Below the pieces are notes generated by a model. It searched no databases. It was not told the origin of the DNA and saw only the letters and a program-made list of their open reading frames with translations. DNA of 64,000 bases from Pseudomonas protegens (GTDB taxonomy: Bacteria > Pseudomonadota > Gammaproteobacteria > Pseudomonadales > Pseudomonadaceae): contig NZ_CP060201.1 of NCBI RefSeq assembly GCF_013407925.2, positions 4,697,001 through 4,761,000 of the forward strand, given 5' to 3'. Shown one piece after another: positions 1-64,000 of this stretch (positions are counted from its first letter, which is position 1; the number at the start of each line of letters is the position of its first letter). Both the position numbers and the translations under genes were made by a program.

Positions 1-2
1 CA

Positions 3-782
3 CTTATGTCTGCAGGTCCATGCCACTGGACTATGGGGCTGTTCGATAGTGGTCAATACGAAAGGGGTGAGTTTGCCGGATTTATTTCTTACCTGAAACA
101 AAGAGATAACGAGACTTTTATGAAGGTCTTCGGTGGTTTTGGGGTTTATCCAAAATATGATTGGGGAGATTCGAGGTTGTATGCCGAGGATCTCAAAAAA
201 TATTCTGGATGGGTGAGGCTGACAAACGATACATATAATCCCGCTCAGCAGTTACATGCCGAGAGTGAATTTGATGATTTGCCGAGAACTAAAGAAGAAG
301 CTCATTACTTAAAAACGTGGCATTGGTTCTATCGACTCAGCATGGCCGGCCGAACCTTATCGGGCTATAGAGAGGCAATGTGGTCTATGGCCAAGGTTAG
401 GATTAGGGATGTTTTGAATAAAGAGGTTCAGTTTCGTGTTGGTGCTACGACTGTAGTTAGTACCCTCGGTAGGGTTTTTACATCGGAGAAGAGTGTTGCA
501 ATACTTTTGAGATGGCACGTATATCGGCCGTCACATGTGGTTCATGATGAGCACCAAAGAATTGTGCCAATCATACAGCAAGTAATAAATGAGACAGTTA
601 CAGTGAATTGGCAATTACCGGTATCAAACTGGGGTGATGCACATGAGACCGCGTTGTCGAGAAGGCTTCTATCTGCGGCCGCAGCCATAAACCCCACTGT
701 GGCGACCAGTATAGTTTTTGGTTTCACCCAACCCCAGGGAGCAGTCCGGACTGGCCGTAATACTTTTATTTTGGATGAGTGA
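3..782 (+). CDS. Unknown protein, 3' part of a larger gene (possible secreted effector C-terminus)
   Basis: The frame is open from the left window edge, so the true start may lie outside; the first ATG seen is at position 6. The 258 visible residues are rich in Trp and Tyr early (WTMGLFDSG near residue 9, KTWHWFYR near 105) and carry no family motif I recognise. Base composition is clearly more AT-rich than the genes further right, suggesting horizontal acquisition. Six bases after the stop begins a small protein with an export signal, and a phospholipase D remnant lies 1.8 kb downstream. Effector and immunity genes of type VI secretion loci are often arranged this way, so a periplasm-acting toxin domain is my inference, not something a motif shows. 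Confidence 0.55.
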   Translation, partial: LMSAGPCHWTMGLFDSGQYERGEFAGFISYLKQRDNETFMKVFGGFGVYPKYDWGDSRLYAEDLKKYSGWVRLTNDTYNPAQQLHAESEFDDLPRTKEEAHYLKTWHWFYRLSMAGRTLSGYREAMWSMAKVRIRDVLNKEVQFRVGATTVVSTLGRVFTSEKSVAILLRWHVYRPSHVVHDEHQRIVPIIQQVINETVTVNWQLPVSNWGDAHETALSRRLLSAAAAINPTVATSIVFGFTQPQGAVRTGRNTFILDE

Positions 783-784
783 AT

Positions 785-1288
785 ATGAAATTTTTTCTGG
801 CGATTTTACTGTTCTTTCCGATGGCTTGTGCTACAGCAGTGGAAGTTTGTGATGTCGATGGTTCGAGATACTTTATTTCGCAGTGGGCAGAAGAGGGCGA
901 GCCGATCCAGATGCTTTCAAAAGTTGATGGGCCAAGATTCTCCGTTGAAAGAGTCAAGGTTGTCTATAGTGATGACCTTAATGATGACGGGGTAAGAGAT
1001 TTTATTTTTTCTTATGTCGGTAGTGAGGGGTCAAGTAAGGATAGGGTTTATGGTTTTTTTATTCAGTGTCGAGGGTATTTGAGGTTTGTAGGTGGAGATT
1101 ATTTTGCGGGTGTTAAGGTTCTAGATGCTTCCCTTGGTGGTAAAGATAAGTATAAGAAAATTGAAATATATTCCTACCAAAGAGATCGAGAAGGAGGCGT
1201 TTTGTACAAGGGGCAGGAAGCGCTTACCAAGTCGCATGTGTGGAGTTTTAATCAAAATGCTCAGAGGTATGAAGGCGAGTCAGAGTGA
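785..1288 (+). CDS. Small exported protein, candidate immunity protein
   Basis: About 167 residues from the ATG at 785; a GTG at 779 is in frame but would overlap the upstream stop. The first 20 residues form a Sec signal peptide (hydrophobic FFLAILLFFPMAC, then ATAVEV); the Cys at about residue 15 could also serve as a lipoprotein site. Around residue 65 a DLNDDGVRDFIF motif resembles the Asp-rich FG-GAP-like loops of periplasmic beta-propeller and inhibitor proteins. AT-rich like its upstream neighbour and almost touching it, so probably co-transcribed. The position and exported location fit an immunity protein against a periplasmic toxin. No sequence family is recognised, so this role is inference. 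Confidence 0.6.
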   Translation: MKFFLAILLFFPMACATAVEVCDVDGSRYFISQWAEEGEPIQMLSKVDGPRFSVERVKVVYSDDLNDDGVRDFIFSYVGSEGSSKDRVYGFFIQCRGYLRFVGGDYFAGVKVLDASLGGKDKYKKIEIYSYQRDREGGVLYKGQEALTKSHVWSFNQNAQRYEGESE

Positions 1289-1365
1289 GTTTTTGTGACT
1301 TGGGTAACTGAGGTGCTCATGTGTTTTTAGCTGGCTTTGGTGGCTGTTGAAAAGCCAGGTCTGTT

Positions 1366-1488
1366 ATGTCGAGAGTTTCTGAGGAGAATGAAGCGCAGCT
1401 ATTCTGTTAGGGAAACGCCGAACAAGTTACCCATCAGCCGGAAATGGACGGTTTGGAGATGCCGAACATCCCGATTTTCAGCCGCTGA
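1366..1488 (+). pseudogene. Possible 5' fragment of a broken gene
   Basis: An ATG at 1366, preceded by AGG about nine bases upstream, opens MSRVSEENEAQLFC and is stopped by TAG at 1408. The same frame then continues with sensible-looking coding (EMDGLEMPNIPIFSR) to a TGA at 1486, just before the decayed IS element. It could be the 5' end of the gene whose 3' remnant encodes a phospholipase D at 2547-2864, split by the insertion. The evidence is only frame continuity and position. Confidence 0.25.
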
Positions 1489-1499
1489 TTATTGGATCA

Positions 1500-2400
1500 C
1501 CAAGGCACAGCCTTGGTTTTCTGCCCTCACGGGCGCACCTCTCCCGCAGCAGGCAACAATTGCCGGCGCATCATCCACAGATTCGACAGGGCAAATAGCG
1601 TAGTCAGTTGCGCTGTGTTCTTGGCCAAGCCACGCAAGCGGGTTTTCACGTAGCCGAATTGGTGCTTGATCACACTGAATGGATGTTCGACCTTCGCTCG
1701 TGCCTGCGCCTTGACCTTCTCGATCTTGCGTCTGGCTTTGTAGAGCACGCTGCGTTTGCTCAAGTGCTTGTAGGTGCTACGACGAGCCGCAATCTGCCAG
1801 ATCACCGGCCTTCCTTCATGCTCCGGCCGCTTCTCAACGCCGGTATAACCCGCGTCGGCACAGATAACATTTTCATCGCCATGCAACAGCTGAGCGACCT
1901 CCGTTACATCGGTCACATTCGCCGCTGTGCCGTGGACGTGGTGCACCAGACCCGACTCGGCATCTGCACCGATAGGCGCCTTCATGCCAAAGAAATATTG
2001 GTTACCTTACTTCGTCTGATGCATCTCGGAATCGCGTTTGCCTTCCTTGTTCTTGGTCGAGCTGGGTGCGTGGATGATGGTGGCGTCGACAATGGTGCCC
2101 TGGCGCAACGACAGGCCCTTGTCTCGCAGGTCATTGTTGATGGTTTCCAGAATGCCCCGCCGCCAACTGATGCTTCTCCAGCAGGTGCCGGAAATTCATG
2201 ATTGTCGTGTCTTCGGGGATCGGAGCGCTGAGCGTCAGACGAGCAAACTGGCGCATCGAAGTGATCTCGTACAGTGCCTGTTCCATCTCGGCCAGGAAAC
2301 ACTCACGACGGGTTTGCTTGCGCTTACCGGCGTACTCGAAATCGAAAAAACTCATCTGACTCATGGGGTGGCGGGCTTGTAGAGGGCAGTTGGACGGAGG
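1500..2400 (-). mobile_element. Decayed IS5-family insertion sequence (approximate bounds)
   Basis: Bounds are approximate, set by the transposase remnant at 1527-2364 plus short flanks. A weak CTGCCCTC match occurs in inverted orientation near both ends (about 1520 and 2380). No target duplication could be identified. The element is probably immobile because its transposase has several lesions. Confidence 0.6.
1527..2364 (-). pseudogene. IS5-family transposase, disrupted
   Basis: The N-terminal piece begins MSQMSFFDFEYAGKRKQTRR at 2364 and the C-terminal piece covers 1985-1527 (GADAESGLVH, ADAGYTGVEKR, the latter holding a DDE-type Asp), together recognisable as an IS5-group transposase. 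Three lesions are visible. After FLAEME the sequence jumps to ALYEI, where related transposases have roughly 50 more residues. An extra G in the G-run at 2155-2158 shifts the frame after HQLAA. An in-frame TAA at 2007-2009 follows EMHQTK, before GNQYFFGMK. Together these rule out an active enzyme. It sits between two gene fragments of a likely effector island. Confidence 0.88.
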
Positions 2401-2406
2401 GCTACT

Positions 2407-2434
2407 TCAGCACAGGTCAGATGGCCTGTGCTGA
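2407..2434. other. Perfect 10-bp inverted repeat (hairpin)
   Basis: TCAGCACAGG (2407-2416) and CCTGTGCTGA (2425-2434) form a perfect 10-bp stem with an 8-base loop. It lies between the IS remnant and the phospholipase fragment. There is no T-run, so it is not an obvious terminator. It may be IS-end structure or part of the lost gene. Confidence 0.5.
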
Positions 2435-2546
2435 CTTGATCGGAGAAATTCCTAATTAGGCGGTGGTTGTGGGTGACATGGCTTGGCGCAAATCATTCAC
2501 CACGATCTTTCCCCTCTCGCACAGTGAGTCAGCCGGCCAGGCATAA

Positions 2547-2864
2547 CGCTCGCCCTGGGACCCGGCAGCCCCTCTGGCCGAACGCGAACAAGCTGACTTC
2601 CGATACATCTACGTGCACTCGAAACTGCTGGTGGTGGACGATGTGTTCAGCCTGCTCAGTTCGGCGAATATCAATACGCGCAGTATGCACACCGACTCGG
2701 AACTGGGGCTGGCTGCGCCGGATGCGGAGTTGGCGAAGAACTGGCGAGATGAGTTGTGGAACCTTCACCTCCACGTCCCCCTAGAGGCTGTTACAGCCAA
2801 GCTGGTTGCGCTTGCGCGCCACGCGTTATGCCTGGTGCGCACAAAAAAAGGCGGCTACCCGTAG
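2547..2864 (+). pseudogene. Phospholipase D family protein, C-terminal remnant (T6SS effector-like)
   Basis: The frame is open from 2547, after an in-frame TAA at 2544, to the stop at 2862. It encodes a fragment with the second HKD motif of phospholipase D: VHSKLLVVDD, with His and Lys in HxK and the following Asp, then SSANINTRSM. The N-terminal HKD half is absent from the sequence immediately upstream, so no active enzyme can be made. Full-length proteins with this C-terminal signature in Pseudomonas include type VI lipase effectors of the Tle5/PldA kind. The last 30 residues may be out of their native context. Decay probably followed the IS insertion just upstream. Confidence 0.75.
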
Positions 2865-2879
2865 GTAGCCGCCTTTTTC
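2843..2879. terminator. Bidirectional rho-independent terminator
   Basis: GGCGGCTACC (2850-2859) pairs perfectly with GGTAGCCGCC (2864-2873) around a CGTA tetraloop, with an A-run on the left and a T-run on the right. It ends gcd on the minus strand and whatever is read from the left on the plus strand. Confidence 0.85.
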
Positions 2880-2896
2880 ATCCCTGCCGGTACAGC

Positions 2897-5317
2897 TTAT
2901 TCCGCCAGTTTGTAGGCAATGATGTAGTCGCCCATCTTGGTACCCAGGGAGCCGTGGCCGCCCACGACCACCAGGACGTACTGCTTGCCGTCCTTGCCGG
3001 TGTAGCTCATCGGCGTGGCCTGGCCGCCCGCGGGCAGGCGGGATTTCCACAGTTCCTTGCCGTTTTTCACGTCATAGGCGCGGATGTACTGGTCCAGGGT
3101 GCCGCTGAGGAAGCCCACGCCACCGCCGGTGACCATGGAGCCGCCCATGCTCGGTACGCCGATTGGCAGGCCGATCGGGATCGGCGAGCTGTCGCGGCTG
3201 GTGCCGTTCTTGTGCTTCCACACCACTTTGTTGGTGGTCAGGTCGATACCGGCCACATAACCCCAGGCCGGGGCCTGGCAAGGTACGCCCAGAGGCGACA
3301 TGAACGGGTGCATGATCACCGCGTAAGGCGCGCCGGTGTTGGGTTGCACGCCCGAGGTTTCGCTTTCGCGCTTGCTGTCTGCGGCGACTTCGGCGCGCGG
3401 CACCAGCTTGGAAACGAAAGCCATGTAGTTCGGGCTGGTGAACAGCAACTGACGGACCGGGTCCAGCGAGACGCTGCCCCAGTTGAACACGCCGACGTTG
3501 CCCGGGTAGATCAGGCTGCCCTGCACCGACGGCGGGGTGTACTGGCCGTCGTAGCGCAGTTGCTTGAACTGGATGCGGCACAGCATCTGGTCGAACGGCG
3601 TGGCGCCCCACATGGCTTTTTCATCCAGAGGCGGGTTCAGCAGGTTCAGGTCCGAGCGGGCCTGGGTCGGGGCGGTGTGGTCGCCTTCGACTGCGCCGGT
3701 GGGGGCCGGTACTTCACGGATCGGCACGATCGGGGTGCCGTCACGACGGTCCAGCACGTACAGGCTGCCTTGCTTGGTCGGCTGGATCAGCGCCGGCTTG
3801 ACGCCGTCCGCGGTCTTCATGTCGAGCAGGGTCGGCTGGCTGCCCACGTCCATGTCCCACAGGTCGTGGTGGGTGAACTGGTAGTTCCAGCGCAGCTTGC
3901 CGGTGTCGATGTCCAGGGCCACGGTGCCGGCGCTGAACTTCTCGGCGCCCGCGCTGCGGTTGCCGCCCCATTGGTCAGGCATCTGGTTGCCCAGTGGCAG
4001 GTAGACCATGCCCAGCTTCTCGTCGACGCTGGCCAGGGACCACATGTTCGGCGAGTTGCGGGTGTAGGTCTTGCCTTCCGGCAGCGGAGCGGTTTCGTCG
4101 GGGTTGCCCGAATCCCAGTTCCACACCAGGTGACCGTCGTGCACGTCGAAGGCGCGAATCACGCCGGACGGCTCGTTGGTCGATTCGTTGTCGGTGACGT
4201 GGCCGCCGATGATCACCAGGTTGCGGGTGATGGCCGCCGGCGAGGTGGAGTAGTAGCCACCCGGGGTGAACGGGCCGATACCGGCCTTGAGGTCCACGGC
4301 GCCCTTGTTGCCGAAGTCTTCACAGACCTTGCCGGTGTCGGCGTTGATGGCGATCAGGCGCGCATCGGCGGTAGGCAGGAACAGGCGACGCGGGCAGCTG
4401 GCGGCGATGGCCTGGCCCGCAGGGGACAGGGTGGCCGGCTGGCTGATGGCATCGCTGTTCTTGAAGTTGGCTTCGTCGTAGTACGACACGCCACGGCAGG
4501 TCATGTGTGCCCAGCCGCGGAAATCATCGCCGTTGGGGCCCTGGATCTGCGGGTCGAAGCGCCAGATTTCCTTGCCGGTATCCGGGTCCAGTGCCAGCAC
4601 CTTGCTGTGGGCGGTGCAGGCATAGAGCATGCCGTTGACCTTCAGCGGGGTGTTCTGGTTGGTGATCTCCACCGGGTCCTTGGCGGTCGGCATGTCGCCG
4701 GTGCGGATGCGCCAGGCTTCCTGCAGCTTGCCGATGTTGCCCGGGGTGATCTGCTTCAGCGGCGAGTAGCGGTCACCGAACTCGGTGCGGCCGTAGGCCT
4801 GCCATTCACCCTCGGGCATGGCCGGGGCGGTGCTGGCCATGTCGGTGCTGTCGCGACCCAGGTCGCCGGAGATTTCCCCAGGGTTGGTGAACTGGCTGCC
4901 AATGGCGGCGCCACCGGCCAGGACCACGGCCACGCTCAGGGCGGCGGTGCCCAGCGGGGCCGGGCCATCGCGCAGCAACGGGCGGCGGAACCAGGGCAGC
5001 AGCAGGACCACGCCGAGGGCGAACCACAGCGACAGGCGTGGCACCAGTTGCCACCAGTCCAGGCCGATTTCCCACAGCGACCAGACGGTACTGGCGAACA
5101 GCACCAGAGCGTAAAGGCCCAGCGCCGCGCGTTTGCCGGCCAGCAGCAAGAGGCCGGTCAGCGTCAGGCCGATACCGGCCAGGACGTAGTACAACGAGCC
5201 GCCGAGCATGCTCAGCTTGATCCCCCCGGCCAGCAAGGCCAGGCCCATTAGCAGCAGCAAGATCCCGAGCAGGCCTGGCAGCAGGCGGCTCGGACTTGAA
5301 GCACCCTCAGTGCTCAT
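2897..5317 (-). CDS. gcd: Membrane-bound PQQ-dependent glucose dehydrogenase
   Basis: 806 residues from the ATG at 5317, which has GGAGA eight bases upstream; an in-frame extension of 15 residues to 5362 lacks such support. The first 140 residues hold about five membrane helices. The rest is an eight-bladed PQQ propeller (WQAYGRTEFGDRYSPLKQI entry, repeated W-x-GxDTG-type blades, LVVVGGHGS near the end). Length and layout match Gcd of E. coli and P. aeruginosa. The enzyme oxidises glucose to gluconolactone in the periplasm and passes electrons to ubiquinone. The PQQ cofactor must come from genes elsewhere. An OprB-type porin lies directly upstream on the same strand, which fits sugar uptake and oxidation together. 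Confidence 0.96.
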   Translation of the reverse strand: MSTEGASSPSRLLPGLLGILLLLMGLALLAGGIKLSMLGGSLYYVLAGIGLTLTGLLLLAGKRAALGLYALVLFASTVWSLWEIGLDWWQLVPRLSLWFALGVVLLLPWFRRPLLRDGPAPLGTAALSVAVVLAGGAAIGSQFTNPGEISGDLGRDSTDMASTAPAMPEGEWQAYGRTEFGDRYSPLKQITPGNIGKLQEAWRIRTGDMPTAKDPVEITNQNTPLKVNGMLYACTAHSKVLALDPDTGKEIWRFDPQIQGPNGDDFRGWAHMTCRGVSYYDEANFKNSDAISQPATLSPAGQAIAASCPRRLFLPTADARLIAINADTGKVCEDFGNKGAVDLKAGIGPFTPGGYYSTSPAAITRNLVIIGGHVTDNESTNEPSGVIRAFDVHDGHLVWNWDSGNPDETAPLPEGKTYTRNSPNMWSLASVDEKLGMVYLPLGNQMPDQWGGNRSAGAEKFSAGTVALDIDTGKLRWNYQFTHHDLWDMDVGSQPTLLDMKTADGVKPALIQPTKQGSLYVLDRRDGTPIVPIREVPAPTGAVEGDHTAPTQARSDLNLLNPPLDEKAMWGATPFDQMLCRIQFKQLRYDGQYTPPSVQGSLIYPGNVGVFNWGSVSLDPVRQLLFTSPNYMAFVSKLVPRAEVAADSKRESETSGVQPNTGAPYAVIMHPFMSPLGVPCQAPAWGYVAGIDLTTNKVVWKHKNGTSRDSSPIPIGLPIGVPSMGGSMVTGGGVGFLSGTLDQYIRAYDVKNGKELWKSRLPAGGQATPMSYTGKDGKQYVLVVVGGHGSLGTKMGDYIIAYKLAE

Positions 5318-5434
5318 AGTGTGGTTCTCCGTGACGTTAAGAGTGGACCCGCGCTTGTTCACTGTAGATGACGATCAGGCGCGGGCTTGGTTCAGCTGAA
5401 AACTGTGAATGGCGTGGTTTTTTGCCGCGCGGCT

Positions 5435-6814
5435 TTAGAACGAACTCTGGATCTTGATCCCGCCGATCAGCGCGTCGTCCACCTGGCTCACGCCACCGGG
5501 ATGGCGGATGTATTGCAGGTTGGGGCGCACGGTCAGCCAGTTGGCCAGGTGCACGCCGTAGTACAACTCGGCGCTGTATTCGGTGTCCTGGGGCGGCAGG
5601 TAGCCGGGGTTGTCGTAGTCGTAGATCGCGCGGGCCTGGTTGCTGGCCTGGGCGTTCTTGCGGTACGCCGGGTTGACGTGGACCCGGGCCAGGGCAAAGC
5701 CGATGTCGTCCTTGGCCCGGGCATCGAACAGGCCCTTGTAGACCAGGCCGGCCTGGACGTAGTTGTCGATGGCGTTGGTCTTCTTGTCATGGGCGGTGAC
5801 GTTGGCGAACAGGCTCAGGCCGCGGGAGTGGTCGCTGGCCACGCTGGTGACTTGCTGTTGCGCGCCGAACCACAGGCCGTGCTTGCTCGAACTGCTGCGA
5901 TAGGCTTCGCCGCTCAGGGCCGCGCTCTGGCCGTTGCCGTCCTTGTACACGTCGCTGGCCTTGGCGCTGCTGTAGTAGTAGCCGGCGCGGTACTCACCGG
6001 CCAGGCCGTTGAGTTTCGGTGTCCACACCAGTTCCACCGGCAACAGGGTGCCCTGGGTGCCGCTGCCGCTGAGCTTGAAGCCGTTGTCGCGGTCCAGGTT
6101 CGACGGGTTTTGCTCATAGGCGCCGATCTGCGCGTAGACCTCGGGGGTCAGGTGGTATTTGACCCGCAGGGCCCACTGGCTGACCGGCCAGTTGTACCAG
6201 ACGCTGCCGGCCCAGTTGCCCACCTGGGAGCCGCAGAACGCCAGGTTCTGGAAGTCGCAGGGAAAGCTGTTGAAGTCTTCGCCCTGGCCGAAGCGGCCGG
6301 CCTTGATGTCGAGCTTCTGGTCGAAGAATTTCTGCTGGTACCACATCTGGGTCAGGCGCCAGGTCTGGCCGCGGCCCCAGACTTCCTGGGCCGAGGTGAA
6401 GCCGCCGACCCGTGGGTCGTTGATCCGGTCGTTGCTGATGTTGTCGCCGTCGCGCTTGGTCACGGTCAGTTGGAACTCGGCGTCATCCCAGCCGAGGATC
6501 TTCTGCAGGTCCAGGTGGCTGCCGAAGGCGAACTGGTCGCTGTAGCGCGCGGTGCGGTCGTGGTCGTAGCCACCGTGCAGGTTCGACCCCATCTCGCCGA
6601 CGTAGTCGACCTTGAAGTCGTAGCCCTTGTTCGCCAGTTCCGTGCGGGTGCCGTTCCAGTCGCCGAGCATCCAGGGCGAGTCGCTGTCGAAGGCCGGGGC
6701 GGCCTGGGCGCAGGCGGCAAACCCCAGGGCACCGAGCAGGCTCAGGGTCTTGGGCAGGGCAACGGGAGTCAGGACAGCGCTGTCTTTTAAGCGCTGAAAA
6801 ACGGGCATAGGCAT
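5435..6814 (-). CDS. oprB: OprB-family carbohydrate-selective porin
   Basis: 459 residues with a signal peptide ending near residue 38 (ACAQAAPAF). The mature part is typical of OprB porins: GDWNGTRTELANKGYDF near the start, YNWPVSQWALRVKY in the middle, alternating aromatic beta strands, and a C-terminal aromatic residue (IQSSF) for outer-membrane assembly. Starts at 6814 and 6808 are both possible and neither has a strong ribosome site. It lies 117 bases upstream of gcd on the same strand. This pairing also occurs in other pseudomonads, so it probably brings glucose into the periplasm for Gcd. Some genomes have several OprB paralogues, so the symbol refers to the family. Confidence 0.9.
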   Translation of the reverse strand: MPMPVFQRLKDSAVLTPVALPKTLSLLGALGFAACAQAAPAFDSDSPWMLGDWNGTRTELANKGYDFKVDYVGEMGSNLHGGYDHDRTARYSDQFAFGSHLDLQKILGWDDAEFQLTVTKRDGDNISNDRINDPRVGGFTSAQEVWGRGQTWRLTQMWYQQKFFDQKLDIKAGRFGQGEDFNSFPCDFQNLAFCGSQVGNWAGSVWYNWPVSQWALRVKYHLTPEVYAQIGAYEQNPSNLDRDNGFKLSGSGTQGTLLPVELVWTPKLNGLAGEYRAGYYYSSAKASDVYKDGNGQSAALSGEAYRSSSSKHGLWFGAQQQVTSVASDHSRGLSLFANVTAHDKKTNAIDNYVQAGLVYKGLFDARAKDDIGFALARVHVNPAYRKNAQASNQARAIYDYDNPGYLPPQDTEYSAELYYGVHLANWLTVRPNLQYIRHPGGVSQVDDALIGGIKIQSSF

Positions 6815-7033
6815 TCGAGTCAGGTCTTTTTTCTAGGAATAGGCAGAAGCAAGGGCGCGGCACGTGGCATCGATACAGGTTGATCGAGGACGGCAGGCCG
6901 CTGATTTCAAAAGGAAAGATGAAGCGTTTCAGCTTCAGGGTGCGAAGGATAAAGCGCCCTCTCATCAAGAGAAAGCGCTTTTATTGACATGAACCCTTTC
7001 GGATTCGGTAACAGTCACCGGGCCCGGGCAGGT

Positions 7034-8254
7034 TCAGCGCGGCGCGGTGGCCGCGGCGAGGGATTGTTTCTGTCGGGTGTAGCTCAGGGCGAAGTGCGCC
7101 ACCAGGCCGAAGATCAACCCCCAGAACGCCGCGGCCAGACCGAGGAAGCTCATGCCCGAGGCGGTGACCAGGAAGGTGATCAGCGCCGCCTCACGCTGTT
7201 TCTCATCGGCCATGGCGCCGCTGAGCCCGGCGCTGATGGCGCCGAACAGGGCCAGGCCGGCCAGGGCCGCGATCAGTTCCTTGGGCAGGGCGGCGAACAC
7301 CGAGGCCAGGGTCGCGCCGAAAATCCCCATGAGGATGTAGAACAGGCCGCAGGCGATCCCCGCGACGTAGCGTTTGTTCGGGTCTTCGTGGGCTTCGCGA
7401 CCGGTGCAGATGGCGGCGGTGATGGCGGCGAGGTTAATGCCATGGGAGCCGAAGGGCGCCAGCAGTACCGAGGTGATGGCGGTCCAGGACACGATCGAGC
7501 GCGCCGGGGTGGTGTAGCCGGCGCTGCGCATCACCGCCATGCCCGGCACGTATTGCCCGGTCAGGGTCACCAGGGCCAGGGGCAGGCCGATGTTGACGAT
7601 GGCGTGCCAGTTCCACTCGGGGGCGATGAAGATCGGTTCGGCCAGCGCCAGGGTGATGGAGCCGCCATTGAACTCGCCGAGGCCGGCGGCCACCGCGCAG
7701 CCCACCAGCAGTACCGCGAGGATCGCGTAGCGTGGCGAGAAGCGTTTGCCCAGCAGATAGGCGGCGATCATCGCCAGCACCAGGGCCGGTTGCAGGGTGA
7801 CCGAAGTGAACAGCCCGGCGCCGAAGCGGAACAGGATGCCCGCCAGCATGGCCGCGGCAATGGCCTTGGGCAGGCGGCTCATGAGCTTGTCGAAGGCTCC
7901 GGACAGCCCGAGCGCGGCGATGATCAGCGAGGCCACGATATAGGTGCCGATGGCCTGGGGCAGCGACACCGTGGGCAGCATCGATACCAGCAGCGCCGCG
8001 CCGGGCGTGGACCAGGCGGTGATCACCGGCACTTTCAGGCGCCAGCTCAGCAGCAGGCCGGTGAGGCCGCTGCCGATGGAGATGGCCCAGATCCAGGACG
8101 ACACCTGGTCACTGGGCATATGGGCTTCGCGGGCGGCCTGGAACACGATGATCAAGGGGCCAGCGTAGGAAATGATCACGGCGATCAGGCCGGCGATCAC
8201 GGCGGAGAGGGACAGGTCCTTGCTGAGACTGTGCATGGCATCTCGACTGGGCAT
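7034..8254 (-). CDS. BenE-family benzoate/H+ symporter-like transporter
   Basis: 406 residues with about 11-12 membrane helices. Diagnostic BenE segments are present: ITAWSTPGAALL near residue 78, PFGSHGINLAAITAAICTG near 270, and the closing FWGLIFG. The ATG at 8236 has GAG six bases upstream and may be the true start rather than 8254. The protein is an inner-membrane importer whose substrate in this branch is not certain. No benzoate degradation genes lie nearby. A MocR-type regulator is divergently transcribed, and the shared spacer carries repeated candidate operators, so its substrate may relate to an amino-group metabolite sensed by that regulator. Confidence 0.85.
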   Translation of the reverse strand: MPSRDAMHSLSKDLSLSAVIAGLIAVIISYAGPLIIVFQAAREAHMPSDQVSSWIWAISIGSGLTGLLLSWRLKVPVITAWSTPGAALLVSMLPTVSLPQAIGTYIVASLIIAALGLSGAFDKLMSRLPKAIAAAMLAGILFRFGAGLFTSVTLQPALVLAMIAAYLLGKRFSPRYAILAVLLVGCAVAAGLGEFNGGSITLALAEPIFIAPEWNWHAIVNIGLPLALVTLTGQYVPGMAVMRSAGYTTPARSIVSWTAITSVLLAPFGSHGINLAAITAAICTGREAHEDPNKRYVAGIACGLFYILMGIFGATLASVFAALPKELIAALAGLALFGAISAGLSGAMADEKQREAALITFLVTASGMSFLGLAAAFWGLIFGLVAHFALSYTRQKQSLAAATAPR

Positions 8255-8265
8255 GGGGTGGAAGT

Positions 8266-8490
8266 AGTTGAGTCGATTGAGTTGGCGCTGGCTGAGTGTA
8301 TTTCAATAAATTGAATCGATTCAATTGGTTCTCGGTGCGGTTGCCGCCAAATCGACTGTGATCAGTGGTTAAACTATTGATTTATAAGTATTTATTGGAT
8401 TTGAAAAACTTTATAAGCGGTTTCTAAGCGGCGGATCGCTCTATGAGTCGAATCAATTTGTCGAATGAGTCGATGCTAAGAGTCGATGCG
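8266..8490. promoter_or_regulatory. Candidate operator cluster between benE-like and mocR-like genes
   Basis: A perfect 18-bp palindrome AATTGAATCGATTCAATT lies at 8309-8326. A 14/18 match to it lies at 8266-8283 and a 13/18 match at 8441-8458. Further GAGTCGATG copies lie at 8467 and 8480. All are within the 289-bp divergent spacer. MocR proteins commonly bind direct or inverted repeats next to their own promoters, so these are the best candidate sites for the neighbouring regulator. Confidence 0.6.
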
Positions 8491-8543
8491 CGCCTGTGAT
8501 ATGCTGCGGTCCATCTCAACGCAACCGATGGTCATCAGCCTCC

Positions 8544-9932
8544 ATGTGGGTTCCTCAGTTAAGCGAGTTCAATCAACCGGTCTACCTGTCCATTGCCGAT
8601 GCCCTGGCGCGGGATATCGGCAGCGGCTTGTTGAATGACGGTGATCGTCTGCCGACCCTGCGCGAGCTGGCGGTGATCCTCAATGTCACCCCCGGCACCA
8701 TCAGCCGCGCCTACAGCGAAGCCCAGCGGCGCGGGCTGGTGCAAGGTGAAGTCGGGCGTGGCACCTACGTGCTGGCGCAGCCGCCGCTGGGGTTGCCGGA
8801 AGGCTCCAGCGCGCCGTCGCTGTCCCTGGGCCAGTCCGAAGTCCTGGACCTGTCGATCATCAAGCCCTACAGCGAAACCCTGGAATACTGGTTGCGCGGC
8901 GCCCTGGTGGGCATGGCCCACAGCAGCGACTTCGGCCGGGCCCTGGACTACGCCCCCGACGGTGGCCACCCGGCCCATCGCGAAGCCGGTGCCCAGTGGT
9001 TGCGCCACTCCTTGTCCGAGGTCCATTGGCAACAGGTGGTGCTGACGGCCGGCGCCCAGCACGGCCTGATGGTGGCCATCAGCGCCTTGAGCAATGCCGG
9101 TGATCTGCTGCTCTGCGAGTCGCTGACCTACCCGGGCATCATTTCCGTGGCCCATGGCCTGGAGCGGCGTCTGCGGGGCGTGGCGATGGACGAAGAGGGG
9201 ATGCTGCCCGAAGCCCTGCGCGAGCAGTGCCTGCGGGAAAAACCGGCGCTGCTGGTGTGCGTCGCCAGTTGCCAGAACCCCACCACGGCGATCATGTCGC
9301 CCCAGCGCCGGGCGCAGATTGCGGCGATTGCCGAAGAGTTCGACTTTTTGATCATCGACGACGATATCTACGGCTTTCTGGCCACCGATCCGTCGATCAA
9401 GCCGCTGTCGAGCTACGCGCCGCAGCGTTCGGTGTACCTCACCAGCCTGTCCAAGGCGATCATGCCGGCGTTGCGCGTGGGCTATCTCTACAGCCCGCCG
9501 AAGCTGCTGTCGCGCCTGAGCTCGATGGTCCGCAGCAGTGTGTGGATGCCGTCGCCGCTGACCGCGCAATTGGCCAGCAACGTGATTGTCGAGGGCTTGG
9601 ATCGCAAGCTGGTGCAGACCCAGCGCAGCGAAGCGGCGGTGCGCCAGGCGATTGCCCGGGAAGTGTTTGCCGGCTTGGAGATCCGGACCCAGCCCCACAG
9701 CTATCACCTGTGGCTGACCTTGCCGGAGCCGTGGACGGGCGATGAGTTCGCCACCCTGGCCCGGGCCAATGGGGTGCTGGTGATGAGCGGCAACCAGTTC
9801 CAGGTGGAACGCGGCGTCAGCTCCCGTTGTGTGCGGGTGGTGCTGATGTCGCCCACCACCCGCGACGAGTTGCGTTTTGCCCTGACTCAGCTGGCCAGCC
9901 TGATCGAGGCCGATCCGCGGCGTTATCGCTAA
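8544..9932 (+). CDS. MocR-type PLP-dependent transcriptional regulator
   Basis: 462 residues from the ATG at 8544, where the conserved N-terminus MWVPQLSEFNQPVYL begins. Residues 10-80 are a GntR winged helix (LPTLRELAVILNVTPGTISRAY). The rest is a type I aminotransferase fold with FDFLIIDDDIYG and the PLP lysine in YLTSLSKAIMPALRVGYL. Proteins of this type sense amino compounds or PLP and control adjacent genes. It is divergent from the BenE-like transporter and the spacer holds repeated TCGAT motifs, so control of that transporter is the natural inference. The gene ends just before a REP hairpin. Confidence 0.92.
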   Translation: MWVPQLSEFNQPVYLSIADALARDIGSGLLNDGDRLPTLRELAVILNVTPGTISRAYSEAQRRGLVQGEVGRGTYVLAQPPLGLPEGSSAPSLSLGQSEVLDLSIIKPYSETLEYWLRGALVGMAHSSDFGRALDYAPDGGHPAHREAGAQWLRHSLSEVHWQQVVLTAGAQHGLMVAISALSNAGDLLLCESLTYPGIISVAHGLERRLRGVAMDEEGMLPEALREQCLREKPALLVCVASCQNPTTAIMSPQRRAQIAAIAEEFDFLIIDDDIYGFLATDPSIKPLSSYAPQRSVYLTSLSKAIMPALRVGYLYSPPKLLSRLSSMVRSSVWMPSPLTAQLASNVIVEGLDRKLVQTQRSEAAVRQAIAREVFAGLEIRTQPHSYHLWLTLPEPWTGDEFATLARANGVLVMSGNQFQVERGVSSRCVRVVLMSPTTRDELRFALTQLASLIEADPRRYR

Positions 9933-9936
9933 GCCC

Positions 9937-9990
9937 TTCGCCGGCAAGCCGGCTCCTACACGGATCTGTAGGAGCCGGCTTGCCGGCGAA
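9937..9990. repeat. Paired REP elements (24-bp perfect inverted repeat)
   Basis: TTCGCCGGCAAGCCGGCTCC.. at 9937-9960 and its exact complement at 9967-9990 enclose a six-base spacer. This is the common Pseudomonas REP, here between two convergent genes, where it can act as a terminator or mRNA-end stabiliser. Confidence 0.93.
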
Positions 9991-9997
9991 CAGGGCC

Positions 9998-12037
9998 TTA
10001 GAAGGTAGTACGCAAGCCCACTTCCACACTGCGCCCGGCGGCCGGGGCGATATCCCGCAGGATCGAGCTGGCGTAGCGCACGGTCTGGTTGGTCAGGTTC
10101 TCGCCCTTGACGAAGGCCAGCCAATGGCTATGGCCGATATCGAAGCGATAACCGGCACTGGCGCCAAAAGTGGTGTAGCCATCGGTGCCGCTTTCGTGGT
10201 CCGGCACCCGACCCTGGCTGGCGGCATGTTGCACATCCAGGCGTGCCTGCCAGCGGTCCAGTTCCCACAACAGGCCGCTGTTCAGGCGCAATGGAGCAAT
10301 GCGCGGCAGGTCCTGGCCGTTGTCGAGGTTCTTGGCCCGGGTGTAGTCGCCGGACAGTTCCAGGGCGAACTTGCCGTAGGCGCTTTCCCCCAGGCTCCAG
10401 CGATCCTGGGCCTCGATCCCGGCAAAACGTGCCCGTACCCCGGAATAGGCGTATTCCGGCAGGCCGCCGGCCTCTTCTTCGCCTTCATCGTTCAGGGTGC
10501 GCCCCGTGCCCAGCAGGCCGATGTAGTTGGAGAAGTGGCTGTAGAACACCCCGACGCTGCCTTTGTGGATGCCGTTGTCGAAGCGCAGGGCCAGGTCGCT
10601 GGAGACGGCCTTTTCCTTGGACAGCTTGGCGTTGCCCAGCTCATAGGTGCCGGTGGCGACGTGGGCGCCGTTGGCATACAGCTCATAGAAGGTCGGGGCG
10701 CGTTCGGTGTAGCCCAGGGTCGCGGCCAGGGACCAGACCGGGGTCAGGGTGTATACCGCGCCGGAGGACAGGCTGCCGGCGGTGAAGCTGCTGGACTTGT
10801 CGGCCTGGGCGAAGCGTTGGTTGCCCTTGCTGTCCGGGTCCACGGTGGTGTGTTCCAGGCGGCCGCCGAGGCTCAGGCGCAGGCGCTCGGTGGCTTGCAG
10901 TTCTTCGAGGATGAACAGCGCGCCGCTGTTGGTATCGGTCTGCGGGACGAAGGCTTCTTCGCCCAGGGCGGAGAATTCGTTGCGATTGACCTGGGCGCCG
11001 ATCACCCCTTCCAGTGGGCCCAGCGGCTGGTGCCGGGCCTCGACCCGGGCTTCGTAGCCCTTGTTCTTGAAGGTGGTGCCGGTTTCGCCACCCTCGATCT
11101 CGCGGTGTTGGTAGTCGGTGTAGCCGGCGTTGAACTTGAGCGAACTGAACGGCCCCTGCAGGTTGCGCAGTTCCGAAGCGAAGGCGTAGTGGTCCTGCCT
11201 CATGCGGATGCGCACGTCGTCTTCGGCGGGGGAGCCGTAGTTGGCGTCGTAGTTGCTGTAGGACAGGCCGGCATAACCGTCGTCCCAGGTGTAGGAACCG
11301 CCGATGGCGCCGCCGTCCTGGCGCCCGTCGCTGTTGCCCAGGCGGCCTTTCTTGCCATCGCCATCTTCGCTTTCCGGGGCGTGGCGGCTGCGGGCGTAGC
11401 CGGGAATCTTCAGGTCGTTGAACTGCCGCGAGTTGGCGTCCAGGTGCAGGGCGAAAGTGCCGTCGCCGGCCTCCAGTTTGCCGGCGCTGCTGCGGGTGGT
11501 GTCGGCGCCGCCGTAGCGCAGCTCGCCGGCGCCGTGAATCCCTTCGATGGCTTGGGTGGGAATGCGGTTGTCGAAGCTGTTGATCACCCCGCCAATGGCG
11601 TTGCCGCCGTACAGCAGGGCCGCCGGGCCGCGGACGATTTCAATGCGCTCGACGTTCACCGGGTCCAGGGGCACTGCGTGGTCGTAGGACAGTGACGAAG
11701 CATCCAGGGCACCGACGCCGTTTTGCAGGATGCGGATGCGGTCGCCATCCAGGCCGCGAATCACCGGGCGGCTGGCGCCGGGGCCGAAGTAGGACGAAGA
11801 CACGCCCGGCTGTTTGTTCAGGGTTTCACCGAGGCTGCCTTTCTGTTGCAGGGTCAATTGGTCGCCTTCCAGCACGGTGGTGGGCGCGGCCAGTTCGCTG
11901 CTGCCCAGGGGGTTGGCGGTGATGACCTGCGGGGGCAGTTCCACGGCATGGGCCTGGGAGGCGAGCAGCAGTGCGGCGGACAGGGGCGACAAGCGCCACA
12001 GTAAAGAGCGAGAAGGGCGTGGGATTGAGAGGGACAT
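9998..12037 (-). CDS. TonB-dependent outer-membrane receptor, probable zinc receptor (ZnuD-like)
   Basis: 679 residues from the ATG at 12037 with AAGGA seven bases upstream. A signal peptide ends at ASQAHA. The plug domain follows (GSLGETLNKQPGVSSSYFGPG, RPVIRGLDGDRIRIL, VERIEIVRGPAALLYGGNAIGGV), then the 22-strand barrel ending in a C-terminal Phe. An acidic and His-containing loop near residue 215 (RHAPESEDGDGKK) could hold metal. A Zur-like sequence lies about 100 bases upstream, and a second Zur-like site elsewhere in the window precedes rpmE2. Together these suggest zinc uptake under zinc starvation. The zinc assignment rests on the site and overall similarity; the TonB receptor call is firm. 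Confidence 0.88.
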   Translation of the reverse strand: MSLSIPRPSRSLLWRLSPLSAALLLASQAHAVELPPQVITANPLGSSELAAPTTVLEGDQLTLQQKGSLGETLNKQPGVSSSYFGPGASRPVIRGLDGDRIRILQNGVGALDASSLSYDHAVPLDPVNVERIEIVRGPAALLYGGNAIGGVINSFDNRIPTQAIEGIHGAGELRYGGADTTRSSAGKLEAGDGTFALHLDANSRQFNDLKIPGYARSRHAPESEDGDGKKGRLGNSDGRQDGGAIGGSYTWDDGYAGLSYSNYDANYGSPAEDDVRIRMRQDHYAFASELRNLQGPFSSLKFNAGYTDYQHREIEGGETGTTFKNKGYEARVEARHQPLGPLEGVIGAQVNRNEFSALGEEAFVPQTDTNSGALFILEELQATERLRLSLGGRLEHTTVDPDSKGNQRFAQADKSSSFTAGSLSSGAVYTLTPVWSLAATLGYTERAPTFYELYANGAHVATGTYELGNAKLSKEKAVSSDLALRFDNGIHKGSVGVFYSHFSNYIGLLGTGRTLNDEGEEEAGGLPEYAYSGVRARFAGIEAQDRWSLGESAYGKFALELSGDYTRAKNLDNGQDLPRIAPLRLNSGLLWELDRWQARLDVQHAASQGRVPDHESGTDGYTTFGASAGYRFDIGHSHWLAFVKGENLTNQTVRYASSILRDIAPAAGRSVEVGLRTTF

Positions 12038-12131
12038 CGGTCATTCCTTGGCAAGCAGGGCGCAGCGCGCTTTGAGTCAGAAAACAGGCGGGACACGTGG
12101 GTGCCCTGGGTGGGGTTCAGGGTCTGTTTAT

Positions 12132-12146
12132 TGATACAATATAACA
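12132..12146 (-). promoter_or_regulatory. Candidate Zur box upstream of the TonB receptor
   Basis: On the minus strand the 13-mer GTTATATTGTATC agrees with the Zur pattern GTTATANTATAAC at 10 of the 12 fixed positions. It lies about 95-110 bases upstream of the receptor start, in an AT-rich promoter region. Confidence 0.6.
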
Positions 12147-12302
12147 ACTCTTTTATTTCAAAAAGCCAGGAACTTTTGCCTTTTCATGCGCAATCGCTGC
12201 GCTTGCCTGCGGCGTCTACAGTTAAAACAGCGCGCTGGCGCGGGCGCATGCCCTCGGCTAAGGTGCGCGGCTTTCCCTCTTTTCTTCCCGCAAAGGCCTG
12301 GC

Positions 12303-12533
12303 ATGACCGACACCCAAACCGACCCGCTGCATGGCGTGACCCTGGAACAAATCCTCAAGGCGCTGGTGGAACACTACGAATGGTCAGGGCTGGCCGAGCG
12401 CATCGATATCCGCTGCTTCAAGAGCGATCCGAGCATCAAGTCGAGCCTGACCTTCCTGCGCAAGACGCCCTGGGCGCGGGAGAAGGTCGAGAAGCTCTAC
12501 GTCAAGTTGCAACGCACCAAGCGCCCGCTTTAA
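12303..12533 (+). CDS. VF530-type small DNA-binding protein (DUF2132)
   Basis: 76 residues from the ATG at 12303. The sequence matches the compact VF530 family: [20 protein letters not shown], then [20 protein letters not shown] and [15 protein letters not shown]. Family members are small, mostly helical and thought to bind DNA, but no cellular role is established. It ends eight bases before the next gene, whose ribosome site AAGGAG overlaps this stop region, so the two are probably translated from one message. Confidence 0.85.
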
Positions 12534-12541
12534 GGAGCCGT

Positions 12542-13210
12542 ATGGCTGGCTTCTCGCTGCGGGGGCTGTTCACTCGGCGCGGCCTGATTGCCGTGGCGGC
12601 GATCCTTGGCTGGTTCGGGCTGAGCGTCCAGTTGTACCTGATCCTGTTGCTGCGCTGGGAGGTGGGCGCCAGTCTGTTGGGCGGCCTGGTGAATTTCTTC
12701 AGCTTCTTCACCGTGCTCAGCAACACCCTGGCGGCCAGTGTGCTGACCTGCGCCCTGAACCTGCGGATATCCCGAGGGCAGGCGTTCATGCTCAGGCCCG
12801 CGGTCAGTGGCGCGGTGGCGGCGAGCATTGCGGTGGTGGGCTTGGCCTACAGCCTGTTGCTGCGTCACCTGTGGCATCCCCAGGGCTGGCAATGGCTGGC
12901 CGATGAGCTGCTGCACGATGTGATGCCGCTGCTGTTTTTGCTCTATTGGTGGTGTTGCGTGCCTAAGGGCGAGTTGCGACTCAAGCACATCGGTCTGTGG
13001 ATGCTCTATCCGGTGCTGTATTTCGCCTACCTGCTCTTGCGCGGGAATCTGCTGGGGCTGTACCCCTATCCCTTCATTGCCGTGGACAAGCTGGGGTATC
13101 CCCAGGTGTTGCTCAATGCCCTGGGGATATTGGCCGGATTCGTTGGGGTGTCCCTGCTGTTGCTGGGCCTGGACCGCTGGCTGGGCAGGCGCCAATCCCG
13201 GCCTCTGTAG
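12542..13210 (+). CDS. Pr6Pr-family membrane protein
   Basis: 222 residues, start at 12542 with AAGGAG six bases upstream. Six hydrophobic helices are visible, with a charged N-terminus and short loops. VNFFSFFTVLSNTLAA near residue 58 and YPYPFIAVDKLGYPQVLLN near 175 are typical of Pr6Pr (FAR-17a/AIG1-like) proteins, whose function in bacteria is unknown. Its TAG stop falls inside a REP element that begins at 13206, so the C-terminal end may have been set by the REP insertion. Confidence 0.8.
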   Translation: MAGFSLRGLFTRRGLIAVAAILGWFGLSVQLYLILLLRWEVGASLLGGLVNFFSFFTVLSNTLAASVLTCALNLRISRGQAFMLRPAVSGAVAASIAVVGLAYSLLLRHLWHPQGWQWLADELLHDVMPLLFLLYWWCCVPKGELRLKHIGLWMLYPVLYFAYLLLRGNLLGLYPYPFIAVDKLGYPQVLLNALGILAGFVGVSLLLLGLDRWLGRRQSRPL

Positions 13211-13271
13211 GAGCCGGCTTGCCGGCGAAAGGGCACTTGAGATCGTTTTCGCTGGCAAGCCAGCGCCTCCG
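13206..13271. repeat. REP pair after the Pr6Pr gene
   Basis: A REP (TGTAGGAGCCGGCTTGCCGG..) occupies 13206-13229. A diverged inverted partner lies at about 13247-13271. It separates the convergent Pr6Pr and SIP genes and supplies the stop codon of the former. Confidence 0.85.
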
Positions 13272-13282
13272 GTCTGGCGGGG

Positions 13283-14068
13283 TTATTCCGCTTCGCTACT
13301 GTCCAGGCGCCAATAACCGGCGGCCTTGACGAACTCGTCGTTGAGCCGGTGTTCATCCAGCAAGATTCGACGAACCTGGCGCGACACCTTGCTCTCGGTA
13401 GCCACCCAGGCGTACAGCTTGCCGTGCGGCATCTGCAACTGCCGCACGGTGCTGAGCAGATCCTGCCCACCGCCGTCGCGTTCGACCCAGATCACCTGCA
13501 CCTCGGCGGCGCTGTCCAGGGCCTGACGTTCGGCGGCGTCCTGCACCTCGATCACCGCCAGCACCTGGCGCCCGGCTGGCAGTTCTTCCAGGCGCCGGGC
13601 AATGGCCGGCAAGGCGGTTTCGTCGCCGATCAGCAAGTAACTGTCGAAGATGTCCGGCACGATCATTGAGCCCCGGGGGCCGCCGATGTGCAGGAACTGC
13701 CCCGGCCGGGCCTGTTCGGCCCAGGTCGAGGCCGGGCCGTCGCCGTGGAGCACGAAGTCGATGTCCAGTTCGCCCAACTCCAGGTCATAGCGACGTGGGG
13801 TGTAGTCGCGCATGGCGGGCATCGGTCCGCTGTCCTTGCCCGGGCCCAGCACCAGGGTTTCCAGGGCGGCTTGCTGTTCGGCGTTCTGCGGGAACAACAG
13901 CTTCACATGGTCGTCGCTGCCCAGGCTGATGAAGCCGGCCAGCTCGGGCCCGCCGAGGGTGATGCGGCGCATTCGCGGGGTCAGGTCGACAACGCGCAGG
14001 ACCTCCAGGCGTCGGCGCTTGATCTCGTGCATGACCCGATGGATGGACAGTTCTGGGCGGGCAGTCAT
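13283..14068 (-). CDS. Siderophore-interacting protein (FAD-dependent ferric reductase family)
   Basis: 261 residues. The N-terminal FAD-binding part has the MRDYTPRRYD motif near residue 85 (flavin-binding RxYTxR). The C-terminal SIP domain has YLLIGDETALPAIARRLEELP and the closing GYWR. It overlaps the upstream PadR gene by four bases (ATGA), so the pair is translationally coupled. The arrangement matches E. coli yqjI-yqjH (nfeR-nfeF), where a metal-sensing PadR repressor controls a cytoplasmic NADPH ferric reductase that releases iron from siderophores. The same role is inferred here. Confidence 0.92.
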   Translation of the reverse strand: MTARPELSIHRVMHEIKRRRLEVLRVVDLTPRMRRITLGGPELAGFISLGSDDHVKLLFPQNAEQQAALETLVLGPGKDSGPMPAMRDYTPRRYDLELGELDIDFVLHGDGPASTWAEQARPGQFLHIGGPRGSMIVPDIFDSYLLIGDETALPAIARRLEELPAGRQVLAVIEVQDAAERQALDSAAEVQVIWVERDGGGQDLLSTVRQLQMPHGKLYAWVATESKVSRQVRRILLDEHRLNDEFVKAAGYWRLDSSEAE

Positions 14069-14643
14069 TGGCTTTTCTCCGGGGCAGGGTGGCGCACAGG
14101 ACCATCGACAATGGCCTTGGCGGTGTTGTTCAGCAGGTCGCGCACCCGAAGGATTTCTTCCGGGCTCCAGCGGCCGTGGTGCATTTGCAGGGCGTGGCGC
14201 AGGTTGTGCACCGCCTCGTGGATTTCCGCGGGGCGATCATGCCCGCGCAGGGAACGCTTGCTGACTTCGATGCGCATGCGCACGCCGTCCAGGGCGATGG
14301 CTTGCTCCTGTAAGGACAGACGTCCGGCGTCGGTCACGCTGTAGCGTTTTTTGCCGCCTTCGGCATCGCCCTGGATCATTTCGCTTTCTTCGAGAAAGGT
14401 CAGGGTCGGGTAGATCACCCCGGGACTGGGGCTGTAGGCGCCATCGAACATGCTTTCGATCTGGCGGATCAGGTCGTAGCCGTGGCACGGCTGCTCGGCG
14501 ATCAGTGCCAACAGCAGCAGTTTCAGGTCGCCGGGGGCGAAGACCCGGGGCCCGCGGCCTCCGCGCTCGCGGCCGGGACGACGTTCGAAAATCTCATGGC
14601 TGTCCCCGTGTTCGCGATGGGGAGGGTGGTGACGCTCGCTCAT
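14065..14643 (-). CDS. PadR-family metal-responsive repressor (YqjI/NfeR-like)
   Basis: 192 residues. The N-terminus is His-rich (MSERHHPPHREHGDSH), as in YqjI, where such residues bind iron or nickel. The winged helix covers about residues 37-112: KLLLLALIAEQPCHGYDLI, then PGVIYPTLTFLEESEMI and KRYSVTDAGR. A C-terminal helical dimer domain includes AVHNLRHAL. It is the first gene of a two-gene operon with the SIP reductase. A perfect 20-bp palindrome 31 bases upstream of its start is a strong candidate for its own operator. Confidence 0.92.
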   Translation of the reverse strand: MSERHHPPHREHGDSHEIFERRPGRERGGRGPRVFAPGDLKLLLLALIAEQPCHGYDLIRQIESMFDGAYSPSPGVIYPTLTFLEESEMIQGDAEGGKKRYSVTDAGRLSLQEQAIALDGVRMRIEVSKRSLRGHDRPAEIHEAVHNLRHALQMHHGRWSPEEILRVRDLLNNTAKAIVDGPVRHPAPEKSQ

Positions 14644-14673
14644 TTTCTCTTTCTCCGTTTCGATTTAGACATA

Positions 14674-14693
14674 ACTTAAGATATATCTTAAGT
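14674..14693. promoter_or_regulatory. Perfect 20-bp palindromic operator of the PadR-SIP operon
   Basis: ACTTAAGATATATCTTAAGT is fully palindromic and lies 31-50 bases upstream of the PadR start, where it would overlap the promoter. It is AT-rich in a GC-rich setting. This is the expected place for autorepression. Confidence 0.8.
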
Positions 14694-14766
14694 GGCGCGC
14701 AAGCATTTCTGCTCGCGACGCAGCGGCCGTTTGTCGGGGAGGAAGGAGTGAACAGCGGGTCCGGAT

Positions 14767-17700
14767 TCAGCGTTGGGCGAGGCTGCCCTGGCACTGGGTA
14801 CTGCTGCCCGGCTGCAGGTACGGCATGAGGATCGGCGCCATGCCCTTGAGCACCTGCACCGGCAAGGCCGAGGTGAACTTGAAGGCTTGTGCCGAGGCGC
14901 CCGGCACGTAGGCGGTGAGGGTGCCGAAGTGGTGCTCGCCGATATAGAACACGAAGGTCGCGGTGCGGTTGATGGACTTGGAGCTCAGCACCCGGCCGCC
15001 GGCGCCGATGGCTTCGATGCGGTTGTCGCCGGTGCCGGTCTTGCCACCCATGGCCAGCGGCGTGCCATCCGCCAGTTTGAAGCTGCCGGACACCCGTTTC
15101 GCGGTGCCGGCATCCACCACCTGGGACAGGGCGCCGCGCAGGGCCGTGGCGACTTCCGACGGCATGACCCGCTTGCCCTTGCCCGGGTCATTGCTCAGGC
15201 GGGTTTCGTAGGGCGTGCCGGCGGCGAAGTGCAGGCTGTCGATGCGCAGGGTCGGCAGGCGCACGCCGTCATTGAGGATGGTGCCCACCAGTTCCGCCAG
15301 GGCCGCCGGGCGGTCGCCGGAGCTGCCGATGGCGGTGGCCAGGGACGGCACCAGATGGTCGAACGGATAACCGACGCTCTGCCAGCGCTGGTGAATATCC
15401 AGAAACGCTTCGACCTCCAGCATGGTGCGGATGCGGCTGTCCCGGGCGCTGCGATGGCGACTCTTGAACAGCCAGCTGTACACCTCCTGGCGCTCGAATT
15501 CGCTGGCCTTGACGATCTGGCTGAAGTTCGCGTCGGGGTTGTTCATCAGGTAGCCCAGCAGCCACAGGTCCAGAGGATGGACCTTGGCGATGTAACCCTG
15601 GTCCGGCAGGTCGTAGGCCCCCGGGCCATAGCTGGCGTAGAGCTTGTCCAGGCGGTCATCGGTGAGTTTTTCACTGGTCTTGGCGTTCTTCATGTGGGCC
15701 CGGACAAAGCGCTTGAAGCTTTCCTGGCTGGCGTCCGGCAGCAGGTAGCGGTGCACGGCGGCGAGGCGGATCGCCGTCGGGTGCATGCCATCGAGAAAGG
15801 TGTCCAGGCGCGATTGGGTGTCCTTGTTGCGGTACTTTTTCCAGAACCGCAGCAGGAAAGAGGTGCCCTCACGGTCGGCAAAGCGTGCCAGGTACTCCTG
15901 GCGCCGCGGGTTGGCGTCGTCGCTGAGCAGTTCGGCGCTGGCGCTGTCGCCGCCGTAGGTGCTGTAGCGCACCAGATCACGCATCAGGCGGATGAACGGC
16001 AGGTTGATGGATTCGCGCAGGGCATCGCGCAGGGTCGGGCTGCGGCCGTTGTCCTCGTTGCGGAAGTTGTGGAAGTGATGCACCCCGCCGCCGGTGAAGA
16101 AGGCTTCGCCGGGGCTGGCGGAATAGGTGCGGTCCAGGGCCGCGTCGAGCATCTTCGGCAGGCTGCGGTCGCTGTTCTGCAGCAGGTAGTCGAGGGCCCA
16201 TCGGCTCAGCCGGTCCTGCTCGTTGACCGCAACCTTCCTCAATTCGGCCGGGGTTTTTCCGGCGTGCTTGTCGTGCAGCTCGGCGATGATCTGCAGGTAA
16301 GTGGTCAGCACCCGCAGCTTGGCGGTGGAGCCCAGTTCCAGCTTGCTGCCTTCGTTGATGTCGAACGGCTGGTCGGTGCTGTCGGTCTGCACTCGTACCC
16401 GTGAGCCGTCCGGGGTCAGCTCGAACAGGGTGAAGCTGTAGCGCACCTGGGTGGTGCTGGTGGGCGTCAAAAGGCGCTCGCCGAGCACGCCGATCTCTGC
16501 GGCGAAGGCCGGGTCGGCCAGGTGCTTGAGGTACTCGGTGGCCTGGCGTTGCAGGTCGCTTTGCAGGGTACTGGTGGCGGACAGGTCGAGGCGGTCCAGA
16601 TCGTACAGAGGCCGGTTGAGCAGCGCCGCCAGCCGGCTGCGGGCCACGCTGATGCCCTTGTTGGTTTCGATCGGCTGGATCGTCGGCTGTTGCTGCCAGT
16701 CGCGGTAGCTGACCTTGCTGGCCAGGGCGGCGGCACTCAGGGCGGGGTCGATGACCTCGTTCTGGGCCAGCAGTCGGATATGGCTGTCGGTCAGTTCCGC
16801 CAGCTCTGCGCGACCCTTGGCCAGGTAATGGGAAGGGCGGCGTTGCGCGATCATCAGCGACAGCACCTGGCGCAGGGCCAGCCCGCGCTGGGCCAGGCTT
16901 TGCGCATCGTTGGCGGTGCTGCTCAACGCCCGGTTGACCTGATCGAAATCGGCGCCGTACCAGACCCGCAATCCTTCGGCCATGCCATGCACCTCACCGT
17001 GGCCGGGCACCGCCGACAGCGGCACGCTGTTGAGGTAGTCGCGGACGATCCGGCGCCGGGCTTCCAGGGTTTGCGGGCCATCCTGATAGGCGCGCACGCT
17101 GGCGGAAATCATCTGCCGGATCTTCTCGCCCCCGGACAGCGTCAGGCCATCGGGGGAGTGGCGGTATTTTTCCAACTGAGTGGCCAGGGTGCTGCCGCCG
17201 GCGGTCTGTCCCGGCAGGTGCATGAGCTTGGCCACCTGGGACCAGGCGGCCTTGGCGAAGCGTGGCCAGTCCACCGCCGGATTGGCCTGGGCCAGCTTGG
17301 GATCGAGCAGGTCGCGGTTCTCGATGAACAGCAGGCTGCGCACCATCAGCGGGGGAATGCTGGCGAAACTGGCATACAGCTGTTGCGGATAATCGAACCG
17401 GTACAAGGGCGCGGCGCGGCAATCGGTGATGGACAGCCCGGCCTGGATCTTTTCGGTGTAGGGCACGAAAAAGCCGTTTTTGCTGTAGTCCATCAACGCT
17501 GCGGAAAACCGCGTCTGCGCGTCGATCTGGTAGCCGCGCTTGAGCAGGCGCGGCAGGAATTCCCCCAGGGCGCTGTAGCCCAGGCGGCGGTCGAAGGGGC
17601 CGGCGCCTGGATAGAGCACGGCATCGCTGGGCCCGGGTTGCAAGGAGTAGCTCAAGTCGTTGGCCAGCTTGCTGAACTCCCGGGCCTGGAGCTTGGAGGT

Positions 17701-17889
17701 GCGCATCTCCCGGGACGCGGCCACCCCCAGGGCAATCAGGGCCATCAGCAGCAACAACCAGAACAGGCGCCAGGCATAGCGGCGCGCTCGGGGCTTTTTG
17801 GGTAAAGGCGCTTCGTCCTCGCTGTGGCCTGGCACTGCGGTATTACGCGAATCGGTCTGCCACAGAGCGCCCATAGTCGATTGATCCAT
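14767..17889 (-). CDS. Class A penicillin-binding protein-like transglycosylase/transpeptidase, divergent
   Basis: 1040 residues: a cytoplasmic tail, one membrane helix at about 40-60 (LFWLLLLMALIALGVAA), a GT51-type domain at about 170-330, then a transpeptidase domain. The transpeptidase motifs are intact: SxxK as STAK in ELGSTAKLRVL, SxN as SIN in RESINLPF, and KTG in GGKTGTGDN. The glycosyltransferase is divergent: the usual ED-centred motif reads IENRDLLDP and motif 2 reads GGSTLATQLEKYRHSPDG. Polymerase activity is therefore less certain than crosslinking. The protein would act at the periplasmic face. Starts at 17889 and 17874 are both possible. No morphogenesis genes flank it; a REPIN lies upstream. 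Confidence 0.85.
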   Translation of the reverse strand: MDQSTMGALWQTDSRNTAVPGHSEDEAPLPKKPRARRYAWRLFWLLLLMALIALGVAASREMRTSKLQAREFSKLANDLSYSLQPGPSDAVLYPGAGPFDRRLGYSALGEFLPRLLKRGYQIDAQTRFSAALMDYSKNGFFVPYTEKIQAGLSITDCRAAPLYRFDYPQQLYASFASIPPLMVRSLLFIENRDLLDPKLAQANPAVDWPRFAKAAWSQVAKLMHLPGQTAGGSTLATQLEKYRHSPDGLTLSGGEKIRQMISASVRAYQDGPQTLEARRRIVRDYLNSVPLSAVPGHGEVHGMAEGLRVWYGADFDQVNRALSSTANDAQSLAQRGLALRQVLSLMIAQRRPSHYLAKGRAELAELTDSHIRLLAQNEVIDPALSAAALASKVSYRDWQQQPTIQPIETNKGISVARSRLAALLNRPLYDLDRLDLSATSTLQSDLQRQATEYLKHLADPAFAAEIGVLGERLLTPTSTTQVRYSFTLFELTPDGSRVRVQTDSTDQPFDINEGSKLELGSTAKLRVLTTYLQIIAELHDKHAGKTPAELRKVAVNEQDRLSRWALDYLLQNSDRSLPKMLDAALDRTYSASPGEAFFTGGGVHHFHNFRNEDNGRSPTLRDALRESINLPFIRLMRDLVRYSTYGGDSASAELLSDDANPRRQEYLARFADREGTSFLLRFWKKYRNKDTQSRLDTFLDGMHPTAIRLAAVHRYLLPDASQESFKRFVRAHMKNAKTSEKLTDDRLDKLYASYGPGAYDLPDQGYIAKVHPLDLWLLGYLMNNPDANFSQIVKASEFERQEVYSWLFKSRHRSARDSRIRTMLEVEAFLDIHQRWQSVGYPFDHLVPSLATAIGSSGDRPAALAELVGTILNDGVRLPTLRIDSLHFAAGTPYETRLSNDPGKGKRVMPSEVATALRGALSQVVDAGTAKRVSGSFKLADGTPLAMGGKTGTGDNRIEAIGAGGRVLSSKSINRTATFVFYIGEHHFGTLTAYVPGASAQAFKFTSALPVQVLKGMAPILMPYLQPGSSTQCQGSLAQR

Positions 17890-17976
17890 TCACGCAGATT
17901 GATCGGACTTGCCTGAAGCTTAGTCGGTGGTGGCCATGGGTGAGGAAATTGTGAAAACGACTCGCCCGCGCTGCAG

Positions 17977-18106
17977 TGGCGAGGGAGCTTGCTCCCGTCC
18001 GACTGCGCAACAGCCGTGGAACCTGAGCATGTGTTCTGTCAGGGAGATCACGCTGGCCGGCTTCAGGGCCGCTGCGCGGCCCAGCGGGAGCAAGCTCCCT
18101 CGCCAC
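17977..18106. repeat. REPIN, left copy flanking the RAYT gene
   Basis: Begins TGGCGAGGGAGCTTGCTCCC and ends with the inverted partner GGGAGCAAGCTCCCTCGCCA, with about 85 bases between. Nearly identical in sequence and layout to the copy at 18679-18811 and similar to the one at 51920. Confidence 0.92.
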
Positions 18107-18114
18107 ATACAGAG

Positions 18115-18576
18115 TCATTGGAGCCAGCAGGCGTCCCACAGAGGGTAATCGCCAATGCGTTGCACCAGGCCCGCGCGCAGGGGATTGGCGATGATGTAGC
18201 GGGCAATGGGCCGAATATCCTCGCCGTCACGGACTGCCCTGTCGTGATAGCCGCTTTGCCAGAGGGCGCCGCACAGCCCCAGGTGTTGATTGAGCTGGCG
18301 GGTGCTGCGCGATTTCACCCTTTGCATCACCTGGGGCAGTGTTGCGGTGCGCAGTTGGAGCAGCCAATGCAGGTGATCCGGCATCAGGACCCAGGCCAGC
18401 GAGTCGGCGAGCTCCAGGTCCTGGACCTCTTTGAGTTCGGTCACCACCAGCCGCCCCAGGCTCCAATCGGAAAATAGCGGCCGGCGTTGATGAACCACGG
18501 TGGTGATGAGGTAGGCGCGTCCGCTTTCGGAATAGCGGCCGCGGCGTAAACGATGGGATTTTGGGCGAGAAGGCAT
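18115..18576 (-). CDS. REP-associated tyrosine transposase (RAYT)
   Basis: 153 residues from the ATG at 18576 (MPSRPKSHRLRRGRYSESG). The HUH-type metal motif is in WVLMPDHLHWLLQL near residue 65. The catalytic-Tyr region YIIANPLRAGLV follows near residue 130. RAYTs are single-copy domesticated relatives of IS200/IS605 transposases that mobilise REPINs. Near-identical REPINs flank the gene on both sides (17977-18106 and 18679-18811), the expected arrangement. The ribosome site is weak (AAAGGA abutting the ATG), which fits low expression. Confidence 0.93.
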   Translation of the reverse strand: MPSRPKSHRLRRGRYSESGRAYLITTVVHQRRPLFSDWSLGRLVVTELKEVQDLELADSLAWVLMPDHLHWLLQLRTATLPQVMQRVKSRSTRQLNQHLGLCGALWQSGYHDRAVRDGEDIRPIARYIIANPLRAGLVQRIGDYPLWDACWLQ

Positions 18577-18678
18577 TCCTTTGCCTGCGAGGTCAGCGAG
18601 TGAATGCCGGACGCTAGCATGGTTGCCCCCGAACTGAAGGCTGCGATGGTTTGCAGTTATTTCAGCTCTGTTCCGGAT

Positions 18679-18811
18679 TGTGGCGAGGGAGCTTGCTCCC
18701 GTCCGGCTGCGCAGCAGCCGCGGAACCTGAGCATGTGTTCCGGCAGGGAGATCATGCTGGCCGGCTTCAGGGCCGCTGCGCGGCCCAGCGGGAGCAAGCT
18801 CCCTCGCCACA
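18679..18811. repeat. REPIN, right copy flanking the RAYT gene
   Basis: Starts TGTGGCGAGGGAGCTTGC and ends with the exact inverted partner. The interior, including GAACCTGAGCATGTGTTC and CTGGCCGGCTTCAGGGCCGC, is almost the same as in the left copy and runs in the same direction. Confidence 0.92.
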
Positions 18812-18855
18812 GGGGAGAGCCTTTGCGTAGGTAAATACGCCCTAGGTAGGGGCAT

Positions 18856-19157
18856 GACGATGCACCAGGGCTGTGCAATACTCCGGCCCCTTTCGGAATG
18901 AGGTATTGAGGCAAAAAGCAGGTAATGCTTCTTTGTGAAAGCGCTTTTTGCCGAGATTTATCTCTGAATTTAGCTACTTATAGAGTGAAAAGCCCTGTCG
19001 GGAGCTTTTTATACTGCGCACCCCGCTGATCTGGCAGGTCTTGTCCTACCAGACGCACCGTCCCACAAGGCCGGTGCGGTTGAGCAAGCCGTGGCTATCC
19101 GCGATGGCTTCGCAGACTCGGTGGTTCAATCCAATAACAAAATGAGGTTGTATCTCT
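18856..19157 (+). promoter_or_regulatory. Structured upstream region of the amino acid permease gene
   Basis: This gene-free stretch holds three inverted repeats. GGCAAAAAGC (18910) and GCTTTTTGCC (18943-18952) are separated by 23 bases. CTGGCAGG and CCTACCAG lie near 19030-19055. CGCACCG and CGGTGCG lie near 19060-19080. The arrangement suggests a folded mRNA leader or a small RNA, but no known riboswitch pattern was recognised and no promoter could be fixed. Confidence 0.35.
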
Positions 19158-20579
19158 ATGTCAGTTGGCAACCAACTGCCCCACGGCGAGTCCGCTCAGG
19201 GCGGTCCGCTGAAACGCGAACTGGGTGAACGGCATATTCGCTTGATGGCCCTGGGCGCCTGCATTGGTGTCGGCCTGTTCCTGGGCTCGGCCAAGGCCAT
19301 CGAAATGGCCGGCCCGGCCATCATGCTGTCCTACATCATCGGCGGCCTGGCGATTCTGGTGATCATGCGCGCCCTCGGCGAGATGGCGGTGCACAACCCG
19401 GTGGCCGGCTCCTTCAGCCGGTACGCACAAGACTACCTGGGCCCGTTGGCGGGTTTTCTCACCGGCTGGAACTACTGGTTCCTGTGGCTGGTGACCTGTG
19501 TCGCGGAAATCACCGCGGTGGCGGTGTACATGGGCATCTGGTTCCCCGATGTGCCGCGCTGGATCTGGGCCCTGGCGGCCCTGGTGAGCATGGGTTCGAT
19601 CAACCTGATCGCGGTCAAGGCCTTCGGTGAGTTCGAGTTCTGGTTCGCCCTGATCAAGATCGTCACCATCATCGCCATGGTCATCGGCGGCGTCGGCATC
19701 ATTGCCTTCGGCTTCGGCAACGATGGCGTGGCCCTGGGCATCTCCAACCTGTGGACCCACGGCGGCTTCATGCCCAACGGCGTGACCGGCGTGCTGATGT
19801 CGCTGCAGATGGTGATGTTCGCCTACCTGGGCGTAGAGATGATCGGCCTCACCGCCGGTGAAGCGCGCAACCCGCAGAAGACCATCCCCAACGCCATCGG
19901 CTCGGTGTTCTGGCGCATCCTGCTGTTCTACGTGGGCGCGCTGTTCGTGATCCTGTCGATCTACCCGTGGAACGAAATCGGCACCCAGGGCAGCCCGTTC
20001 GTGATGACCTTCGAGCGCCTGGGCATCAAGACCGCCGCCGGCATCATCAACTTCGTGGTGATCACCGCCGCGCTGTCGTCCTGCAACGGCGGCATCTTCA
20101 GCACCGGGCGCATGCTCTACAGCCTGGCGCAGAACGGCCAGGCCCCGGCCGGCTTCGCCAAGACCTCGAACAACGGCGTGCCGCGTCGCGCGCTGTTGCT
20201 GTCGATCTTCGCCTTGCTGCTGGGCGTGCTGCTGAACTATCTGGTGCCGGAGAAAGTGTTCGTCTGGGTGACCTCGATCGCCACCTTCGGTGCGATCTGG
20301 ACCTGGGTGATGATCCTGCTGGCCCAGCTCAAGTTCCGCAAGGGCCTGAGCGCGAGCGAGCGTGCGGCGCTGAAGTACCGCATGTGGCTGTACCCGGTCA
20401 GTTCCTACCTGGCCCTGGCGTTCCTGGTGCTGGTGGTGGGGCTGATGGCCTACTTCCCGGACACCCGCGTGGCGCTGTACGTCGGCCCGGCGTTCCTGGT
20501 GCTGCTGACCGTTCTGTTCTACCTGTTCAAGCTGCAACCGACCAATGTCCAGCAAGGGGCGGTGCGTTCGGCGTCCTGA
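19158..20579 (+). CDS. Amino acid permease of the ProY/HutT type (APC superfamily)
   Basis: 473 residues and 12 predicted helices. The N-terminal helix motif LKRELGERHIRLMALGACIG continues into GVGLFLGSA. Other family segments are MRALGEMAVHNP, FGEFEFWFALIK and the substrate-region GEARNPQKTIPNAI. The protein resembles E. coli ProY and the Pseudomonas histidine permease HutT, so it probably imports proline, histidine or a related amino acid by proton symport. No catabolic genes lie beside it to decide. GAGG lies about ten bases before the start. A strong terminator follows. Confidence 0.87.
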   Translation: MSVGNQLPHGESAQGGPLKRELGERHIRLMALGACIGVGLFLGSAKAIEMAGPAIMLSYIIGGLAILVIMRALGEMAVHNPVAGSFSRYAQDYLGPLAGFLTGWNYWFLWLVTCVAEITAVAVYMGIWFPDVPRWIWALAALVSMGSINLIAVKAFGEFEFWFALIKIVTIIAMVIGGVGIIAFGFGNDGVALGISNLWTHGGFMPNGVTGVLMSLQMVMFAYLGVEMIGLTAGEARNPQKTIPNAIGSVFWRILLFYVGALFVILSIYPWNEIGTQGSPFVMTFERLGIKTAAGIINFVVITAALSSCNGGIFSTGRMLYSLAQNGQAPAGFAKTSNNGVPRRALLLSIFALLLGVLLNYLVPEKVFVWVTSIATFGAIWTWVMILLAQLKFRKGLSASERAALKYRMWLYPVSSYLALAFLVLVVGLMAYFPDTRVALYVGPAFLVLLTVLFYLFKLQPTNVQQGAVRSAS

Positions 20580-20637
20580 GGGGCGCTCCGGTGCTGCGGC
20601 TGGCTTGAGCATCCCCGGCTGAAACGCTGAAACACGC

Positions 20638-20674
20638 AATCCGGCGACCTGCAAAGGCCGCCGGATTTTTTTTG
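20638..20674 (+). terminator. Rho-independent terminator of the permease gene
   Basis: AATCCGGCG (20638-20646) pairs with CGCCGGATT (20659-20667), and an eight-base T-run follows. It lies between convergent genes. Confidence 0.88.
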
Positions 20675-20680
20675 CCCGGG

Positions 20681-21280
20681 TCAGCCGCCCAGGGTGCCGC
20701 TGCTGTCGGCGTCGAAGAGGGCCTTGGCCTGTTGCGCCGGGGCCGTCAGCAGAGCCAGCAACGCGGCCTCGCTGTAGAGCTGCCGGGCGGCCAGGGTTTT
20801 CGGCGTGGGTTCGATGGGAATCAGCTGATCTTCATCGTTGCCGTGCAGCCAGATCGCGGTCATTTGCAGGGCCGGGACGAACAGCAAGCGCAGCTCGTAG
20901 CTTTTGCCCTGCAACTGAGGAGCCTGTTCGGCAAGCTCCAGGGCACTGACCGCGGACGTCGCCAGGGCACCGTGGTTCAGCGCCGAGAAGCCGAGCTTGC
21001 CGGCCACCTCGTTCAGTTGCGCATCGGCGATCGCCACCCCGGCGTCGAACACCAGGTAATGCCAGTCACCGGCCTTGGCCTCGGCCAGCCCTTTGCCCCG
21101 GGCCAGGTCCTCCAGGCCCAGGCTGTAGCCGCGAAAGGCCTGGGACAGGTTCAGGTTGCCGGCGCGGGCCTGGGCCAATCCGCGGTTGATGCCGAAGCCC
21201 TGGGTCTGCAGGGCCGCCTGGAGTGCCGGGCGCAGGTGCTGGACGCCATCGACGGGCGCCTTGGGGTAAGTCAGTTGCAT
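20681..21280 (-). CDS. Hypothetical protein, companion of the papain-like protease
   Basis: 199 residues with no signal peptide or membrane helix and no family I recognise. It is alanine- and leucine-rich and looks like a mixed alpha/beta soluble domain, with DWHYLVFDAGVAI near residue 72 and YELRLLFVPALQMTAIWLHG near 127. It begins eight bases after the stop of the cysteine protease gene on the same strand, so the two are almost certainly one operon. It could be an inhibitor, a chaperone or a co-secreted partner of the protease, but the sequence alone does not decide. Confidence 0.7.
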   Translation of the reverse strand: MQLTYPKAPVDGVQHLRPALQAALQTQGFGINRGLAQARAGNLNLSQAFRGYSLGLEDLARGKGLAEAKAGDWHYLVFDAGVAIADAQLNEVAGKLGFSALNHGALATSAVSALELAEQAPQLQGKSYELRLLFVPALQMTAIWLHGNDEDQLIPIEPTPKTLAARQLYSEAALLALLTAPAQQAKALFDADSSGTLGG

Positions 21281-21288
21281 GACGCCTC

Positions 21289-21879
21289 CTAGTTTTTCCG
21301 GGTGAAGTAGGTGTGGGTCCAGTAGCCGCCGCCGTTGTAGGAGGCGGGGAAGCTATTGAGGGCGCGGGTCGAGTAGCCGTAGATCGAGTCCGCCACCAGG
21401 ACGTAGCCGCCGTCGCTGCCATAGATCGCCAGGAAATGCGCGCCGCCGCCATACCAGGCGCAGCGCAGGCCGACGGGGCGGCCCATGCCCAGCTGGTTGT
21501 CGATGGCCGGCATCTGCATCCGGTCCTCGCGCATGCCGCCGTAGCAGCGGGTGGTGCGCAGGGCCGAGTCCAGGTAGCCGTAGACGTTGCACGGCCCGGG
21601 CTGGCTGCAGCAGGAGTGGCGGCCCAATTCTGCATTGGCCACCCCGCACTGGGTCCAGGAGCCGGTGCCGTAGTAGTTGCCGACCGAAGCGGACAGGGCG
21701 GCCCAGCACCAGTTGCTCTGGGTTTGTGGCTGCACGCTGAAATTCAACCGGGCAGCGGCCTGGGGCGCCGCTTCGGCGTGGGGATCGGCTTCGCTCAGTT
21801 GCGGGTCCAGCAGCGTACCGGCCAGGCACTGGGGCAGGGCCTGTGAGGGGCTGCTTGGGGTCAAGTTGCTAGTGGGCAT
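21289..21879 (-). CDS. Papain-like cysteine protease (AvrRpt2-like, C39/C70 fold)
   Basis: 196 residues from the ATG at 21879, six bases after GGAGG; the upstream ATG at 21885 abuts that site. The catalytic Cys is in QTQSNWCWAA (Cys58), the His in GGAHFLAIYG (His148) and the third residue in VADSIYG (Asp164). Around 50 residues before the catalytic domain may act as a propeptide or secretion region. There is no Sec signal. A cluster of six further Cys residues between about 78 and 112 suggests disulphides and hence an extracellular or periplasmic life. It is followed at eight bases by a companion gene of unknown function. Confidence 0.82.
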   Translation of the reverse strand: MPTSNLTPSSPSQALPQCLAGTLLDPQLSEADPHAEAAPQAAARLNFSVQPQTQSNWCWAALSASVGNYYGTGSWTQCGVANAELGRHSCCSQPGPCNVYGYLDSALRTTRCYGGMREDRMQMPAIDNQLGMGRPVGLRCAWYGGGAHFLAIYGSDGGYVLVADSIYGYSTRALNSFPASYNGGGYWTHTYFTRKN

Positions 21880-22028
21880 GTTCATCCTCCATGAATGAAA
21901 ACCAGCCTCCGGCTGGGTGGTGGTTACCTGTCGGGCTACTGCCAGTAGCCGGGCCCGGGGACGTGTTGCTGCGCTGGGCCAGCCTCGATGGCCGGCGCTG
22001 ACCGGGCCTGAAAACAACCTTAGAGGCT

Positions 22029-22065
22029 TTATGCGTCAATGCAATTATCATTATGCGTTAATGCA
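22029..22065. promoter_or_regulatory. Direct repeat operator candidate upstream of the protease operon
   Basis: TTATGCGTCAATGCA (22029-22043) and TTATGCGTTAATGCA (22051-22065) differ by one base and start 22 bases apart, two helical turns. Each core TGCGTYAATGCA is itself nearly palindromic. The pair lies about 150 bases upstream of the protease start, in an AT-rich island. Confidence 0.6.
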
Positions 22066-22078
22066 TAATTGCGGCCAT

Positions 22079-22106
22079 GGATGTCCCCGCTAAAGGGGGC
22101 ATCCGT
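22079..22106. terminator. Hairpin downstream of the alpha/beta hydrolase gene
   Basis: GGATGTCCCC and GGGGGCATCC form a stem around GCTAAA with one wobble pair. There is no T-run, so it is a weak terminator at best. Confidence 0.4.
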
Positions 22107-22132
22107 GGCCGTACTCGAAGATGAGTGCCGGG

Positions 22133-22975
22133 CTATTTTTCGTCGAGGAAGTGCTCCAGGGCCGCGTTGAACAGGCCTGGGTCCTGGAGGAAGGCGAAGT
22201 GGCTGACGTTCGGCAGAATCAGCAGCCCGGCGCCGGGAATCGCCTGGGCCATGTATTCGGTGTGCTCGCGCTTGATGGCTTCATCGTGGTCGCCATCGAC
22301 GATCAGCACCGGCGTCTTGATCCGCGCCAGGTCGGCGTCGCTCCAGTTCGGCTGGCTGGCCCACATGTGGCCGATCTGCTCGACAAAGGCCGGGTACTCC
22401 TTGGGCGTTGGTGACAGGCGGGTGTATTCCTGGCCAGCGCGCGCGATGTAGGCGGCGAAGGTCGGGTTGTTCTCCACGCCTTCCTTGACCCCGGAGGTCT
22501 GGGTGTTGGCGGCGTAGGCGAAGACCTTGCCGACCCGCTGCGGGTAACGCATGGCCAGGTCCAGGCCGAGTATCGCGCCGTCGCTCCAGCCGACGAAATC
22601 GGCGCGAGGGATCTTCAGTTGATCCAGCAGGGCAATCACGTCGTCGGCCATCAGGTCGTAGCCGTAGGGCCGGGCATCTCGCGTGCTGCGCCCGTGGCCG
22701 CGGCTGTCGACGCTGATCACCGTGTGCTGGGCGGCCAGGGCCTTGGCCTGTAGCCCCCAATAGTCGGCATTGCCCAGGCCGCCGTGCAGCAGCACCACCG
22801 GCGAGCCGTGGCCGAGCTTGCTGTAGTAGAGGCGAATGCCGTTGACCTCGGCATACCCGGCTTGCGCCCCGGCCACCGGGGCCGGTGTGGGTGGCAGGTT
22901 CTGCCAGCGTTCACTGGCAAAGGCGCTGTTGAAGGACATCAGTAGAGCGATCACTGCAAACAGACGACGAGGCAT
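22133..22975 (-). CDS. Exported alpha/beta hydrolase
   Basis: 280 residues with a Sec signal peptide (MPRRLFAVIALLMSFNSAFA). The oxyanion region is VVLLHGGLGNADYW. The nucleophile elbow is GWSDG (Ser near 130). The acid follows in LIVDGDHDEAI and the His in LPNVSHFAFLQ. The protein should act in the periplasm as an esterase or lactonase-like enzyme; the substrate is unknown. The cupin and ABM genes to the right share its strand, but the gap is 80 bases, so co-transcription is possible rather than shown. Confidence 0.85.
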   Translation of the reverse strand: MPRRLFAVIALLMSFNSAFASERWQNLPPTPAPVAGAQAGYAEVNGIRLYYSKLGHGSPVVLLHGGLGNADYWGLQAKALAAQHTVISVDSRGHGRSTRDARPYGYDLMADDVIALLDQLKIPRADFVGWSDGAILGLDLAMRYPQRVGKVFAYAANTQTSGVKEGVENNPTFAAYIARAGQEYTRLSPTPKEYPAFVEQIGHMWASQPNWSDADLARIKTPVLIVDGDHDEAIKREHTEYMAQAIPGAGLLILPNVSHFAFLQDPGLFNAALEHFLDEK

Positions 22976-23055
22976 GGGCTTCTCCGTGCATGGGCCCTCC
23001 GGTCGGACCGACCTTGGGGCAGGTGGTTACCGCGATTGAGTCGATGCGAGACAGG

Positions 23056-23352
23056 CTAGACGTCGATGATCACCAGGGTGCCATGGCTGCCGGGCAGCAC
23101 GCGGTGGGCCTGGCCAGCCTCCACCAGGTACATCTGGCCCGCCACGACATCCACGCTGGCCTGGCCGATGCCCAGGCGCAGGCAGCCCTGGGTCACCAGC
23201 AGGCCTTCGTTGTAGTCGTGGGTTTCTTCCGGGTAGGGCTGCTCGTCCATGCGCAGCACCTTGATGCGGGCCGGGCCGACCTGGCCCACCCGCGAGGATT
23301 GCCAGGGGGCCGGCAGCTGGCGGGACAGGTGTTCGAATGACAACAGGGGCAT
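23056..23352 (-). CDS. Small cupin-domain protein
   Basis: 98 residues, a single cupin barrel with motif 1 around PEETHDYNEGLLVTQGCLRLG and motif 2 at GQMYLVEAGQAHRVLP. Metal-binding His residues are present in both (H in ETHDY, H in QAHRV), so a metal site is plausible. Single-domain cupins of this size are often small enzymes or ligand binders; the function is not known. It lies 76 bases downstream of the ABM gene on the same strand. Confidence 0.8.
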   Translation of the reverse strand: MPLLSFEHLSRQLPAPWQSSRVGQVGPARIKVLRMDEQPYPEETHDYNEGLLVTQGCLRLGIGQASVDVVAGQMYLVEAGQAHRVLPGSHGTLVIIDV

Positions 23353-23428
23353 GGCGGATCTCCGAAAAGTCAGTGGGGCTTGGGGCTGCTTTCGGTGGTC
23401 CGGTCAAGCAAGGGCTGGGTCGGGTTTT

Positions 23429-23713
23429 CTAGAATTCGTCCATCAGCAGCACGCGGCATTCGCGGCACTGGAAGGCGTTGATCTGCGGCACCAGGCGGGT
23501 GAAGTGCTCGGTCTGGCAGTGGGCGTCGAGGGCGGCGCGGTCCGGCCACTGTTCGACGAAGATGAAGTGCCCGGGGTCTTTCTGATCAACGAACAGATCG
23601 TAAGCGATGCACAGTGGTTCCTGGCGGGTTTTTTCCACCAGTTCGGCGTACCACGGGCGCACCGTGTCCAGGTGTTCGGGGGGGATGAAGTCTTCAGCGA
23701 TGACCTTGAGCAT
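23429..23713 (-). CDS. Antibiotic-biosynthesis monooxygenase (ABM)-fold protein
   Basis: 94 residues from the ATG at 23713 with AAGGA upstream. The ABM ferredoxin-like fold is shown by FIPPEHLDTVRPWYAELVEKT, then FIFVEQWPDRAALDAHCQTEHF. Such proteins are quinol monooxygenases (YgiN type) or binding modules of detoxification pathways. Two Cys residues near the end (QCRECR) are unusual for the family. The ATG is 63 bases downstream of the glutamate synthase-like gene on the same strand. Confidence 0.82.
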   Translation of the reverse strand: MLKVIAEDFIPPEHLDTVRPWYAELVEKTRQEPLCIAYDLFVDQKDPGHFIFVEQWPDRAALDAHCQTEHFTRLVPQINAFQCRECRVLLMDEF

Positions 23714-23776
23714 GGCAATCGTCCTTGGTTGTCGCCCGGCGCTCCCCGGCAACCGGGCAGCGTCGGGCCATGGGGG

Positions 23777-25396
23777 TTAAGCGGCGGCTTCGGTGTTGGG
23801 TTCGAAGCTGTCGGCCCGGGCCAGTTGCCACATGCGCGAGTAGAACTCGCCGTTGACCTCGCCGGTGAGCAATTCGCCGGGCTTGAGGAACACGTGCAGC
23901 TGGGAGAACAACTTGATCTCGGTGGCCGACATGCGCCGTACCAGGTGCTTGGCTTCCAGTTGCGAGGGGTGCTGCAGGCCGGCGGCGGCGAGCATTTCCG
24001 CCAGGGCCTTGAGGGTGTTGCGGTGGAAGCTGTACACCCGCTGGGCCTTGTCCGGCACCACCAGGGCGCGCTGGCGCAGGTTGTCCTGGGTGGCGACGCC
24101 CGTGGGGCACTTGTTGGTGTGGCAGCTTTGCGACTGGATGCAACCGATGGCGAACATGAAGCCGCGGGCCGAGTTGGCCCAGTCGGCGCCAATGGCCAGC
24201 ACGCTGGCGATGTCGAAGGCGCTGACGATCTTGCCGCTGGCGCCGAGCTTGATCTTGTCCCGCAGGTTCAGGCCCACCAGGGTGTTGTGCACGAACAGCA
24301 GCCCTTCGCGCATCGGTGCGCCGATGTGGTCGGTGAATTCCACCGGTGCTGCGCCTGTGCCGCCTTCCTTGCCGTCGACCACGATGAAGTCCGGCAGGAT
24401 GCCGGTTTCCAGCATGGCCTTGGCGATGCCCATGAATTCCCAGGGGTGGCCCAGGCAGAACTTGAAGCCCACCGGCTTGCCGCCGGACAGCTCACGCAGC
24501 TGCTGGATGAAATGCATCATCTCGATCGGGGTGGAAAAGGCGCTGTGGCTCGACGGTGAAATGCAGTCCTCGCCCATGCGGATGCCGCGGGTGTCGGCAA
24601 TTTCCTGGGTCACCTTGTGCTTGGGCAGGATGCCGCCGTGGCCCGGCTTGGCGCCCTGGCTCATCTTGATCTCGATCATCCGTACTTGCGGGTTCTGCGC
24701 CTGGGCGGCGAAGCGCTCGGGGTCGAAGCGACCGTCGGCGGTGCGGCAGCCGAAGTAGCCGCTGCCCAGTTCCCAGGTCAGGTCGCCGCCGTGTTCGCGG
24801 TGGTAGGGGCTGATGCTGCCTTCACCGGTGTCGTGGGCGAAGTTGCCGAGCTTGGCGCCCTGGTTCAGGGCGCGGATGGCGTTGGCGCTGAGGGAGCCGA
24901 AGCTCATCGCTGAGATGTTGAATACCGAGGCCGAGTAAGGCTGGGTGCATTGCGGGCCGCCGACGGTCACGCGAAAGCTGCTGGGGTCGCTCAGGGGCGC
25001 CGGGCGCATGGAGTGGCCGATGAACTCGAAGCCCGACTGGTAAACGTCGATCAGGGTGCCGAAGGGTTTGTCGGCGCTTTCGTTCTTGGCCCGGGAGTAC
25101 ACCAGCGAGCGCTGGGCGCGGGAAAAGGGCAGGGCGTCGCTGTCGGATTCCAGCAGGTATTGACGGATCTCCGGACGGATGCCTTCCACCAGGTAACGGA
25201 TATTGCCCAGGATCGGGTAGTTGCGCCGCACCGCGTGGGGGCTTTGCAGCAGATCGAAGATCCCCAGCAGGCTCAGCAGGCCGGTGACCAGGGTGAATGG
25301 CCAGAGCCAGTCGTGTTCGAGAAAGGGCAGGCTGGCGAGGGTGAAAATCACGCAGGCGGCAAAGAAGGCGTAGCGGCTCAGAAGTGACAGGCTCAT
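23777..25396 (-). CDS. Membrane-anchored FMN-binding glutamate synthase-family protein
   Basis: 539 residues from the ATG at 25396, with AAGGAAA upstream. Two hydrophobic helices lie at about 8-50. The rest corresponds to the FMN barrel of GltB: FGSLSANAIRALNQGAKLG, then DGKEGGTGAAPVEFTDHIG and a 3Fe-4S-type cysteine cluster in CIQSQSCHTNKCPTG. The amidotransferase domain of true glutamate synthase is missing. Similar stand-alone proteins exist widely, but their substrate is not known. A membrane anchor suggests coupling to the respiratory chain. This last point is inference. Confidence 0.85.
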   Translation of the reverse strand: MSLSLLSRYAFFAACVIFTLASLPFLEHDWLWPFTLVTGLLSLLGIFDLLQSPHAVRRNYPILGNIRYLVEGIRPEIRQYLLESDSDALPFSRAQRSLVYSRAKNESADKPFGTLIDVYQSGFEFIGHSMRPAPLSDPSSFRVTVGGPQCTQPYSASVFNISAMSFGSLSANAIRALNQGAKLGNFAHDTGEGSISPYHREHGGDLTWELGSGYFGCRTADGRFDPERFAAQAQNPQVRMIEIKMSQGAKPGHGGILPKHKVTQEIADTRGIRMGEDCISPSSHSAFSTPIEMMHFIQQLRELSGGKPVGFKFCLGHPWEFMGIAKAMLETGILPDFIVVDGKEGGTGAAPVEFTDHIGAPMREGLLFVHNTLVGLNLRDKIKLGASGKIVSAFDIASVLAIGADWANSARGFMFAIGCIQSQSCHTNKCPTGVATQDNLRQRALVVPDKAQRVYSFHRNTLKALAEMLAAAGLQHPSQLEAKHLVRRMSATEIKLFSQLHVFLKPGELLTGEVNGEFYSRMWQLARADSFEPNTEAAA

Positions 25397-25506
25397 ACGG
25401 TTTCCTTGGTTCGGACTCATCAAAGTCGTTTAGTCAGTACTCATTCTTATTGGGGCGCTGGATCTTGTTGTTGTGGGGGAACATACACTACGAGCCTGAA
25501 CGGGGA

Positions 25507-26307
25507 TCAGGTGCTTTGTGCCTGGAGAAAAATCGAAAACAGCTCGGACTGGGATTTGATGCCCAGCTTGCTGTAGATGTGTTTCTTATGAACTTTCACG
25601 GTTTCGGCGGAGATTTCCAGCTTACGAGCGATCTCCTTGTTAGAGCAACCGCTGAGCATCAGGCGCCCCACATCCAGCTCTCGGGCGGTGAGTTGCGCGC
25701 CCCGCAGCTGTTGCATCGAATGGTCTAGCTGGCTGCGCCAATCGGACGGCGAATGTTCTGGCGCGGAGTTGTCCTCGTCGCTGTTTTCATAGGGCAGGCG
25801 CTGACGCAGCAGGGCCACGACCCAGGGCGTGATCAGCGACAGCAGGGCAATCTGTGGCGGGGCGAAGCCCTGCCGGGAGCCCAGGGACAGGCACAAGGTG
25901 CGACCGTCAGCCAGGTGGCAATTGAACTGGATTTCATCGGCCACCACATTCAGTCGAAAGTAGCGCTGATAGTACTCGGTCAGTTGGAAGTGCTCTGGGG
26001 CCACTTCCGAGAGGCGCAGCAGGCCGCTGCGCGACTGCTCGCGGGTGGCGATGTAGAAAGGGTCGAGCAGATAGAGACCGTTGAGGTAGTCCTGGAACAA
26101 CTGGTCGGGACTGCCGTCCTCGCCCGGGCACTCGGCGAACACCAGGGGCTTGTGTTCATTGCGAAACAGCAGGGCCACCCAGCTGTCGAAGCTGACGTAT
26201 TGCTCCAGCAGGCGCACCAGTTGGCTCCAGAAATTGGCCTGGTCCAGGGCTTCGATCATGTGTCCTACCGAGCGGTGCCAGGCGATGTCATCCAGCGACA
26301 ATGTCAT
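25507..26307 (-). CDS. LuxR-family transcriptional regulator
   Basis: 266 residues. The C-terminal 60 hold a typical LuxR helix-turn-helix (LTARELDVGRLMLSGCSNKEI, then ISAETVKVHKKHIYSKLGI). The N-terminal 190 form an unassigned sensory region rich in aromatic residues, without a receiver Asp pattern or an obvious AHL-binding signature. The gene is divergent from a nitrilase gene with 93 bases between, followed by a permease. It probably activates that catabolic pair in response to its substrate. Confidence 0.9.
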   Translation of the reverse strand: MTLSLDDIAWHRSVGHMIEALDQANFWSQLVRLLEQYVSFDSWVALLFRNEHKPLVFAECPGEDGSPDQLFQDYLNGLYLLDPFYIATREQSRSGLLRLSEVAPEHFQLTEYYQRYFRLNVVADEIQFNCHLADGRTLCLSLGSRQGFAPPQIALLSLITPWVVALLRQRLPYENSDEDNSAPEHSPSDWRSQLDHSMQQLRGAQLTARELDVGRLMLSGCSNKEIARKLEISAETVKVHKKHIYSKLGIKSQSELFSIFLQAQST

Positions 26308-26400
26308 GCATCTACCTCTATCGGGTTACCCCGGCTGCGTCATTTGCGGGGCGGTTTCGGCTGCGCATACTGCGGCACAGGCAAAGAAGAAGGAATACCC

Positions 26401-27219
26401 ATGAAGGTTGAACTGGCCCAGTTGGCGGGCCGTGATAACGCCACAGCTTACAACCTGGAACGCGCCTTGGCGGCGATTGCCGCTTGCGCCGCCGATACCC
26501 AGTTGATTGTGTTTCCGGAAACCCAGTTGATGGGCTTCCCCACGGCCCAGACCGTGGCCGCCGTGGCCGAACCGTTGCACGGTCCGAGCGTGCAGGCGGT
26601 GATCCAGGCCGCGCGAAGACGCGATGTCGCGGTTGTGATCGGCATGGCCGAAAACGACAACGGCCGATTCTATAACACCACCTTGCTGATCACCCCAGAG
26701 GGGATTGCCTTGCGTTATCGCAAGACTCATTTGTGGGCTTCCGATCGTGGCGTGTTCAGCCACGGTGACCGGTACGCCACCTGTCTGTGGAACGGAGTAC
26801 GGGTCGGTCTACTGATCTGCTACGACATCGAGTTTCCGGAAAGTGCCCGGGCCTTGGCGCAGCTGGGAGCCGAACTGCTGATCGTGACCAACGGCAACAT
26901 GGACCCCTACGGGCCGACTCATCGCACAGCGATCATGGCCCGGGCCCAGGAAAACCAGGCATTTGCATTAATGGTTAACCGCGTCGAAGAGGGCGATGGC
27001 GACCTGCTGTTCGCCGGCGGCAGCGCCTTGGTGGACCCGCACGGCAGTCTGCTGTTCGAGGCAGGACGCGAGGAAGGCCAGTTCAAGGTCGAGCTGGATC
27101 TTGCGCAACTGCAGGTGGCGCGGCAGGACTACCGCTACCTGGATGACCAGCGGTTGAAACTGCCGGGTACAGTGCTTGAGCACGAAGATGGCATCCGTGA
27201 ACTGCTGATTCCGGCGTGA
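26401..27219 (+). CDS. Carbon-nitrogen hydrolase (nitrilase superfamily)
   Basis: 272 residues. The Glu-Lys-Cys triad is complete: Glu in LIVFPETQLMGFP, Lys in LRYRKTHLW and Cys in LLICYDIEFPE. The family hydrolyses amides, carbamoyl groups or nitriles in the cytoplasm. It is followed 98 bases on by a polyamine/amino acid-type permease on the same strand and preceded by a divergent LuxR regulator, so the three look like an uptake-and-hydrolysis module for a nitrogenous compound such as a carbamoylated or amidated amine. The exact substrate is not deducible. Confidence 0.9.
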   Translation: MKVELAQLAGRDNATAYNLERALAAIAACAADTQLIVFPETQLMGFPTAQTVAAVAEPLHGPSVQAVIQAARRRDVAVVIGMAENDNGRFYNTTLLITPEGIALRYRKTHLWASDRGVFSHGDRYATCLWNGVRVGLLICYDIEFPESARALAQLGAELLIVTNGNMDPYGPTHRTAIMARAQENQAFALMVNRVEEGDGDLLFAGGSALVDPHGSLLFEAGREEGQFKVELDLAQLQVARQDYRYLDDQRLKLPGTVLEHEDGIRELLIPA

Positions 27220-27317
27220 TGAAAGGGCCGTCCCGAAGACGGCCACCCCGTAAGAAAACTTCCTGCTGCACCGACTTCAGTTCTGCCATAAATCTAATAA
27301 TTCCGGAGTAGTCGTTC

Positions 27318-28643
27318 ATGGCTCGTTTGCAACGCACCCTTTCATTGGGCGCGGTGGTGCTGTTCGGCATCGCCTACATGACACCGATCATTGTTCTGGG
27401 CACCTTTGGCATCCTCGCGCAATCCACCGCTGGCAGTGTGCCGGCCGCTTATCTTGCGGCGCTGGTGGCGATGTTTTTCACTGCCATGAGCTACGGGCGC
27501 ATGGCCGCGGCATTTCCCGTCGCCGGTTCGGCCTACAGCTACGTGCGCAAGGCGATCAGCCCGAAGTTGGGGTTTATCGCCGGCTGGGCGGTGCTGCTCG
27601 ATTACCTGTTCCTGCCCATGGCCATCTGGCTGATCGGGGCGGCCTACCTGCATTCAGCGTTTCCAGCGGTGTCACAGTGGGTCTGGGTGCTGGCCTTCAT
27701 CGGCGTGACCAGCGTGATCAATGTCATTGGCCTGAAACTGGCCAACGGCATCAACGGCCTTCTGATGCTGGTGCAATTCCTGGTGCTGGTGGCGTTTGTT
27801 GGCTTGTGCATTCACTACCTCGGCGGTGAGTCCAGCGCGCCGCTGTTCACCCTGGCACCGTTCTTCAACGGGCAGATGCACCTGCCGCTGATCATGAGCG
27901 GGGCGGCGCTCGCCTGCTATTCGTTCCTGGGCTTTGACGCAGTCAGCACCCTGACCGAGGAAACCCGTGATCCACGGCGGACCATTCCCCGGGCGATCAT
28001 GCTGATCACTCTGATCGGCGGGTTGATCTTCGTCGGGGTGTCCTATTTCGTGCAGCTGGCTCATCCGTCCTTCGAGTTCGCCGATGTGGATTCTGCGGCG
28101 TATGAGATCGCGCGCAATATCGGTGGCGATCTGTTTGTCACGATCTTCCTAATTGGGCTGATCGTCGGCCAGTTCGCCTCGGGGCTTTCGGCCCAGGCCA
28201 GCGGTTCGCGGCTGCTGTTCGCCATGGGCCGCGACGGGGTCTTGCCCAAGCGCCTGTTTGGCCACCTGCACCGACGCTTTGGCACGCCGGTCAACAGCAT
28301 CCTGCTGTGCGCCGTGGTTGCGCTGCTGGCGCTGAAGTTAGATGTCTCCACCTCGACCTCCTTCATCAACTTTGGCGCTTTCCTGGCCTTCAGTCTGGTC
28401 AACCTGTCGGTGATCTTTCATTACTGGGTGGGGGCGTCACGGCGTGGTTTGCGTGAAACGATCCTGTTTCTGATCTTCCCCCTCATAGGCTTGGTGGCCG
28501 ATCTGTGGCTGATGTCCAGCCTCGATCATCTGGCGATCTACCTGGGGACGAGCTGGCTGGTCATCGGCCTGTTGTATTTGGGGTTCCTTACGCGTGGCTT
28601 TTCCCGCCAGCCTCCAGAGATGGATTTCAAGGAAGCGACATAG
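27318..28643 (+). CDS. APC-family amine/amino acid permease (PuuP-like)
   Basis: 441 residues with 12 helices. The N-terminus IAYMTPIIVLGTFG and the mid-protein LGFDAVSTLTEETRDPRRTIP are typical of putrescine-importer-like APC permeases. The start at 27318 has CCGGAGTAG upstream. It probably imports the substrate of the nitrilase encoded just before it. Polyamines or acylated amines are candidates by family resemblance only. Confidence 0.87.
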   Translation: MARLQRTLSLGAVVLFGIAYMTPIIVLGTFGILAQSTAGSVPAAYLAALVAMFFTAMSYGRMAAAFPVAGSAYSYVRKAISPKLGFIAGWAVLLDYLFLPMAIWLIGAAYLHSAFPAVSQWVWVLAFIGVTSVINVIGLKLANGINGLLMLVQFLVLVAFVGLCIHYLGGESSAPLFTLAPFFNGQMHLPLIMSGAALACYSFLGFDAVSTLTEETRDPRRTIPRAIMLITLIGGLIFVGVSYFVQLAHPSFEFADVDSAAYEIARNIGGDLFVTIFLIGLIVGQFASGLSAQASGSRLLFAMGRDGVLPKRLFGHLHRRFGTPVNSILLCAVVALLALKLDVSTSTSFINFGAFLAFSLVNLSVIFHYWVGASRRGLRETILFLIFPLIGLVADLWLMSSLDHLAIYLGTSWLVIGLLYLGFLTRGFSRQPPEMDFKEAT

Positions 28644-28697
28644 AAGCGCCGACGGGTCGGTTGTTGCAATAGGTTCTCGTTTGGGTGGGTCTAATAT

Positions 28698-28710
28698 GTT
28701 ACTGTATAAC
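28698..28710. promoter_or_regulatory. Candidate Zur box upstream of rpmE2
   Basis: GTTACTGTATAAC matches the Zur pattern GTTATANTATAAC at 10 of 12 fixed positions, with AT-rich flanks. It lies 34-47 bases upstream of the rpmE2 start. Zur control of zinc-free ribosomal L31 paralogues is well established in other bacteria. Confidence 0.8.
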
Positions 28711-28744
28711 TATTAAAGTCCACCCCAATGCTTCTGGAGGCTTC

Positions 28745-29017
28745 ATGAAACCTGGTATCCACCCTGACTACCGCCCCGTGCTGTTTCACGATACTGCTGC
28801 CGACGTGTTTTTCCTCATTGGCTCTACCGTCGATACCGACCGCACTTACCAGCACAGTGATGGCCAGACCTATCCCTACGTGACCCTGGATGTGTCCAGC
28901 GCTTCGCACCCGGTGTACACCGGCCAGCAACGCAAGACCCAGTCCGAAGGCCGTATCGCAGGCTTCAACAAACGTTTTGCCTCCTTCGGTTCCAGCGGTA
29001 AAGCCGCTGCCAAGTGA
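28745..29017 (+). CDS. rpmE2: Type B 50S ribosomal protein L31 (zinc-independent)
   Basis: 90 residues from the ATG at 28745, preceded by [17 protein letters not shown] opens as in YkgM-type L31, and [11 protein letters not shown] with AGFNKRF closes it. The CxxC pairs of zinc-binding L31 are absent. This paralogue replaces the zinc form when zinc is short and frees metal for other uses. The Zur-like site overlapping its promoter fits that role. The upstream frame extending to 28685 is not needed. Confidence 0.95.
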
Positions 29018-29193
29018 GGTCATTGGCCTCCATTCTCGCCGCCGTCCGTTGGAGCTCTTTCAGCGGACGGATGGTATTAAAAAGCCATCATTTCCCTCGG
29101 AAATGCTTCTACGCTTGAATCAGGCAACAAGGATCAGTGTTGCCAGTGAAAAGAATGAAGGACATGTGCATCGATGGTGACCCGAGGTGTCTC

Positions 29194-30540
29194 ATGGGTG
29201 AACTAAACGTTGCCACAGTCACACGCTTGCCCGGGGTCCTGCTGGTGGATAGCCAGGACACTATTCTGCAACGCCTGCATCAACTGCTCAGCGCCCATGA
29301 CTACCGCCTGTACCTGGCCCACGATGCCAGCGAGGCGTTGCAGGTGATGGCCCGCGAGGAAGTGGACCTGGTGATCAGCGCCGCCCGTCTGCCGCAGATG
29401 GACGGAGCGACCCTGCTGGCCCACATGCACCAGCAGTATCCGGGCACCACGCGCATCCTGCTGACCGGTGATCCGGACTTGAAGCTGATCGCCAAGGCCA
29501 TCAACGAGGGGGAAATCTACCGTTACCTGAGCAAGCCCTGGGATGACCAGGAGTTGCTGCTGGCCTTGCGCCAGGCCCTGGACCATCAGCATTCCGAACG
29601 CGAGCGCCAGCGCCTGGAGGCCCTGGCCCAGCAGCAGAATCGCGAGCTCAAGGCGGTCAATGCCCTGCTGGAAAAACGGGTCGCCGCGCGCACCGCCGAG
29701 TTGCAGCAAACCGCCGACATGCTCGACCTGGCCTATGAAGAGCTCAAGCACAGTTATGCCACCGGCGCCGAGCTGTTCTCGCTGCTGGTGAACCAGCGTC
29801 TGCCCAGCGACAAGCAGACCAACCGCCGGATCATCGAACTGGTGCGCGCCTACTGCAAGGTCCAGGGCATCGACGCCGTGGACCAGCGCGACCTGGCCAT
29901 GGCCGCGGCCCTGCACAACATCGGCAAGCTGAGCTGGAGCGACAGCATGATGGTCACCCCGGTGGACTTGCTGCATCACCATGAGCGCGAGCGTTATCGG
30001 GCCTATCCGGCGCAGAGCGAATCCCTGCTGATGACCCTGGAACCGGTGCAGGATGCCGCGCGGCTGATCCGTCACCATCAGGAGCACTGGGACGGCACTG
30101 GCTTTCCCGATCACCTCAAGGGCGAGGCGATTCCCCTCGGTTCGCGGCTGCTCAAGCTGGCGGTGGACTTCATCGAGTTGCAGTGCGGGCTGATCCTGGA
30201 GCGGCACATGAACAGCGACGAAGCCCTGGTGTTCATTCGCAAGTACGCCGGCCGACTGTACGATCCGGACCTGGTGGAAGGCTTTATCCAGGTGTGTTCG
30301 GTGTACCTGAGCGATGTGACCCTGGGCGACCCTTCGGTCAAGGTGCTGAGCACCCGGGAACTGCAGGCGGGCATGATCCTGGCGCGCAACCTGAATGCCG
30401 ACAACGGCATGCTGCTGCTCAACGCCGGCAAGGTATTGAGCGCGCCCCTGGTGGACAAGCTGATTGCCTTTGAAACCATGGAAGGCGGCCGCTACAGCGT
30501 ATTCGTCAAACTGCCCCAGGAGCAGCCGGCGCGGGCCTGA
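29194..30540 (+). CDS. Response regulator with degenerate receiver and degenerate HD-GYP domain
   Basis: 448 residues from the ATG at 29194 (GAGG six bases upstream). Receiver at about 13-125, a coiled coil at about 128-190 (HSERERQRLEALAQQQNRELKAV as part of it), then an HD-GYP-type domain at 190-345 and a C-terminal extension. The phospho-acceptor Asp is missing: the site reads VISAARLPQMDG, with Ala63 where Asp is expected. The HD dyad reads HN (His241-Asn242 in LHNIGKL) and GYP reads GTGFP (301-305). Catalysis of cyclic di-GMP hydrolysis is therefore doubtful. The protein may bind a nucleotide or partner as a non-enzymatic effector. No kinase gene is adjacent. Confidence 0.88.
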   Translation: MGELNVATVTRLPGVLLVDSQDTILQRLHQLLSAHDYRLYLAHDASEALQVMAREEVDLVISAARLPQMDGATLLAHMHQQYPGTTRILLTGDPDLKLIAKAINEGEIYRYLSKPWDDQELLLALRQALDHQHSERERQRLEALAQQQNRELKAVNALLEKRVAARTAELQQTADMLDLAYEELKHSYATGAELFSLLVNQRLPSDKQTNRRIIELVRAYCKVQGIDAVDQRDLAMAAALHNIGKLSWSDSMMVTPVDLLHHHERERYRAYPAQSESLLMTLEPVQDAARLIRHHQEHWDGTGFPDHLKGEAIPLGSRLLKLAVDFIELQCGLILERHMNSDEALVFIRKYAGRLYDPDLVEGFIQVCSVYLSDVTLGDPSVKVLSTRELQAGMILARNLNADNGMLLLNAGKVLSAPLVDKLIAFETMEGGRYSVFVKLPQEQPARA

Positions 30541-30640
30541 AGCCAGGTGCTGGGAGCGTCGTAAAGTGCCGGCGGCGGATGACGGCCCACCGCCGGACAT
30601 GTGATCCTTGCGCCTTCACTCTCAAGGCTTGCGGGTTCCC

Positions 30641-31075
30641 ATGTCGCTGTCTCCTGTTGTTGCACCCTCCCTCATTCGTATTGCCGCCGCGCTGTTGATC
30701 GGTGCCGACGGCCACACCCTGCTGGTGCGCAAGCGCGGCACCCAGGCCTTTATGCAGCCCGGTGGCAAGATCGAGCCCGGCGAGCTGCCGGTGCACGCCC
30801 TGGCCCGCGAACTGGAGGAGGAACTGGGGCTGCGCATCGATCCGGCCCAGGCCCGCTACCTGCAACAATTCTCGGCAGCGGCGGCCAACGAGCCGGGGCA
30901 TGTGGTGGAGGCCGAGGTGTTCCTGGTCCACATCGACAGCCCGGTGACGCCGGCGGCAGAGATCGAGGAGGTGCGCTGGATCGATCCGGCCGGCGATGGC
31001 GATTTATTCCTGGCGCCGTTGACACGGGATCTGATCTTGCCGTTTTATCGCCAGGCCCAGGCCAATCTCGCCTGA
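30641..31075 (+). CDS. NUDIX hydrolase
   Basis: 144 residues from the ATG at 30641. The Nudix box is perfect: GKIEPGE, seven residues, RELEEELGL (Gx5Ex7REUxEExGU). The fold is a single MutT-like domain, so it hydrolyses a nucleoside diphosphate-linked compound using Mg; the substrate is not evident. It is followed after 30 bases by a LysE-type exporter and then a GNAT gene on the same strand, possibly one transcript. Confidence 0.92.
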   Translation: MSLSPVVAPSLIRIAAALLIGADGHTLLVRKRGTQAFMQPGGKIEPGELPVHALARELEEELGLRIDPAQARYLQQFSAAAANEPGHVVEAEVFLVHIDSPVTPAAEIEEVRWIDPAGDGDLFLAPLTRDLILPFYRQAQANLA

Positions 31076-31105
31076 CCGGCTCCCCCCCGTTTGCCAAGGA
31101 CTGCC

Positions 31106-31744
31106 ATGATCCCACTGCACGACTACCTGATTTTCGCCGCCGCGTCCTTGTTGATGGTGCTGACGCCCGGGCCGAACATGATCTACCTGATATCCCGTTC
31201 GATCTGCCAGGGACGCAAGGCCGGCGTCACTTCGCTGTTGGGGGTCGTGGCGGGTTTCTTTGTCCACCTGTTCGCCGCCGCCCTGGGGCTGACTGCGGTG
31301 TTCATGGCGGTGCCCCTGGCCTATGAAGTGCTCAAATGGGCCGGTGCCCTGTACCTGTTGTGGCTGGCCTGGCAGGCGCTCAAGCCGGGCGCCCGTTCGC
31401 CGTTCGAAGCCCAGCAGCTGCCGGCGGATTCGCCGCGCAAACTGGTGACCATGGGCTTTCTCACCAGCGCCCTGAACCCCAAGATCGCGATGTTCTACCT
31501 GTCGATCTTTCCCCAGTTCATCAACCCCGAGCACGGTTCGGTGTTTTCCCAGAGCCTGATTCTCGGCCTGACCCAGATCAGCGTGAGCTTTTCGGTGAAC
31601 CTGCTGATCGCGCTGTTTGCCGCGGGCATTGCCTCCTGGTTCGCCCACAACCCCACCTGGCTCGCGGTTCAGCGTTACTTCATGGGCTTCGTGCTGGCGG
31701 GGCTGGCGGTGCGCCTGATGTTCGAACAGCGCCGCACCAACTAA
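31106..31744 (+). CDS. LysE/RhtB-family amino acid exporter
   Basis: 212 residues from the ATG at 31106 with AAGGA upstream. Six helices; the N-terminal family signature LTPGPNMIYLISRS is followed by QGRKAGVTSLLGV and later FLTSALNPKIAMFYLS. Members export amino acids or homoserine lactone-like compounds across the inner membrane. The specificity cannot be told from sequence. Confidence 0.92.
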   Translation: MIPLHDYLIFAAASLLMVLTPGPNMIYLISRSICQGRKAGVTSLLGVVAGFFVHLFAAALGLTAVFMAVPLAYEVLKWAGALYLLWLAWQALKPGARSPFEAQQLPADSPRKLVTMGFLTSALNPKIAMFYLSIFPQFINPEHGSVFSQSLILGLTQISVSFSVNLLIALFAAGIASWFAHNPTWLAVQRYFMGFVLAGLAVRLMFEQRRTN

Positions 31745-31767
31745 GCGGCAGCCACTGACGATCCCCC

Positions 31768-32283
31768 ATGAGCCTGCAGATCCAGCAACTGACGCCTGAC
31801 GATGCCGAGCAATACCGCGCCTTGATGCTCGAAGCCTATGCGCGCCATCCCCAGGCTTTCACCTCCAGCGTCAAAGAGCGGGAAAAACTGCCTCTGGCCT
31901 GGTGGGCTGCACGCCTGGACGGCGAGCTCGACCTGTTGCTGGGGGCGTTTTCCCAAGGGCGGTTGCTGGGGATCGTCGGCCTGGCCTTCGAGCTGCGGGA
32001 AAAGGCCCGGCACAAGGCGACCCTGTTCGGCCTCTATGTCACCGCCGAACAACGTGGCAGCGGCCTGGGCCGGCAACTGGTGCAGCACCTGCTGGCCGAG
32101 GCGGCACTCTACGAAGGACTGCGCCTGGTGCAACTGACAGTGACGGCGGGCAATGACCCAGCGCTGTCCTTGTACCGGCGCTGCGGCTTTGTCCAGTTCG
32201 GTCTGGAACCCCAGGCGGTGCGCGTGGGGGAGGACTATTTCGACAAGATCCACATGTGGCGGGAAGTGCCGGTCGACGCTTGA
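31768..32283 (+). CDS. GNAT-family N-acetyltransferase
   Basis: 171 residues. The acetyl-CoA binding motif A is VTAEQRGSGLGRQLVQHLL (Q/RxxGxG/A form) and motif B follows in NDPALSLYRRCGFVQFG. It begins 23 bases after the LysE-type exporter gene, so they are probably co-expressed. Small stand-alone GNATs of this type acetylate amines or protein N-termini; the substrate is unknown. Confidence 0.9.
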   Translation: MSLQIQQLTPDDAEQYRALMLEAYARHPQAFTSSVKEREKLPLAWWAARLDGELDLLLGAFSQGRLLGIVGLAFELREKARHKATLFGLYVTAEQRGSGLGRQLVQHLLAEAALYEGLRLVQLTVTAGNDPALSLYRRCGFVQFGLEPQAVRVGEDYFDKIHMWREVPVDA

Positions 32284-32328
32284 CCCGGGCCGTGGGGCCC
32301 GGTCGCTGGCCAGCCGGCGCCTGGCGGA

Positions 32329-33258
32329 TCAGCGTACCGCGCTGACCCCATCCAGGGTCGAGAACGAGGTGTCCTTGGCGGTCAGCAGGAAGTCACGCAT
32401 GTAGGGCGCGTCCAGCATGTCGGCGCGAACCGCGGCGTACAGTGTGGCGAACAGGCCCTTTTCCCCCAGGCGCTTGGCCTTCACATAGCCACGTGAGCTG
32501 TATTCATGCAGGGCCCAGTGGGGCATGCCGCACACCCCGCGGCCGCTGGCCACCAACTGCATCATCATCACCGTCAGTTCCGAGGTGCGCACCTGCGCCG
32601 GCTCGATGTCCGCCGGTTCCAGGAAGCGGGTGAAGATGTCCAGGCGGTCCCGTTCCACCGGGTAGGTGATCAGGGTTTCGTTGAGCAGGTCTTCGGGAAC
32701 TATGTAGGGCTTGTTCGCCAGGGCGTGCTGGTTGGCTACGGCGAGCATGGCTTCGTAGGTGAACAGCGGCACATAGGTGATGCCGGTCAATTCCACGGGG
32801 TCGGAGGTCACCACCAGGTCCAGGTCGCCCCGGGCCAGGGCGGGCAGCGGGGCAAAGGAGAACCCCGAGGCCAGGTCCAGCTCCACTTCCGGCCAGGCGT
32901 CGCGAAACTGGTCGATGGTCGGCATCAGCCACTGGAAGCAGCTGTGGCATTCGATGGCCATGTGCAGGCGGCCGGCGGTGCCGCCGGCCAGGCGGGCGAT
33001 GTCCCGTTCGGCGGCGCGCAGCAGGGGCAGTGTCGCGTCCGCCAGTTGCAGCAGGCGCAGGCCGGCGCTGGTGAAACGCACCGGCTTGGTCTTGCGCACG
33101 AACAACGGCATGCCCAGGCGCTCTTCAAGTTCCTTGAACTGGTGGGACAGGGCGGACTGGGTCAGGTGCAGGCGTTCGGCGGCTTCAACCAGGCTGTCGG
33201 CTTCGCGCAGGGCGTGCAGGGTCTTCAGGTGACGGATTTCGAGCACCAGGTTCTCCAT
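32329..33258 (-). CDS. metR: LysR-type regulator MetR
   Basis: 309 residues. The N-terminal helix-turn-helix is LHALREADSLVEAAERLHLT with SALSHQFKELEERLG, exactly the MetR pattern. The effector domain senses homocysteine in characterised homologues. It is divergent from metE with 96 bases between, the classical metR-metE arrangement, and a TGAG-N5-CTCA site lies in that spacer. Confidence 0.93.
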   Translation of the reverse strand: MENLVLEIRHLKTLHALREADSLVEAAERLHLTQSALSHQFKELEERLGMPLFVRKTKPVRFTSAGLRLLQLADATLPLLRAAERDIARLAGGTAGRLHMAIECHSCFQWLMPTIDQFRDAWPEVELDLASGFSFAPLPALARGDLDLVVTSDPVELTGITYVPLFTYEAMLAVANQHALANKPYIVPEDLLNETLITYPVERDRLDIFTRFLEPADIEPAQVRTSELTVMMMQLVASGRGVCGMPHWALHEYSSRGYVKAKRLGEKGLFATLYAAVRADMLDAPYMRDFLLTAKDTSFSTLDGVSAVR

Positions 33259-33288
33259 GAGTAAATTTTGTGATCAACACGAAAAGGT

Positions 33289-33301
33289 TGAGTTTGTCTC
33301 A
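33289..33301. promoter_or_regulatory. Candidate MetR-binding site
   Basis: TGAGTTTGTCTCA is a 4+5+4 inverted repeat, differing by one symmetric pair from the MetR consensus TGAA-N5-TTCA, and lies in the metR-metE spacer. Confidence 0.6.
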
Positions 33302-33354
33302 TGTTGCTTGGGCTGTCGACAATAGCGCCATCTTTTACAAGGAGGCACTTTTCC

Positions 33355-35664
33355 ATGGCACTGGCCCACACCCTCGGTTTTCCCCGCATCGGCGCTGACC
33401 GCGAACTGAAAAAAGCCCTTGAATCCCACTGGAAGGGCGACCTCGATCAGGCCGCCTTGCAGGGGATTGGCCGCGAGCTGCGGGCCCGGCACTGGCAGTT
33501 GCAGAAAGACGCCGGCATCGACCTGCTGCCGGTGGGCGATTTCGCCTGGTACGACCAGGTACTTACCCACTCCCTGACCTTCGGCGTGATTCCCGAGCGC
33601 TTCGACAGCCACCGCGATGCCCAGGGCCGCCCGACCCTGGACACCCTGTTCGCCATGGCCCGCGGCGCGTCCAGCGGTTGCTGCGGCGAGCAGGGGCAGG
33701 CGCAATATGCCCAGGAACTGACCAAGTGGTTCGACACCAACTACCACTATCTGGTCCCCGAATTCAGCGCCGAACAGAGCTTCAAGCTGAGCTGGGAGCA
33801 GCTGTTCGACGAGGTCGCGGAGGCCCATGCCCTGGGGCATCAGGTCAAGCCGGTGATCATTGGTCCCTTGACCTACCTGTGGCTGGGCAAGGCCAAGGGC
33901 AACGCCTTCAACAAGCTCGACCTGCTGGAGCGCCTGTTGCCGCTGTACGGCGAGATCCTCAACCGGCTCAAGGCCCAGGGCGTGGAATGGGTACAGATCG
34001 ACGAGCCGATCCTGACCCTCGACCTGCCCCAGGAATGGAAGAGCGCCTTCGAGCGGGCCTACCACATCCTTCAGTACTCGCCGCTGAAAAAGCTGGTGGC
34101 AACTTACTTCAGCGGTTTGGAAGACAACCTGGGCCTGGCGGTGGGCCTGCCGGTGGACGGCTTGCACATCGACGCGGTGCGTGCCCCGGAACAACTGGGC
34201 CAGGTCCTGGACCGGCTGCCGACCTACAAGATTCTTTCGGTGGGCCTGGTCAACGGACGCAATGTCTGGCGCTGCGAACTGGAGCAGGCCCTGCAACAGT
34301 TGCAGGTGGCCCAGGAGCGTTTTGGCGACAACCTCTGGGTCAGCAGTTCCTGCTCCCTGCTGCACAGCCCGGTGGACCTGTCCCGGGAGGATCAGCTGGA
34401 TGCCGAACTGAAAAGCTGGCTGGCCTTCGCCGTGCAGAAGTGTGGCGAGATCTCGGTCCTGCGCGATGCCCTGAACGACCCCCAGGCCCCGGCGGTGCAG
34501 GCGGCCCTGGCGCAAAGCCGGGCGGTCCAGGCCAGTCGCGCGCGGTCGCCACGGATTCACAAGCCCCAGGTCCAGGCGCGGGTCGAGGCCATCAGCGCCG
34601 CCGACAGCCAGCGCCGCTCGCCCTTTGCCCAACGTATCGAGCAGCAGCGGGCGCGCCTGCAACTGCCGGCCTTTCCCACCACCACCATCGGCTCGTTCCC
34701 GCAGACGTCATCGATCCGCCTGGCGCGCCAGGCCTACAAGCAAGGCAAGCTGTCGCTCAATGACTACACCGACGCCATGCACCGTGAGATCCGTCACGCG
34801 GTAGAGATTCAGGAGCGCCTGGGCCTGGACGTGCTGGTCCACGGCGAAGCCGAGCGCAACGACATGGTGGAGTACTTTGCCGAGCAGCTGGACGGTTACC
34901 TGTTCACCCGCTTCGGCTGGGTCCAGAGCTACGGTTCACGCTGCGTCAAGCCGGCGATCATCTACGGCGACCTGAGCCGGCCCCGGGCCATGACCGTGGA
35001 CTGGATCCAGTACGCCCAGAGCCTCACCGACAAGGTCATGAAAGGCATGCTCACCGGCCCTGTGACCATGCTCATGTGGTCCTTCCCCCGGGAGGATGTG
35101 TCACGCCAGGTCCAGGCCCAGCAGTTGGCCCTGGCCCTGCGCGATGAAGTGCAGGACCTGGAGCAGGCCGGGATCAAGATCGTGCAGATCGACGAGGCGG
35201 CGTTCCGCGAGGGCCTGCCCCTGCGCCGGGCGCAATGGCAGGAGTACCTGGATTGGGCGGTGCAGGCCTTCCGCCTGAGCGCCTCTGGGGTGAAGGACGC
35301 AACCCAGATCCATACCCACATGTGCTACAGCGAGTTCAACGACGTGATCGCCGCCATCGCCGCCATGGATGCCGACGTGATCACCATCGAGACATCCCGC
35401 TCGGACATGGAGTTGCTGCAAGCTTTCGAGGCCTTCGATTACCCCAACGACATCGGCCCCGGGGTGTACGACATCCATTCGCCACGGGTGCCGGATACCG
35501 CCGAGATGGTCAAGCTGATCAGCAAGGCCGCCCGGCGCATTCCCGCCGAGCGTCTGTGGGTCAACCCCGACTGCGGCCTGAAGACCCGGGCCTGGCCGGA
35601 AACCGAAGCGGCCCTGGTGAACATGGTGGCCGCCGCGCGGCAGCTGCGCAGCCAGCTGGCCTGA
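33355..35664 (+). CDS. metE: Cobalamin-independent methionine synthase
   Basis: 769 residues from the ATG at 33355, with AAGGAGG upstream; the frame open to 33301 is not needed. N-terminal [17 protein letters not shown] and the C-terminal catalytic half ([19 protein letters not shown]) are intact. The zinc ligands are visible in [10 protein letters not shown] (His and Cys) and in [11 protein letters not shown] (Cys). The enzyme transfers a methyl group from methyltetrahydropteroyl-triglutamate to homocysteine in the cytoplasm. It is divergent from metR, which normally activates it. Confidence 0.97.
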
Positions 35665-35847
35665 GGCCCTGGCCGGCGAAGGCGATCATCGGATCCTCTT
35701 GGTCGGCCCGGCAAGCGGCGCCCGACCGTCCCCTGTCGGATAACCGCTGGGCAATCTTCATCAAACTGTCACGCAACTGTGGCAGCGCGAATCATCGAAG
35801 TTCATCAGACTCGCGCTCCACTGGGGTTCTGCGTTTCGGTGTTTTCC

Positions 35848-36882
35848 ATGCGGGCAAGATTGTTTTCCACTGTCATCCTGCTGGCCGGGCTATTGCTCGG
35901 CCAGCTGTCCTTTGCGGCTGCGCGCTGCGATGTCAACGTACCCACGCAACGGGTCGACCTGCCACAGGTGAGCCTGGCTTATCAGAGCATTGGCCGGACT
36001 TCTGATCCGGCCTTGCTGCTGGTCATGGGCCTGGGCGGGCAATTGATCCACTGGCCGGACGAGGTGGTCATGGCCTTGTGTCAGCAGGGCTTTCGGGTGA
36101 TTCGCTATGACAATCGCGACGTCGGCCTGTCCACGTGGCGTGAGACGCCGGACAGCGCCAACCTGACCTTCGAGGTGCTGCGCTACAAGCTGGGCCTGCC
36201 GGTATCGGCGCCCTACACCCTGACCGACATGGCCGACGATGCCCTGGGGCTGATGAATGCCCTGCACATCGAGCAGTTCCATGTGCTGGGGGCGAGCATG
36301 GGCGGGATGATTGCCCAGCACCTGGCGGCCATGGCGCCACAACGGGTCGAGAGCCTGACCCTGATCATGACCAGCTCCGGCGCCGAAGGCCTGCCCGCGC
36401 CGAATGCGGCCCTGGTGCAGTTGCTGTCCCGGCGCAATGCGCCAAACCGCGAAGTGGCCCTGGAGCAACAGGCCGACCTGTTGGCGGCGCTGGGCAGCCC
36501 CAGGGTCGCGGATGATCGTCGGGTCCTGCTGCATCAGGCGGCCCTGGCCTATGACCGGGCGTTCAACCCGCAAGGGGTTCAGCGCCAGATCATGGCGATC
36601 CTCGCCGAACCGAGCCGGGTGGCGCTGCTCAAGCAACTGCGGGTGCCGACCCTGGTGGTGCATGGCACCGCCGATCCGCTGTTGCCGGTGATGCACGGCG
36701 TGCACCTAGCGGCGCAGATCCAGGGCAGCCAGTTGAAACTGATCCCGGGCCTGGCCCATCGTTTCCAGGAAGCTTTCAAGGCACCCTTGCTGGCGGCCGT
36801 GCTGCCGTACCTGCAAAGCCATCGCGAGGATAGGTCCCACTGGGCCCAGATCGAGCCGCTGGAAGTGGGGCGCATGCTCTGA
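35848..36882 (+). CDS. Exported alpha/beta hydrolase
   Basis: 344 residues from the ATG at 35848. A signal peptide ([21 protein letters not shown]) is cleaved near AAA. The nucleophile elbow is [11 protein letters not shown], the acid is in [12 protein letters not shown] and the His is in [22 protein letters not shown] near residue 90 places it with periplasmic esterase-like hydrolases common in pseudomonads. It stands between metE and the long minus-strand operon, so no partner gene is implied. The substrate is unknown. Confidence 0.85.
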
Positions 36883-36909
36883 GCCAAGCCTCAAACGGAT
36901 AGATTTTCG

Positions 36910-36941
36910 CTTGCAGCTTGCAGCTTGCAGCTTGCAGCTTG
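36910..36941. repeat. Tandem 7-bp repeat
   Basis: TTGCAGC occurs four times in a row from 36911, then TTG. It lies in the spacer between the convergent hydrolase and response-regulator genes. Copy number is probably variable between strains. Confidence 0.85.
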
Positions 36942-36946
36942 TCGCG

Positions 36947-38341
36947 TCAGCGAACGATCTTGTCCACCTGAATGCCGAGCTTTTTCAGGCGGTACCAGAA
37001 GCTGCGCTCGGAAATGCCGATCATCTGCGCCGCCGCGGCCTGAACGCCATTGCTCTGCTGAAGGGCCGCGAGGATGTAGCTGCGTTCCACCTCCGCCAGG
37101 GCTGCGTCCAGGTCGCTGGGCACAGGCGCATTGACGCCGAGGAGGGGGCGGCCTTCGGCTCCCGCCGGCGGGGTGTCGAACAGATAGCCTGGCAGGTCGC
37201 TCTCCTCGATGACCGAGGCGCGAGCGACGATGGTGGCGCGCTCCACGCAGTTCTGCAGTTCGCGAATGTTGCCCGGCCAGGCGTAGCTGGCCATGGCCTG
37301 CAGCGCCTGCGGGCTGAAGCCGGTGATGCGCTTGCCGGCGGCGCCCAAGCTGTGGGCGAAGTGGCGGGCCAGCGGGGCGATGTCTTCGACCCGTTCGCGC
37401 AGCGCCGGCAGGGGAATGGGAAACACGTTGAGGCGGTAGTACAGGTCTTCGCGGAACTCCTTGTTGGCCACCGCTTCCAGCAGGTTCTTGTTGGTCGCGG
37501 CGATCACCCGCACGTCGACCTTGCGCTCCCGCGGATCGCCCACCGGCTCGATCACCCGCTCCTGCAGGGCGCGGAGAATCTTGGCCTGCAGGGCCAGGGG
37601 CATGTCGCCCACTTCGTCGAGGAACAGGGTGCCCTTGTCGGCCTGCTGAAAGCGCCCGATGCGGTCGGCCACGGCGCCGGTGAAGGCGCCCTTGCGATGG
37701 CCGAACATCTCGCTTTCCAGCAGGCCCTCGGGAATCGCCGCGCAGTTGACCGCGACAAACGGCTTGTCGGCGCGATTGCCGTGCTTGTGGATGGCCCGGG
37801 CGACCATTTCCTTGCCGGTGCCGCTTTCGCCGGTCAGGAGAATGGTGGCATTGCTGTCGCGCACCGAGTCCACCGCCTGCAGCACCCGGCGAAAGGTCGG
37901 GCTGTCGCCCACCAGGCTGTCGAACTGCTGGTGTTCGTCGAGTTCGGCGCGCATGCGCTGGTTGTCTTTGAGAATGTCGCGAAACTGCAGGGCCTTGCTG
38001 ACGGTGATGTCCAGCTCGTCGATATCGAACGGCTTGGCGATGTAGTCGTAGGCGCCGTTGCGCATGGACTGCACGGCGTTCTTCACCGTGCTGTAGGCGG
38101 TCATCACGATCACCGGCAGGTTCGGGTAGCGCTGCTTGATTTCCCCCAGCAACTGCGGCCCGTCCATGCCCGGCATGCGCCAGTCGCTGATCACCAGGTC
38201 GATGTCCTCCTGCTCCAGCACCTTGAGGGCGTGCAGGCCGTTGCTTGCGGTGAACACCTGAATGCCGTCCTGGCTCAGGGCCGAGGACAGCAGGTCGCAG
38301 AGTTTCGGTTCGTCGTCGACCACCAGCAGGTTATGCGTCAT
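36947..38341 (-). CDS. Sigma-54-dependent response regulator (NtrC family, MifR-like)
   Basis: 464 residues from the ATG at 38341, overlapping the kinase gene by 11 bases. Receiver at 1-120 with LVVDDEPKLCDLL, phospho-Asp in VISDWRMPGMDG and Lys in YIAKPFD. AAA+ domain at about 140-370 with Walker A GESGTGKE, an intact GAFTGA loop in GHRKGAFTGAVAD, and Walker B GTLFLDEVGDM. The C-terminal Fis-type helix-turn-helix ends RSFWYRLKKLGI. It activates sigma-54 promoters after phosphorylation. It resembles MifR of P. aeruginosa, but the gene context differs. It is the last gene of the operon whose promoter at 44238 is sigma-54 type, so it probably activates its own operon. Confidence 0.92.
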   Translation of the reverse strand: MTHNLLVVDDEPKLCDLLSSALSQDGIQVFTASNGLHALKVLEQEDIDLVISDWRMPGMDGPQLLGEIKQRYPNLPVIVMTAYSTVKNAVQSMRNGAYDYIAKPFDIDELDITVSKALQFRDILKDNQRMRAELDEHQQFDSLVGDSPTFRRVLQAVDSVRDSNATILLTGESGTGKEMVARAIHKHGNRADKPFVAVNCAAIPEGLLESEMFGHRKGAFTGAVADRIGRFQQADKGTLFLDEVGDMPLALQAKILRALQERVIEPVGDPRERKVDVRVIAATNKNLLEAVANKEFREDLYYRLNVFPIPLPALRERVEDIAPLARHFAHSLGAAGKRITGFSPQALQAMASYAWPGNIRELQNCVERATIVARASVIEESDLPGYLFDTPPAGAEGRPLLGVNAPVPSDLDAALAEVERSYILAALQQSNGVQAAAAQMIGISERSFWYRLKKLGIQVDKIVR

Positions 38342-40103
38342 CACTGTCCTCGTCGTCCTCTTCACCGTTGGCCGGAATGTACAGGCTGAAGGTGGCGCCG
38401 GCATCTTTTTCGCTGACGCACTCGATATGGCCGTCATGGCTTTCCATGATCGAGAAGACTTTAGCCAAGCCCAGGCCGGTGCCCGAGGCCTTGGTGGTGA
38501 CGAATGGGGTGAAAATGCGCTCCAGCATGTCCGGCTCGATGCCCTGGCCGGTGTCGCTGACGCTGATGATGGTTTCGTCGTTCTGCTGGGCGATGCCCAG
38601 GGTCAGGCGGCCGCCTTCGGGCATGGCGTCGATGGCATTGAGGATCAGGTTCAGGCAGGCCTGCTTGAGCTGCCGGGCGTCGGCGTGGATGGTCGCGCCG
38701 GGGGCCTGGTCGTCGATGCGCGCATCGATGTTGTGGGTCGCCAGTTCCGGGGTGCAGAAGCCCAGCAATTCCTCCAGCAAAGGGCGCGCCGGCTGGGTGG
38801 CGCGGATCGGCGCGCTGGGCTTGGCGAAGTCGAGGAACTCGGTGATCAGGTCATTGATCCGGCTGACTTCGCTGATCACGTATTCCAGGTGGCGCTTGTC
38901 GTTTTCCGGCAGGTTGGCCCGGCGGTGCAGCAGTTGGGTGGCGGTCTTGATGATGCCCAGGGGGTTGCGGATCTCGTGGGCCAGGCCCATGGCCACTTCG
39001 CCCAGGGCGTGCAGGCGGTCCCGGCGACGCAGTTGGGCTTCCAGGTGCTGCAGTTCGCCGAGGCGTTCGGTCATGTGGTTGAAGGTGCTGCTCAGCTCCG
39101 CCAGTTCGTCGCCGCCGATCACCGGCACCCGTTGCCGGTAGTCGCCGGCAATCACCGCCTGGACGCCCTTGGACAGGCCCCGCAGCGGCCGGGTCAAGCG
39201 TTGCGACACCAGCCAGCCGACGCACAGCGAGGCCGCCGAGCTGAGGAGAAAGATCAGGATGAACAGGTTGCTCTGGTTGACCAGGCCCACCAGGCTGCTG
39301 TGACGCAGCAAGCCGCTGAAAATCACCCCCACCAGGTCACCGCTGTCATTGAAGATCGGTCGGTACAGGCCGCTGTAGCGGCTGGTGAACTGTTCGGTGG
39401 GCTGGCGCGTGGCGCGCAGGATGTCTTCGATCTTGTGCGGCACCCGCGCAGGGTGATCCTCGAAGCGCTGGGTGGCGAAGATCTCGGAGAAGTCATCGGC
39501 CTTGGCCAGGTACAGGCGCAGGTCCAGGGAATGCACATCGGCCACGCTGGTGAGGAAGCTGGCGTCCAGGTAGGTGGCGATCAACAGCTGATAGTCGACG
39601 CCGTCCAACTGGGTCTGGAAGGTCGAGACCACCGCCCCGGTGGCGACACCGCCAACCTGGATGGTCTGCAGCACGGCATTGGAGGCGGTGCTGATCTGCC
39701 CCACCACGTCGTCGGCGGCGGTGGTGAACATCACTTTGTGGTCGTTCTTGCGAATCAGTGCCACCACGTCGATGCCCATGGAGTCGGCGATGTCGGCGGT
39801 GAGCTTGTCGTGCTTGGCCGCATTGCGATCGGTGGGCGGGCGGGTGTAGCGCAGGAACAGCTGGGCGATCCGTGCGTTGTCACGCAGGATCTCGGTGATC
39901 TCGTCCTCGACGATCTTGGTGGATTCCTGCAGCCAGATCCGCACGTTGCTGTCGAAGATTTCCGACAGCGTGGTGGCCGCCAGCTCAGCCGCGATCATGG
40001 TCGGGATCACACTGACCAACCAGAAGGCCAGCACCAGCTTGCGCTGCAGGCTCCAGCGGGAGATGGCGAAGGGGCGAGGCGAGCGACGATCTTTTCTGGT
40101 CAT
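38331..40103 (-). CDS. Sensor histidine kinase, cognate to the adjacent sigma-54 regulator
   Basis: 590 residues. Two membrane helices (about 23-43 and 270-290) enclose a periplasmic sensor of about 225 residues of dCache-like length. HAMP follows at SQRLTRPLRGLSKGV. The H-box is GEVAMGLAHEIRNPLG (His near 378). N-box NLILNAIDAMPEGG and G-boxes DTGQGIEPD and GTGLGLAKVF are all present. A very acidic tail (EEDDEDSDDA) ends the protein. Its stop overlaps the regulator start by 11 bases and its start overlaps the GNAT stop by four, so the two-component pair is coupled to four metabolic genes. The ligand is unknown. Confidence 0.92.
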   Translation of the reverse strand: MTRKDRRSPRPFAISRWSLQRKLVLAFWLVSVIPTMIAAELAATTLSEIFDSNVRIWLQESTKIVEDEITEILRDNARIAQLFLRYTRPPTDRNAAKHDKLTADIADSMGIDVVALIRKNDHKVMFTTAADDVVGQISTASNAVLQTIQVGGVATGAVVSTFQTQLDGVDYQLLIATYLDASFLTSVADVHSLDLRLYLAKADDFSEIFATQRFEDHPARVPHKIEDILRATRQPTEQFTSRYSGLYRPIFNDSGDLVGVIFSGLLRHSSLVGLVNQSNLFILIFLLSSAASLCVGWLVSQRLTRPLRGLSKGVQAVIAGDYRQRVPVIGGDELAELSSTFNHMTERLGELQHLEAQLRRRDRLHALGEVAMGLAHEIRNPLGIIKTATQLLHRRANLPENDKRHLEYVISEVSRINDLITEFLDFAKPSAPIRATQPARPLLEELLGFCTPELATHNIDARIDDQAPGATIHADARQLKQACLNLILNAIDAMPEGGRLTLGIAQQNDETIISVSDTGQGIEPDMLERIFTPFVTTKASGTGLGLAKVFSIMESHDGHIECVSEKDAGATFSLYIPANGEEDDEDSDDA

Positions 40104-41227
40104 GTACTTTCGCTTATTGCAGCAGCCATGGCGGGGTCGGAGCGATCCGGGCGGACAAAGCGTTTTATCACTTTGAGCAGGGCGTTGAGCAACGGATTGC
40201 GGTGGCGGAAAAACAGCATGTTACCGGTGAAGCGGCAACCCAGGCGCAGTTTGCTGGCATAGCCCGCCTGGCCGCACTCGTAGAGCGGAATCCGTTGCTG
40301 GATGCAGAAGTCGACATTGGCCAGCCAGCTGCGGAAATACAGGTTGTGCTCGCGACTGACATTGAGGTCGTGGGCAAAGAACTTGTCGATCAGCCGATGC
40401 TGGTCGATGAGGATCAGGTTGAACGCCACCAACTGCTCGCCGACCCAGTACAGGACGCAGGCGGCACGCTCGCCCAACTGCTCGAGGATCGCCGTGAAGT
40501 AGTCCGCCGGCAGGCGTTCGAACTGCAGGTCGCTGCGATTCAGGGTGGCTTCGTACAGGCGCATGATGTCCGGCAGCACGTCGTCGATCTGCCGCCGCCA
40601 TTCGATGCGCGGTGCCGGAGCCCGGAGCTTGCGCCGCAGGTCCTTGCGGGTGGATTTGCCCAGGGTGCCCAGGTACGCGTCGATCGAGGCGAAGGGCACG
40701 GGCAGCAACGCGGTGGGCAGGCTGGGCATGGCTTGCAGGCCGGCGGCCAGGCAGCTGTCGGCCCATTGCTGGTCGTGGCTGGGGGCATCCTTGACCGCCA
40801 ACAGGCCGATGCCAAAGCTGTCGGCGTCGCGCCGGGCCAGTTTCAGCAGTTCTTCGAGCAAGGCCTGACGACGCTGGGGCGGGACGTGGCTGGCGGTGCC
40901 GGCGTTGCACTGTTCGGCCACCGGCGAGCCGATGGCGTACAGGCGCAGTTGCAGGACACCGGGCCACTGGCGCTCCAGGCGTTCGGTAAAGCGTTTGGCC
41001 AGCCCTGACACCGTGGTGTCGAGCCGGTACTGGGTGGTGAAGGCCGGGGCCACCGCCACCAGGGTCGAGCCCTCGAAGACCGCCAGGTAGCGCCACTGAA
41101 AGTCGGCAATGGCGGCTTTTTCCACGGCCAGGTAGTAATCCCAATCCTCCAGGGCCCCCGGAAAACAGTCATTCCAGGCACTGCGTTCGATGGCCTGTAT
41201 GGTTGAAAAGGCTTGGGCGGTAATCAC
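40100..41227 (-). CDS. GNAT/FemAB-like acyltransferase (cyanophycinase-type peptidyl transferase fold)
   Basis: 375 residues from a GTG at 41227 with AAGGA six bases upstream; no ATG is better placed. The C-terminal half resembles the second GNAT domain of FemAB-like proteins (VGEQLVAFNLILIDQHRLIDK, then VDFCIQQRIPLYECGQAGYASK). Such proteins attach an amino acid or acyl group to an amine, using acyl-CoA or aminoacyl-tRNA. It overlaps the kinase start by four bases and begins 14 bases after the hydrolase stop. The position within a pathway operon makes it a likely bond-forming step. Substrates are not known. Confidence 0.75.
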   Translation of the reverse strand: MITAQAFSTIQAIERSAWNDCFPGALEDWDYYLAVEKAAIADFQWRYLAVFEGSTLVAVAPAFTTQYRLDTTVSGLAKRFTERLERQWPGVLQLRLYAIGSPVAEQCNAGTASHVPPQRRQALLEELLKLARRDADSFGIGLLAVKDAPSHDQQWADSCLAAGLQAMPSLPTALLPVPFASIDAYLGTLGKSTRKDLRRKLRAPAPRIEWRRQIDDVLPDIMRLYEATLNRSDLQFERLPADYFTAILEQLGERAACVLYWVGEQLVAFNLILIDQHRLIDKFFAHDLNVSREHNLYFRSWLANVDFCIQQRIPLYECGQAGYASKLRLGCRFTGNMLFFRHRNPLLNALLKVIKRFVRPDRSDPAMAAAISEST

Positions 41228-41241
41228 GTCTCTTCCTTAAG

Positions 41242-42108
41242 TCACGCCAGCTGTCGGTAGTCTTCACGTTCGGCGGGTTGGGTCACTCGTTGCTGGATGA
41301 AGTCGACGCTTAGCTCGATCACCCGCTGGTACTGCAGGTCCACGGTGATCATGTGATAGCAGTTGTCGAGGAGGATCTTGGTCACCGGTCCGCCGAGCTT
41401 GCGCTCCACGTAGTTGGCGTTCCAGGGACTGGTGATGTCGTCCTCGCTGGAGTGCAGCACCAGGGCCGGGGTCATGATCGAGGGCATGCGTTTCTTGACT
41501 ACGGCGTTCATCCGATGCAACTCGCGCACCGTCACGCCCTCCATGGTCAAGAGGCCCGCGTCGCTGCTCTGGCCGGCTTTCATCTGCTTCTCGACGATGG
41601 CCCGCAGGCGTTCGTTCTTGATGCCGTAGGGCGGTTTCTCTTCGAAACGGCAGATGTGCACGCCAAAGGGAATCTTCATCAGCAGCGGCGTGAGGAACGC
41701 CAGCTTGTTGATGCTCCAGCCGTCGTACTTGAGGGTGGTGGAGTACATCAGCAGGCCGCTGATCTGCCCCGGATGCTCGGAGGCCAGGTACATGGACATC
41801 ACCGCGCCCATGGACAGGCCGCCGACGAACACCTGCTCGTGACGCTGCTGCACGCCGACAAAGGTTTGGCGCACGCCTTCGTACCAGTCCTGCCAGCCGG
41901 TGGCCTGCAGGTCGCTGTTGTCCCCGCAGTGCCCGGGCAGGGTCGGAACGTACACCGTGCACGTCCCGTCCTTGGCCAGGCCCTGGGCCACCCGACGGAG
42001 TTCCGTCGGGGTGCCGGTCAGGCCGTGGATCAACAAGACCCCGACCGGACCCGTGCCGAGAACGAAGCCGGCGTCGCCTTCGCCCAGATCGATCTCAGCG
42101 GCGCTCAT
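41242..42108 (-). CDS. Alpha/beta hydrolase, carboxylesterase type
   Basis: 288 residues. Oxyanion region VLLIHGLTGTPTELR, nucleophile elbow GGLSMGAVMS (Ser near 99), acid in VLHSSEDDITSP and His in LDNCYHMITVD. The family includes monoacylglycerol-lipase-like and carboxylesterase YvaK-like enzymes and is cytoplasmic. Its start overlaps the aminotransferase stop by four bases. In this operon it could release, cyclise or de-esterify an intermediate. Confidence 0.85.
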   Translation of the reverse strand: MSAAEIDLGEGDAGFVLGTGPVGVLLIHGLTGTPTELRRVAQGLAKDGTCTVYVPTLPGHCGDNSDLQATGWQDWYEGVRQTFVGVQQRHEQVFVGGLSMGAVMSMYLASEHPGQISGLLMYSTTLKYDGWSINKLAFLTPLLMKIPFGVHICRFEEKPPYGIKNERLRAIVEKQMKAGQSSDAGLLTMEGVTVRELHRMNAVVKKRMPSIMTPALVLHSSEDDITSPWNANYVERKLGGPVTKILLDNCYHMITVDLQYQRVIELSVDFIQQRVTQPAEREDYRQLA

Positions 42109-43499
42109 CGCTTCATGGCCCGATCCAGCAGGCGGTCCAGCAGAGCGATGCCCAGGTCGATTTCCGCGTAGCTGATTTCCAGCGACGGGGCCAGGGTGAT
42201 GACGTTCTTGTAGTAGCCGCCCACATCGAGGATCAGGCCCAGGCGCTGGCCGTTGATTTCGATGTCGCCCTTCATGCCTTCCTCGACCATGAAGTCCAGG
42301 GTCGCCTTGTCCGGGGTGAAGCCGTCGGTGGTGCAGATTTCGCAGCGCAGGGCCAGGCCCAGGCCGTCGACGTCGCCGATGATCGGGTAGCGCTTCTGCA
42401 GGTCTTGCAGGCCGGCCAGGAAGTACTTGCCCTTTTCCATGACCATCGCGCCGTAGTCGATCTCGCTGGTCATCTTGAACATTTCCAGGCCCACGGCGGT
42501 GCCCAGCGGGTTGGAGGCGAAGGTGGAGTGGGTCGAACCTGGCGGGAACACGCCCGGGTTGATCAGCTCTTCACGGGCCCAGATGCCGCCCAGCGGGTTG
42601 AGGCCGTTGGTCAGCGCCTTGCCGAACACGATCACGTCGGGTTTGACGTCGAAGTGCTCGATCGACCACAGCTTGCCGGTGCGGTAGAAGCCCATCTGGA
42701 TTTCGTCCACCACCAGCAGGATGCCGTGCTGGTCCAGCACATGCTTGAGCTCGCTGTAGAAGTTCATCGGCGGGATCACGTAGCCGCCGGTGCCCTGGAT
42801 CGGCTCGACATAGAAGGCGGCGTATTCGCTCTGGCCGACTTTCGGGTCCCATACGCCGTTGTATTCGGTTTCGAACAGGCGGGCGAACTGCTGCACGCAA
42901 TGGCTGCCGTACTCTTCCTTGGTCATGCCTTTAGGACCGCGGAAGTGGTACGGGAACGGGATGAACTGCGCGCGCTCGCCGAAGTGGCCGTAGCGGCGAC
43001 GGTAGCGGTAGCTGGAGGTGATCGACGAGGCGCCCAGGGTACGACCGTGGTAGCCGCCTTCGAAGGCGAACATCAAGCTCTTGCCGTTGGTGGCGTTACG
43101 CACCACTTTCAGTGAGTCCTCGACCGACTGCGAACCGCCGACGTTGAAGTGCACGCGACCGTCCAGGCCGAACTTCTTCTTGGCGTCCACGGCGATCATT
43201 TCCGACAGTTCGATCTTGCCTTTGTGCAGGTACTGGCTGGCGATCTGCGGCAGGGTGTCGATCTGTTGCTTGAGGGCATTGTTCAGGCGCGGGTTGGCGT
43301 AGCCGAAGTTCACCGCCGAGTACCACATCTGCAGGTCGAGGTAAGCCTGGTCGCTGGTGTCCCAGACATAGGAGCCTTCGCAGCGGCTGAAAATGCGCGG
43401 TGGTTCGATGTAGTGAACGGTATCGCCGTAGGAGCAGTACTTGGCTTCTTTTTCCAGAAGGATCTGGTCTTCTGGGGTCGCGATGCGGATATCAGACAT
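42105..43499 (-). CDS. Class III aminotransferase
   Basis: 464 residues from the ATG at 43499 (MSDIRIATPEDQILLEKEAK). The PLP fold is clear: GGSQSVEDSLKVVRNATN, then FEGGYHGRT, VVDEIQMGFYRTGKLW and the PLP lysine in VIVFGKALTNGLNP. The family moves an omega- or alpha-amino group between an amine donor and a keto acceptor. The protein is cytoplasmic. Its start overlaps the HAD gene end by eight bases, and its stop overlaps the hydrolase start by four. It is probably the amino-group step of the operon's pathway. Confidence 0.92.
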   Translation of the reverse strand: MSDIRIATPEDQILLEKEAKYCSYGDTVHYIEPPRIFSRCEGSYVWDTSDQAYLDLQMWYSAVNFGYANPRLNNALKQQIDTLPQIASQYLHKGKIELSEMIAVDAKKKFGLDGRVHFNVGGSQSVEDSLKVVRNATNGKSLMFAFEGGYHGRTLGASSITSSYRYRRRYGHFGERAQFIPFPYHFRGPKGMTKEEYGSHCVQQFARLFETEYNGVWDPKVGQSEYAAFYVEPIQGTGGYVIPPMNFYSELKHVLDQHGILLVVDEIQMGFYRTGKLWSIEHFDVKPDVIVFGKALTNGLNPLGGIWAREELINPGVFPPGSTHSTFASNPLGTAVGLEMFKMTSEIDYGAMVMEKGKYFLAGLQDLQKRYPIIGDVDGLGLALRCEICTTDGFTPDKATLDFMVEEGMKGDIEINGQRLGLILDVGGYYKNVITLAPSLEISYAEIDLGIALLDRLLDRAMKR

Positions 43500-44187
43500 G
43501 GTGGAAGAGTTCCTGGGTTTCAAGAGAGAAATTGGTCGCGTTGGCGGCGTTGTTCGGCAGCTTGGCCAGCAGCGCCGGCAGTTCGGCGAAGGAGTCGAAC
43601 CGCGCATGGGGAATCTTGTTGCGTTCGCAGTAGTCGGCCAGGCGGTCCTTGGCGAACACGAAGTCGGCGGTGGACGCCACGCACATATCCGACTGGCCGT
43701 CGCCGATCACCAGCACGCGCTTGCCGCGCGGGGTGGACTTGCATTTGCAGTTGCCGGAAGCAGCGCGGCAGGCGTCGCTGGCGTAGGGGAAGTCGATGCG
43801 CCAGCTGTTGTGGTCAACCTGGCGCAGGCGGTTGGCGAGGATCGGCAGCAGGGTCACGTAGTTGCGTGCCAGGATGCGGGCGATGCCTTGTTCGATGCCG
43901 TCGCTGACCACTTCGATGGAAGCGCCCAGGCCGATCACGTGATCGACGAAGTCGGGGAAGTCGGGGTCGATTTCGACACTGTCGAAGTAGCCCAGCAGTT
44001 CGGCGGGCGAAGCCTTGACCAGGGCCAGTTGGCGGCTGAGGCATTCACGGGAGCCGATGTGACCGTCCAGCCATTCCTGCTCGATGCCTTCCCAGCTCGG
44101 GTCGGCGAAGCGTTGGAGAACGTTATCGATCACGTCGGCGCGGGAGATGGTCCCGTCGAAGTCACATACGATATGCCAGTGCATCAT
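43492..44187 (-). CDS. HAD-family (MtnX/SerB-like) phosphatase
   Basis: 231 residues. Motif I is CDFDGTISRADV (Asp nucleophile and second Asp), motif II is in VVSDGIEQGI and motifs III/IV are in VLVIGDGQSDMC. This is the HAD-IB arrangement of phosphoserine phosphatases and MtnX. A Cys-rich insertion (ACRAASGNCKCKS) near residue 140 is unusual. ATGs at 44187 and 44184 are both possible. It is the first gene of the six-gene operon and lies about 50 bases downstream of a sigma-54 promoter. It likely removes phosphate from an early intermediate. Confidence 0.9.
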   Translation of the reverse strand: MMHWHIVCDFDGTISRADVIDNVLQRFADPSWEGIEQEWLDGHIGSRECLSRQLALVKASPAELLGYFDSVEIDPDFPDFVDHVIGLGASIEVVSDGIEQGIARILARNYVTLLPILANRLRQVDHNSWRIDFPYASDACRAASGNCKCKSTPRGKRVLVIGDGQSDMCVASTADFVFAKDRLADYCERNKIPHARFDSFAELPALLAKLPNNAANATNFSLETQELFHHV

Positions 44188-44237
44188 CTGCTGTTACCTG
44201 TTGAATAAGAGCGCTGCTTGCGCTTGTGGCAGGGGTA

Positions 44238-44255
44238 GAGCAGGGACTGTGCCAA
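44238..44255 (-). promoter_or_regulatory. Sigma-54 promoter of the six-gene operon
   Basis: On the minus strand TTGGCACAGTCCCTGCTC contains GG and GC exactly 10 bases apart, with TGGCAC at -24 and TGC at -12. It lies 51 bases upstream of the HAD start. The operon itself encodes a sigma-54 activator. Confidence 0.82.
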
Positions 44256-44304
44256 GTGGGGAAAACCCAGCAGGGCCGGGGCTCTGGCCGCAGGGGGAAG
44301 TGAT

Positions 44305-44343
44305 TTGTAGCTTTCTGGCTACAATTTTTGTAGCTTGCTACAA
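44305..44343. promoter_or_regulatory. Two inverted repeats, candidate enhancer sites (TTGTAGC / GCTACAA)
   Basis: TTGTAGC-N6-GCTACAA (44305-44324) and TTGTAGC-TT-GCTACAA (44328-44343) have centres 21 bases apart, two helical turns. They lie about 88 and 109 bases upstream of the expected sigma-54 transcription start, the usual place for activator binding. They also lie 75-110 bases upstream of the divergent MipA-type gene. Confidence 0.75.
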
Positions 44344-44416
44344 CCAACATCAGTGCTTGCGTCGCAAGGGCGCTCTGGTGATTGATGCGCGGCTGTTCAG
44401 ACAAGGAAACTCACGC

Positions 44417-45187
44417 ATGCCTAGGCTTTCTCTTCCCGCCATACTGGCCGGCCTGCTCTCGCTGGGCGCGGCAATGGGCGCCGCCGCCGACTCCGGCATC
44501 ACCGGTGAACTGGGCCTTGGCCTCGGTTACCAGCCCCACGACCCGACCGGCAGCAGCTACGACACGGTGCCGCTGCCTTATATGGATCTGGAATGGGGCG
44601 ATGTCAGCCTGAGCACCGACGACGGCCTGACCTGGAGTGCCTTCAAGGCCAATGGCTTGAGCGTCGGTCCCTATGTCAATTACCTGCAGGGGCGCAACGC
44701 CGACGGCAAGCTGCGCGGCTTGCGGGACGTGCGCGACATGGCCGATATCGGCGGATTCGTCGAGTACGCTCCGGATGACTTCTGGCGACTGTTCGCCACC
44801 CTCGGCCAGGCGGTCGGCGGGGCCGGTGGCCAGGGCGGCCTGCTGGGCAAGCTCGGCGGCGAGATCGGCTATCCCCTGGGCATGGGCATCATCGGCAGCA
44901 ACGAATTGACCCTGCACTTTGCCGACGACCGTCAGGCCAATACCTTCTATGGCGTCAGCGCCAAAGAGTCCCTGGCCTCCGGTATCGACCGCTACAACGC
45001 TGGCGCTGGCCTGCAGAACTTCACCCTGAGCCAGAGCTTCCAGTTCCCCTTGGGGGACAACTGGTCGCTGGTGGCCAGCGCCAGCTGGATCCGTCTGGTC
45101 AATTCCGCCGCGGACAGCACCATCGTTCGCGATCGGGGCGAGGTCAACCAGGGCCAAGTGCAGACCGCCATCAGCTACAAGTTCTGA
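44417..45187 (+). CDS. MipA/OmpV-family outer-membrane protein
   Basis: 256 residues from the ATG at 44417 with AAGGAAAC upstream. A signal peptide ends at AAADSG. The mature protein is a small beta barrel with GELGLGLGYQPHDPTGSSYDTVPLPYMDLEWGDVSL-type start (only the first part is diagnostic) and a C-terminal Phe (TAISYKF). MipA in E. coli links MltA and PBP1B; OmpV-type members act as porins or stress proteins. It is divergent from the six-gene sigma-54 operon and shares its control region, so it may carry that pathway's compound across the outer membrane. Confidence 0.85.
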   Translation: MPRLSLPAILAGLLSLGAAMGAAADSGITGELGLGLGYQPHDPTGSSYDTVPLPYMDLEWGDVSLSTDDGLTWSAFKANGLSVGPYVNYLQGRNADGKLRGLRDVRDMADIGGFVEYAPDDFWRLFATLGQAVGGAGGQGGLLGKLGGEIGYPLGMGIIGSNELTLHFADDRQANTFYGVSAKESLASGIDRYNAGAGLQNFTLSQSFQFPLGDNWSLVASASWIRLVNSAADSTIVRDRGEVNQGQVQTAISYKF

Positions 45188-45195
45188 CGTGTGCT

Positions 45196-45222
45196 ACCGC
45201 AGGCCACGCCCCGGCCTGCGGT
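45196..45222. terminator. Hairpin after the MipA-type gene
   Basis: ACCGCAGGCC (45196-45205) pairs perfectly with GGCCTGCGGT (45213-45222) around a 7-base loop. No T-run follows, so its terminator strength is uncertain. Confidence 0.55.
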
Positions 45223-45289
45223 GGTCCCGGTGAAACTGGTCTGGCCTTTGCAAAGGCGCTCATGAATTCAATTTCTCAGGAAGTGCTTC

Positions 45290-46156
45290 ATGGCCCGACC
45301 CGCCTACCGTCTGCTTGCCCATTCCCTCTGGGACCTGATCCCGATTGCCATGGCCCTGGCGCATTTCGCCTTTGTCCTGTGGCTGGTGCTGGACTTTCAC
45401 GCCCTGTCCTGGTGGGTCATTCTCCCGGCGGCGCTGCTGTACGCGGTCAGCCTGTCGTGGAGCATCAACAGCATTTCCCACAATCAGATCCATAACGCCT
45501 ACTTCACCCCGGGATGGATGAACCGCGCCTTCGATCTGCTGCTGTCGGTGACCATCGGTTTTTCCCAGACCCTGTACCGCGACATCCACAACCGCCACCA
45601 CCGTGGCAACTCCGATCGTCCCGATGCCCAGGGCAAGACCGTGGACCCGCTGTCGATCTACCTGCACGGCAAGAATGGCCAGCCGGACAATCCCTGGGCC
45701 TACACCTTCCTGAGCTTCTTTCGCGACGATCCCAAGGAGATCTACCAGGAAATGCAGCGCAAGCGGCCTGACGATGCACGCTGGGTCAAGGTGGAAATCG
45801 GCGTCACCGTGGCCTTCTACCTGGCCCTGGCGCTGTATGACTGGCACGCGGTGCTGGTGCTGCTGCCGTTCTGGTACCTGGGGCAATCGCTGTCGTCCCT
45901 CAACGGCTACTACGAGCACCTGGGGGGCAACCCCGACCTGCCGATTGCCTGGGGCGTGAGCTCCTACAGCCCGCTGTACAACCTGATCTGGATGAACAAC
46001 GGCTACCACGCCGAGCATCACTACCGGCCGAAAATGCACTGGACCAAGGTCAAGGCCTTCCACCGCGAGATTCGCGAGCAGCAGCAGGCGGCGGGGGTAA
46101 AAGTGATTCCCGTGTCCCATGGCCTGGGCTTCCTGGTAGCCCACCGCAAGGCCTGA
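45290..46156 (+). CDS. Fatty acid desaturase (membrane di-iron)
   Basis: 288 residues. All three His boxes of the membrane desaturase/hydroxylase family are present: HNQIHN near residue 66, HNRHH near 101 and HAEHH near 240. About four to five helices. The protein places a double bond or hydroxyl in an acyl chain or related substrate at the inner membrane. In the absence of acyl-CoA or carrier genes nearby, the substrate is open. Upstream genes are on the same strand, but a hairpin lies between. Confidence 0.9.
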   Translation: MARPAYRLLAHSLWDLIPIAMALAHFAFVLWLVLDFHALSWWVILPAALLYAVSLSWSINSISHNQIHNAYFTPGWMNRAFDLLLSVTIGFSQTLYRDIHNRHHRGNSDRPDAQGKTVDPLSIYLHGKNGQPDNPWAYTFLSFFRDDPKEIYQEMQRKRPDDARWVKVEIGVTVAFYLALALYDWHAVLVLLPFWYLGQSLSSLNGYYEHLGGNPDLPIAWGVSSYSPLYNLIWMNNGYHAEHHYRPKMHWTKVKAFHREIREQQQAAGVKVIPVSHGLGFLVAHRKA

Positions 46157-46157
46157 C

Positions 46158-46424
46158 CGCAAGATCGCCTTCGTCGGCAAGCCGACTCCTACCAAGGCAC
46201 GACGCCAATCCCCCGCCGTAGGAGCTGGCTTGCCAGCGAAGAGGCCCGCAAGATCGTCTTCGCCGGCCAGCCGATTACTACCAAGGCACTACGCCAATCC
46301 CTCGCCGTAGGAGCTGGCTTGCCAGCGAAGGGGCCCGCAAGATCGCCTTCGCCGGCCAGCCGTCTCCCACCAGCGCATGACGCCAATCCCCGCCGTATGA
46401 GCTGGCTCGCCAGCGAAGGTGCCG
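46158..46424. repeat. Three tandem 89-bp REP-containing units
   Basis: Units begin with CGCAAGATCG at 46158, 46247 and 46336, giving an exact period of 89 bases, and the third unit decays toward 46424. Each unit has an inverted REP pair (TTCGYCGGCMAGCCG.. and GTAGGAGCTGGCTTGCCAGCGAA-like). The array sits between convergent genes. Confidence 0.9.
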
Positions 46425-46826
46425 TCAGGCCTCTTCACCTTCCGCCAGCAGGGCAATCCCGCCGATGATCACGAAGACGCCGATCCAGTGCAGCAGGCTG
46501 ATCTGTTCACCCAGGCCCAGCCACGAGCCCAGCAGCACCACGACAAACACCAGGGAACTCAAGGGGAAGGCCAGGGACAGGCTGCTGCGACGCAGGATCA
46601 GCATCCACACGAAAAACGCGCCGATGTAGCAGGCAATCGCCAGCAGCACGCCCGGATTGACCGCCACCGCCGCCAGCCATTGCAGGTTGAAATCCATCTG
46701 CCCCAATTGGTCGCCGCCGACCTTGGTGGCGATCTGCCCGGCGCTCTCGAAGCCGATCAGCAGGGCCCAGAGCACGATGGTGCCCAGACGCTCGTGCAGC
46801 CAGCCGTGGGAGGTGTTCGAACTCAT
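46425..46826 (-). CDS. Small four-helix transporter subunit (EamA/SMR type), second of a pair
   Basis: 133 residues with four membrane helices. The layout is that of half-size EamA or SMR proteins: a Glu in the first helix (LWALLIGFESAGQIATK), then the PLSSLVFVVVLLGSWLGLGE core. These normally work as dimers or as heterodimers when two genes are adjacent, as with ArnE/ArnF and the paired SMR exporters. Its partner ends 31 bases upstream. The cargo is unknown. Confidence 0.82.
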   Translation of the reverse strand: MSSNTSHGWLHERLGTIVLWALLIGFESAGQIATKVGGDQLGQMDFNLQWLAAVAVNPGVLLAIACYIGAFFVWMLILRRSSLSLAFPLSSLVFVVVLLGSWLGLGEQISLLHWIGVFVIIGGIALLAEGEEA

Positions 46827-46857
46827 GAAACGCTTCCTTCTATTCGTTGAATAAGGC

Positions 46858-47232
46858 TCAGGTACTGGCCACGCAGACCAGCATCACCCCGGCGGTGATC
46901 ACCAGGGTGCCCAGCCAGCGCCGGCGGCTGACGGTCTCGCCCAGCACCACCTTGCCCGCCAGGACCACCCCGCAATAGGCCAGGGCCGCGGCCGGGAACA
47001 ACAGGCTCAGGGGCGCCCGGGACAGGGCTTCGAGCCAGACGAAGAACTCGATGGCGTAGGCGCCGATGCCGCACCACAGCAGGGGTGCGTTGAACACCTG
47101 GCCCCAGAAGGCATTCAGGCGAAAGCCGCCTTCCAGCTCTGGCAGGCGGTCGAGGCCTAGCTTGAAACAGAGTTGGCCGACCACGTCCAGGACAATCGAA
47201 AAGGCCACCAGCAGAACTACGGTCAGGGTCAC
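46858..47232 (-). CDS. Small four-helix transporter subunit (EamA/SMR type), first of a pair
   Basis: 124 residues from a GTG at 47232 that shares four bases with the stop of the arginase-like gene (GTGA). Four helices; the helix-1 motif VAFSIVLDVVGQLCFKLGL and the helix-3/4 part RAPLSLLFPAAALAYCGVV match half-size EamA proteins. With the following gene it probably forms a heterodimeric inner-membrane exporter. Tight coupling to an enzyme gene suggests the exporter handles the enzyme's product or substrate. Confidence 0.82.
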   Translation of the reverse strand: MTLTVVLLVAFSIVLDVVGQLCFKLGLDRLPELEGGFRLNAFWGQVFNAPLLWCGIGAYAIEFFVWLEALSRAPLSLLFPAAALAYCGVVLAGKVVLGETVSRRRWLGTLVITAGVMLVCVAST

Positions 47233-48149
47233 GGAAACAGCTCCTCGAACAGCGATATCAGGGCTTCATTGGTCACTGAGTTGCGCAGCAGGTCGTCCTG
47301 GCTCCAGCGTTCGGCCGGGGGCTGGTCGGACTTGGCTTCCCAGCGTTTGAAGGCGTTGCTGAAGGCCGGCTGGGCGAACTCGCCGCAGACGTCGATGCCC
47401 AGGATGCGCTTGCGCGCCGCCAGTGCGCGCAGTGCCTGCAGCAGGTGGGTCAGGCGCATGCCGCCCTGGTCCCAGTTGGTGGCAGCGTCTTCGCTGGCCA
47501 GCACGTCCTTGTCGATGGTGATCCACACCGCTTCGGTGGGCAGGCTGTCGATCATCTGCGCGAGGAAGGTGGCCCAGTCCAGGTCCGCCAGATTGCGCCA
47601 GTGCAGGTGGTTTTCCTGCTGTTGATGACCGGCGCCGTCGCCGACCCGGCCCCAGACCTTGGACGGCGCGTGCTGCCAGGGAAACAGCTGCAGCTTGCCG
47701 TGCTTCAGGGCGCCGAGGTTGCCGCCGCGCAGCTGCGGATTGTGCAAGTCCTCACTGCACGGGCCCAAGGTGACGATGCGCTGGATATTGGGCAGCTGCA
47801 ACGCCCGGTTGACCCAGGAACCGCAGTGCCGGCGCGGGGCGAAGCGCACCCAGTCGGGGTGATTGTCGAAGTGGATCAGGCTCACCGGCTCGGGCAGGTC
47901 GCACAGAAAGGCCGGAGTCAGGTGATGATAGTCGCCGGAGCCGACAAAGAAGATTTCCGGTTGCGGGCCGCTGTGCCGGGGACGTTGACCCAGGCGCTCG
48001 CGAAAATGGCGATAGGTGCGCTCGGTGGACCAGAGGCGCAGCTTGGGGCCCAGGTCCAGCAGGTCCAGGCGTCGCGCCTGGCCGCTTTTCAGGCGCCGGA
48101 GGATGGGCTCCTGGGCGGTCAGGCTGTGGTCGAGATCTAAAATATTCAA
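47229..48149 (-). CDS. Arginase/ureohydrolase-fold protein
   Basis: 306 residues from a TTG at 48149. Metal-ligand motifs of the ureohydrolase fold are present in altered form: VSLIHFDNHPDW (replacing DAHxD) and AVWITIDKDVLASEDAATNW (replacing SxDxDxxDP). Sequence between is not close to true arginases or agmatinases, so the substrate may differ. The start is uncertain: a strong GGAGGG precedes an ATG at 48164-48162 that is out of frame with the rest, and only the TTG gives the continuous frame. It overlaps the first transporter gene by four bases. A three-gene enzyme-plus-exporter unit is the likely arrangement. Confidence 0.75.
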   Translation of the reverse strand: MNILDLDHSLTAQEPILRRLKSGQARRLDLLDLGPKLRLWSTERTYRHFRERLGQRPRHSGPQPEIFFVGSGDYHHLTPAFLCDLPEPVSLIHFDNHPDWVRFAPRRHCGSWVNRALQLPNIQRIVTLGPCSEDLHNPQLRGGNLGALKHGKLQLFPWQHAPSKVWGRVGDGAGHQQQENHLHWRNLADLDWATFLAQMIDSLPTEAVWITIDKDVLASEDAATNWDQGGMRLTHLLQALRALAARKRILGIDVCGEFAQPAFSNAFKRWEAKSDQPPAERWSQDDLLRNSVTNEALISLFEELFP

Positions 48150-48274
48150 GGCGTTCTTTACCCATGGCAGCGCCCTCCAGAAACTGCGTGATACCGCTCA
48201 AACGCAGGCTGGACGGGCTTTAGCGGGTAAATGCAAGGGTTGGGCCAGGGTGGCCGGCGACAGACCGCGGCGCC

Positions 48275-48297
48275 GGCTTCGCGAGCAAGCTCGCTCC
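48275..48297. other. REP-like hairpin
   Basis: GCGAGC-AA-GCTCGC (48281-48294), within GGCTTCGCGAGCAAGCTCGCTCC, resembles another Pseudomonas REP class. It lies between the GlpM gene and the arginase-like gene. Confidence 0.6.
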
Positions 48298-48313
48298 GGG
48301 AATGGAGGGCGGC

Positions 48314-48652
48314 TCAGGCGTGCAGGCGCACCCAGACGCTGACCAGGATCGTCGCGGCGATCAGCCAGGCCACGGCGGCCACCGCCAGGGAGGCTTCCAG
48401 GCGCAGGCGGTCGACCATCACATACAGGGTCGCCAAGTAGACGAAGTAGGGAATGATCGACCACATGCCGAACAGGATGGTGGTCTTCAGGTCGTCGAGG
48501 GAGCGGCCCTTGCCGACGATGTAGTGGGCGATCAGGGCAAAGGTCGGGAACAGCGGCACCAGCCCGGCGATGTAGTAGTTCCGGGTCTTGGCCAGGGCCG
48601 CCAGGATCACCACCACTGCCGCGCCCAGGGCGGCCTTCAACAATAGATCCAT
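48314..48652 (-). CDS. GlpM-family membrane protein
   Basis: 112 residues with four helices. KTRNYYIAGLVPLFPTFALI with HYIVGKGRSLDDLKTT is the characteristic GlpM region. In P. aeruginosa glpM lies beside glpD and affects alginate output; here it stands 7 kb from glpD on the same strand, next to aauR. The molecular role is not known. It starts 19 bases after the aauR stop and may be in the same transcript. Confidence 0.82.
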   Translation of the reverse strand: MDLLLKAALGAAVVVILAALAKTRNYYIAGLVPLFPTFALIAHYIVGKGRSLDDLKTTILFGMWSIIPYFVYLATLYVMVDRLRLEASLAVAAVAWLIAATILVSVWVRLHA

Positions 48653-48671
48653 GGGTATGCGCGCCTTTCGG

Positions 48672-49993
<1,322 letters not shown>

Positions 49994-49997
<4 letters not shown>

Positions 49998-51895
49998 ATC
50001 GGCTCGGCTTGAGTGGGGCTTGCCAGGGGCAAGCTGAGGACAAAGGCGGTGCCGCCGCTTGCCGGGTGTTCCACCCCCAGGCTGCCGCCGGTGGCGGCGG
50101 CGAGGCTCGCGGACAGGGTCAGGCCGAGGCCCAGGCCTTGCTCGCCGGGTTTGGTGGTGAAGAAGGGTTCGAACAGGTGCTTGCGCGCCTCAAGATCAAT
50201 GCCGTGGCCGTTGTCGCGGACCCGCAGGCGGTACTTGCCGTCGCCGGGTTCGCCTTCCAGCCACAGTTCCGGCGCCGGCTGGGCCTGCATGGCGTCCAGG
50301 GCGTTGCCGATCAGGTTGACCAGGATCTGTTCCAGGCGGGTCTGGTCGATCTGCAGGGTCTGTTCGCTGAAGTCGCGGTGCAGTTGCAGGGGCAGGGGTT
50401 CGATACGGGCGTTGAGAATCTGCAGCGCGGCGTCCACCGCCTTGTCCAGGCTGGCCTGGCCCTGGTCGTCGCCACGGCGGGCGAAGGCGCGCAGGCTGGC
50501 GGTGATGCGCCCCATGCGGTCGATCAGTTCGTTGATGGTCTTGAGGTTGGCGCTGGCGGTGTCCAGGGCGCCGCGCTCAAGAAAGCGCACGGTGTTGCCG
50601 GACAAGGTGCGCAGCGCCGCCAGGGGCTGGTTGAGTTCGTGGGCGATGCTGGTGGACATCTGGCCGATGGCCGCCAGCTTGCCGGCCTGGACCAGCTCGT
50701 CCTGGGCCCGGCGCAGGGTTTCCTCGGCCTGGCGGCGTTCGCGGATCTGGCTCTTGAGCCGCTCGTTGCTGGCCCGCAGGTCGGCGGTGCGCTCGGTGAT
50801 TCGTCGCTCCAGCTGGCTGTTGGCTTCCTGCAGGGCTTCACGGGCGGCCAGGCGCGTGGCGATGACCTTGCGCCGCTCGTTCCAGGCGATCAGCAAGAAG
50901 GCCACCAGGGCAAAGGCCACGGCCACCAGGATGCCCTGGTTGATGGCTTCGCGGCGCAGGTCCTGCAGCGGCGTGAGCAGGGTGAAATTCCACGGGGTGT
51001 CGCTCAGGGGCCGGGTCTGGGACAGGTAGCTGATGGCCTTGCCGTCGGATTCGAGTTCGGTGTTGGCGGGGAAGGTCAGTTTCTCCACGCCTTCGGCCAG
51101 GCGCTCGCGGGCCAGGGGTTCGAGTTCGTTGAGCGGGAACCAGTAGTACTGCAGGCTGCGGGCCAGGCGTTCCTTGGTGTCGTCGCTGAGCGGGCGGACC
51201 GACTTGAGTCGGCGCGCCGGATCGCTGGAGAGAATGATGATGCCGTTCTCGTCGCTGACGAAGGCTTCCAGGCGGGCGCGCTGCCAGCGTTCCTCCAGGG
51301 CTTCCAGGCGCACCTTGACCACCGCCACGCCGATGATCTTGCCTTGCTCTTCCAGGCCGTGGGCCAGGTAATAGCCGGGCTCGCCGTTGGTGCTGCCGAT
51401 GCCGTAGAAGCGTCCGGGCTGGCCGCGCACGGCGTTCTGGAAGTAGGCGCGAAACGACAGGTCCTCACCCAGGTAGCTGTCGACGTCGCGCCAGTTGCTG
51501 GTGGCCAGCACCCGGCCGGTGGTGTCCATGACATAGATGGCCCGGCTGCGACTGCGGCGGTTCAGGCCTTCGAGGTACTGATTGACGGTTTGCCGGTGTT
51601 CCGGCGAGGGATCGTCCAGCAAGCGCGAGACACTGGATTCCAGTTCCAGCAGGCTGGGCAGATAGGTGTATTTGCTGATCTCGCTTTCTACGGCGCGGGC
51701 GTGCAGTTCCAGCTGGCGTTCGCCATTTTCGCTGAGGGTGCGGATGCCGTTGTGTTCGCTGACCCAGAAGCCGATGTAGCCCAGGCCGATCATCAGCAGG
51801 ATGACCAGGGGCGGCAGGAACAGTTGGCGGATCAGACGGGGTTTCACGGCAAGTGATGGCGGCGCGGCGCGATAGAGAGAGGGGTCGCATTTCAT
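49994..51895 (-). CDS. aauS: Sensor histidine kinase for acidic amino acids
   Basis: 633 residues from the ATG at 51895; a GTG three bases earlier is also in frame. DctB-like: helix at about 25-45, a double-Cache periplasmic domain (GFWVSEHNGIRTLSENGERQ, then AIYVMDTTGRVLATSNW), a second helix near 310-330, a coiled coil at about 340-400 and the kinase core. The H-box is GQMSTSIAHELNQPLA; N-box LVNLIGNALDAMQ; G-boxes RDNGHGID and GLGLGLTLS. It should sense glutamate or aspartate directly and pass phosphate to AauR. A REPIN separates it from aatP. Confidence 0.93.
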
Positions 51896-51919
51896 CACAG
51901 ATGCCTTGGGTCAACCAGC

Positions 51920-52048
51920 GTGGCGAGGGAGCTTGCTCCCGCTCGGCTGCGAAGCAGTCGCGGACCGCCCATGCGTGTCTCGGGTAGCACGCATGGGGCG
52001 GTTTTGCGGTCGCTGCGCGACCCTGCGGGAGCAAGCTCCCTGGCCACA
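51920..52048. repeat. REPIN between aauS and aatP
   Basis: GTGGCGAGGGAGCTTGCTCC at the left and its inverted partner at the right flank an interior with a second hairpin (CCGCCCATGCGTG / CACGCATGGGGCGG). It belongs to the same family as the REPINs beside the RAYT gene. It may set the level of aauS relative to aatP. Confidence 0.9.
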
Positions 52049-52071
52049 AGGGTCAGCACAGCGCTAGCGGC

Positions 52072-52806
52072 TTAGTGCTGCAGGATCTTCTCGAGGAAGT
52101 GCTGGGCACGTTCGGAACGGGCGCTGATATCGCCGAAGAATTCTTCTTTCTGGCAGTCTTCGATGATCTGGCCCTTGTCCATGAAGATCACCCGGTTCGC
52201 CACTTTGCGGGCAAAGCCCATTTCGTGGGTCACGCACATCATGGTCATGCCTTCCTGGGCCAGTTGCACCATCACGTCCAGCACTTCATTGACCATTTCC
52301 GGGTCCAGGGCCGAGGTCGGTTCGTCGAACAGCATGACGATCGGGTCCATGGCCAGGGCGCGGGCGATGGCCACACGCTGTTGCTGGCCACCGGAGAGCT
52401 GGCCCGGGTGCTTGTGGGCATGGGCGGCGAGGCCAACCCGATCCAGCAGTTGCAGGCCTTTCTTGGTGGCCTCTTCCTTGCTGCGGCCCAGGACCTTGAT
52501 CTGCGCGATGGTCAGGTTTTCGGTGATGGTCAGGTGCGGGAACAGCTCGAAATGCTGGAACACCATGCCGACGCGAGAGCGCAGTTTCGGCAGGTTGGTC
52601 TTCGGGTCGGCAATCGAGGTGCCATCGACCACGATGTCGCCCTTCTGGAAGGGTTCCAGGGCGTTGACGCACTTGATCAGGGTCGACTTGCCGGAGCCGG
52701 ATGGCCCGCAGACCACCACCACTTCACCCTTTTTGACCTCGGTGCTGCAATCAGTCAGCACCTGGAAGTCCCCATACCACTTGTTGATGTTCTTGATAGA
52801 GATCAT
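52072..52806 (-). CDS. aatP: Glutamate/aspartate ABC transporter ATPase
   Basis: 244 residues. Walker [10 protein letters not shown], signature LSGGQQQR, Walker [13 protein letters not shown] and the H-loop VTHEMGFA are all intact. It powers the AatQM permease. Its start overlaps the AatM stop by four bases (ATGA). Highly similar to GltL/PeaT-type polar amino acid ATPases. Confidence 0.95.
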
Positions 52807-53474
52807 ACGGCGAACCTTTTTTGCAGACGCTTGACCAGCAGCGAGGCGGCAAAGCTGATTGTGAAATAGACCAGACCAGCGATGATCAGGAATTCATTGG
52901 AGCGGCCGATGATGTCGCCGCTGGAACGCGAGGCGTTGAGGAAGTCCACCAGGCCCACGGTGTACACCAGGGAGGTGTCCTGGAACAGGATGATGCTCTG
53001 CTGCAGCAGCAGCGGGGTCATCTTGCGGAACGCCTGGGGCAGGATGATCAGGCGCATGGTCTGGCCGTAGCTCATGCCCAGTGCCTGGGCGGCGCCCATC
53101 TGGCCCTTGGGAATGGACTGCACGCCGGCGCGGACGATTTCGCAGAAGTACGCCGCTTCGAACATCATGAAGGCCACGATGCACGAGGTGAACGCGCCGA
53201 TCGGCGTGTCTTCGCCGGTGATCCAGCGCAGCACGAACGGCACCGCCAGGTAGAACCAGGTGATCACCAGCAGCAGCGGGATCGAGCGGAAGTAGTTGAC
53301 GTAGGCGCCGGCCAGGTTCGACAGCAGCTTGTTGTGGGACAAGCGCATCAAGGCCAGCAAGGTGCCGAGGATGATCCCGCCAACCACGCCCATGACCATC
53401 AGCTTGAGGGTCATCAGCATGCCGTTCCACAGACCGGGAATGGCCGGGATGATGCCCGAGAAGTCGAATTCCAT
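52803..53474 (-). CDS. aatM: Glutamate/aspartate ABC transporter permease (M subunit)
   Basis: 223 residues, five helices. The EAA-loop region is [21 protein letters not shown]. Its ATG shares one base with the AatQ stop (TAATG). It pairs with AatQ to form the inner-membrane channel. Confidence 0.94.
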
Positions 53475-54220
53475 TATTTACCTCCCACGGAGATCAGGCC
53501 GGGGACCGAGACTTTCTTCTCCACCAGGCGCATCAGCAGCATCAGGCTCATGTTCAAGGTGAAGTAGATCAGGGTGGCCAGGGTGAAGGCTTCGAACAGG
53601 TTGGCCGAGAACTCGGCGGTCTGTTTGGTCTGGGCCAGCAATTCCATCAAGCCGATCAGGGACGCCACGGAGGAGTTCTTGAAGACGTTGAGAAATTCCG
53701 AGGTGAGCGGCGGAATGATGATCCGGTAGGCCTGGGGCAGCAGCACGTTCCAGTAGATCTGCGGCAGCGAGAAGCCCATGGCGCGGGCGGCGGATTCCTG
53801 GCCGCGGGGCAGCGCCTGGATGCCGGTACGAACCTGTTCGCAAACCCGCGCAGCGGTGAACAGGCCCAGGCACACGACGACGCTCAGGTAGGCCGAGGTG
53901 GTCGGATTGAGGTCCTGCTTGTACCACTCCTGGAGGTTGGCCGGCAGCAGGTCCGGTACCAGGAAGTACCAGATGAACAGCTGCACCAGCAGCGGCACGT
54001 TACGGAAGATCTCCACGTAGACCGTGGCAATGCCCGACACCAGACGGTTCGGCACGGTGCGCATGACGCCCAGGATCGAGCCCAGCAGCAGCGCAATGAT
54101 CCAGGCCACCACGGCGATGGCGATGGTCCAGCCCAGGCCGGAGATGAACCAGTCGAGATAGGTCTCGCTGCCCACGCCGGTGGACTTGAAGAACACGCCC
54201 CAGTCCCAGTTGTAATTCAT
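53474..54220 (-). CDS. aatQ: Glutamate/aspartate ABC transporter permease (Q subunit)
   Basis: 248 residues, five helices. The EAA-loop region is GIQALPRGQESAARAMGFSLPQ. It is the first permease gene after the binding-protein gene. A hairpin in the 192-base gap before it may reduce expression relative to aatJ. Confidence 0.94.
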   Translation of the reverse strand: MNYNWDWGVFFKSTGVGSETYLDWFISGLGWTIAIAVVAWIIALLLGSILGVMRTVPNRLVSGIATVYVEIFRNVPLLVQLFIWYFLVPDLLPANLQEWYKQDLNPTTSAYLSVVVCLGLFTAARVCEQVRTGIQALPRGQESAARAMGFSLPQIYWNVLLPQAYRIIIPPLTSEFLNVFKNSSVASLIGLMELLAQTKQTAEFSANLFEAFTLATLIYFTLNMSLMLLMRLVEKKVSVPGLISVGGK

Positions 54221-54366
54221 TAGGGTTACCCCTCAGATCGTTCGATGTACAAGCACCCGCCTGGGGACGTCCGTTCCCGCCTGATCATGACGATCAGGCA
54301 CACGCGATCGGCTCGACAACCACCGGTTCGAGTGTTTCCAAAAAAATGCCAGCAGGTAGTGACAGA

Positions 54367-54395
54367 CTCCCGAAGGGGCGGCGCCCCTTCAGGAG
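54367..54395 (-). terminator. Intra-operon hairpin between aatJ and aatQ (attenuator candidate)
   Basis: CTCCCGAAGGGGC and GCCCCTTCAGGAG pair over 13 positions with one mismatch and a three-base loop. It could stop part of the transcription or protect aatJ mRNA ends, giving more binding protein than permease. No T-run is present. Confidence 0.65.
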
Positions 54396-54412
54396 ATAAG
54401 GTTAGTCAGGAA

Positions 54413-55327
54413 TCAGGACTTTTTATCGTCAGCCGCTTTGTCGGTCGGGTTGGCGATCAGGGCCTTGAGCTCGTCGCTCATCGGGAACATCAGGTTCAGG
54501 CCTTTTGGCGGAATCGGCGACTGGAACCACTTGTCGTAGATCTTGTTGATTTCGCCCGACTTGTAGGTGGCAACGATGGCGTCGTCCACGGCTTTCTTGA
54601 ACGGGGCATCGCCCTTGCGCACCATGCAGCCGTAGATTTCGTAGGACTGTGGAGTACCGGTCACGGCCCAGTCGGTCGGCTTCTTGGCCTTGGCCATTTC
54701 ACCGGCCAGCAGCGCGTCGTCCATCATGAACGCAACGGCGCGGCCCGATTCCAGCATCTGGAACGACTCACCGTGGTCCTTGGCGGAGATCACGTTCATG
54801 CCCATCTGCTTGTCGGCGTTCATCGCCTTGAGGATGCGCTCGGAAGTGGTGCCGGCGGTGGTCACCACGTTCTTGCCTTTGAGGTCAGCGAAATCCTTGT
54901 AGGCCGAGTCCTTTTTGGACAGCAGGCGGGTACCGATTTCGAAGATGCCGACCGAGAAGTCGACCTGTTGCTGACGCTCGACGTTGTTGGTGGTGGAGCC
55001 GCACTCGACGTCGACGGTGCCGTTCTGCACCAGTGGGATACGGGTCTGGGAGGTGACCAGGTTGTACTTGACCTTCAGGTCAGGCATGTCGAGGTCTTTC
55101 TTGATCGCTTCGACGATTTTCAGCTGGATGTCGTGGGAGTAGCCCACTGGCACGCCGGAAGCGTCAGCGATGTAGGAAAACGGGATGGAAGCGTCGCGAT
55201 GTCCGAGGGTGATGGTGCCGGACTCTTTGATTTTCTTCAGTGTGCCGGTGAGCTCGGCAGCGAAAACTGGAGTGCTAATCAGAGCGGCAGCGATAGCTGC
55301 GCCCAACAGATGGGGAACGATGCGCAT
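54413..55327 (-). CDS. aatJ: Glutamate/aspartate periplasmic binding protein
   Basis: 304 residues from the ATG at 55327; the upstream TTG in frame is not needed, and GAGGAAA precedes. A signal peptide ends at STPVFA. The family-3 solute-binding fold has LTLGHRDASIPFSY-like start and the ligand region DVECGSTTNN. It captures glutamate and aspartate in the periplasm for AatQMP. It is preceded by a sigma-54 promoter and an upstream inverted repeat of the type linked to AauR. Confidence 0.95.
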   Translation of the reverse strand: MRIVPHLLGAAIAAALISTPVFAAELTGTLKKIKESGTITLGHRDASIPFSYIADASGVPVGYSHDIQLKIVEAIKKDLDMPDLKVKYNLVTSQTRIPLVQNGTVDVECGSTTNNVERQQQVDFSVGIFEIGTRLLSKKDSAYKDFADLKGKNVVTTAGTTSERILKAMNADKQMGMNVISAKDHGESFQMLESGRAVAFMMDDALLAGEMAKAKKPTDWAVTGTPQSYEIYGCMVRKGDAPFKKAVDDAIVATYKSGEINKIYDKWFQSPIPPKGLNLMFPMSDELKALIANPTDKAADDKKS

Positions 55328-55443
55328 CAATATTTCCTCGACATTTGTTTTTTTTATGAAGCCAGTTCGACGGCTCTTTTATACAGCGAATGCCTTGACG
55401 GCTCCTGTTGTGTTGGCACGACAGGCATTCGTCGCACAGTGTA

Positions 55444-55461
55444 GAGCATGAGTCGTGCCAG
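55444..55461 (-). promoter_or_regulatory. Sigma-54 promoter of aatJ
   Basis: CTGGCACGACTCATGCTC on the minus strand has GG and GC exactly 10 bases apart, with TGGCACG at -24 and TGC at -12. It lies about 120 bases upstream of the aatJ start. Confidence 0.88.
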
Positions 55462-55567
55462 ACCCATTGATCATGCTCAAGTCATTGATTTTAAAGGTCA
55501 TAAAATATTATCGGGGCATGAGTTACCGCACTTTTATCCGGTTATCCGAATCCCTTTCGGTCGGGCA

Positions 55568-55581
55568 TTCGGAAAACCGAA
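55568..55581. promoter_or_regulatory. Candidate AauR enhancer site
   Basis: TTCGGAAAACCGAA is a perfect TTCGG-N4-CCGAA, which I recall as the AauR motif in P. putida. Its centre is about 140 bases upstream of the predicted start of transcription. A related CCGAA-N5-TTCGG lies at 55546-55560. Confidence 0.78.
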
Positions 55582-55641
55582 CGCGGTACTTCGCCGTTGG
55601 TGGGGCGGCCAGCCCGAGGCGAGCGGCTTGCGATGACCCAC

Positions 55642-55676
55642 AAAAAAGCCCCTGGACCTTGCGGTGCAGGGGCTTT
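55642..55676 (-). terminator. Rho-independent terminator of glpD
   Basis: AAAGCCCCTG (55645-55654) pairs with CAGGGGCTTT (55667-55676). Read on the minus strand the stem is followed by a run of six T, as expected for the end of glpD. Confidence 0.85.
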
Positions 55677-55692
55677 GCGTGATGCCGGGGGT

Positions 55693-57231
55693 TCAGGCCG
55701 CCTTGATCTTGCCGCGATTGTCCTCGACCTTTTGCAGATAATCCTGCAACTGCCGTTGTTCGGCGGCGGTGGTGAACAGGCCCAGCTTGCTCCGGCGCCA
55801 GAGAATATCCTCGGCCTTCAGTGCCCATTCCTCGGCGCACAGGTAGTCCACTTCGCGGGTGTACAGGCCGCCCCCCAGGTGTTCACCCAGGTCGTTGAGG
55901 TTGTGCACGCCTTCCAGCAGGCGCCAGGTGCGGCTGCCATAGGTGGTGGCCCAGCGGCGGGCGATCTGGCTGGGCACCCAGTCGAACTTCTTGCGGATGG
56001 CCTCCGCCAGGGCTTGGGGCGTGCTCATGTTTTCGCCGCCGGGCAGGGTGGCCTGGGCGGTCCAGCTGGGCTTGGCCTGCTTGAAGTAGGGTGCCAGTTG
56101 CGCCATGGCCGATTCCGCCAGTTTGCGGTAGGTGGTCAGCTTGCCGCCGAACACCGAGAGCAGCGGAGCTTCCTCGCCAGTGCCGGAAAGGGCCAGGGTG
56201 TAGTCGCGAGTCACCGCCGAAGGGTTGTCGGATTCGTCGTTGCACAGCGGGCGAACACCGGAGTAGCTGTGCAGGATGTCGCTGCGGCTCAGCTGCTTCT
56301 TGAAGTGCGCGTTGACCACTTGCAGCAGGTAGTCGGTTTCGCCTTCGGTGATTGCGACCTTGGCCGGATCGCCGGTGTATTCGCGGTCGGTGGTGCCGAT
56401 CAGGGTGAACTGATCGAGGTAGGGAATGGTGAAGACAATGCGCTGGTCTTCGTTCTGCAGAATGTGCGCGTGCTCGCCTTCGTACAGCTTGGGCACGATC
56501 AGGTGGCTGCCCTGGATCAGACGGATGCCGTAAGGCGACTCCAGCTTGAGGTCGTCCTTGATGAACTTGGCGACCCAGGGGCCGGCCGCGTTCACCAGGG
56601 CCTTGGCGCTGATGGAGAACAGGCTGCCGTCGGCGCGCTCCAGTTCCAGTTGCCACAGGCCCTTGCTGCGCCGGGCGCTGACGCAACGGGTCTGGGTGTG
56701 CACGTGGGCGCCGTGCTCGCGGGCGGCCATGGCGTTGAGCACCACCAGGCGCGCATCGTCGACCCAGCAGTCGGAGTATTCGAAACCTTTGCTGATTTCG
56801 GCCTTCAGGGGGCTGTCGGCAGCGAATTTCAGGCTGCGCGAACCGGCGAGTTTTTCCCGCTTGCCCAGGTGGTCATACAGGAACAGGCCGGCGCGAATCA
56901 TCCAGGCCGGGCGCAGGTGTGGCCGGTGTGGCAGGACAAAACGCATGGGCTTGACGATATGCGGGGCCTTGGCCAGCAGCACTTCGCGCTCGGCCAGGGC
57001 TTCGCGTACCAGGCGGAATTCGTAATGTTCGAGGTAGCGCAGGCCACCGTGGATCAGCTTGCTGCTGGCCGACGAGGTGTGGCTGGCCAGATCGTCCTTT
57101 TCGCAAAGGAACACGGACAAGCCGCGACCTGCCGCATCCGCGGCAATTCCAACACCGTTGATCCCACCGCCGATGACGGCGATATCGTAAACCTCGGAGA
57201 GAGGGCGCGCGGGCAAGGTAGAAGTGGGCAT
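55693..57231 (-). CDS. glpD: Aerobic glycerol-3-phosphate dehydrogenase
   Basis: 512 residues. FAD-binding dinucleotide fold at the N-terminus (DIAVIGGGINGVGIAADAAG), then SSASSKLIHGGLRYLE and the C-terminal DAO domain. The enzyme oxidises glycerol-3-phosphate to dihydroxyacetone phosphate at the inner membrane and reduces ubiquinone. It is last in the glpF-glpK-glpR-glpD order on one strand. GlpR-like operator motifs lie 35-60 and 133-145 bases upstream, so it probably has its own promoter. Confidence 0.96.
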   Translation of the reverse strand: MPTSTLPARPLSEVYDIAVIGGGINGVGIAADAAGRGLSVFLCEKDDLASHTSSASSKLIHGGLRYLEHYEFRLVREALAEREVLLAKAPHIVKPMRFVLPHRPHLRPAWMIRAGLFLYDHLGKREKLAGSRSLKFAADSPLKAEISKGFEYSDCWVDDARLVVLNAMAAREHGAHVHTQTRCVSARRSKGLWQLELERADGSLFSISAKALVNAAGPWVAKFIKDDLKLESPYGIRLIQGSHLIVPKLYEGEHAHILQNEDQRIVFTIPYLDQFTLIGTTDREYTGDPAKVAITEGETDYLLQVVNAHFKKQLSRSDILHSYSGVRPLCNDESDNPSAVTRDYTLALSGTGEEAPLLSVFGGKLTTYRKLAESAMAQLAPYFKQAKPSWTAQATLPGGENMSTPQALAEAIRKKFDWVPSQIARRWATTYGSRTWRLLEGVHNLNDLGEHLGGGLYTREVDYLCAEEWALKAEDILWRRSKLGLFTTAAEQRQLQDYLQKVEDNRGKIKAA

Positions 57232-57265
57232 CGACGGGCCTCGTGTTGCTTTGGTATTTGAATTC

Positions 57266-57290
57266 GAACATTAATGTTCATTTTCGAAAA
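57266..57290. promoter_or_regulatory. GlpR operator candidate, near glpD start
   Basis: GAACATTAATGTTC (57266-57279) is a perfect palindrome overlapping GTTCATTTTCGA (57276-57287) and TTTTCGAAAA (57281-57290). The GTTCAYTTTCGA core recurs upstream of glpF. Confidence 0.7.
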
Positions 57291-57363
57291 TACTAGCGCA
57301 TAAGCAGGCGCGTATCCAGCGCGCTTCGATTGAAAAAACTGATCGAAGGGCTCTGAAAGGAAA

Positions 57364-57376
57364 GTTTTCGAACATT
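57364..57376. promoter_or_regulatory. Second GlpR operator candidate upstream of glpD
   Basis: GTTTTCGAACATT contains the same TTCGAACATT half-site seen at 57264, here about 100 bases farther upstream. GlpR of other bacteria binds several such sites per promoter. Confidence 0.6.
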
Positions 57377-57510
57377 AACCAGGATGGTGGGCGTGATGGG
57401 CGTCGATGGGCGAGGGGCGGGTGGTCGGCCGCGCGTTTTCGACAATGCCGGACTCCCGGGGTGGGGGCCTTGGCGCGCGGCTCGATCCTTTGGGGCAGGG
57501 AGGGGAGGGC

Positions 57511-58266
57511 TCAGACCACTTCGAGGCGGATCTTGTGCTGGTTGAGCAGTTGGGTCAGGGCCGGGACCGGTTGCTGGTCGGTGACCAGGCAGTCGATCAG
57601 GCTGATGGGGCCGAGGCGGATCATGGCGTTGCGCCCGAACTTGCTGGAGTCGGCGGCCAGGATCACTTGCCGGGCGTTGGCGATGATCGCCTGGGATACC
57701 CGCACTTCCTGGTAGTCGAAGTCCAGCAGGCTGCCGTCCTCGTCGATGCCGCTGATGCCCACCAGGGCGAAGTCGACCTTGAACTGATTGATGAAGTCGA
57801 CGCTGGCCTGGCCCACCACGCCACCGTCACGGCGCACATTGCCGCCGGTGAGCAGCACGTCGAAATCATCCTTGGCACTGAGCATCGAGGCCACGTGCAG
57901 GTTGTTGGTGATGATCTTCAGGTGGCTGTGGTTGAGCAGGGCGCGGGCGATGGATTCGGTGGTGGTGCCGATGTTGATGAACAGCGAGGCGTGATCGGGG
58001 ATCTGCGCGGCAACGGCTTCGCCGATGCGCTGCTTTTCATCGCGCATCTGGTCGGCGCGCATGGCGTAGGCGGTGTTTTCGACGCTGGAGTCATAGGCCG
58101 CGCCGCCATGGTAGCGGCGCAGCAGATTGGCTTCCGCCAGCTGGTTGATGTCGCGGCGGATGGTTTGCGGGGTCACAACGAACAGCTGGGCCAATTCCTC
58201 GATGCTGACGTAGCCGCGTTCGCGGACCAGATCGAGGATTTGCTGCTGACGGGGAGGCAGATTCAT
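57511..58266 (-). CDS. glpR: DeoR-family glycerol regulon repressor
   Basis: 251 residues. The N-terminal winged helix is [20 protein letters not shown] with [16 protein letters not shown], and the DeoR effector domain has [15 protein letters not shown] and [16 protein letters not shown]. It represses glycerol genes until glycerol-3-phosphate binds. It lies between glpK and glpD on the same strand, with 95 bases to glpK. Confidence 0.95.
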
Positions 58267-58361
58267 GGGGCTTCCTTTGGGCTGCCGTGCAAAATTTGCC
58301 CATGATGCCGCAGGAATCCCCTCCCGACCAGTTACAAGCGGTTACCTATCCACGGCTTGGC

Positions 58362-59927
<1,566 letters not shown>

Positions 59928-59943
59928 TCACGCGCCGCGAGAT

Positions 59944-60792
59944 TCAAGAAACTTTGACTTTGCCATCGGCGGCCGATGCGCTCTCGGGAGCAACGACGGC
60001 GTTGGGCAGGTGCCGGGCAATCAGTCCGCGATAAGCGGCCGCACCCAGGCAGGCGCCGAGGATCGGGGCGAAGACCGGCACCAGGAAGTACGGAATGTCA
60101 CGGCCGCCGGTGAAGGAGATTTCACCCCAACCCATCACGAACGTCATCAGTTTAGGTCCGAAGTCCCGCGCCGGGTTCATCGCGAAGCCGGTCAGCGGGC
60201 CCATGGCGCTGCCGATCACGGCGATCAGCAGGCCGATCAGCAGGGGCGCCATCGCGCCGCGAGGCAAGCCGTTGTTGTCGTCGGTCAGGGACATGATCAC
60301 GCCCATCAGGATCGCAGTGATCACCACTTCCACCAGGAACGCCTGGGCCGTGGACAGCGCCGGGTTGGGAAAGGTGGAGAACACCGAGGCCAGTTCCAGG
60401 CTGGCCTGGGAGCCGCGGATCATCTGGTGAGCCTGTTCGAAATCGAAGAACAGGTTGCTGTACAGCGTGTAAACCAACAGCGCCGCGCAGAAGGCGCCAG
60501 CGACCTGGGCCAGGATGTAGAACGGCAGTTTGCGTTTTTCAAAGTCGGCGAACAGGCACAGGGCGATGCTCACGGCAGGATTGAGGTGCGCGCCGGAAAC
60601 GCCGGCGGTGAGGTAGATCGCCATGCTCACGCCGATCCCCCAAATGATGCTGATTTCCCACAGGCCGAAGCTGGCTCCCGCGACCTTGAGCGCCGCGACG
60701 CAGCCGGTGCCGAAGAAGATCAGCAGCGCAGTACCCAGGAACTCGGCCATGCATTGGCCCGATAGTGACGGTTGTTGCAGAGCAGTTGTCAT
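59944..60792 (-). CDS. glpF: Glycerol facilitator (aquaglyceroporin)
   Basis: 282 residues from the ATG at 60792 with GAGG upstream; the frame open to 60909 is not needed. Two NPA boxes are present: GAHLNPAVSIAL and FAMNPARDFGPK, the Asp after the second marking a glycerol rather than water channel. Six helices with two half-helices. The first gene of the glycerol operon. A GlpR-like motif lies about 180 bases upstream. Confidence 0.95.
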   Translation of the reverse strand: MTTALQQPSLSGQCMAEFLGTALLIFFGTGCVAALKVAGASFGLWEISIIWGIGVSMAIYLTAGVSGAHLNPAVSIALCLFADFEKRKLPFYILAQVAGAFCAALLVYTLYSNLFFDFEQAHQMIRGSQASLELASVFSTFPNPALSTAQAFLVEVVITAILMGVIMSLTDDNNGLPRGAMAPLLIGLLIAVIGSAMGPLTGFAMNPARDFGPKLMTFVMGWGEISFTGGRDIPYFLVPVFAPILGACLGAAAYRGLIARHLPNAVVAPESASAADGKVKVS

Positions 60793-61162
60793 TGTGAACC
60801 TCGTTTTTTGTTGTTGTCTGGCGCTGCTGCAAAAGGCATGGAGCGCGACTTCCAACGAAGACGGAATCCCCATTCCGGCCTCGTCTTGCTGCTGGGTGCA
60901 ACGGTGCATCTACTGCATGATATTCAGAAACGAAAAAATATAGACAAGAAACACCGCTGTCAAAGGTCGAAAGTGAACGGCTGGTCATTTTATAGATATC
61001 AATCAAATGAATGATCCAGGGTGATAGTCCCGGGAGTGACAGGTGGTGCTGCGCTGCTGTCCGTGGCCAGGGCTTATCAAGGCCTGGAATAGAGCCTTTT
61101 GCCGATTAATGGCCTAAAATTCGCGCGCTCGGTTTTGCCTTTTCGTCCCCCTTGGAGCTGCC
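60793..61162. promoter_or_regulatory. Divergent control region between glpF and ybaK-like gene, with GlpR site
   Basis: This 370-base gene-free stretch is AT-rich around 60900-61010. TCGAAAGTGAAC at 60967-60978, read on the minus strand, gives GTTCACTTTCGA, one base from the motif before glpD. A likely glpF promoter lies nearby; the YbaK-type gene must start from the right end. No other feature was seen. Confidence 0.6.
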
Positions 61163-61633
61163 ATGACCCCTGCACTGGATCTGCTAAAAAAAGTTCGCGC
61201 CGAACATCGCATCCACAGTTACGAACATGATCCCAAGGCGGCCTCCTACGGTCTGGAGGCGGCGGAGAAGCTCAGTCTCGATCCGGCGCGGGTGTTCAAG
61301 ACGCTGCTGGCCAGCAGCGAGAAGGGGGAGTTGCTGGTGGCGGTGGTGCCGGTCGCCGGCAGCCTCGACCTCAAGGCCCTGGCCCACGCGGCCGGGGTGA
61401 AGAAGGCTGAAATGGCCGATCCGGCCGCGGCCCAGCGCGCCACCGGCTATCTGTTGGGAGGCATCAGCCCGCTGGGGCAGAAGAAGCGTCTGCGGACCTT
61501 CATCGACAGCAGTGCTCAACCTTTGGCCAGTATTTTTGTCAGTGCCGGTCGTCGTGGCCTGGAAGTGGAGTTGGCTGCAACCGTGCTGGCCGAGCAGACC
61601 CAGGGCAAGTTCGCCGACATCGGTCGCCCTTGA
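61163..61633 (+). CDS. ybaK: YbaK/EbsC-family Cys-tRNA(Pro) deacylase
   Basis: 156 residues, the usual length. YEHDPKAASYGLEAAEKL near the start and KTLLASSEKGELLVAVVPV with the YbaK GGISPLGQKKRLRTFIDSSA loop identify the family. It hydrolyses mischarged Cys-tRNA(Pro) in the cytoplasm. GGAG lies seven to ten bases before the start. Confidence 0.94.
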   Translation: MTPALDLLKKVRAEHRIHSYEHDPKAASYGLEAAEKLSLDPARVFKTLLASSEKGELLVAVVPVAGSLDLKALAHAAGVKKAEMADPAAAQRATGYLLGGISPLGQKKRLRTFIDSSAQPLASIFVSAGRRGLEVELAATVLAEQTQGKFADIGRP

Positions 61634-61753
61634 GCCCAGGCGTTGGCGGTTGAACAGGCCGCTGCTGTATGCCGGAAAATCTTCTCGTCTGTGTCTGTCG
61701 CGCCCCCGGTCACGCAGGCCATGCTGGCCGCCGACTGATCAGGGAGAAAGGCT

Positions 61754-62536
61754 ATGCAGCTTGAGTTTCAACAGATCGATGCGTTCAGTGATCAACCCTT
61801 TGCCGGCAATCCGGCCATGGTTTACCGGCTTGATGCATGGCTTGACGACGCACTGATGCAGCAGATCGCCGCCGAGCACAATCTGGCGGAAACCGCGTTT
61901 GTGGTGCGTGAAGCCCAAGGCTGGCGGATTCGCTGGTTTACCCCGGCCACCGAGGTGCCCTTGTGCGGGCACGCCACGCTGGCCAGTGCCTACGTGCTGT
62001 TCGAGGTGCATGGCGAGCCTGGGCCGCGCATTGAGTTTCTCAGTCGCTCGGGGCCCCTGAGCGTTACCCGTGAAGGCAGCCTGTTGTGGCTGGACTTTCC
62101 TCTGCGCAGCCCCCGTCGCCAGCCCGACACGGAGCAGGTGGCGCAGATACTCGGCGCCAGGGTCATCGATCTGCAAGGTGCCAATGAGCTGTTGGCGGTA
62201 CTGGAGTCGGAGCAGGCGGTGCGTGATTGCCGGCCGGATATGGCGGCGCTGGCGAAGTTGCCCTGGCCGGGGGTGATTGTCACCGCGCGGGGTGAGCGGC
62301 ATGACTTTGTCTCGCGGTATTTTGCCCCGGCCATCGGCATCGACGAGGACCCGGTGACGGGCTCGACCCATTGCTGCCTGACGCCTTACTGGGCGCAGCA
62401 ATTGGATAAACAGCAGTTGAGCGCGTATCAGTGTTCGGCGCGAGGTGGGGCGTTGTTCTGTCGTTTGGAGGGCGAGCGGGTGAAGATCGGCGGGCATGCC
62501 CGGCTGATTGCCAGCGGGCATTTGCACCTGAAATGA
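61754..62536 (+). CDS. PhzF-family isomerase-like protein
   Basis: 260 residues. Signature parts are FSDQPFAGNPAMVY, EHNLAETAFVV with the catalytic Glu in the PhzF position, FTPATEVPLCGHATLA and the closing GIDEDPVTGSTHCCL. No phenazine genes lie nearby, so this is a housekeeping PhzF relative with an unknown substrate. GGGAGAAAG precedes the start. A REP pair ends the gene. Confidence 0.92.
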   Translation: MQLEFQQIDAFSDQPFAGNPAMVYRLDAWLDDALMQQIAAEHNLAETAFVVREAQGWRIRWFTPATEVPLCGHATLASAYVLFEVHGEPGPRIEFLSRSGPLSVTREGSLLWLDFPLRSPRRQPDTEQVAQILGARVIDLQGANELLAVLESEQAVRDCRPDMAALAKLPWPGVIVTARGERHDFVSRYFAPAIGIDEDPVTGSTHCCLTPYWAQQLDKQQLSAYQCSARGGALFCRLEGERVKIGGHARLIASGHLHLK

Positions 62537-62549
62537 CTGCGGTGGGGGT

Positions 62550-62606
62550 TTCGCCGGCAAGCCGGCTCCTACAGTGTGTTGTTGTAGGCGCTGGCTTGCC
62601 GGCGAA
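62550..62606. repeat. REP pair after the PhzF-family gene
   Basis: TTCGCCGGCAAGCCGGCTCC.. at 62550-62573 and a near-complement at 62583-62606, between convergent genes. Confidence 0.92.
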
Positions 62607-62612
62607 GGCGGC

Positions 62613-63722
62613 TCAATGAGCGCTGCTGTAGCGCCTTACCCCTGAGTCGCTATGGGGGATCTGCGCCGCTGTGCTACCCGAGGCCTGGAATAGCACCAGG
62701 TGTTCCGCCGCGACCCGAATGCCCACATCCGCTCCGACCTGATGGTCGGCGTGGCTGGGGAAGATCGATTCCAGTTGGCTGCCGGTGGGCAATTGCAGGC
62801 GATACAGGGTCGAAGCGCCGAGGAAGGTCTTGCCGACGACTCGGGCTTTCAGGTCACTGTCCGGCGCGTGGACGATGTCGTCCGGGCGCAGCAGGACGTC
62901 CACCGCGCCACCGGTCGGCCAGGTATAAGCCCGGTTGCCCTGCAGTACGCCCAGTTCGGTCTGCACCGATTCCGGCGTGTGCAACTGGCCACGAATGAAG
63001 TAGCCCTGGCCAATGAAGCTGGCGACGAAGGGCGTCTGTGGTTCGTGATAGAGGTTGTAGGGGGTGTCCCACTGCTCCAGGCGACCTTCCTTGAACACGC
63101 CGACCTGATCGCTCACGGCAAAGGCTTCTTCCTGGTCGTGGGTGACCAGGATCGCGCTGGTGCCACGGGCCTTGAGAATGTCGCGCACCTCATGGCTGAG
63201 CTTGCGCCGCAGTTCGCCGTCGAGGTTGGAGAAGGGCTCGTCCAGCAGCAGCAATTGCGGTTCTGGCGCCAGGGCGCGAGCCAGGGCCACGCGTTGCTGC
63301 TGGCCGCCGGACAGTTCGTGGGGAAAGCGCTGGCCGAGGTTTTTCAGGTTGACCAGCTCCAGCAGTTCGGCGACCACTCGCTCTTTGTGCGGATGCTTGC
63401 GGATGCCGAATGCGATGTTGTCCGCCACGCTCAGGTGCGGGAACAGCGCATAGTCCTGAAACACCATGCCTATCCGGCGTTTCTCCGGGGCCAGGGTGAA
63501 ACCGGCGCTGGAAATGGTTTCCCCGGCCAGTTGGATCTCGCCTTCGTGCACCGGCTCGAACCCGGCGATGGCACGCAGGGTGGTGGTCTTGCCGCAGCCG
63601 GACGAGCCCAGCAGGCAGCCGATGTCCCCGGCGTTGAGGTGCAGATTGAGGTTCTGCACCACGCGTTGGTCCTGGTAGCCGCAGGCCAGATTGCGCAGGT
63701 TCAGCAGTAATGGCTGGCTCAT
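62613..63722 (-). CDS. ABC transporter ATPase (FbpC/PotA type)
   Basis: 369 residues from the ATG at 63722, which overlaps the argF stop by four bases; the longer frame to 63800 is not needed. Walker [10 protein letters not shown], signature LSGGQQQR, Walker [14 protein letters not shown] and a C-terminal TOBE-like domain ([11 protein letters not shown]). Layout matches iron, spermidine or sulfate importer ATPases. No permease gene is visible, so its partners lie elsewhere. Coupling to argF occurs in other pseudomonads. Confidence 0.88.
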
Positions 63723-64000
63723 GCGTGGTGGTACGCCGGCTCGACGAGAAACTCGAGCAGGGCCTTTTGCGCGTGCAGACGGTTTTCCGCCTGGTCCCAA
63801 GCCACTGAGCGAGGGTCGTCCAGCAGGTCGAGGCTGATTTCCTCGCCGCGGTGGGCGGGCAGGCAGTGCATGAACAGTACGTCCGGGGCGGCCAGGTCGA
63901 GCAGCGCGCGGCTGACCTGGAAGGGCGCAAACAGTTGCAGGCGCTTGGCGGTCTCTTCTTCCTGGCCCATGGAGGTCCAGACGTCGGTGCTCACCAGATG
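63719..64000 (-). CDS. argF: Ornithine carbamoyltransferase, C-terminal part (cut by window edge)
   Basis: The frame continues past the right edge. The visible 93 residues include [13 protein letters not shown] and the catalytic HCLPAHRG motif with its Cys, followed by the ornithine-binding region and a Glu-rich end. The enzyme joins ornithine and carbamoyl phosphate to make citrulline in arginine synthesis. Its stop overlaps the ABC ATPase start by four bases. Confidence 0.95.

What the first reader, a model, noticed from the sequence alone, without database searches (positions are those of the whole stretch)
36947..44343. Six-gene, self-regulated sigma-54 operon of unknown product
Seen: HAD phosphatase, class III aminotransferase, alpha/beta hydrolase, FemAB-like GNAT, histidine kinase and sigma-54 activator lie on one strand with overlaps of 8, 4, 4 and 11 bases and one 14-base gap. 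A GG-N10-GC sigma-54 promoter (44238-44255) precedes the first gene. Two TTGTAGC/GCTACAA inverted repeats lie at about -88 and -109, with centres 21 bases apart. Known: NtrC-type activators bind such sites. Inference: the operon makes and senses its own small molecule, with dephosphorylation, transamination, acyl transfer and ester cleavage steps. I recognise no described pathway with this gene set.
Basis: partly seen in the sequence, partly recalled or inferred. Interest (0 to 1): 0.82.

Follow-up and report, generated by a model that had tools for sequence, protein, structure and literature searches.

The report
Sigma-54-controlled amine-lipid gene cluster
A soil bacterium carries a widely shared set of genes, for which I found no description, that looks built to make and move an amine-bearing lipid-like compound and that it switches on with its own dedicated sensor and a conserved DNA switch.

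Summary
Six genes (HAD phosphatase, class III aminotransferase, alpha/beta hydrolase, FemAB-like GNAT, histidine kinase, NtrC-type regulator) overlap as stated behind a sigma-54 promoter that is present in 64 of 65 Pseudomonas-type loci. The kinase's sensor domain occurs in exactly the 10 of 57 related genomes that have the aminotransferase orthologue.

A MipA barrel, a desaturase, two ArnE/F-like transporters and an arginase-fold enzyme lie beside it; most recur with it in rhizobia, Bosea, Bartonella and Xanthomonas relatives, often under another regulator or none.

Best reading: synthesis and export of an amine-bearing lipid or lipid-like envelope compound. The GNAT models like FemX/MprF, the hydrolase resembles monoacylglycerol lipases, and fatty-acid enzymes and DevC-type exporters recur in other lineages. 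No metabolite is known. Self-sensing is not shown: the kinase stays in 12 of 13 Pseudomonas loci that lack the GNAT and arginase-fold genes. Six targeted literature searches found no description.

The parts
44239..44255 (-). sigma-54 promoter TTGGCAC-N5-TGCT
   Evidence: score 10 or more in 64 of 65 Pseudomonas-type loci
44318..44343 (-). enhancer TTGTAGC-N2-GCTACAA-N3-TTGTAGC (three half-sites; central palindrome 44318-44334)
   Evidence: exact central palindrome once in the genome
44305..44311 (-). fourth half-site GCTACAA, local to P. protegens and near relatives
   Evidence: exact in 3 of 64
43492..44187 (-). HAD-IB phosphatase, MtnX-like
42105..43499 (-). class III (omega-type) aminotransferase
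41242..42108 (-). alpha/beta hydrolase, monoacylglycerol-lipase-like
40100..41227 (-). FemAB-like tandem GNAT, FemX/MprF-like fold
38331..40103 (-). histidine kinase with Cache-fold periplasmic sensor
36947..38341 (-). NtrC-type response regulator (receiver, sigma-54 AAA+, Fis HTH)
44417..45187 (+). MipA/OmpV-family outer-membrane barrel, divergent
45290..46156 (+). fatty acid desaturase family protein (optional member)
   Evidence: 9 of 56 Pseudomonas loci, 5 of 37 others
46425..46826 (-). EamA half-transporter, ArnF/ArnE-like (below cut-off)
46858..47232 (-). EamA half-transporter, ArnF-like (below cut-off)
47229..48149 (-). arginase-fold hydrolase

Best explanation
This is the Pseudomonas form of a conserved proteobacterial pathway that makes, and moves to the envelope or outside, an amine-bearing lipid or lipid-like compound. 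Shown by computation: the gene set, its recurrence, and the conserved regulatory sequences. Inferred: the chemistry and the signal. HAD phosphatase, omega-type aminotransferase and monoacylglycerol-lipase-like hydrolase form the core (phosphate removal, amination, acyl-ester or thioester cleavage). A FemX/MprF-like tandem GNAT and an arginase-fold hydrolase act as a coupled later step (acyl or aminoacyl transfer, and C-N hydrolysis). An ArnE/F-like EamA pair flips or exports the product. Desaturase, cyclopropane synthase, ketosynthase/ACP or DevC-type exporters are added in some lineages. In Pseudomonas a Cache-fold kinase senses a periplasmic small molecule or envelope state and phosphorylates the NtrC-type regulator, which binds TTGTAGC-N2-GCTACAA-N3-TTGTAGC and activates the single sigma-54 promoter from a fixed face of the DNA. 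HK and RR are the last genes behind that promoter, so the circuit probably feeds back positively on itself.
For: Regulation: promoter in 64 of 65 Pseudomonas-type loci, missing only in L066, which has no two-component genes. Outside Pseudomonas the promoter follows the regulator: 7 of 7 against 2 of 25 at score 10 or more, and in a 4-kb scan 6 of 7 against 0 of 27 at score 11 or more. Spacing to the promoter steps by helical turns in 70 of 71 loci. Sensor domain in the same 10 of 57 relatives as the aminotransferase orthologue, and in 13 of 398 genomes, 12 of them among the 26 with the aminotransferase. Pathway: HAD, AT and ABH in 56 of 56 Pseudomonas loci; the arginase-fold gene never without GNAT (35 loci with both, 0 with ARG alone in Pseudomonas; 27 and 0 in 37 others); ARG in 16 of 398 genomes, all within the 26. 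Lipid and export theme: hydrolase like monoacylglycerol lipase, GNAT like FemX/MprF, EamA pair nearest ArnF/ArnE, cyclopropane synthase, ketosynthase/ACP 7 and cyclopropane synthase 6 of 37 others, DevC-type permease in 12 of 110 loci searched.
Confidence: 0.5

Rival explanations
1. Self-sensing signal system: the enzymes make a diffusible amine-containing signal that the Cache kinase binds, giving quorum-like positive feedback.
For: Sensor and enzymes always occur together in the relatives searched. HK and RR lie in the operon they are predicted to activate. Cache-type folds include autoinducer-related receptors and CqsR with serinol or ethanolamine.
Against: 14 of 26 genomes with the aminotransferase lack the sensor. 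The sensor is kept in 12 of 13 Pseudomonas loci without GNAT and ARG. Regulators are exchanged between lineages. The fold match is tied among many receptors.
Confidence: 0.17
2. Catabolic operon: the sigma-54 system senses an external amine or amino alcohol, and phosphatase, aminotransferase, hydrolase and arginase-fold enzyme break it down.
For: Cache kinase with an NtrC-type regulator nearest AtoSC models is a common arrangement for nutrient sensing (established knowledge). Omega-aminotransferase and arginase-fold profile hits (agmatinase, guanidinobutyrase) are typical of amine catabolism.
Against: No uptake transporter or dehydrogenase recurs in the set; GNAT, desaturase, cyclopropane synthase, ketosynthase/ACP, ArnE/F-like pair and exporters point to synthesis.
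Confidence: 0.15
3. Antimicrobial-peptide or envelope-stress defence: the product is an aminolipid that lowers surface charge, with MipA as envelope sensor.
For: MipA family next to the cluster in 55 of 56 Pseudomonas and 8 of 37 other loci; a P. aeruginosa MipA binds polymyxins and helps signalling (PMC10936184, abstract and passages); ArnF-like EamA; MprF-like fold; eptA-dgkA beside one locus. It is a special case of the best explanation.
Against: MipA is absent from most non-Pseudomonas loci; eptA-dgkA in one locus only; no induction or susceptibility data; no MipB neighbour.
Confidence: 0.13
4. Secreted specialised metabolite (for example a modified amino acid or amino alcohol such as the rhizobitoxine type) rather than a lipid.
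For: Aminotransferase, phosphatase and desaturase together recall serinol-phosphate chemistry (PMC3222319 passages; analogy). GNAT fold hits include natural-product enzymes Sbb17/Sba18 and a clavulanic-acid GNAT.
Against: The desaturase is optional (9 of 56); no sulfhydrylase-like or assembly-line enzyme recurs in the clustered neighbours; lipid-related neighbours.
Confidence: 0.15

Closest known systems
MprF/FemX-type aminoacyl transferases and aminoacyl-phosphatidylglycerol systems (lpiA-acvB; search listing only)
   Different: 8-16% identity; no MprF membrane domain; extra aminotransferase, phosphatase and arginase-fold enzymes; by eye the window's hydrolase has no signal peptide, whereas AcvB is periplasmic.
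Arn (aminoarabinose-lipid A) pathway
   Same: A pair of small EamA proteins whose best curated match is ArnF/ArnE; an amination step; two-component control (PMC10936184 passages).
   Different: Scores below ArnE/ArnF cut-offs; no glycosyltransferase in the recurring set; the aminotransferase is class III (a DegT-type one recurs in 14 of 37 other loci only).
NtrC-family two-component systems (AtoSC and similar)
   Same: Sensor kinase plus receiver-AAA-Fis activator, sigma-54 promoter, palindromic enhancer.
   Different: Scores far below AtoS/AtoC cut-offs; own enhancer sequence; tied to this gene cluster.
P. aeruginosa MipA-MipB polymyxin sensors (PMC10936184, abstract and passages)
   Same: MipA/OmpV-family barrel in a two-component context.
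   Different: No MipB neighbour; sigma-54 control here instead of ParRS; response to polymyxin untested.
Rhizobitoxine rtxA/rtxC (PMC3222319 passages)
   Same: Aminotransferase making a phosphorylated amino alcohol, dephosphorylation, desaturation.
   Different: No sulfhydrylase-like part in the set; sequence relation not tested; analogy only.

Membership tests
Sigma-54-dependent (NtrC-type) two-component operon | Receiver, sigma-54 AAA+ domain with GAFTGA and Fis HTH, plus partner kinase | tested here: met
   Pfam domains above cut-off; GAFTGA read in the translation
Sigma-54-dependent (NtrC-type) two-component operon | -24/-12 promoter that goes with the regulator | tested here: met
Sigma-54-dependent (NtrC-type) two-component operon | Upstream enhancer in phase with the promoter | tested here: met
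   exceptions L136 (no site) and L084 (spacing 135)
Sigma-54-dependent (NtrC-type) two-component operon | Transcription lost without rpoN or the regulator | not testable with these tools
   needs an experiment
AtoSC | Score above AtoS/AtoC cut-offs | tested here: not met
   227.1 against 646 and 481.4 against 714 bits
MprF / aminoacyl-PG synthase | Tandem-GNAT catalytic fold | tested here: met
   model pLDDT 89.9; the fold is shared with other GNAT families
MprF / aminoacyl-PG synthase | MprF sequence family and membrane flippase domain in the same protein | tested here: not met
   Pfam gives FemAB_like and Acetyltransf_6 only at E 0.001; 375 aa, FemX-like model over residues 1-364
Arn pathway (ArnE/ArnF) | EamA pair above ArnE/ArnF cut-offs | tested here: not met
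   39 and 53.1 bits against 99; 36.8 and 37 against 92
MtnX phosphatase | Score above the MtnX cut-offs | tested here: not met
   88 against 303.2 and 103.9 against 292 bits
Arginase/ureohydrolase superfamily | PF00491 match and binuclear-metal ligand pattern | tested here: met
   33.6 bits, cut-off 22; invariant His/Asp pattern in 14 of 14 aligned sequences (ligand assignment recalled); the Bartonella member is just below the Pfam cut-off (19.4)
Self-sensing (quorum-type) system | The kinase responds to the operon's own product | not testable with these tools
   needs reporter and extract experiments

The most novel reading that the evidence does not exclude
The cluster makes an unknown class of amine-bearing lipid, shared by pseudomonads, rhizobia, Bartonella and xanthomonad relatives, that is both an envelope component and the ligand of a dedicated Cache kinase, so that the cell meters its own envelope lipid through an ancestral sigma-54 switch that several lineages later replaced with OmpR-type control.
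Probability: 0.13. Interest if true: 0.85.

Novelty: new variant of a known kind. Interest (0 to 1): 0.6.

Why it matters
A compact, highly conserved cluster found in plant-associated, insect-associated and soil Proteobacteria without a named product is a good place to look for a new envelope lipid or lipid-like metabolite. The work supplies a handle on it: one phased enhancer, exact only once in the genome, and one sigma-54 promoter that can be tested in a laboratory biocontrol species, plus natural variants (with and without GNAT and arginase-fold genes, under other regulators) that separate the steps genetically.

Tried and rejected
Other regulon members: no further exact site; degenerate matches are not above control (8 against 7 per strand; 11 against 31), so none is claimed. 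A sigma-54 promoter in the MipA direction: best score 9. Rhizobitoxine/serinol route: kept as analogy. MtnX, AtoSC and ArnE/F membership: below cut-off. Polymyxin-defence reading from eptA-dgkA: one locus of 110 searched. Phage-borne copies: no match at E 1e-80 in the phage collection. Solved structures related by sequence to ARG alone: none at E 0.01; the ARG profile finds agmatinases and arginases weakly. Literature: ten searches in an open-licence library; six aimed at this gene set gave no description (31 listed one paper on a tick symbiont, listing seen only); others were on analogues. Papers: PMC3222319 passages; PMC10936184 abstract, outline and passages; all others search listing only.

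Rows dropped: L044 and L078 (under 4,600 bases) were not in the promoter counts. Loci under 14 kb were not in the presence counts, because absence cannot be judged there. L093, L137, L146 and L147 were outside the 32-locus table. In several negative loci HAD is not the first gene, so a 4-kb scan was added, with L146 and L147 in it. The 'OmpR-type RR' count means a match within 9 kb, not always adjacent; four of these regulators were checked by Pfam. The four class means of the phasing test leave out L084; with L084 in, 12 distinct spacings give p 0.0008 at 10.5 bp. The tree test used 51 loci and the window, 19 of the Pseudomonas-type loci chosen by me.
Full report
What is there. The window lies in a Pseudomonas protegens-like chromosome (AT 99% identical to P. 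protegens FD6; G000 C1:4697001-4761000). All six genes are present with the stated overlaps. The aminotransferase starts at the ATG at 43499 and the regulator at 38341. Promoter and both inverted repeats are exact.

More than chance. A sigma-54 score of 10 or more was met by 64 of 65 Pseudomonas-type upstream regions (the window plus 64 of 66 such loci; two were too short) and by 4.0% of 4,040 Markov-resampled regions. The single miss, L066 of P. libanensis, is a second copy holding only HAD-AT-ABH, without HK, RR, promoter or repeats.

The enhancer re-read. De novo inverted repeats upstream of two Nevskia loci are GCTACAGAATTTGTAGC and GCTACAAAATTTGTAGC, and one Bosea locus has GCTCCAAAATTTGGAGC. 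Among 65 Pseudomonas-type regions it has 0 mismatches in 39, 1 in 24, 2 in 1 and 5 in 1 (L066). The 28 regions without an orthologous regulator in the locus all have 3 or more, and resampled regions reach 2 in 4 of 3,030. The outer left half TTGTAGC is exact in 60 of 64, the outer right half in 3 of 64. From this palindrome to the promoter the distance is 68-70, 78-81, 88-90 or 110 bases in 70 of 71 loci, steps of about one or two helical turns; L084 (135) is the exception. Related loci are not independent, so I rest this on the separate classes (four class means, Rayleigh p 0.016 at 10.5 bp; classes chosen after seeing the data).

Promoter follows regulator. Among 32 non-Pseudomonas loci of at least 14 kb with a HAD gene, score 10 or more was met by 7 of 7 with the orthologous regulator and 2 of 25 without (Fisher p 1e-5). 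In a 4-kb scan at score 11 or more it was 6 of 7 against 0 of 27. On an aminotransferase tree of 52 rows the regulator label needs 6 changes (4 forced by well-supported branches); the promoter never goes the other way, but the independent-pairs test is too small for significance. The regulator occurs in L149, in one of the two basal groups under midpoint rooting, and in Bosea, Nevskia and Pseudomonas, so an ancestral sigma-54 circuit with later loss or replacement is plausible (inference; rooting is arbitrary).

A dedicated sensor. The kinase's sensor profile hits 10 of 57 related genomes, exactly the 10 with an aminotransferase orthologue of 90% or more identity, each within 4 kb of it. In 398 genomes of the phylum it hits 13, of which 12 are among the 26 with the aminotransferase; the odd one, G421, is a weak partial hit. 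In four of the 12 (G406, G459, G463, G508) the two genes lie on different contigs, so adjacency is not shown there. Fourteen of the 26 lack the sensor. So the sensor goes with the pathway, but the pathway does not need this sensor. In six rhizobial records an OmpR-type pair sits directly before HAD (three of these regulators checked by Pfam); in three Agrobacterium records another pair is divergent from it. In a sample drawn evenly from the class only 3 of 274 genomes have the aminotransferase, so the cluster is scattered, not universal.

The pathway is larger than the finding. Beside the operon lie MipA, a desaturase, two EamA half-transporters and an arginase-family gene. In nine rhizobial plasmid records HAD-AT-arginase-EamA-(desaturase)-hydrolase-GNAT-EamA-(cyclopropane synthase) stand in one run, with MipA at the end in 6 of 9. 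Xanthomonas sacchari, Bartonella, Wohlfahrtiimonas and Rhodanobacter carry variants, with DegT, ketosynthase and ACP in some; Bartonella HY038 and HY328 plasmids carry only AT, GNAT and the arginase-fold gene together. In 56 Pseudomonas loci: HAD, AT, ABH 56; HK, RR, MipA 55; each EamA 46; GNAT 43; ARG 35; desaturase 9. In 37 others: AT 37, HAD 32, ABH 32, GNAT 28, ARG 27, EamA 26 and 25, OmpR-type RR within 9 kb 18, DegT 14, MipA 8, HK/RR 7, ketosynthase/ACP 7, cyclopropane synthase 6, desaturase 5. ARG never occurs without GNAT in either set. An ARG profile finds 16 of 398 genomes, all 16 among the 26.

Most likely working. An external or envelope cue activates the Cache kinase; the phosphorylated regulator on the three-half-site enhancer drives sigma-54 transcription of the enzymes and of itself; the enzymes produce an amine-bearing lipid or lipid-like compound, which the EamA pair (elsewhere perhaps DevC-type exporters) moves. 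I put about 0.9 on the regulatory reading and about 0.45 on a lipid or lipid-like amine; self-sensing gets 0.17. These are judgements, not computed values; the rivals overlap with the best reading.

Known or new. No paper describing this set was found in six targeted searches of an open-licence library; most subscription papers are not in it, so earlier description cannot be excluded. A profile search of a 5.8-billion-protein collection gave, among the 120 proteins listed of 3,733 matches, only generic or evidently stray names, mostly 'arginase'.

Noticed in passing
L066 8229-11258 and L077 (Pseudomonas libanensis DSM 17149): Two copies of the core in one genome: a full cluster with regulator (L077) and a solo HAD-AT-ABH trio without regulator, promoter or enhancer (L066); the trio may be the minimal unit.
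   Followed up: partly
L178 17336-19329 (Agrobacterium fabrum 2788 plasmid): A phosphoethanolamine-lipid A transferase gene and a diacylglycerol kinase gene directly follow the cluster; not matched in the other 109 loci searched.
   Followed up: partly
L043 4610-5704: A second, diverged GNAT homologue (39% to the window's GNAT) sits between the two EamA genes in P. putida 700447.
   Followed up: no
36908-36942: Short tandem repeat of CAAGCTG just after the regulator's stop codon.
   Followed up: no
48672-55330: A second sigma-54-type regulator with a kinase gene (Pfam for the regulator) and, beyond it, genes that look like an amino-acid ABC transporter (by eye); the pair lies beside the cluster in many Pseudomonas loci.
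   Followed up: partly
   Followed up: partly
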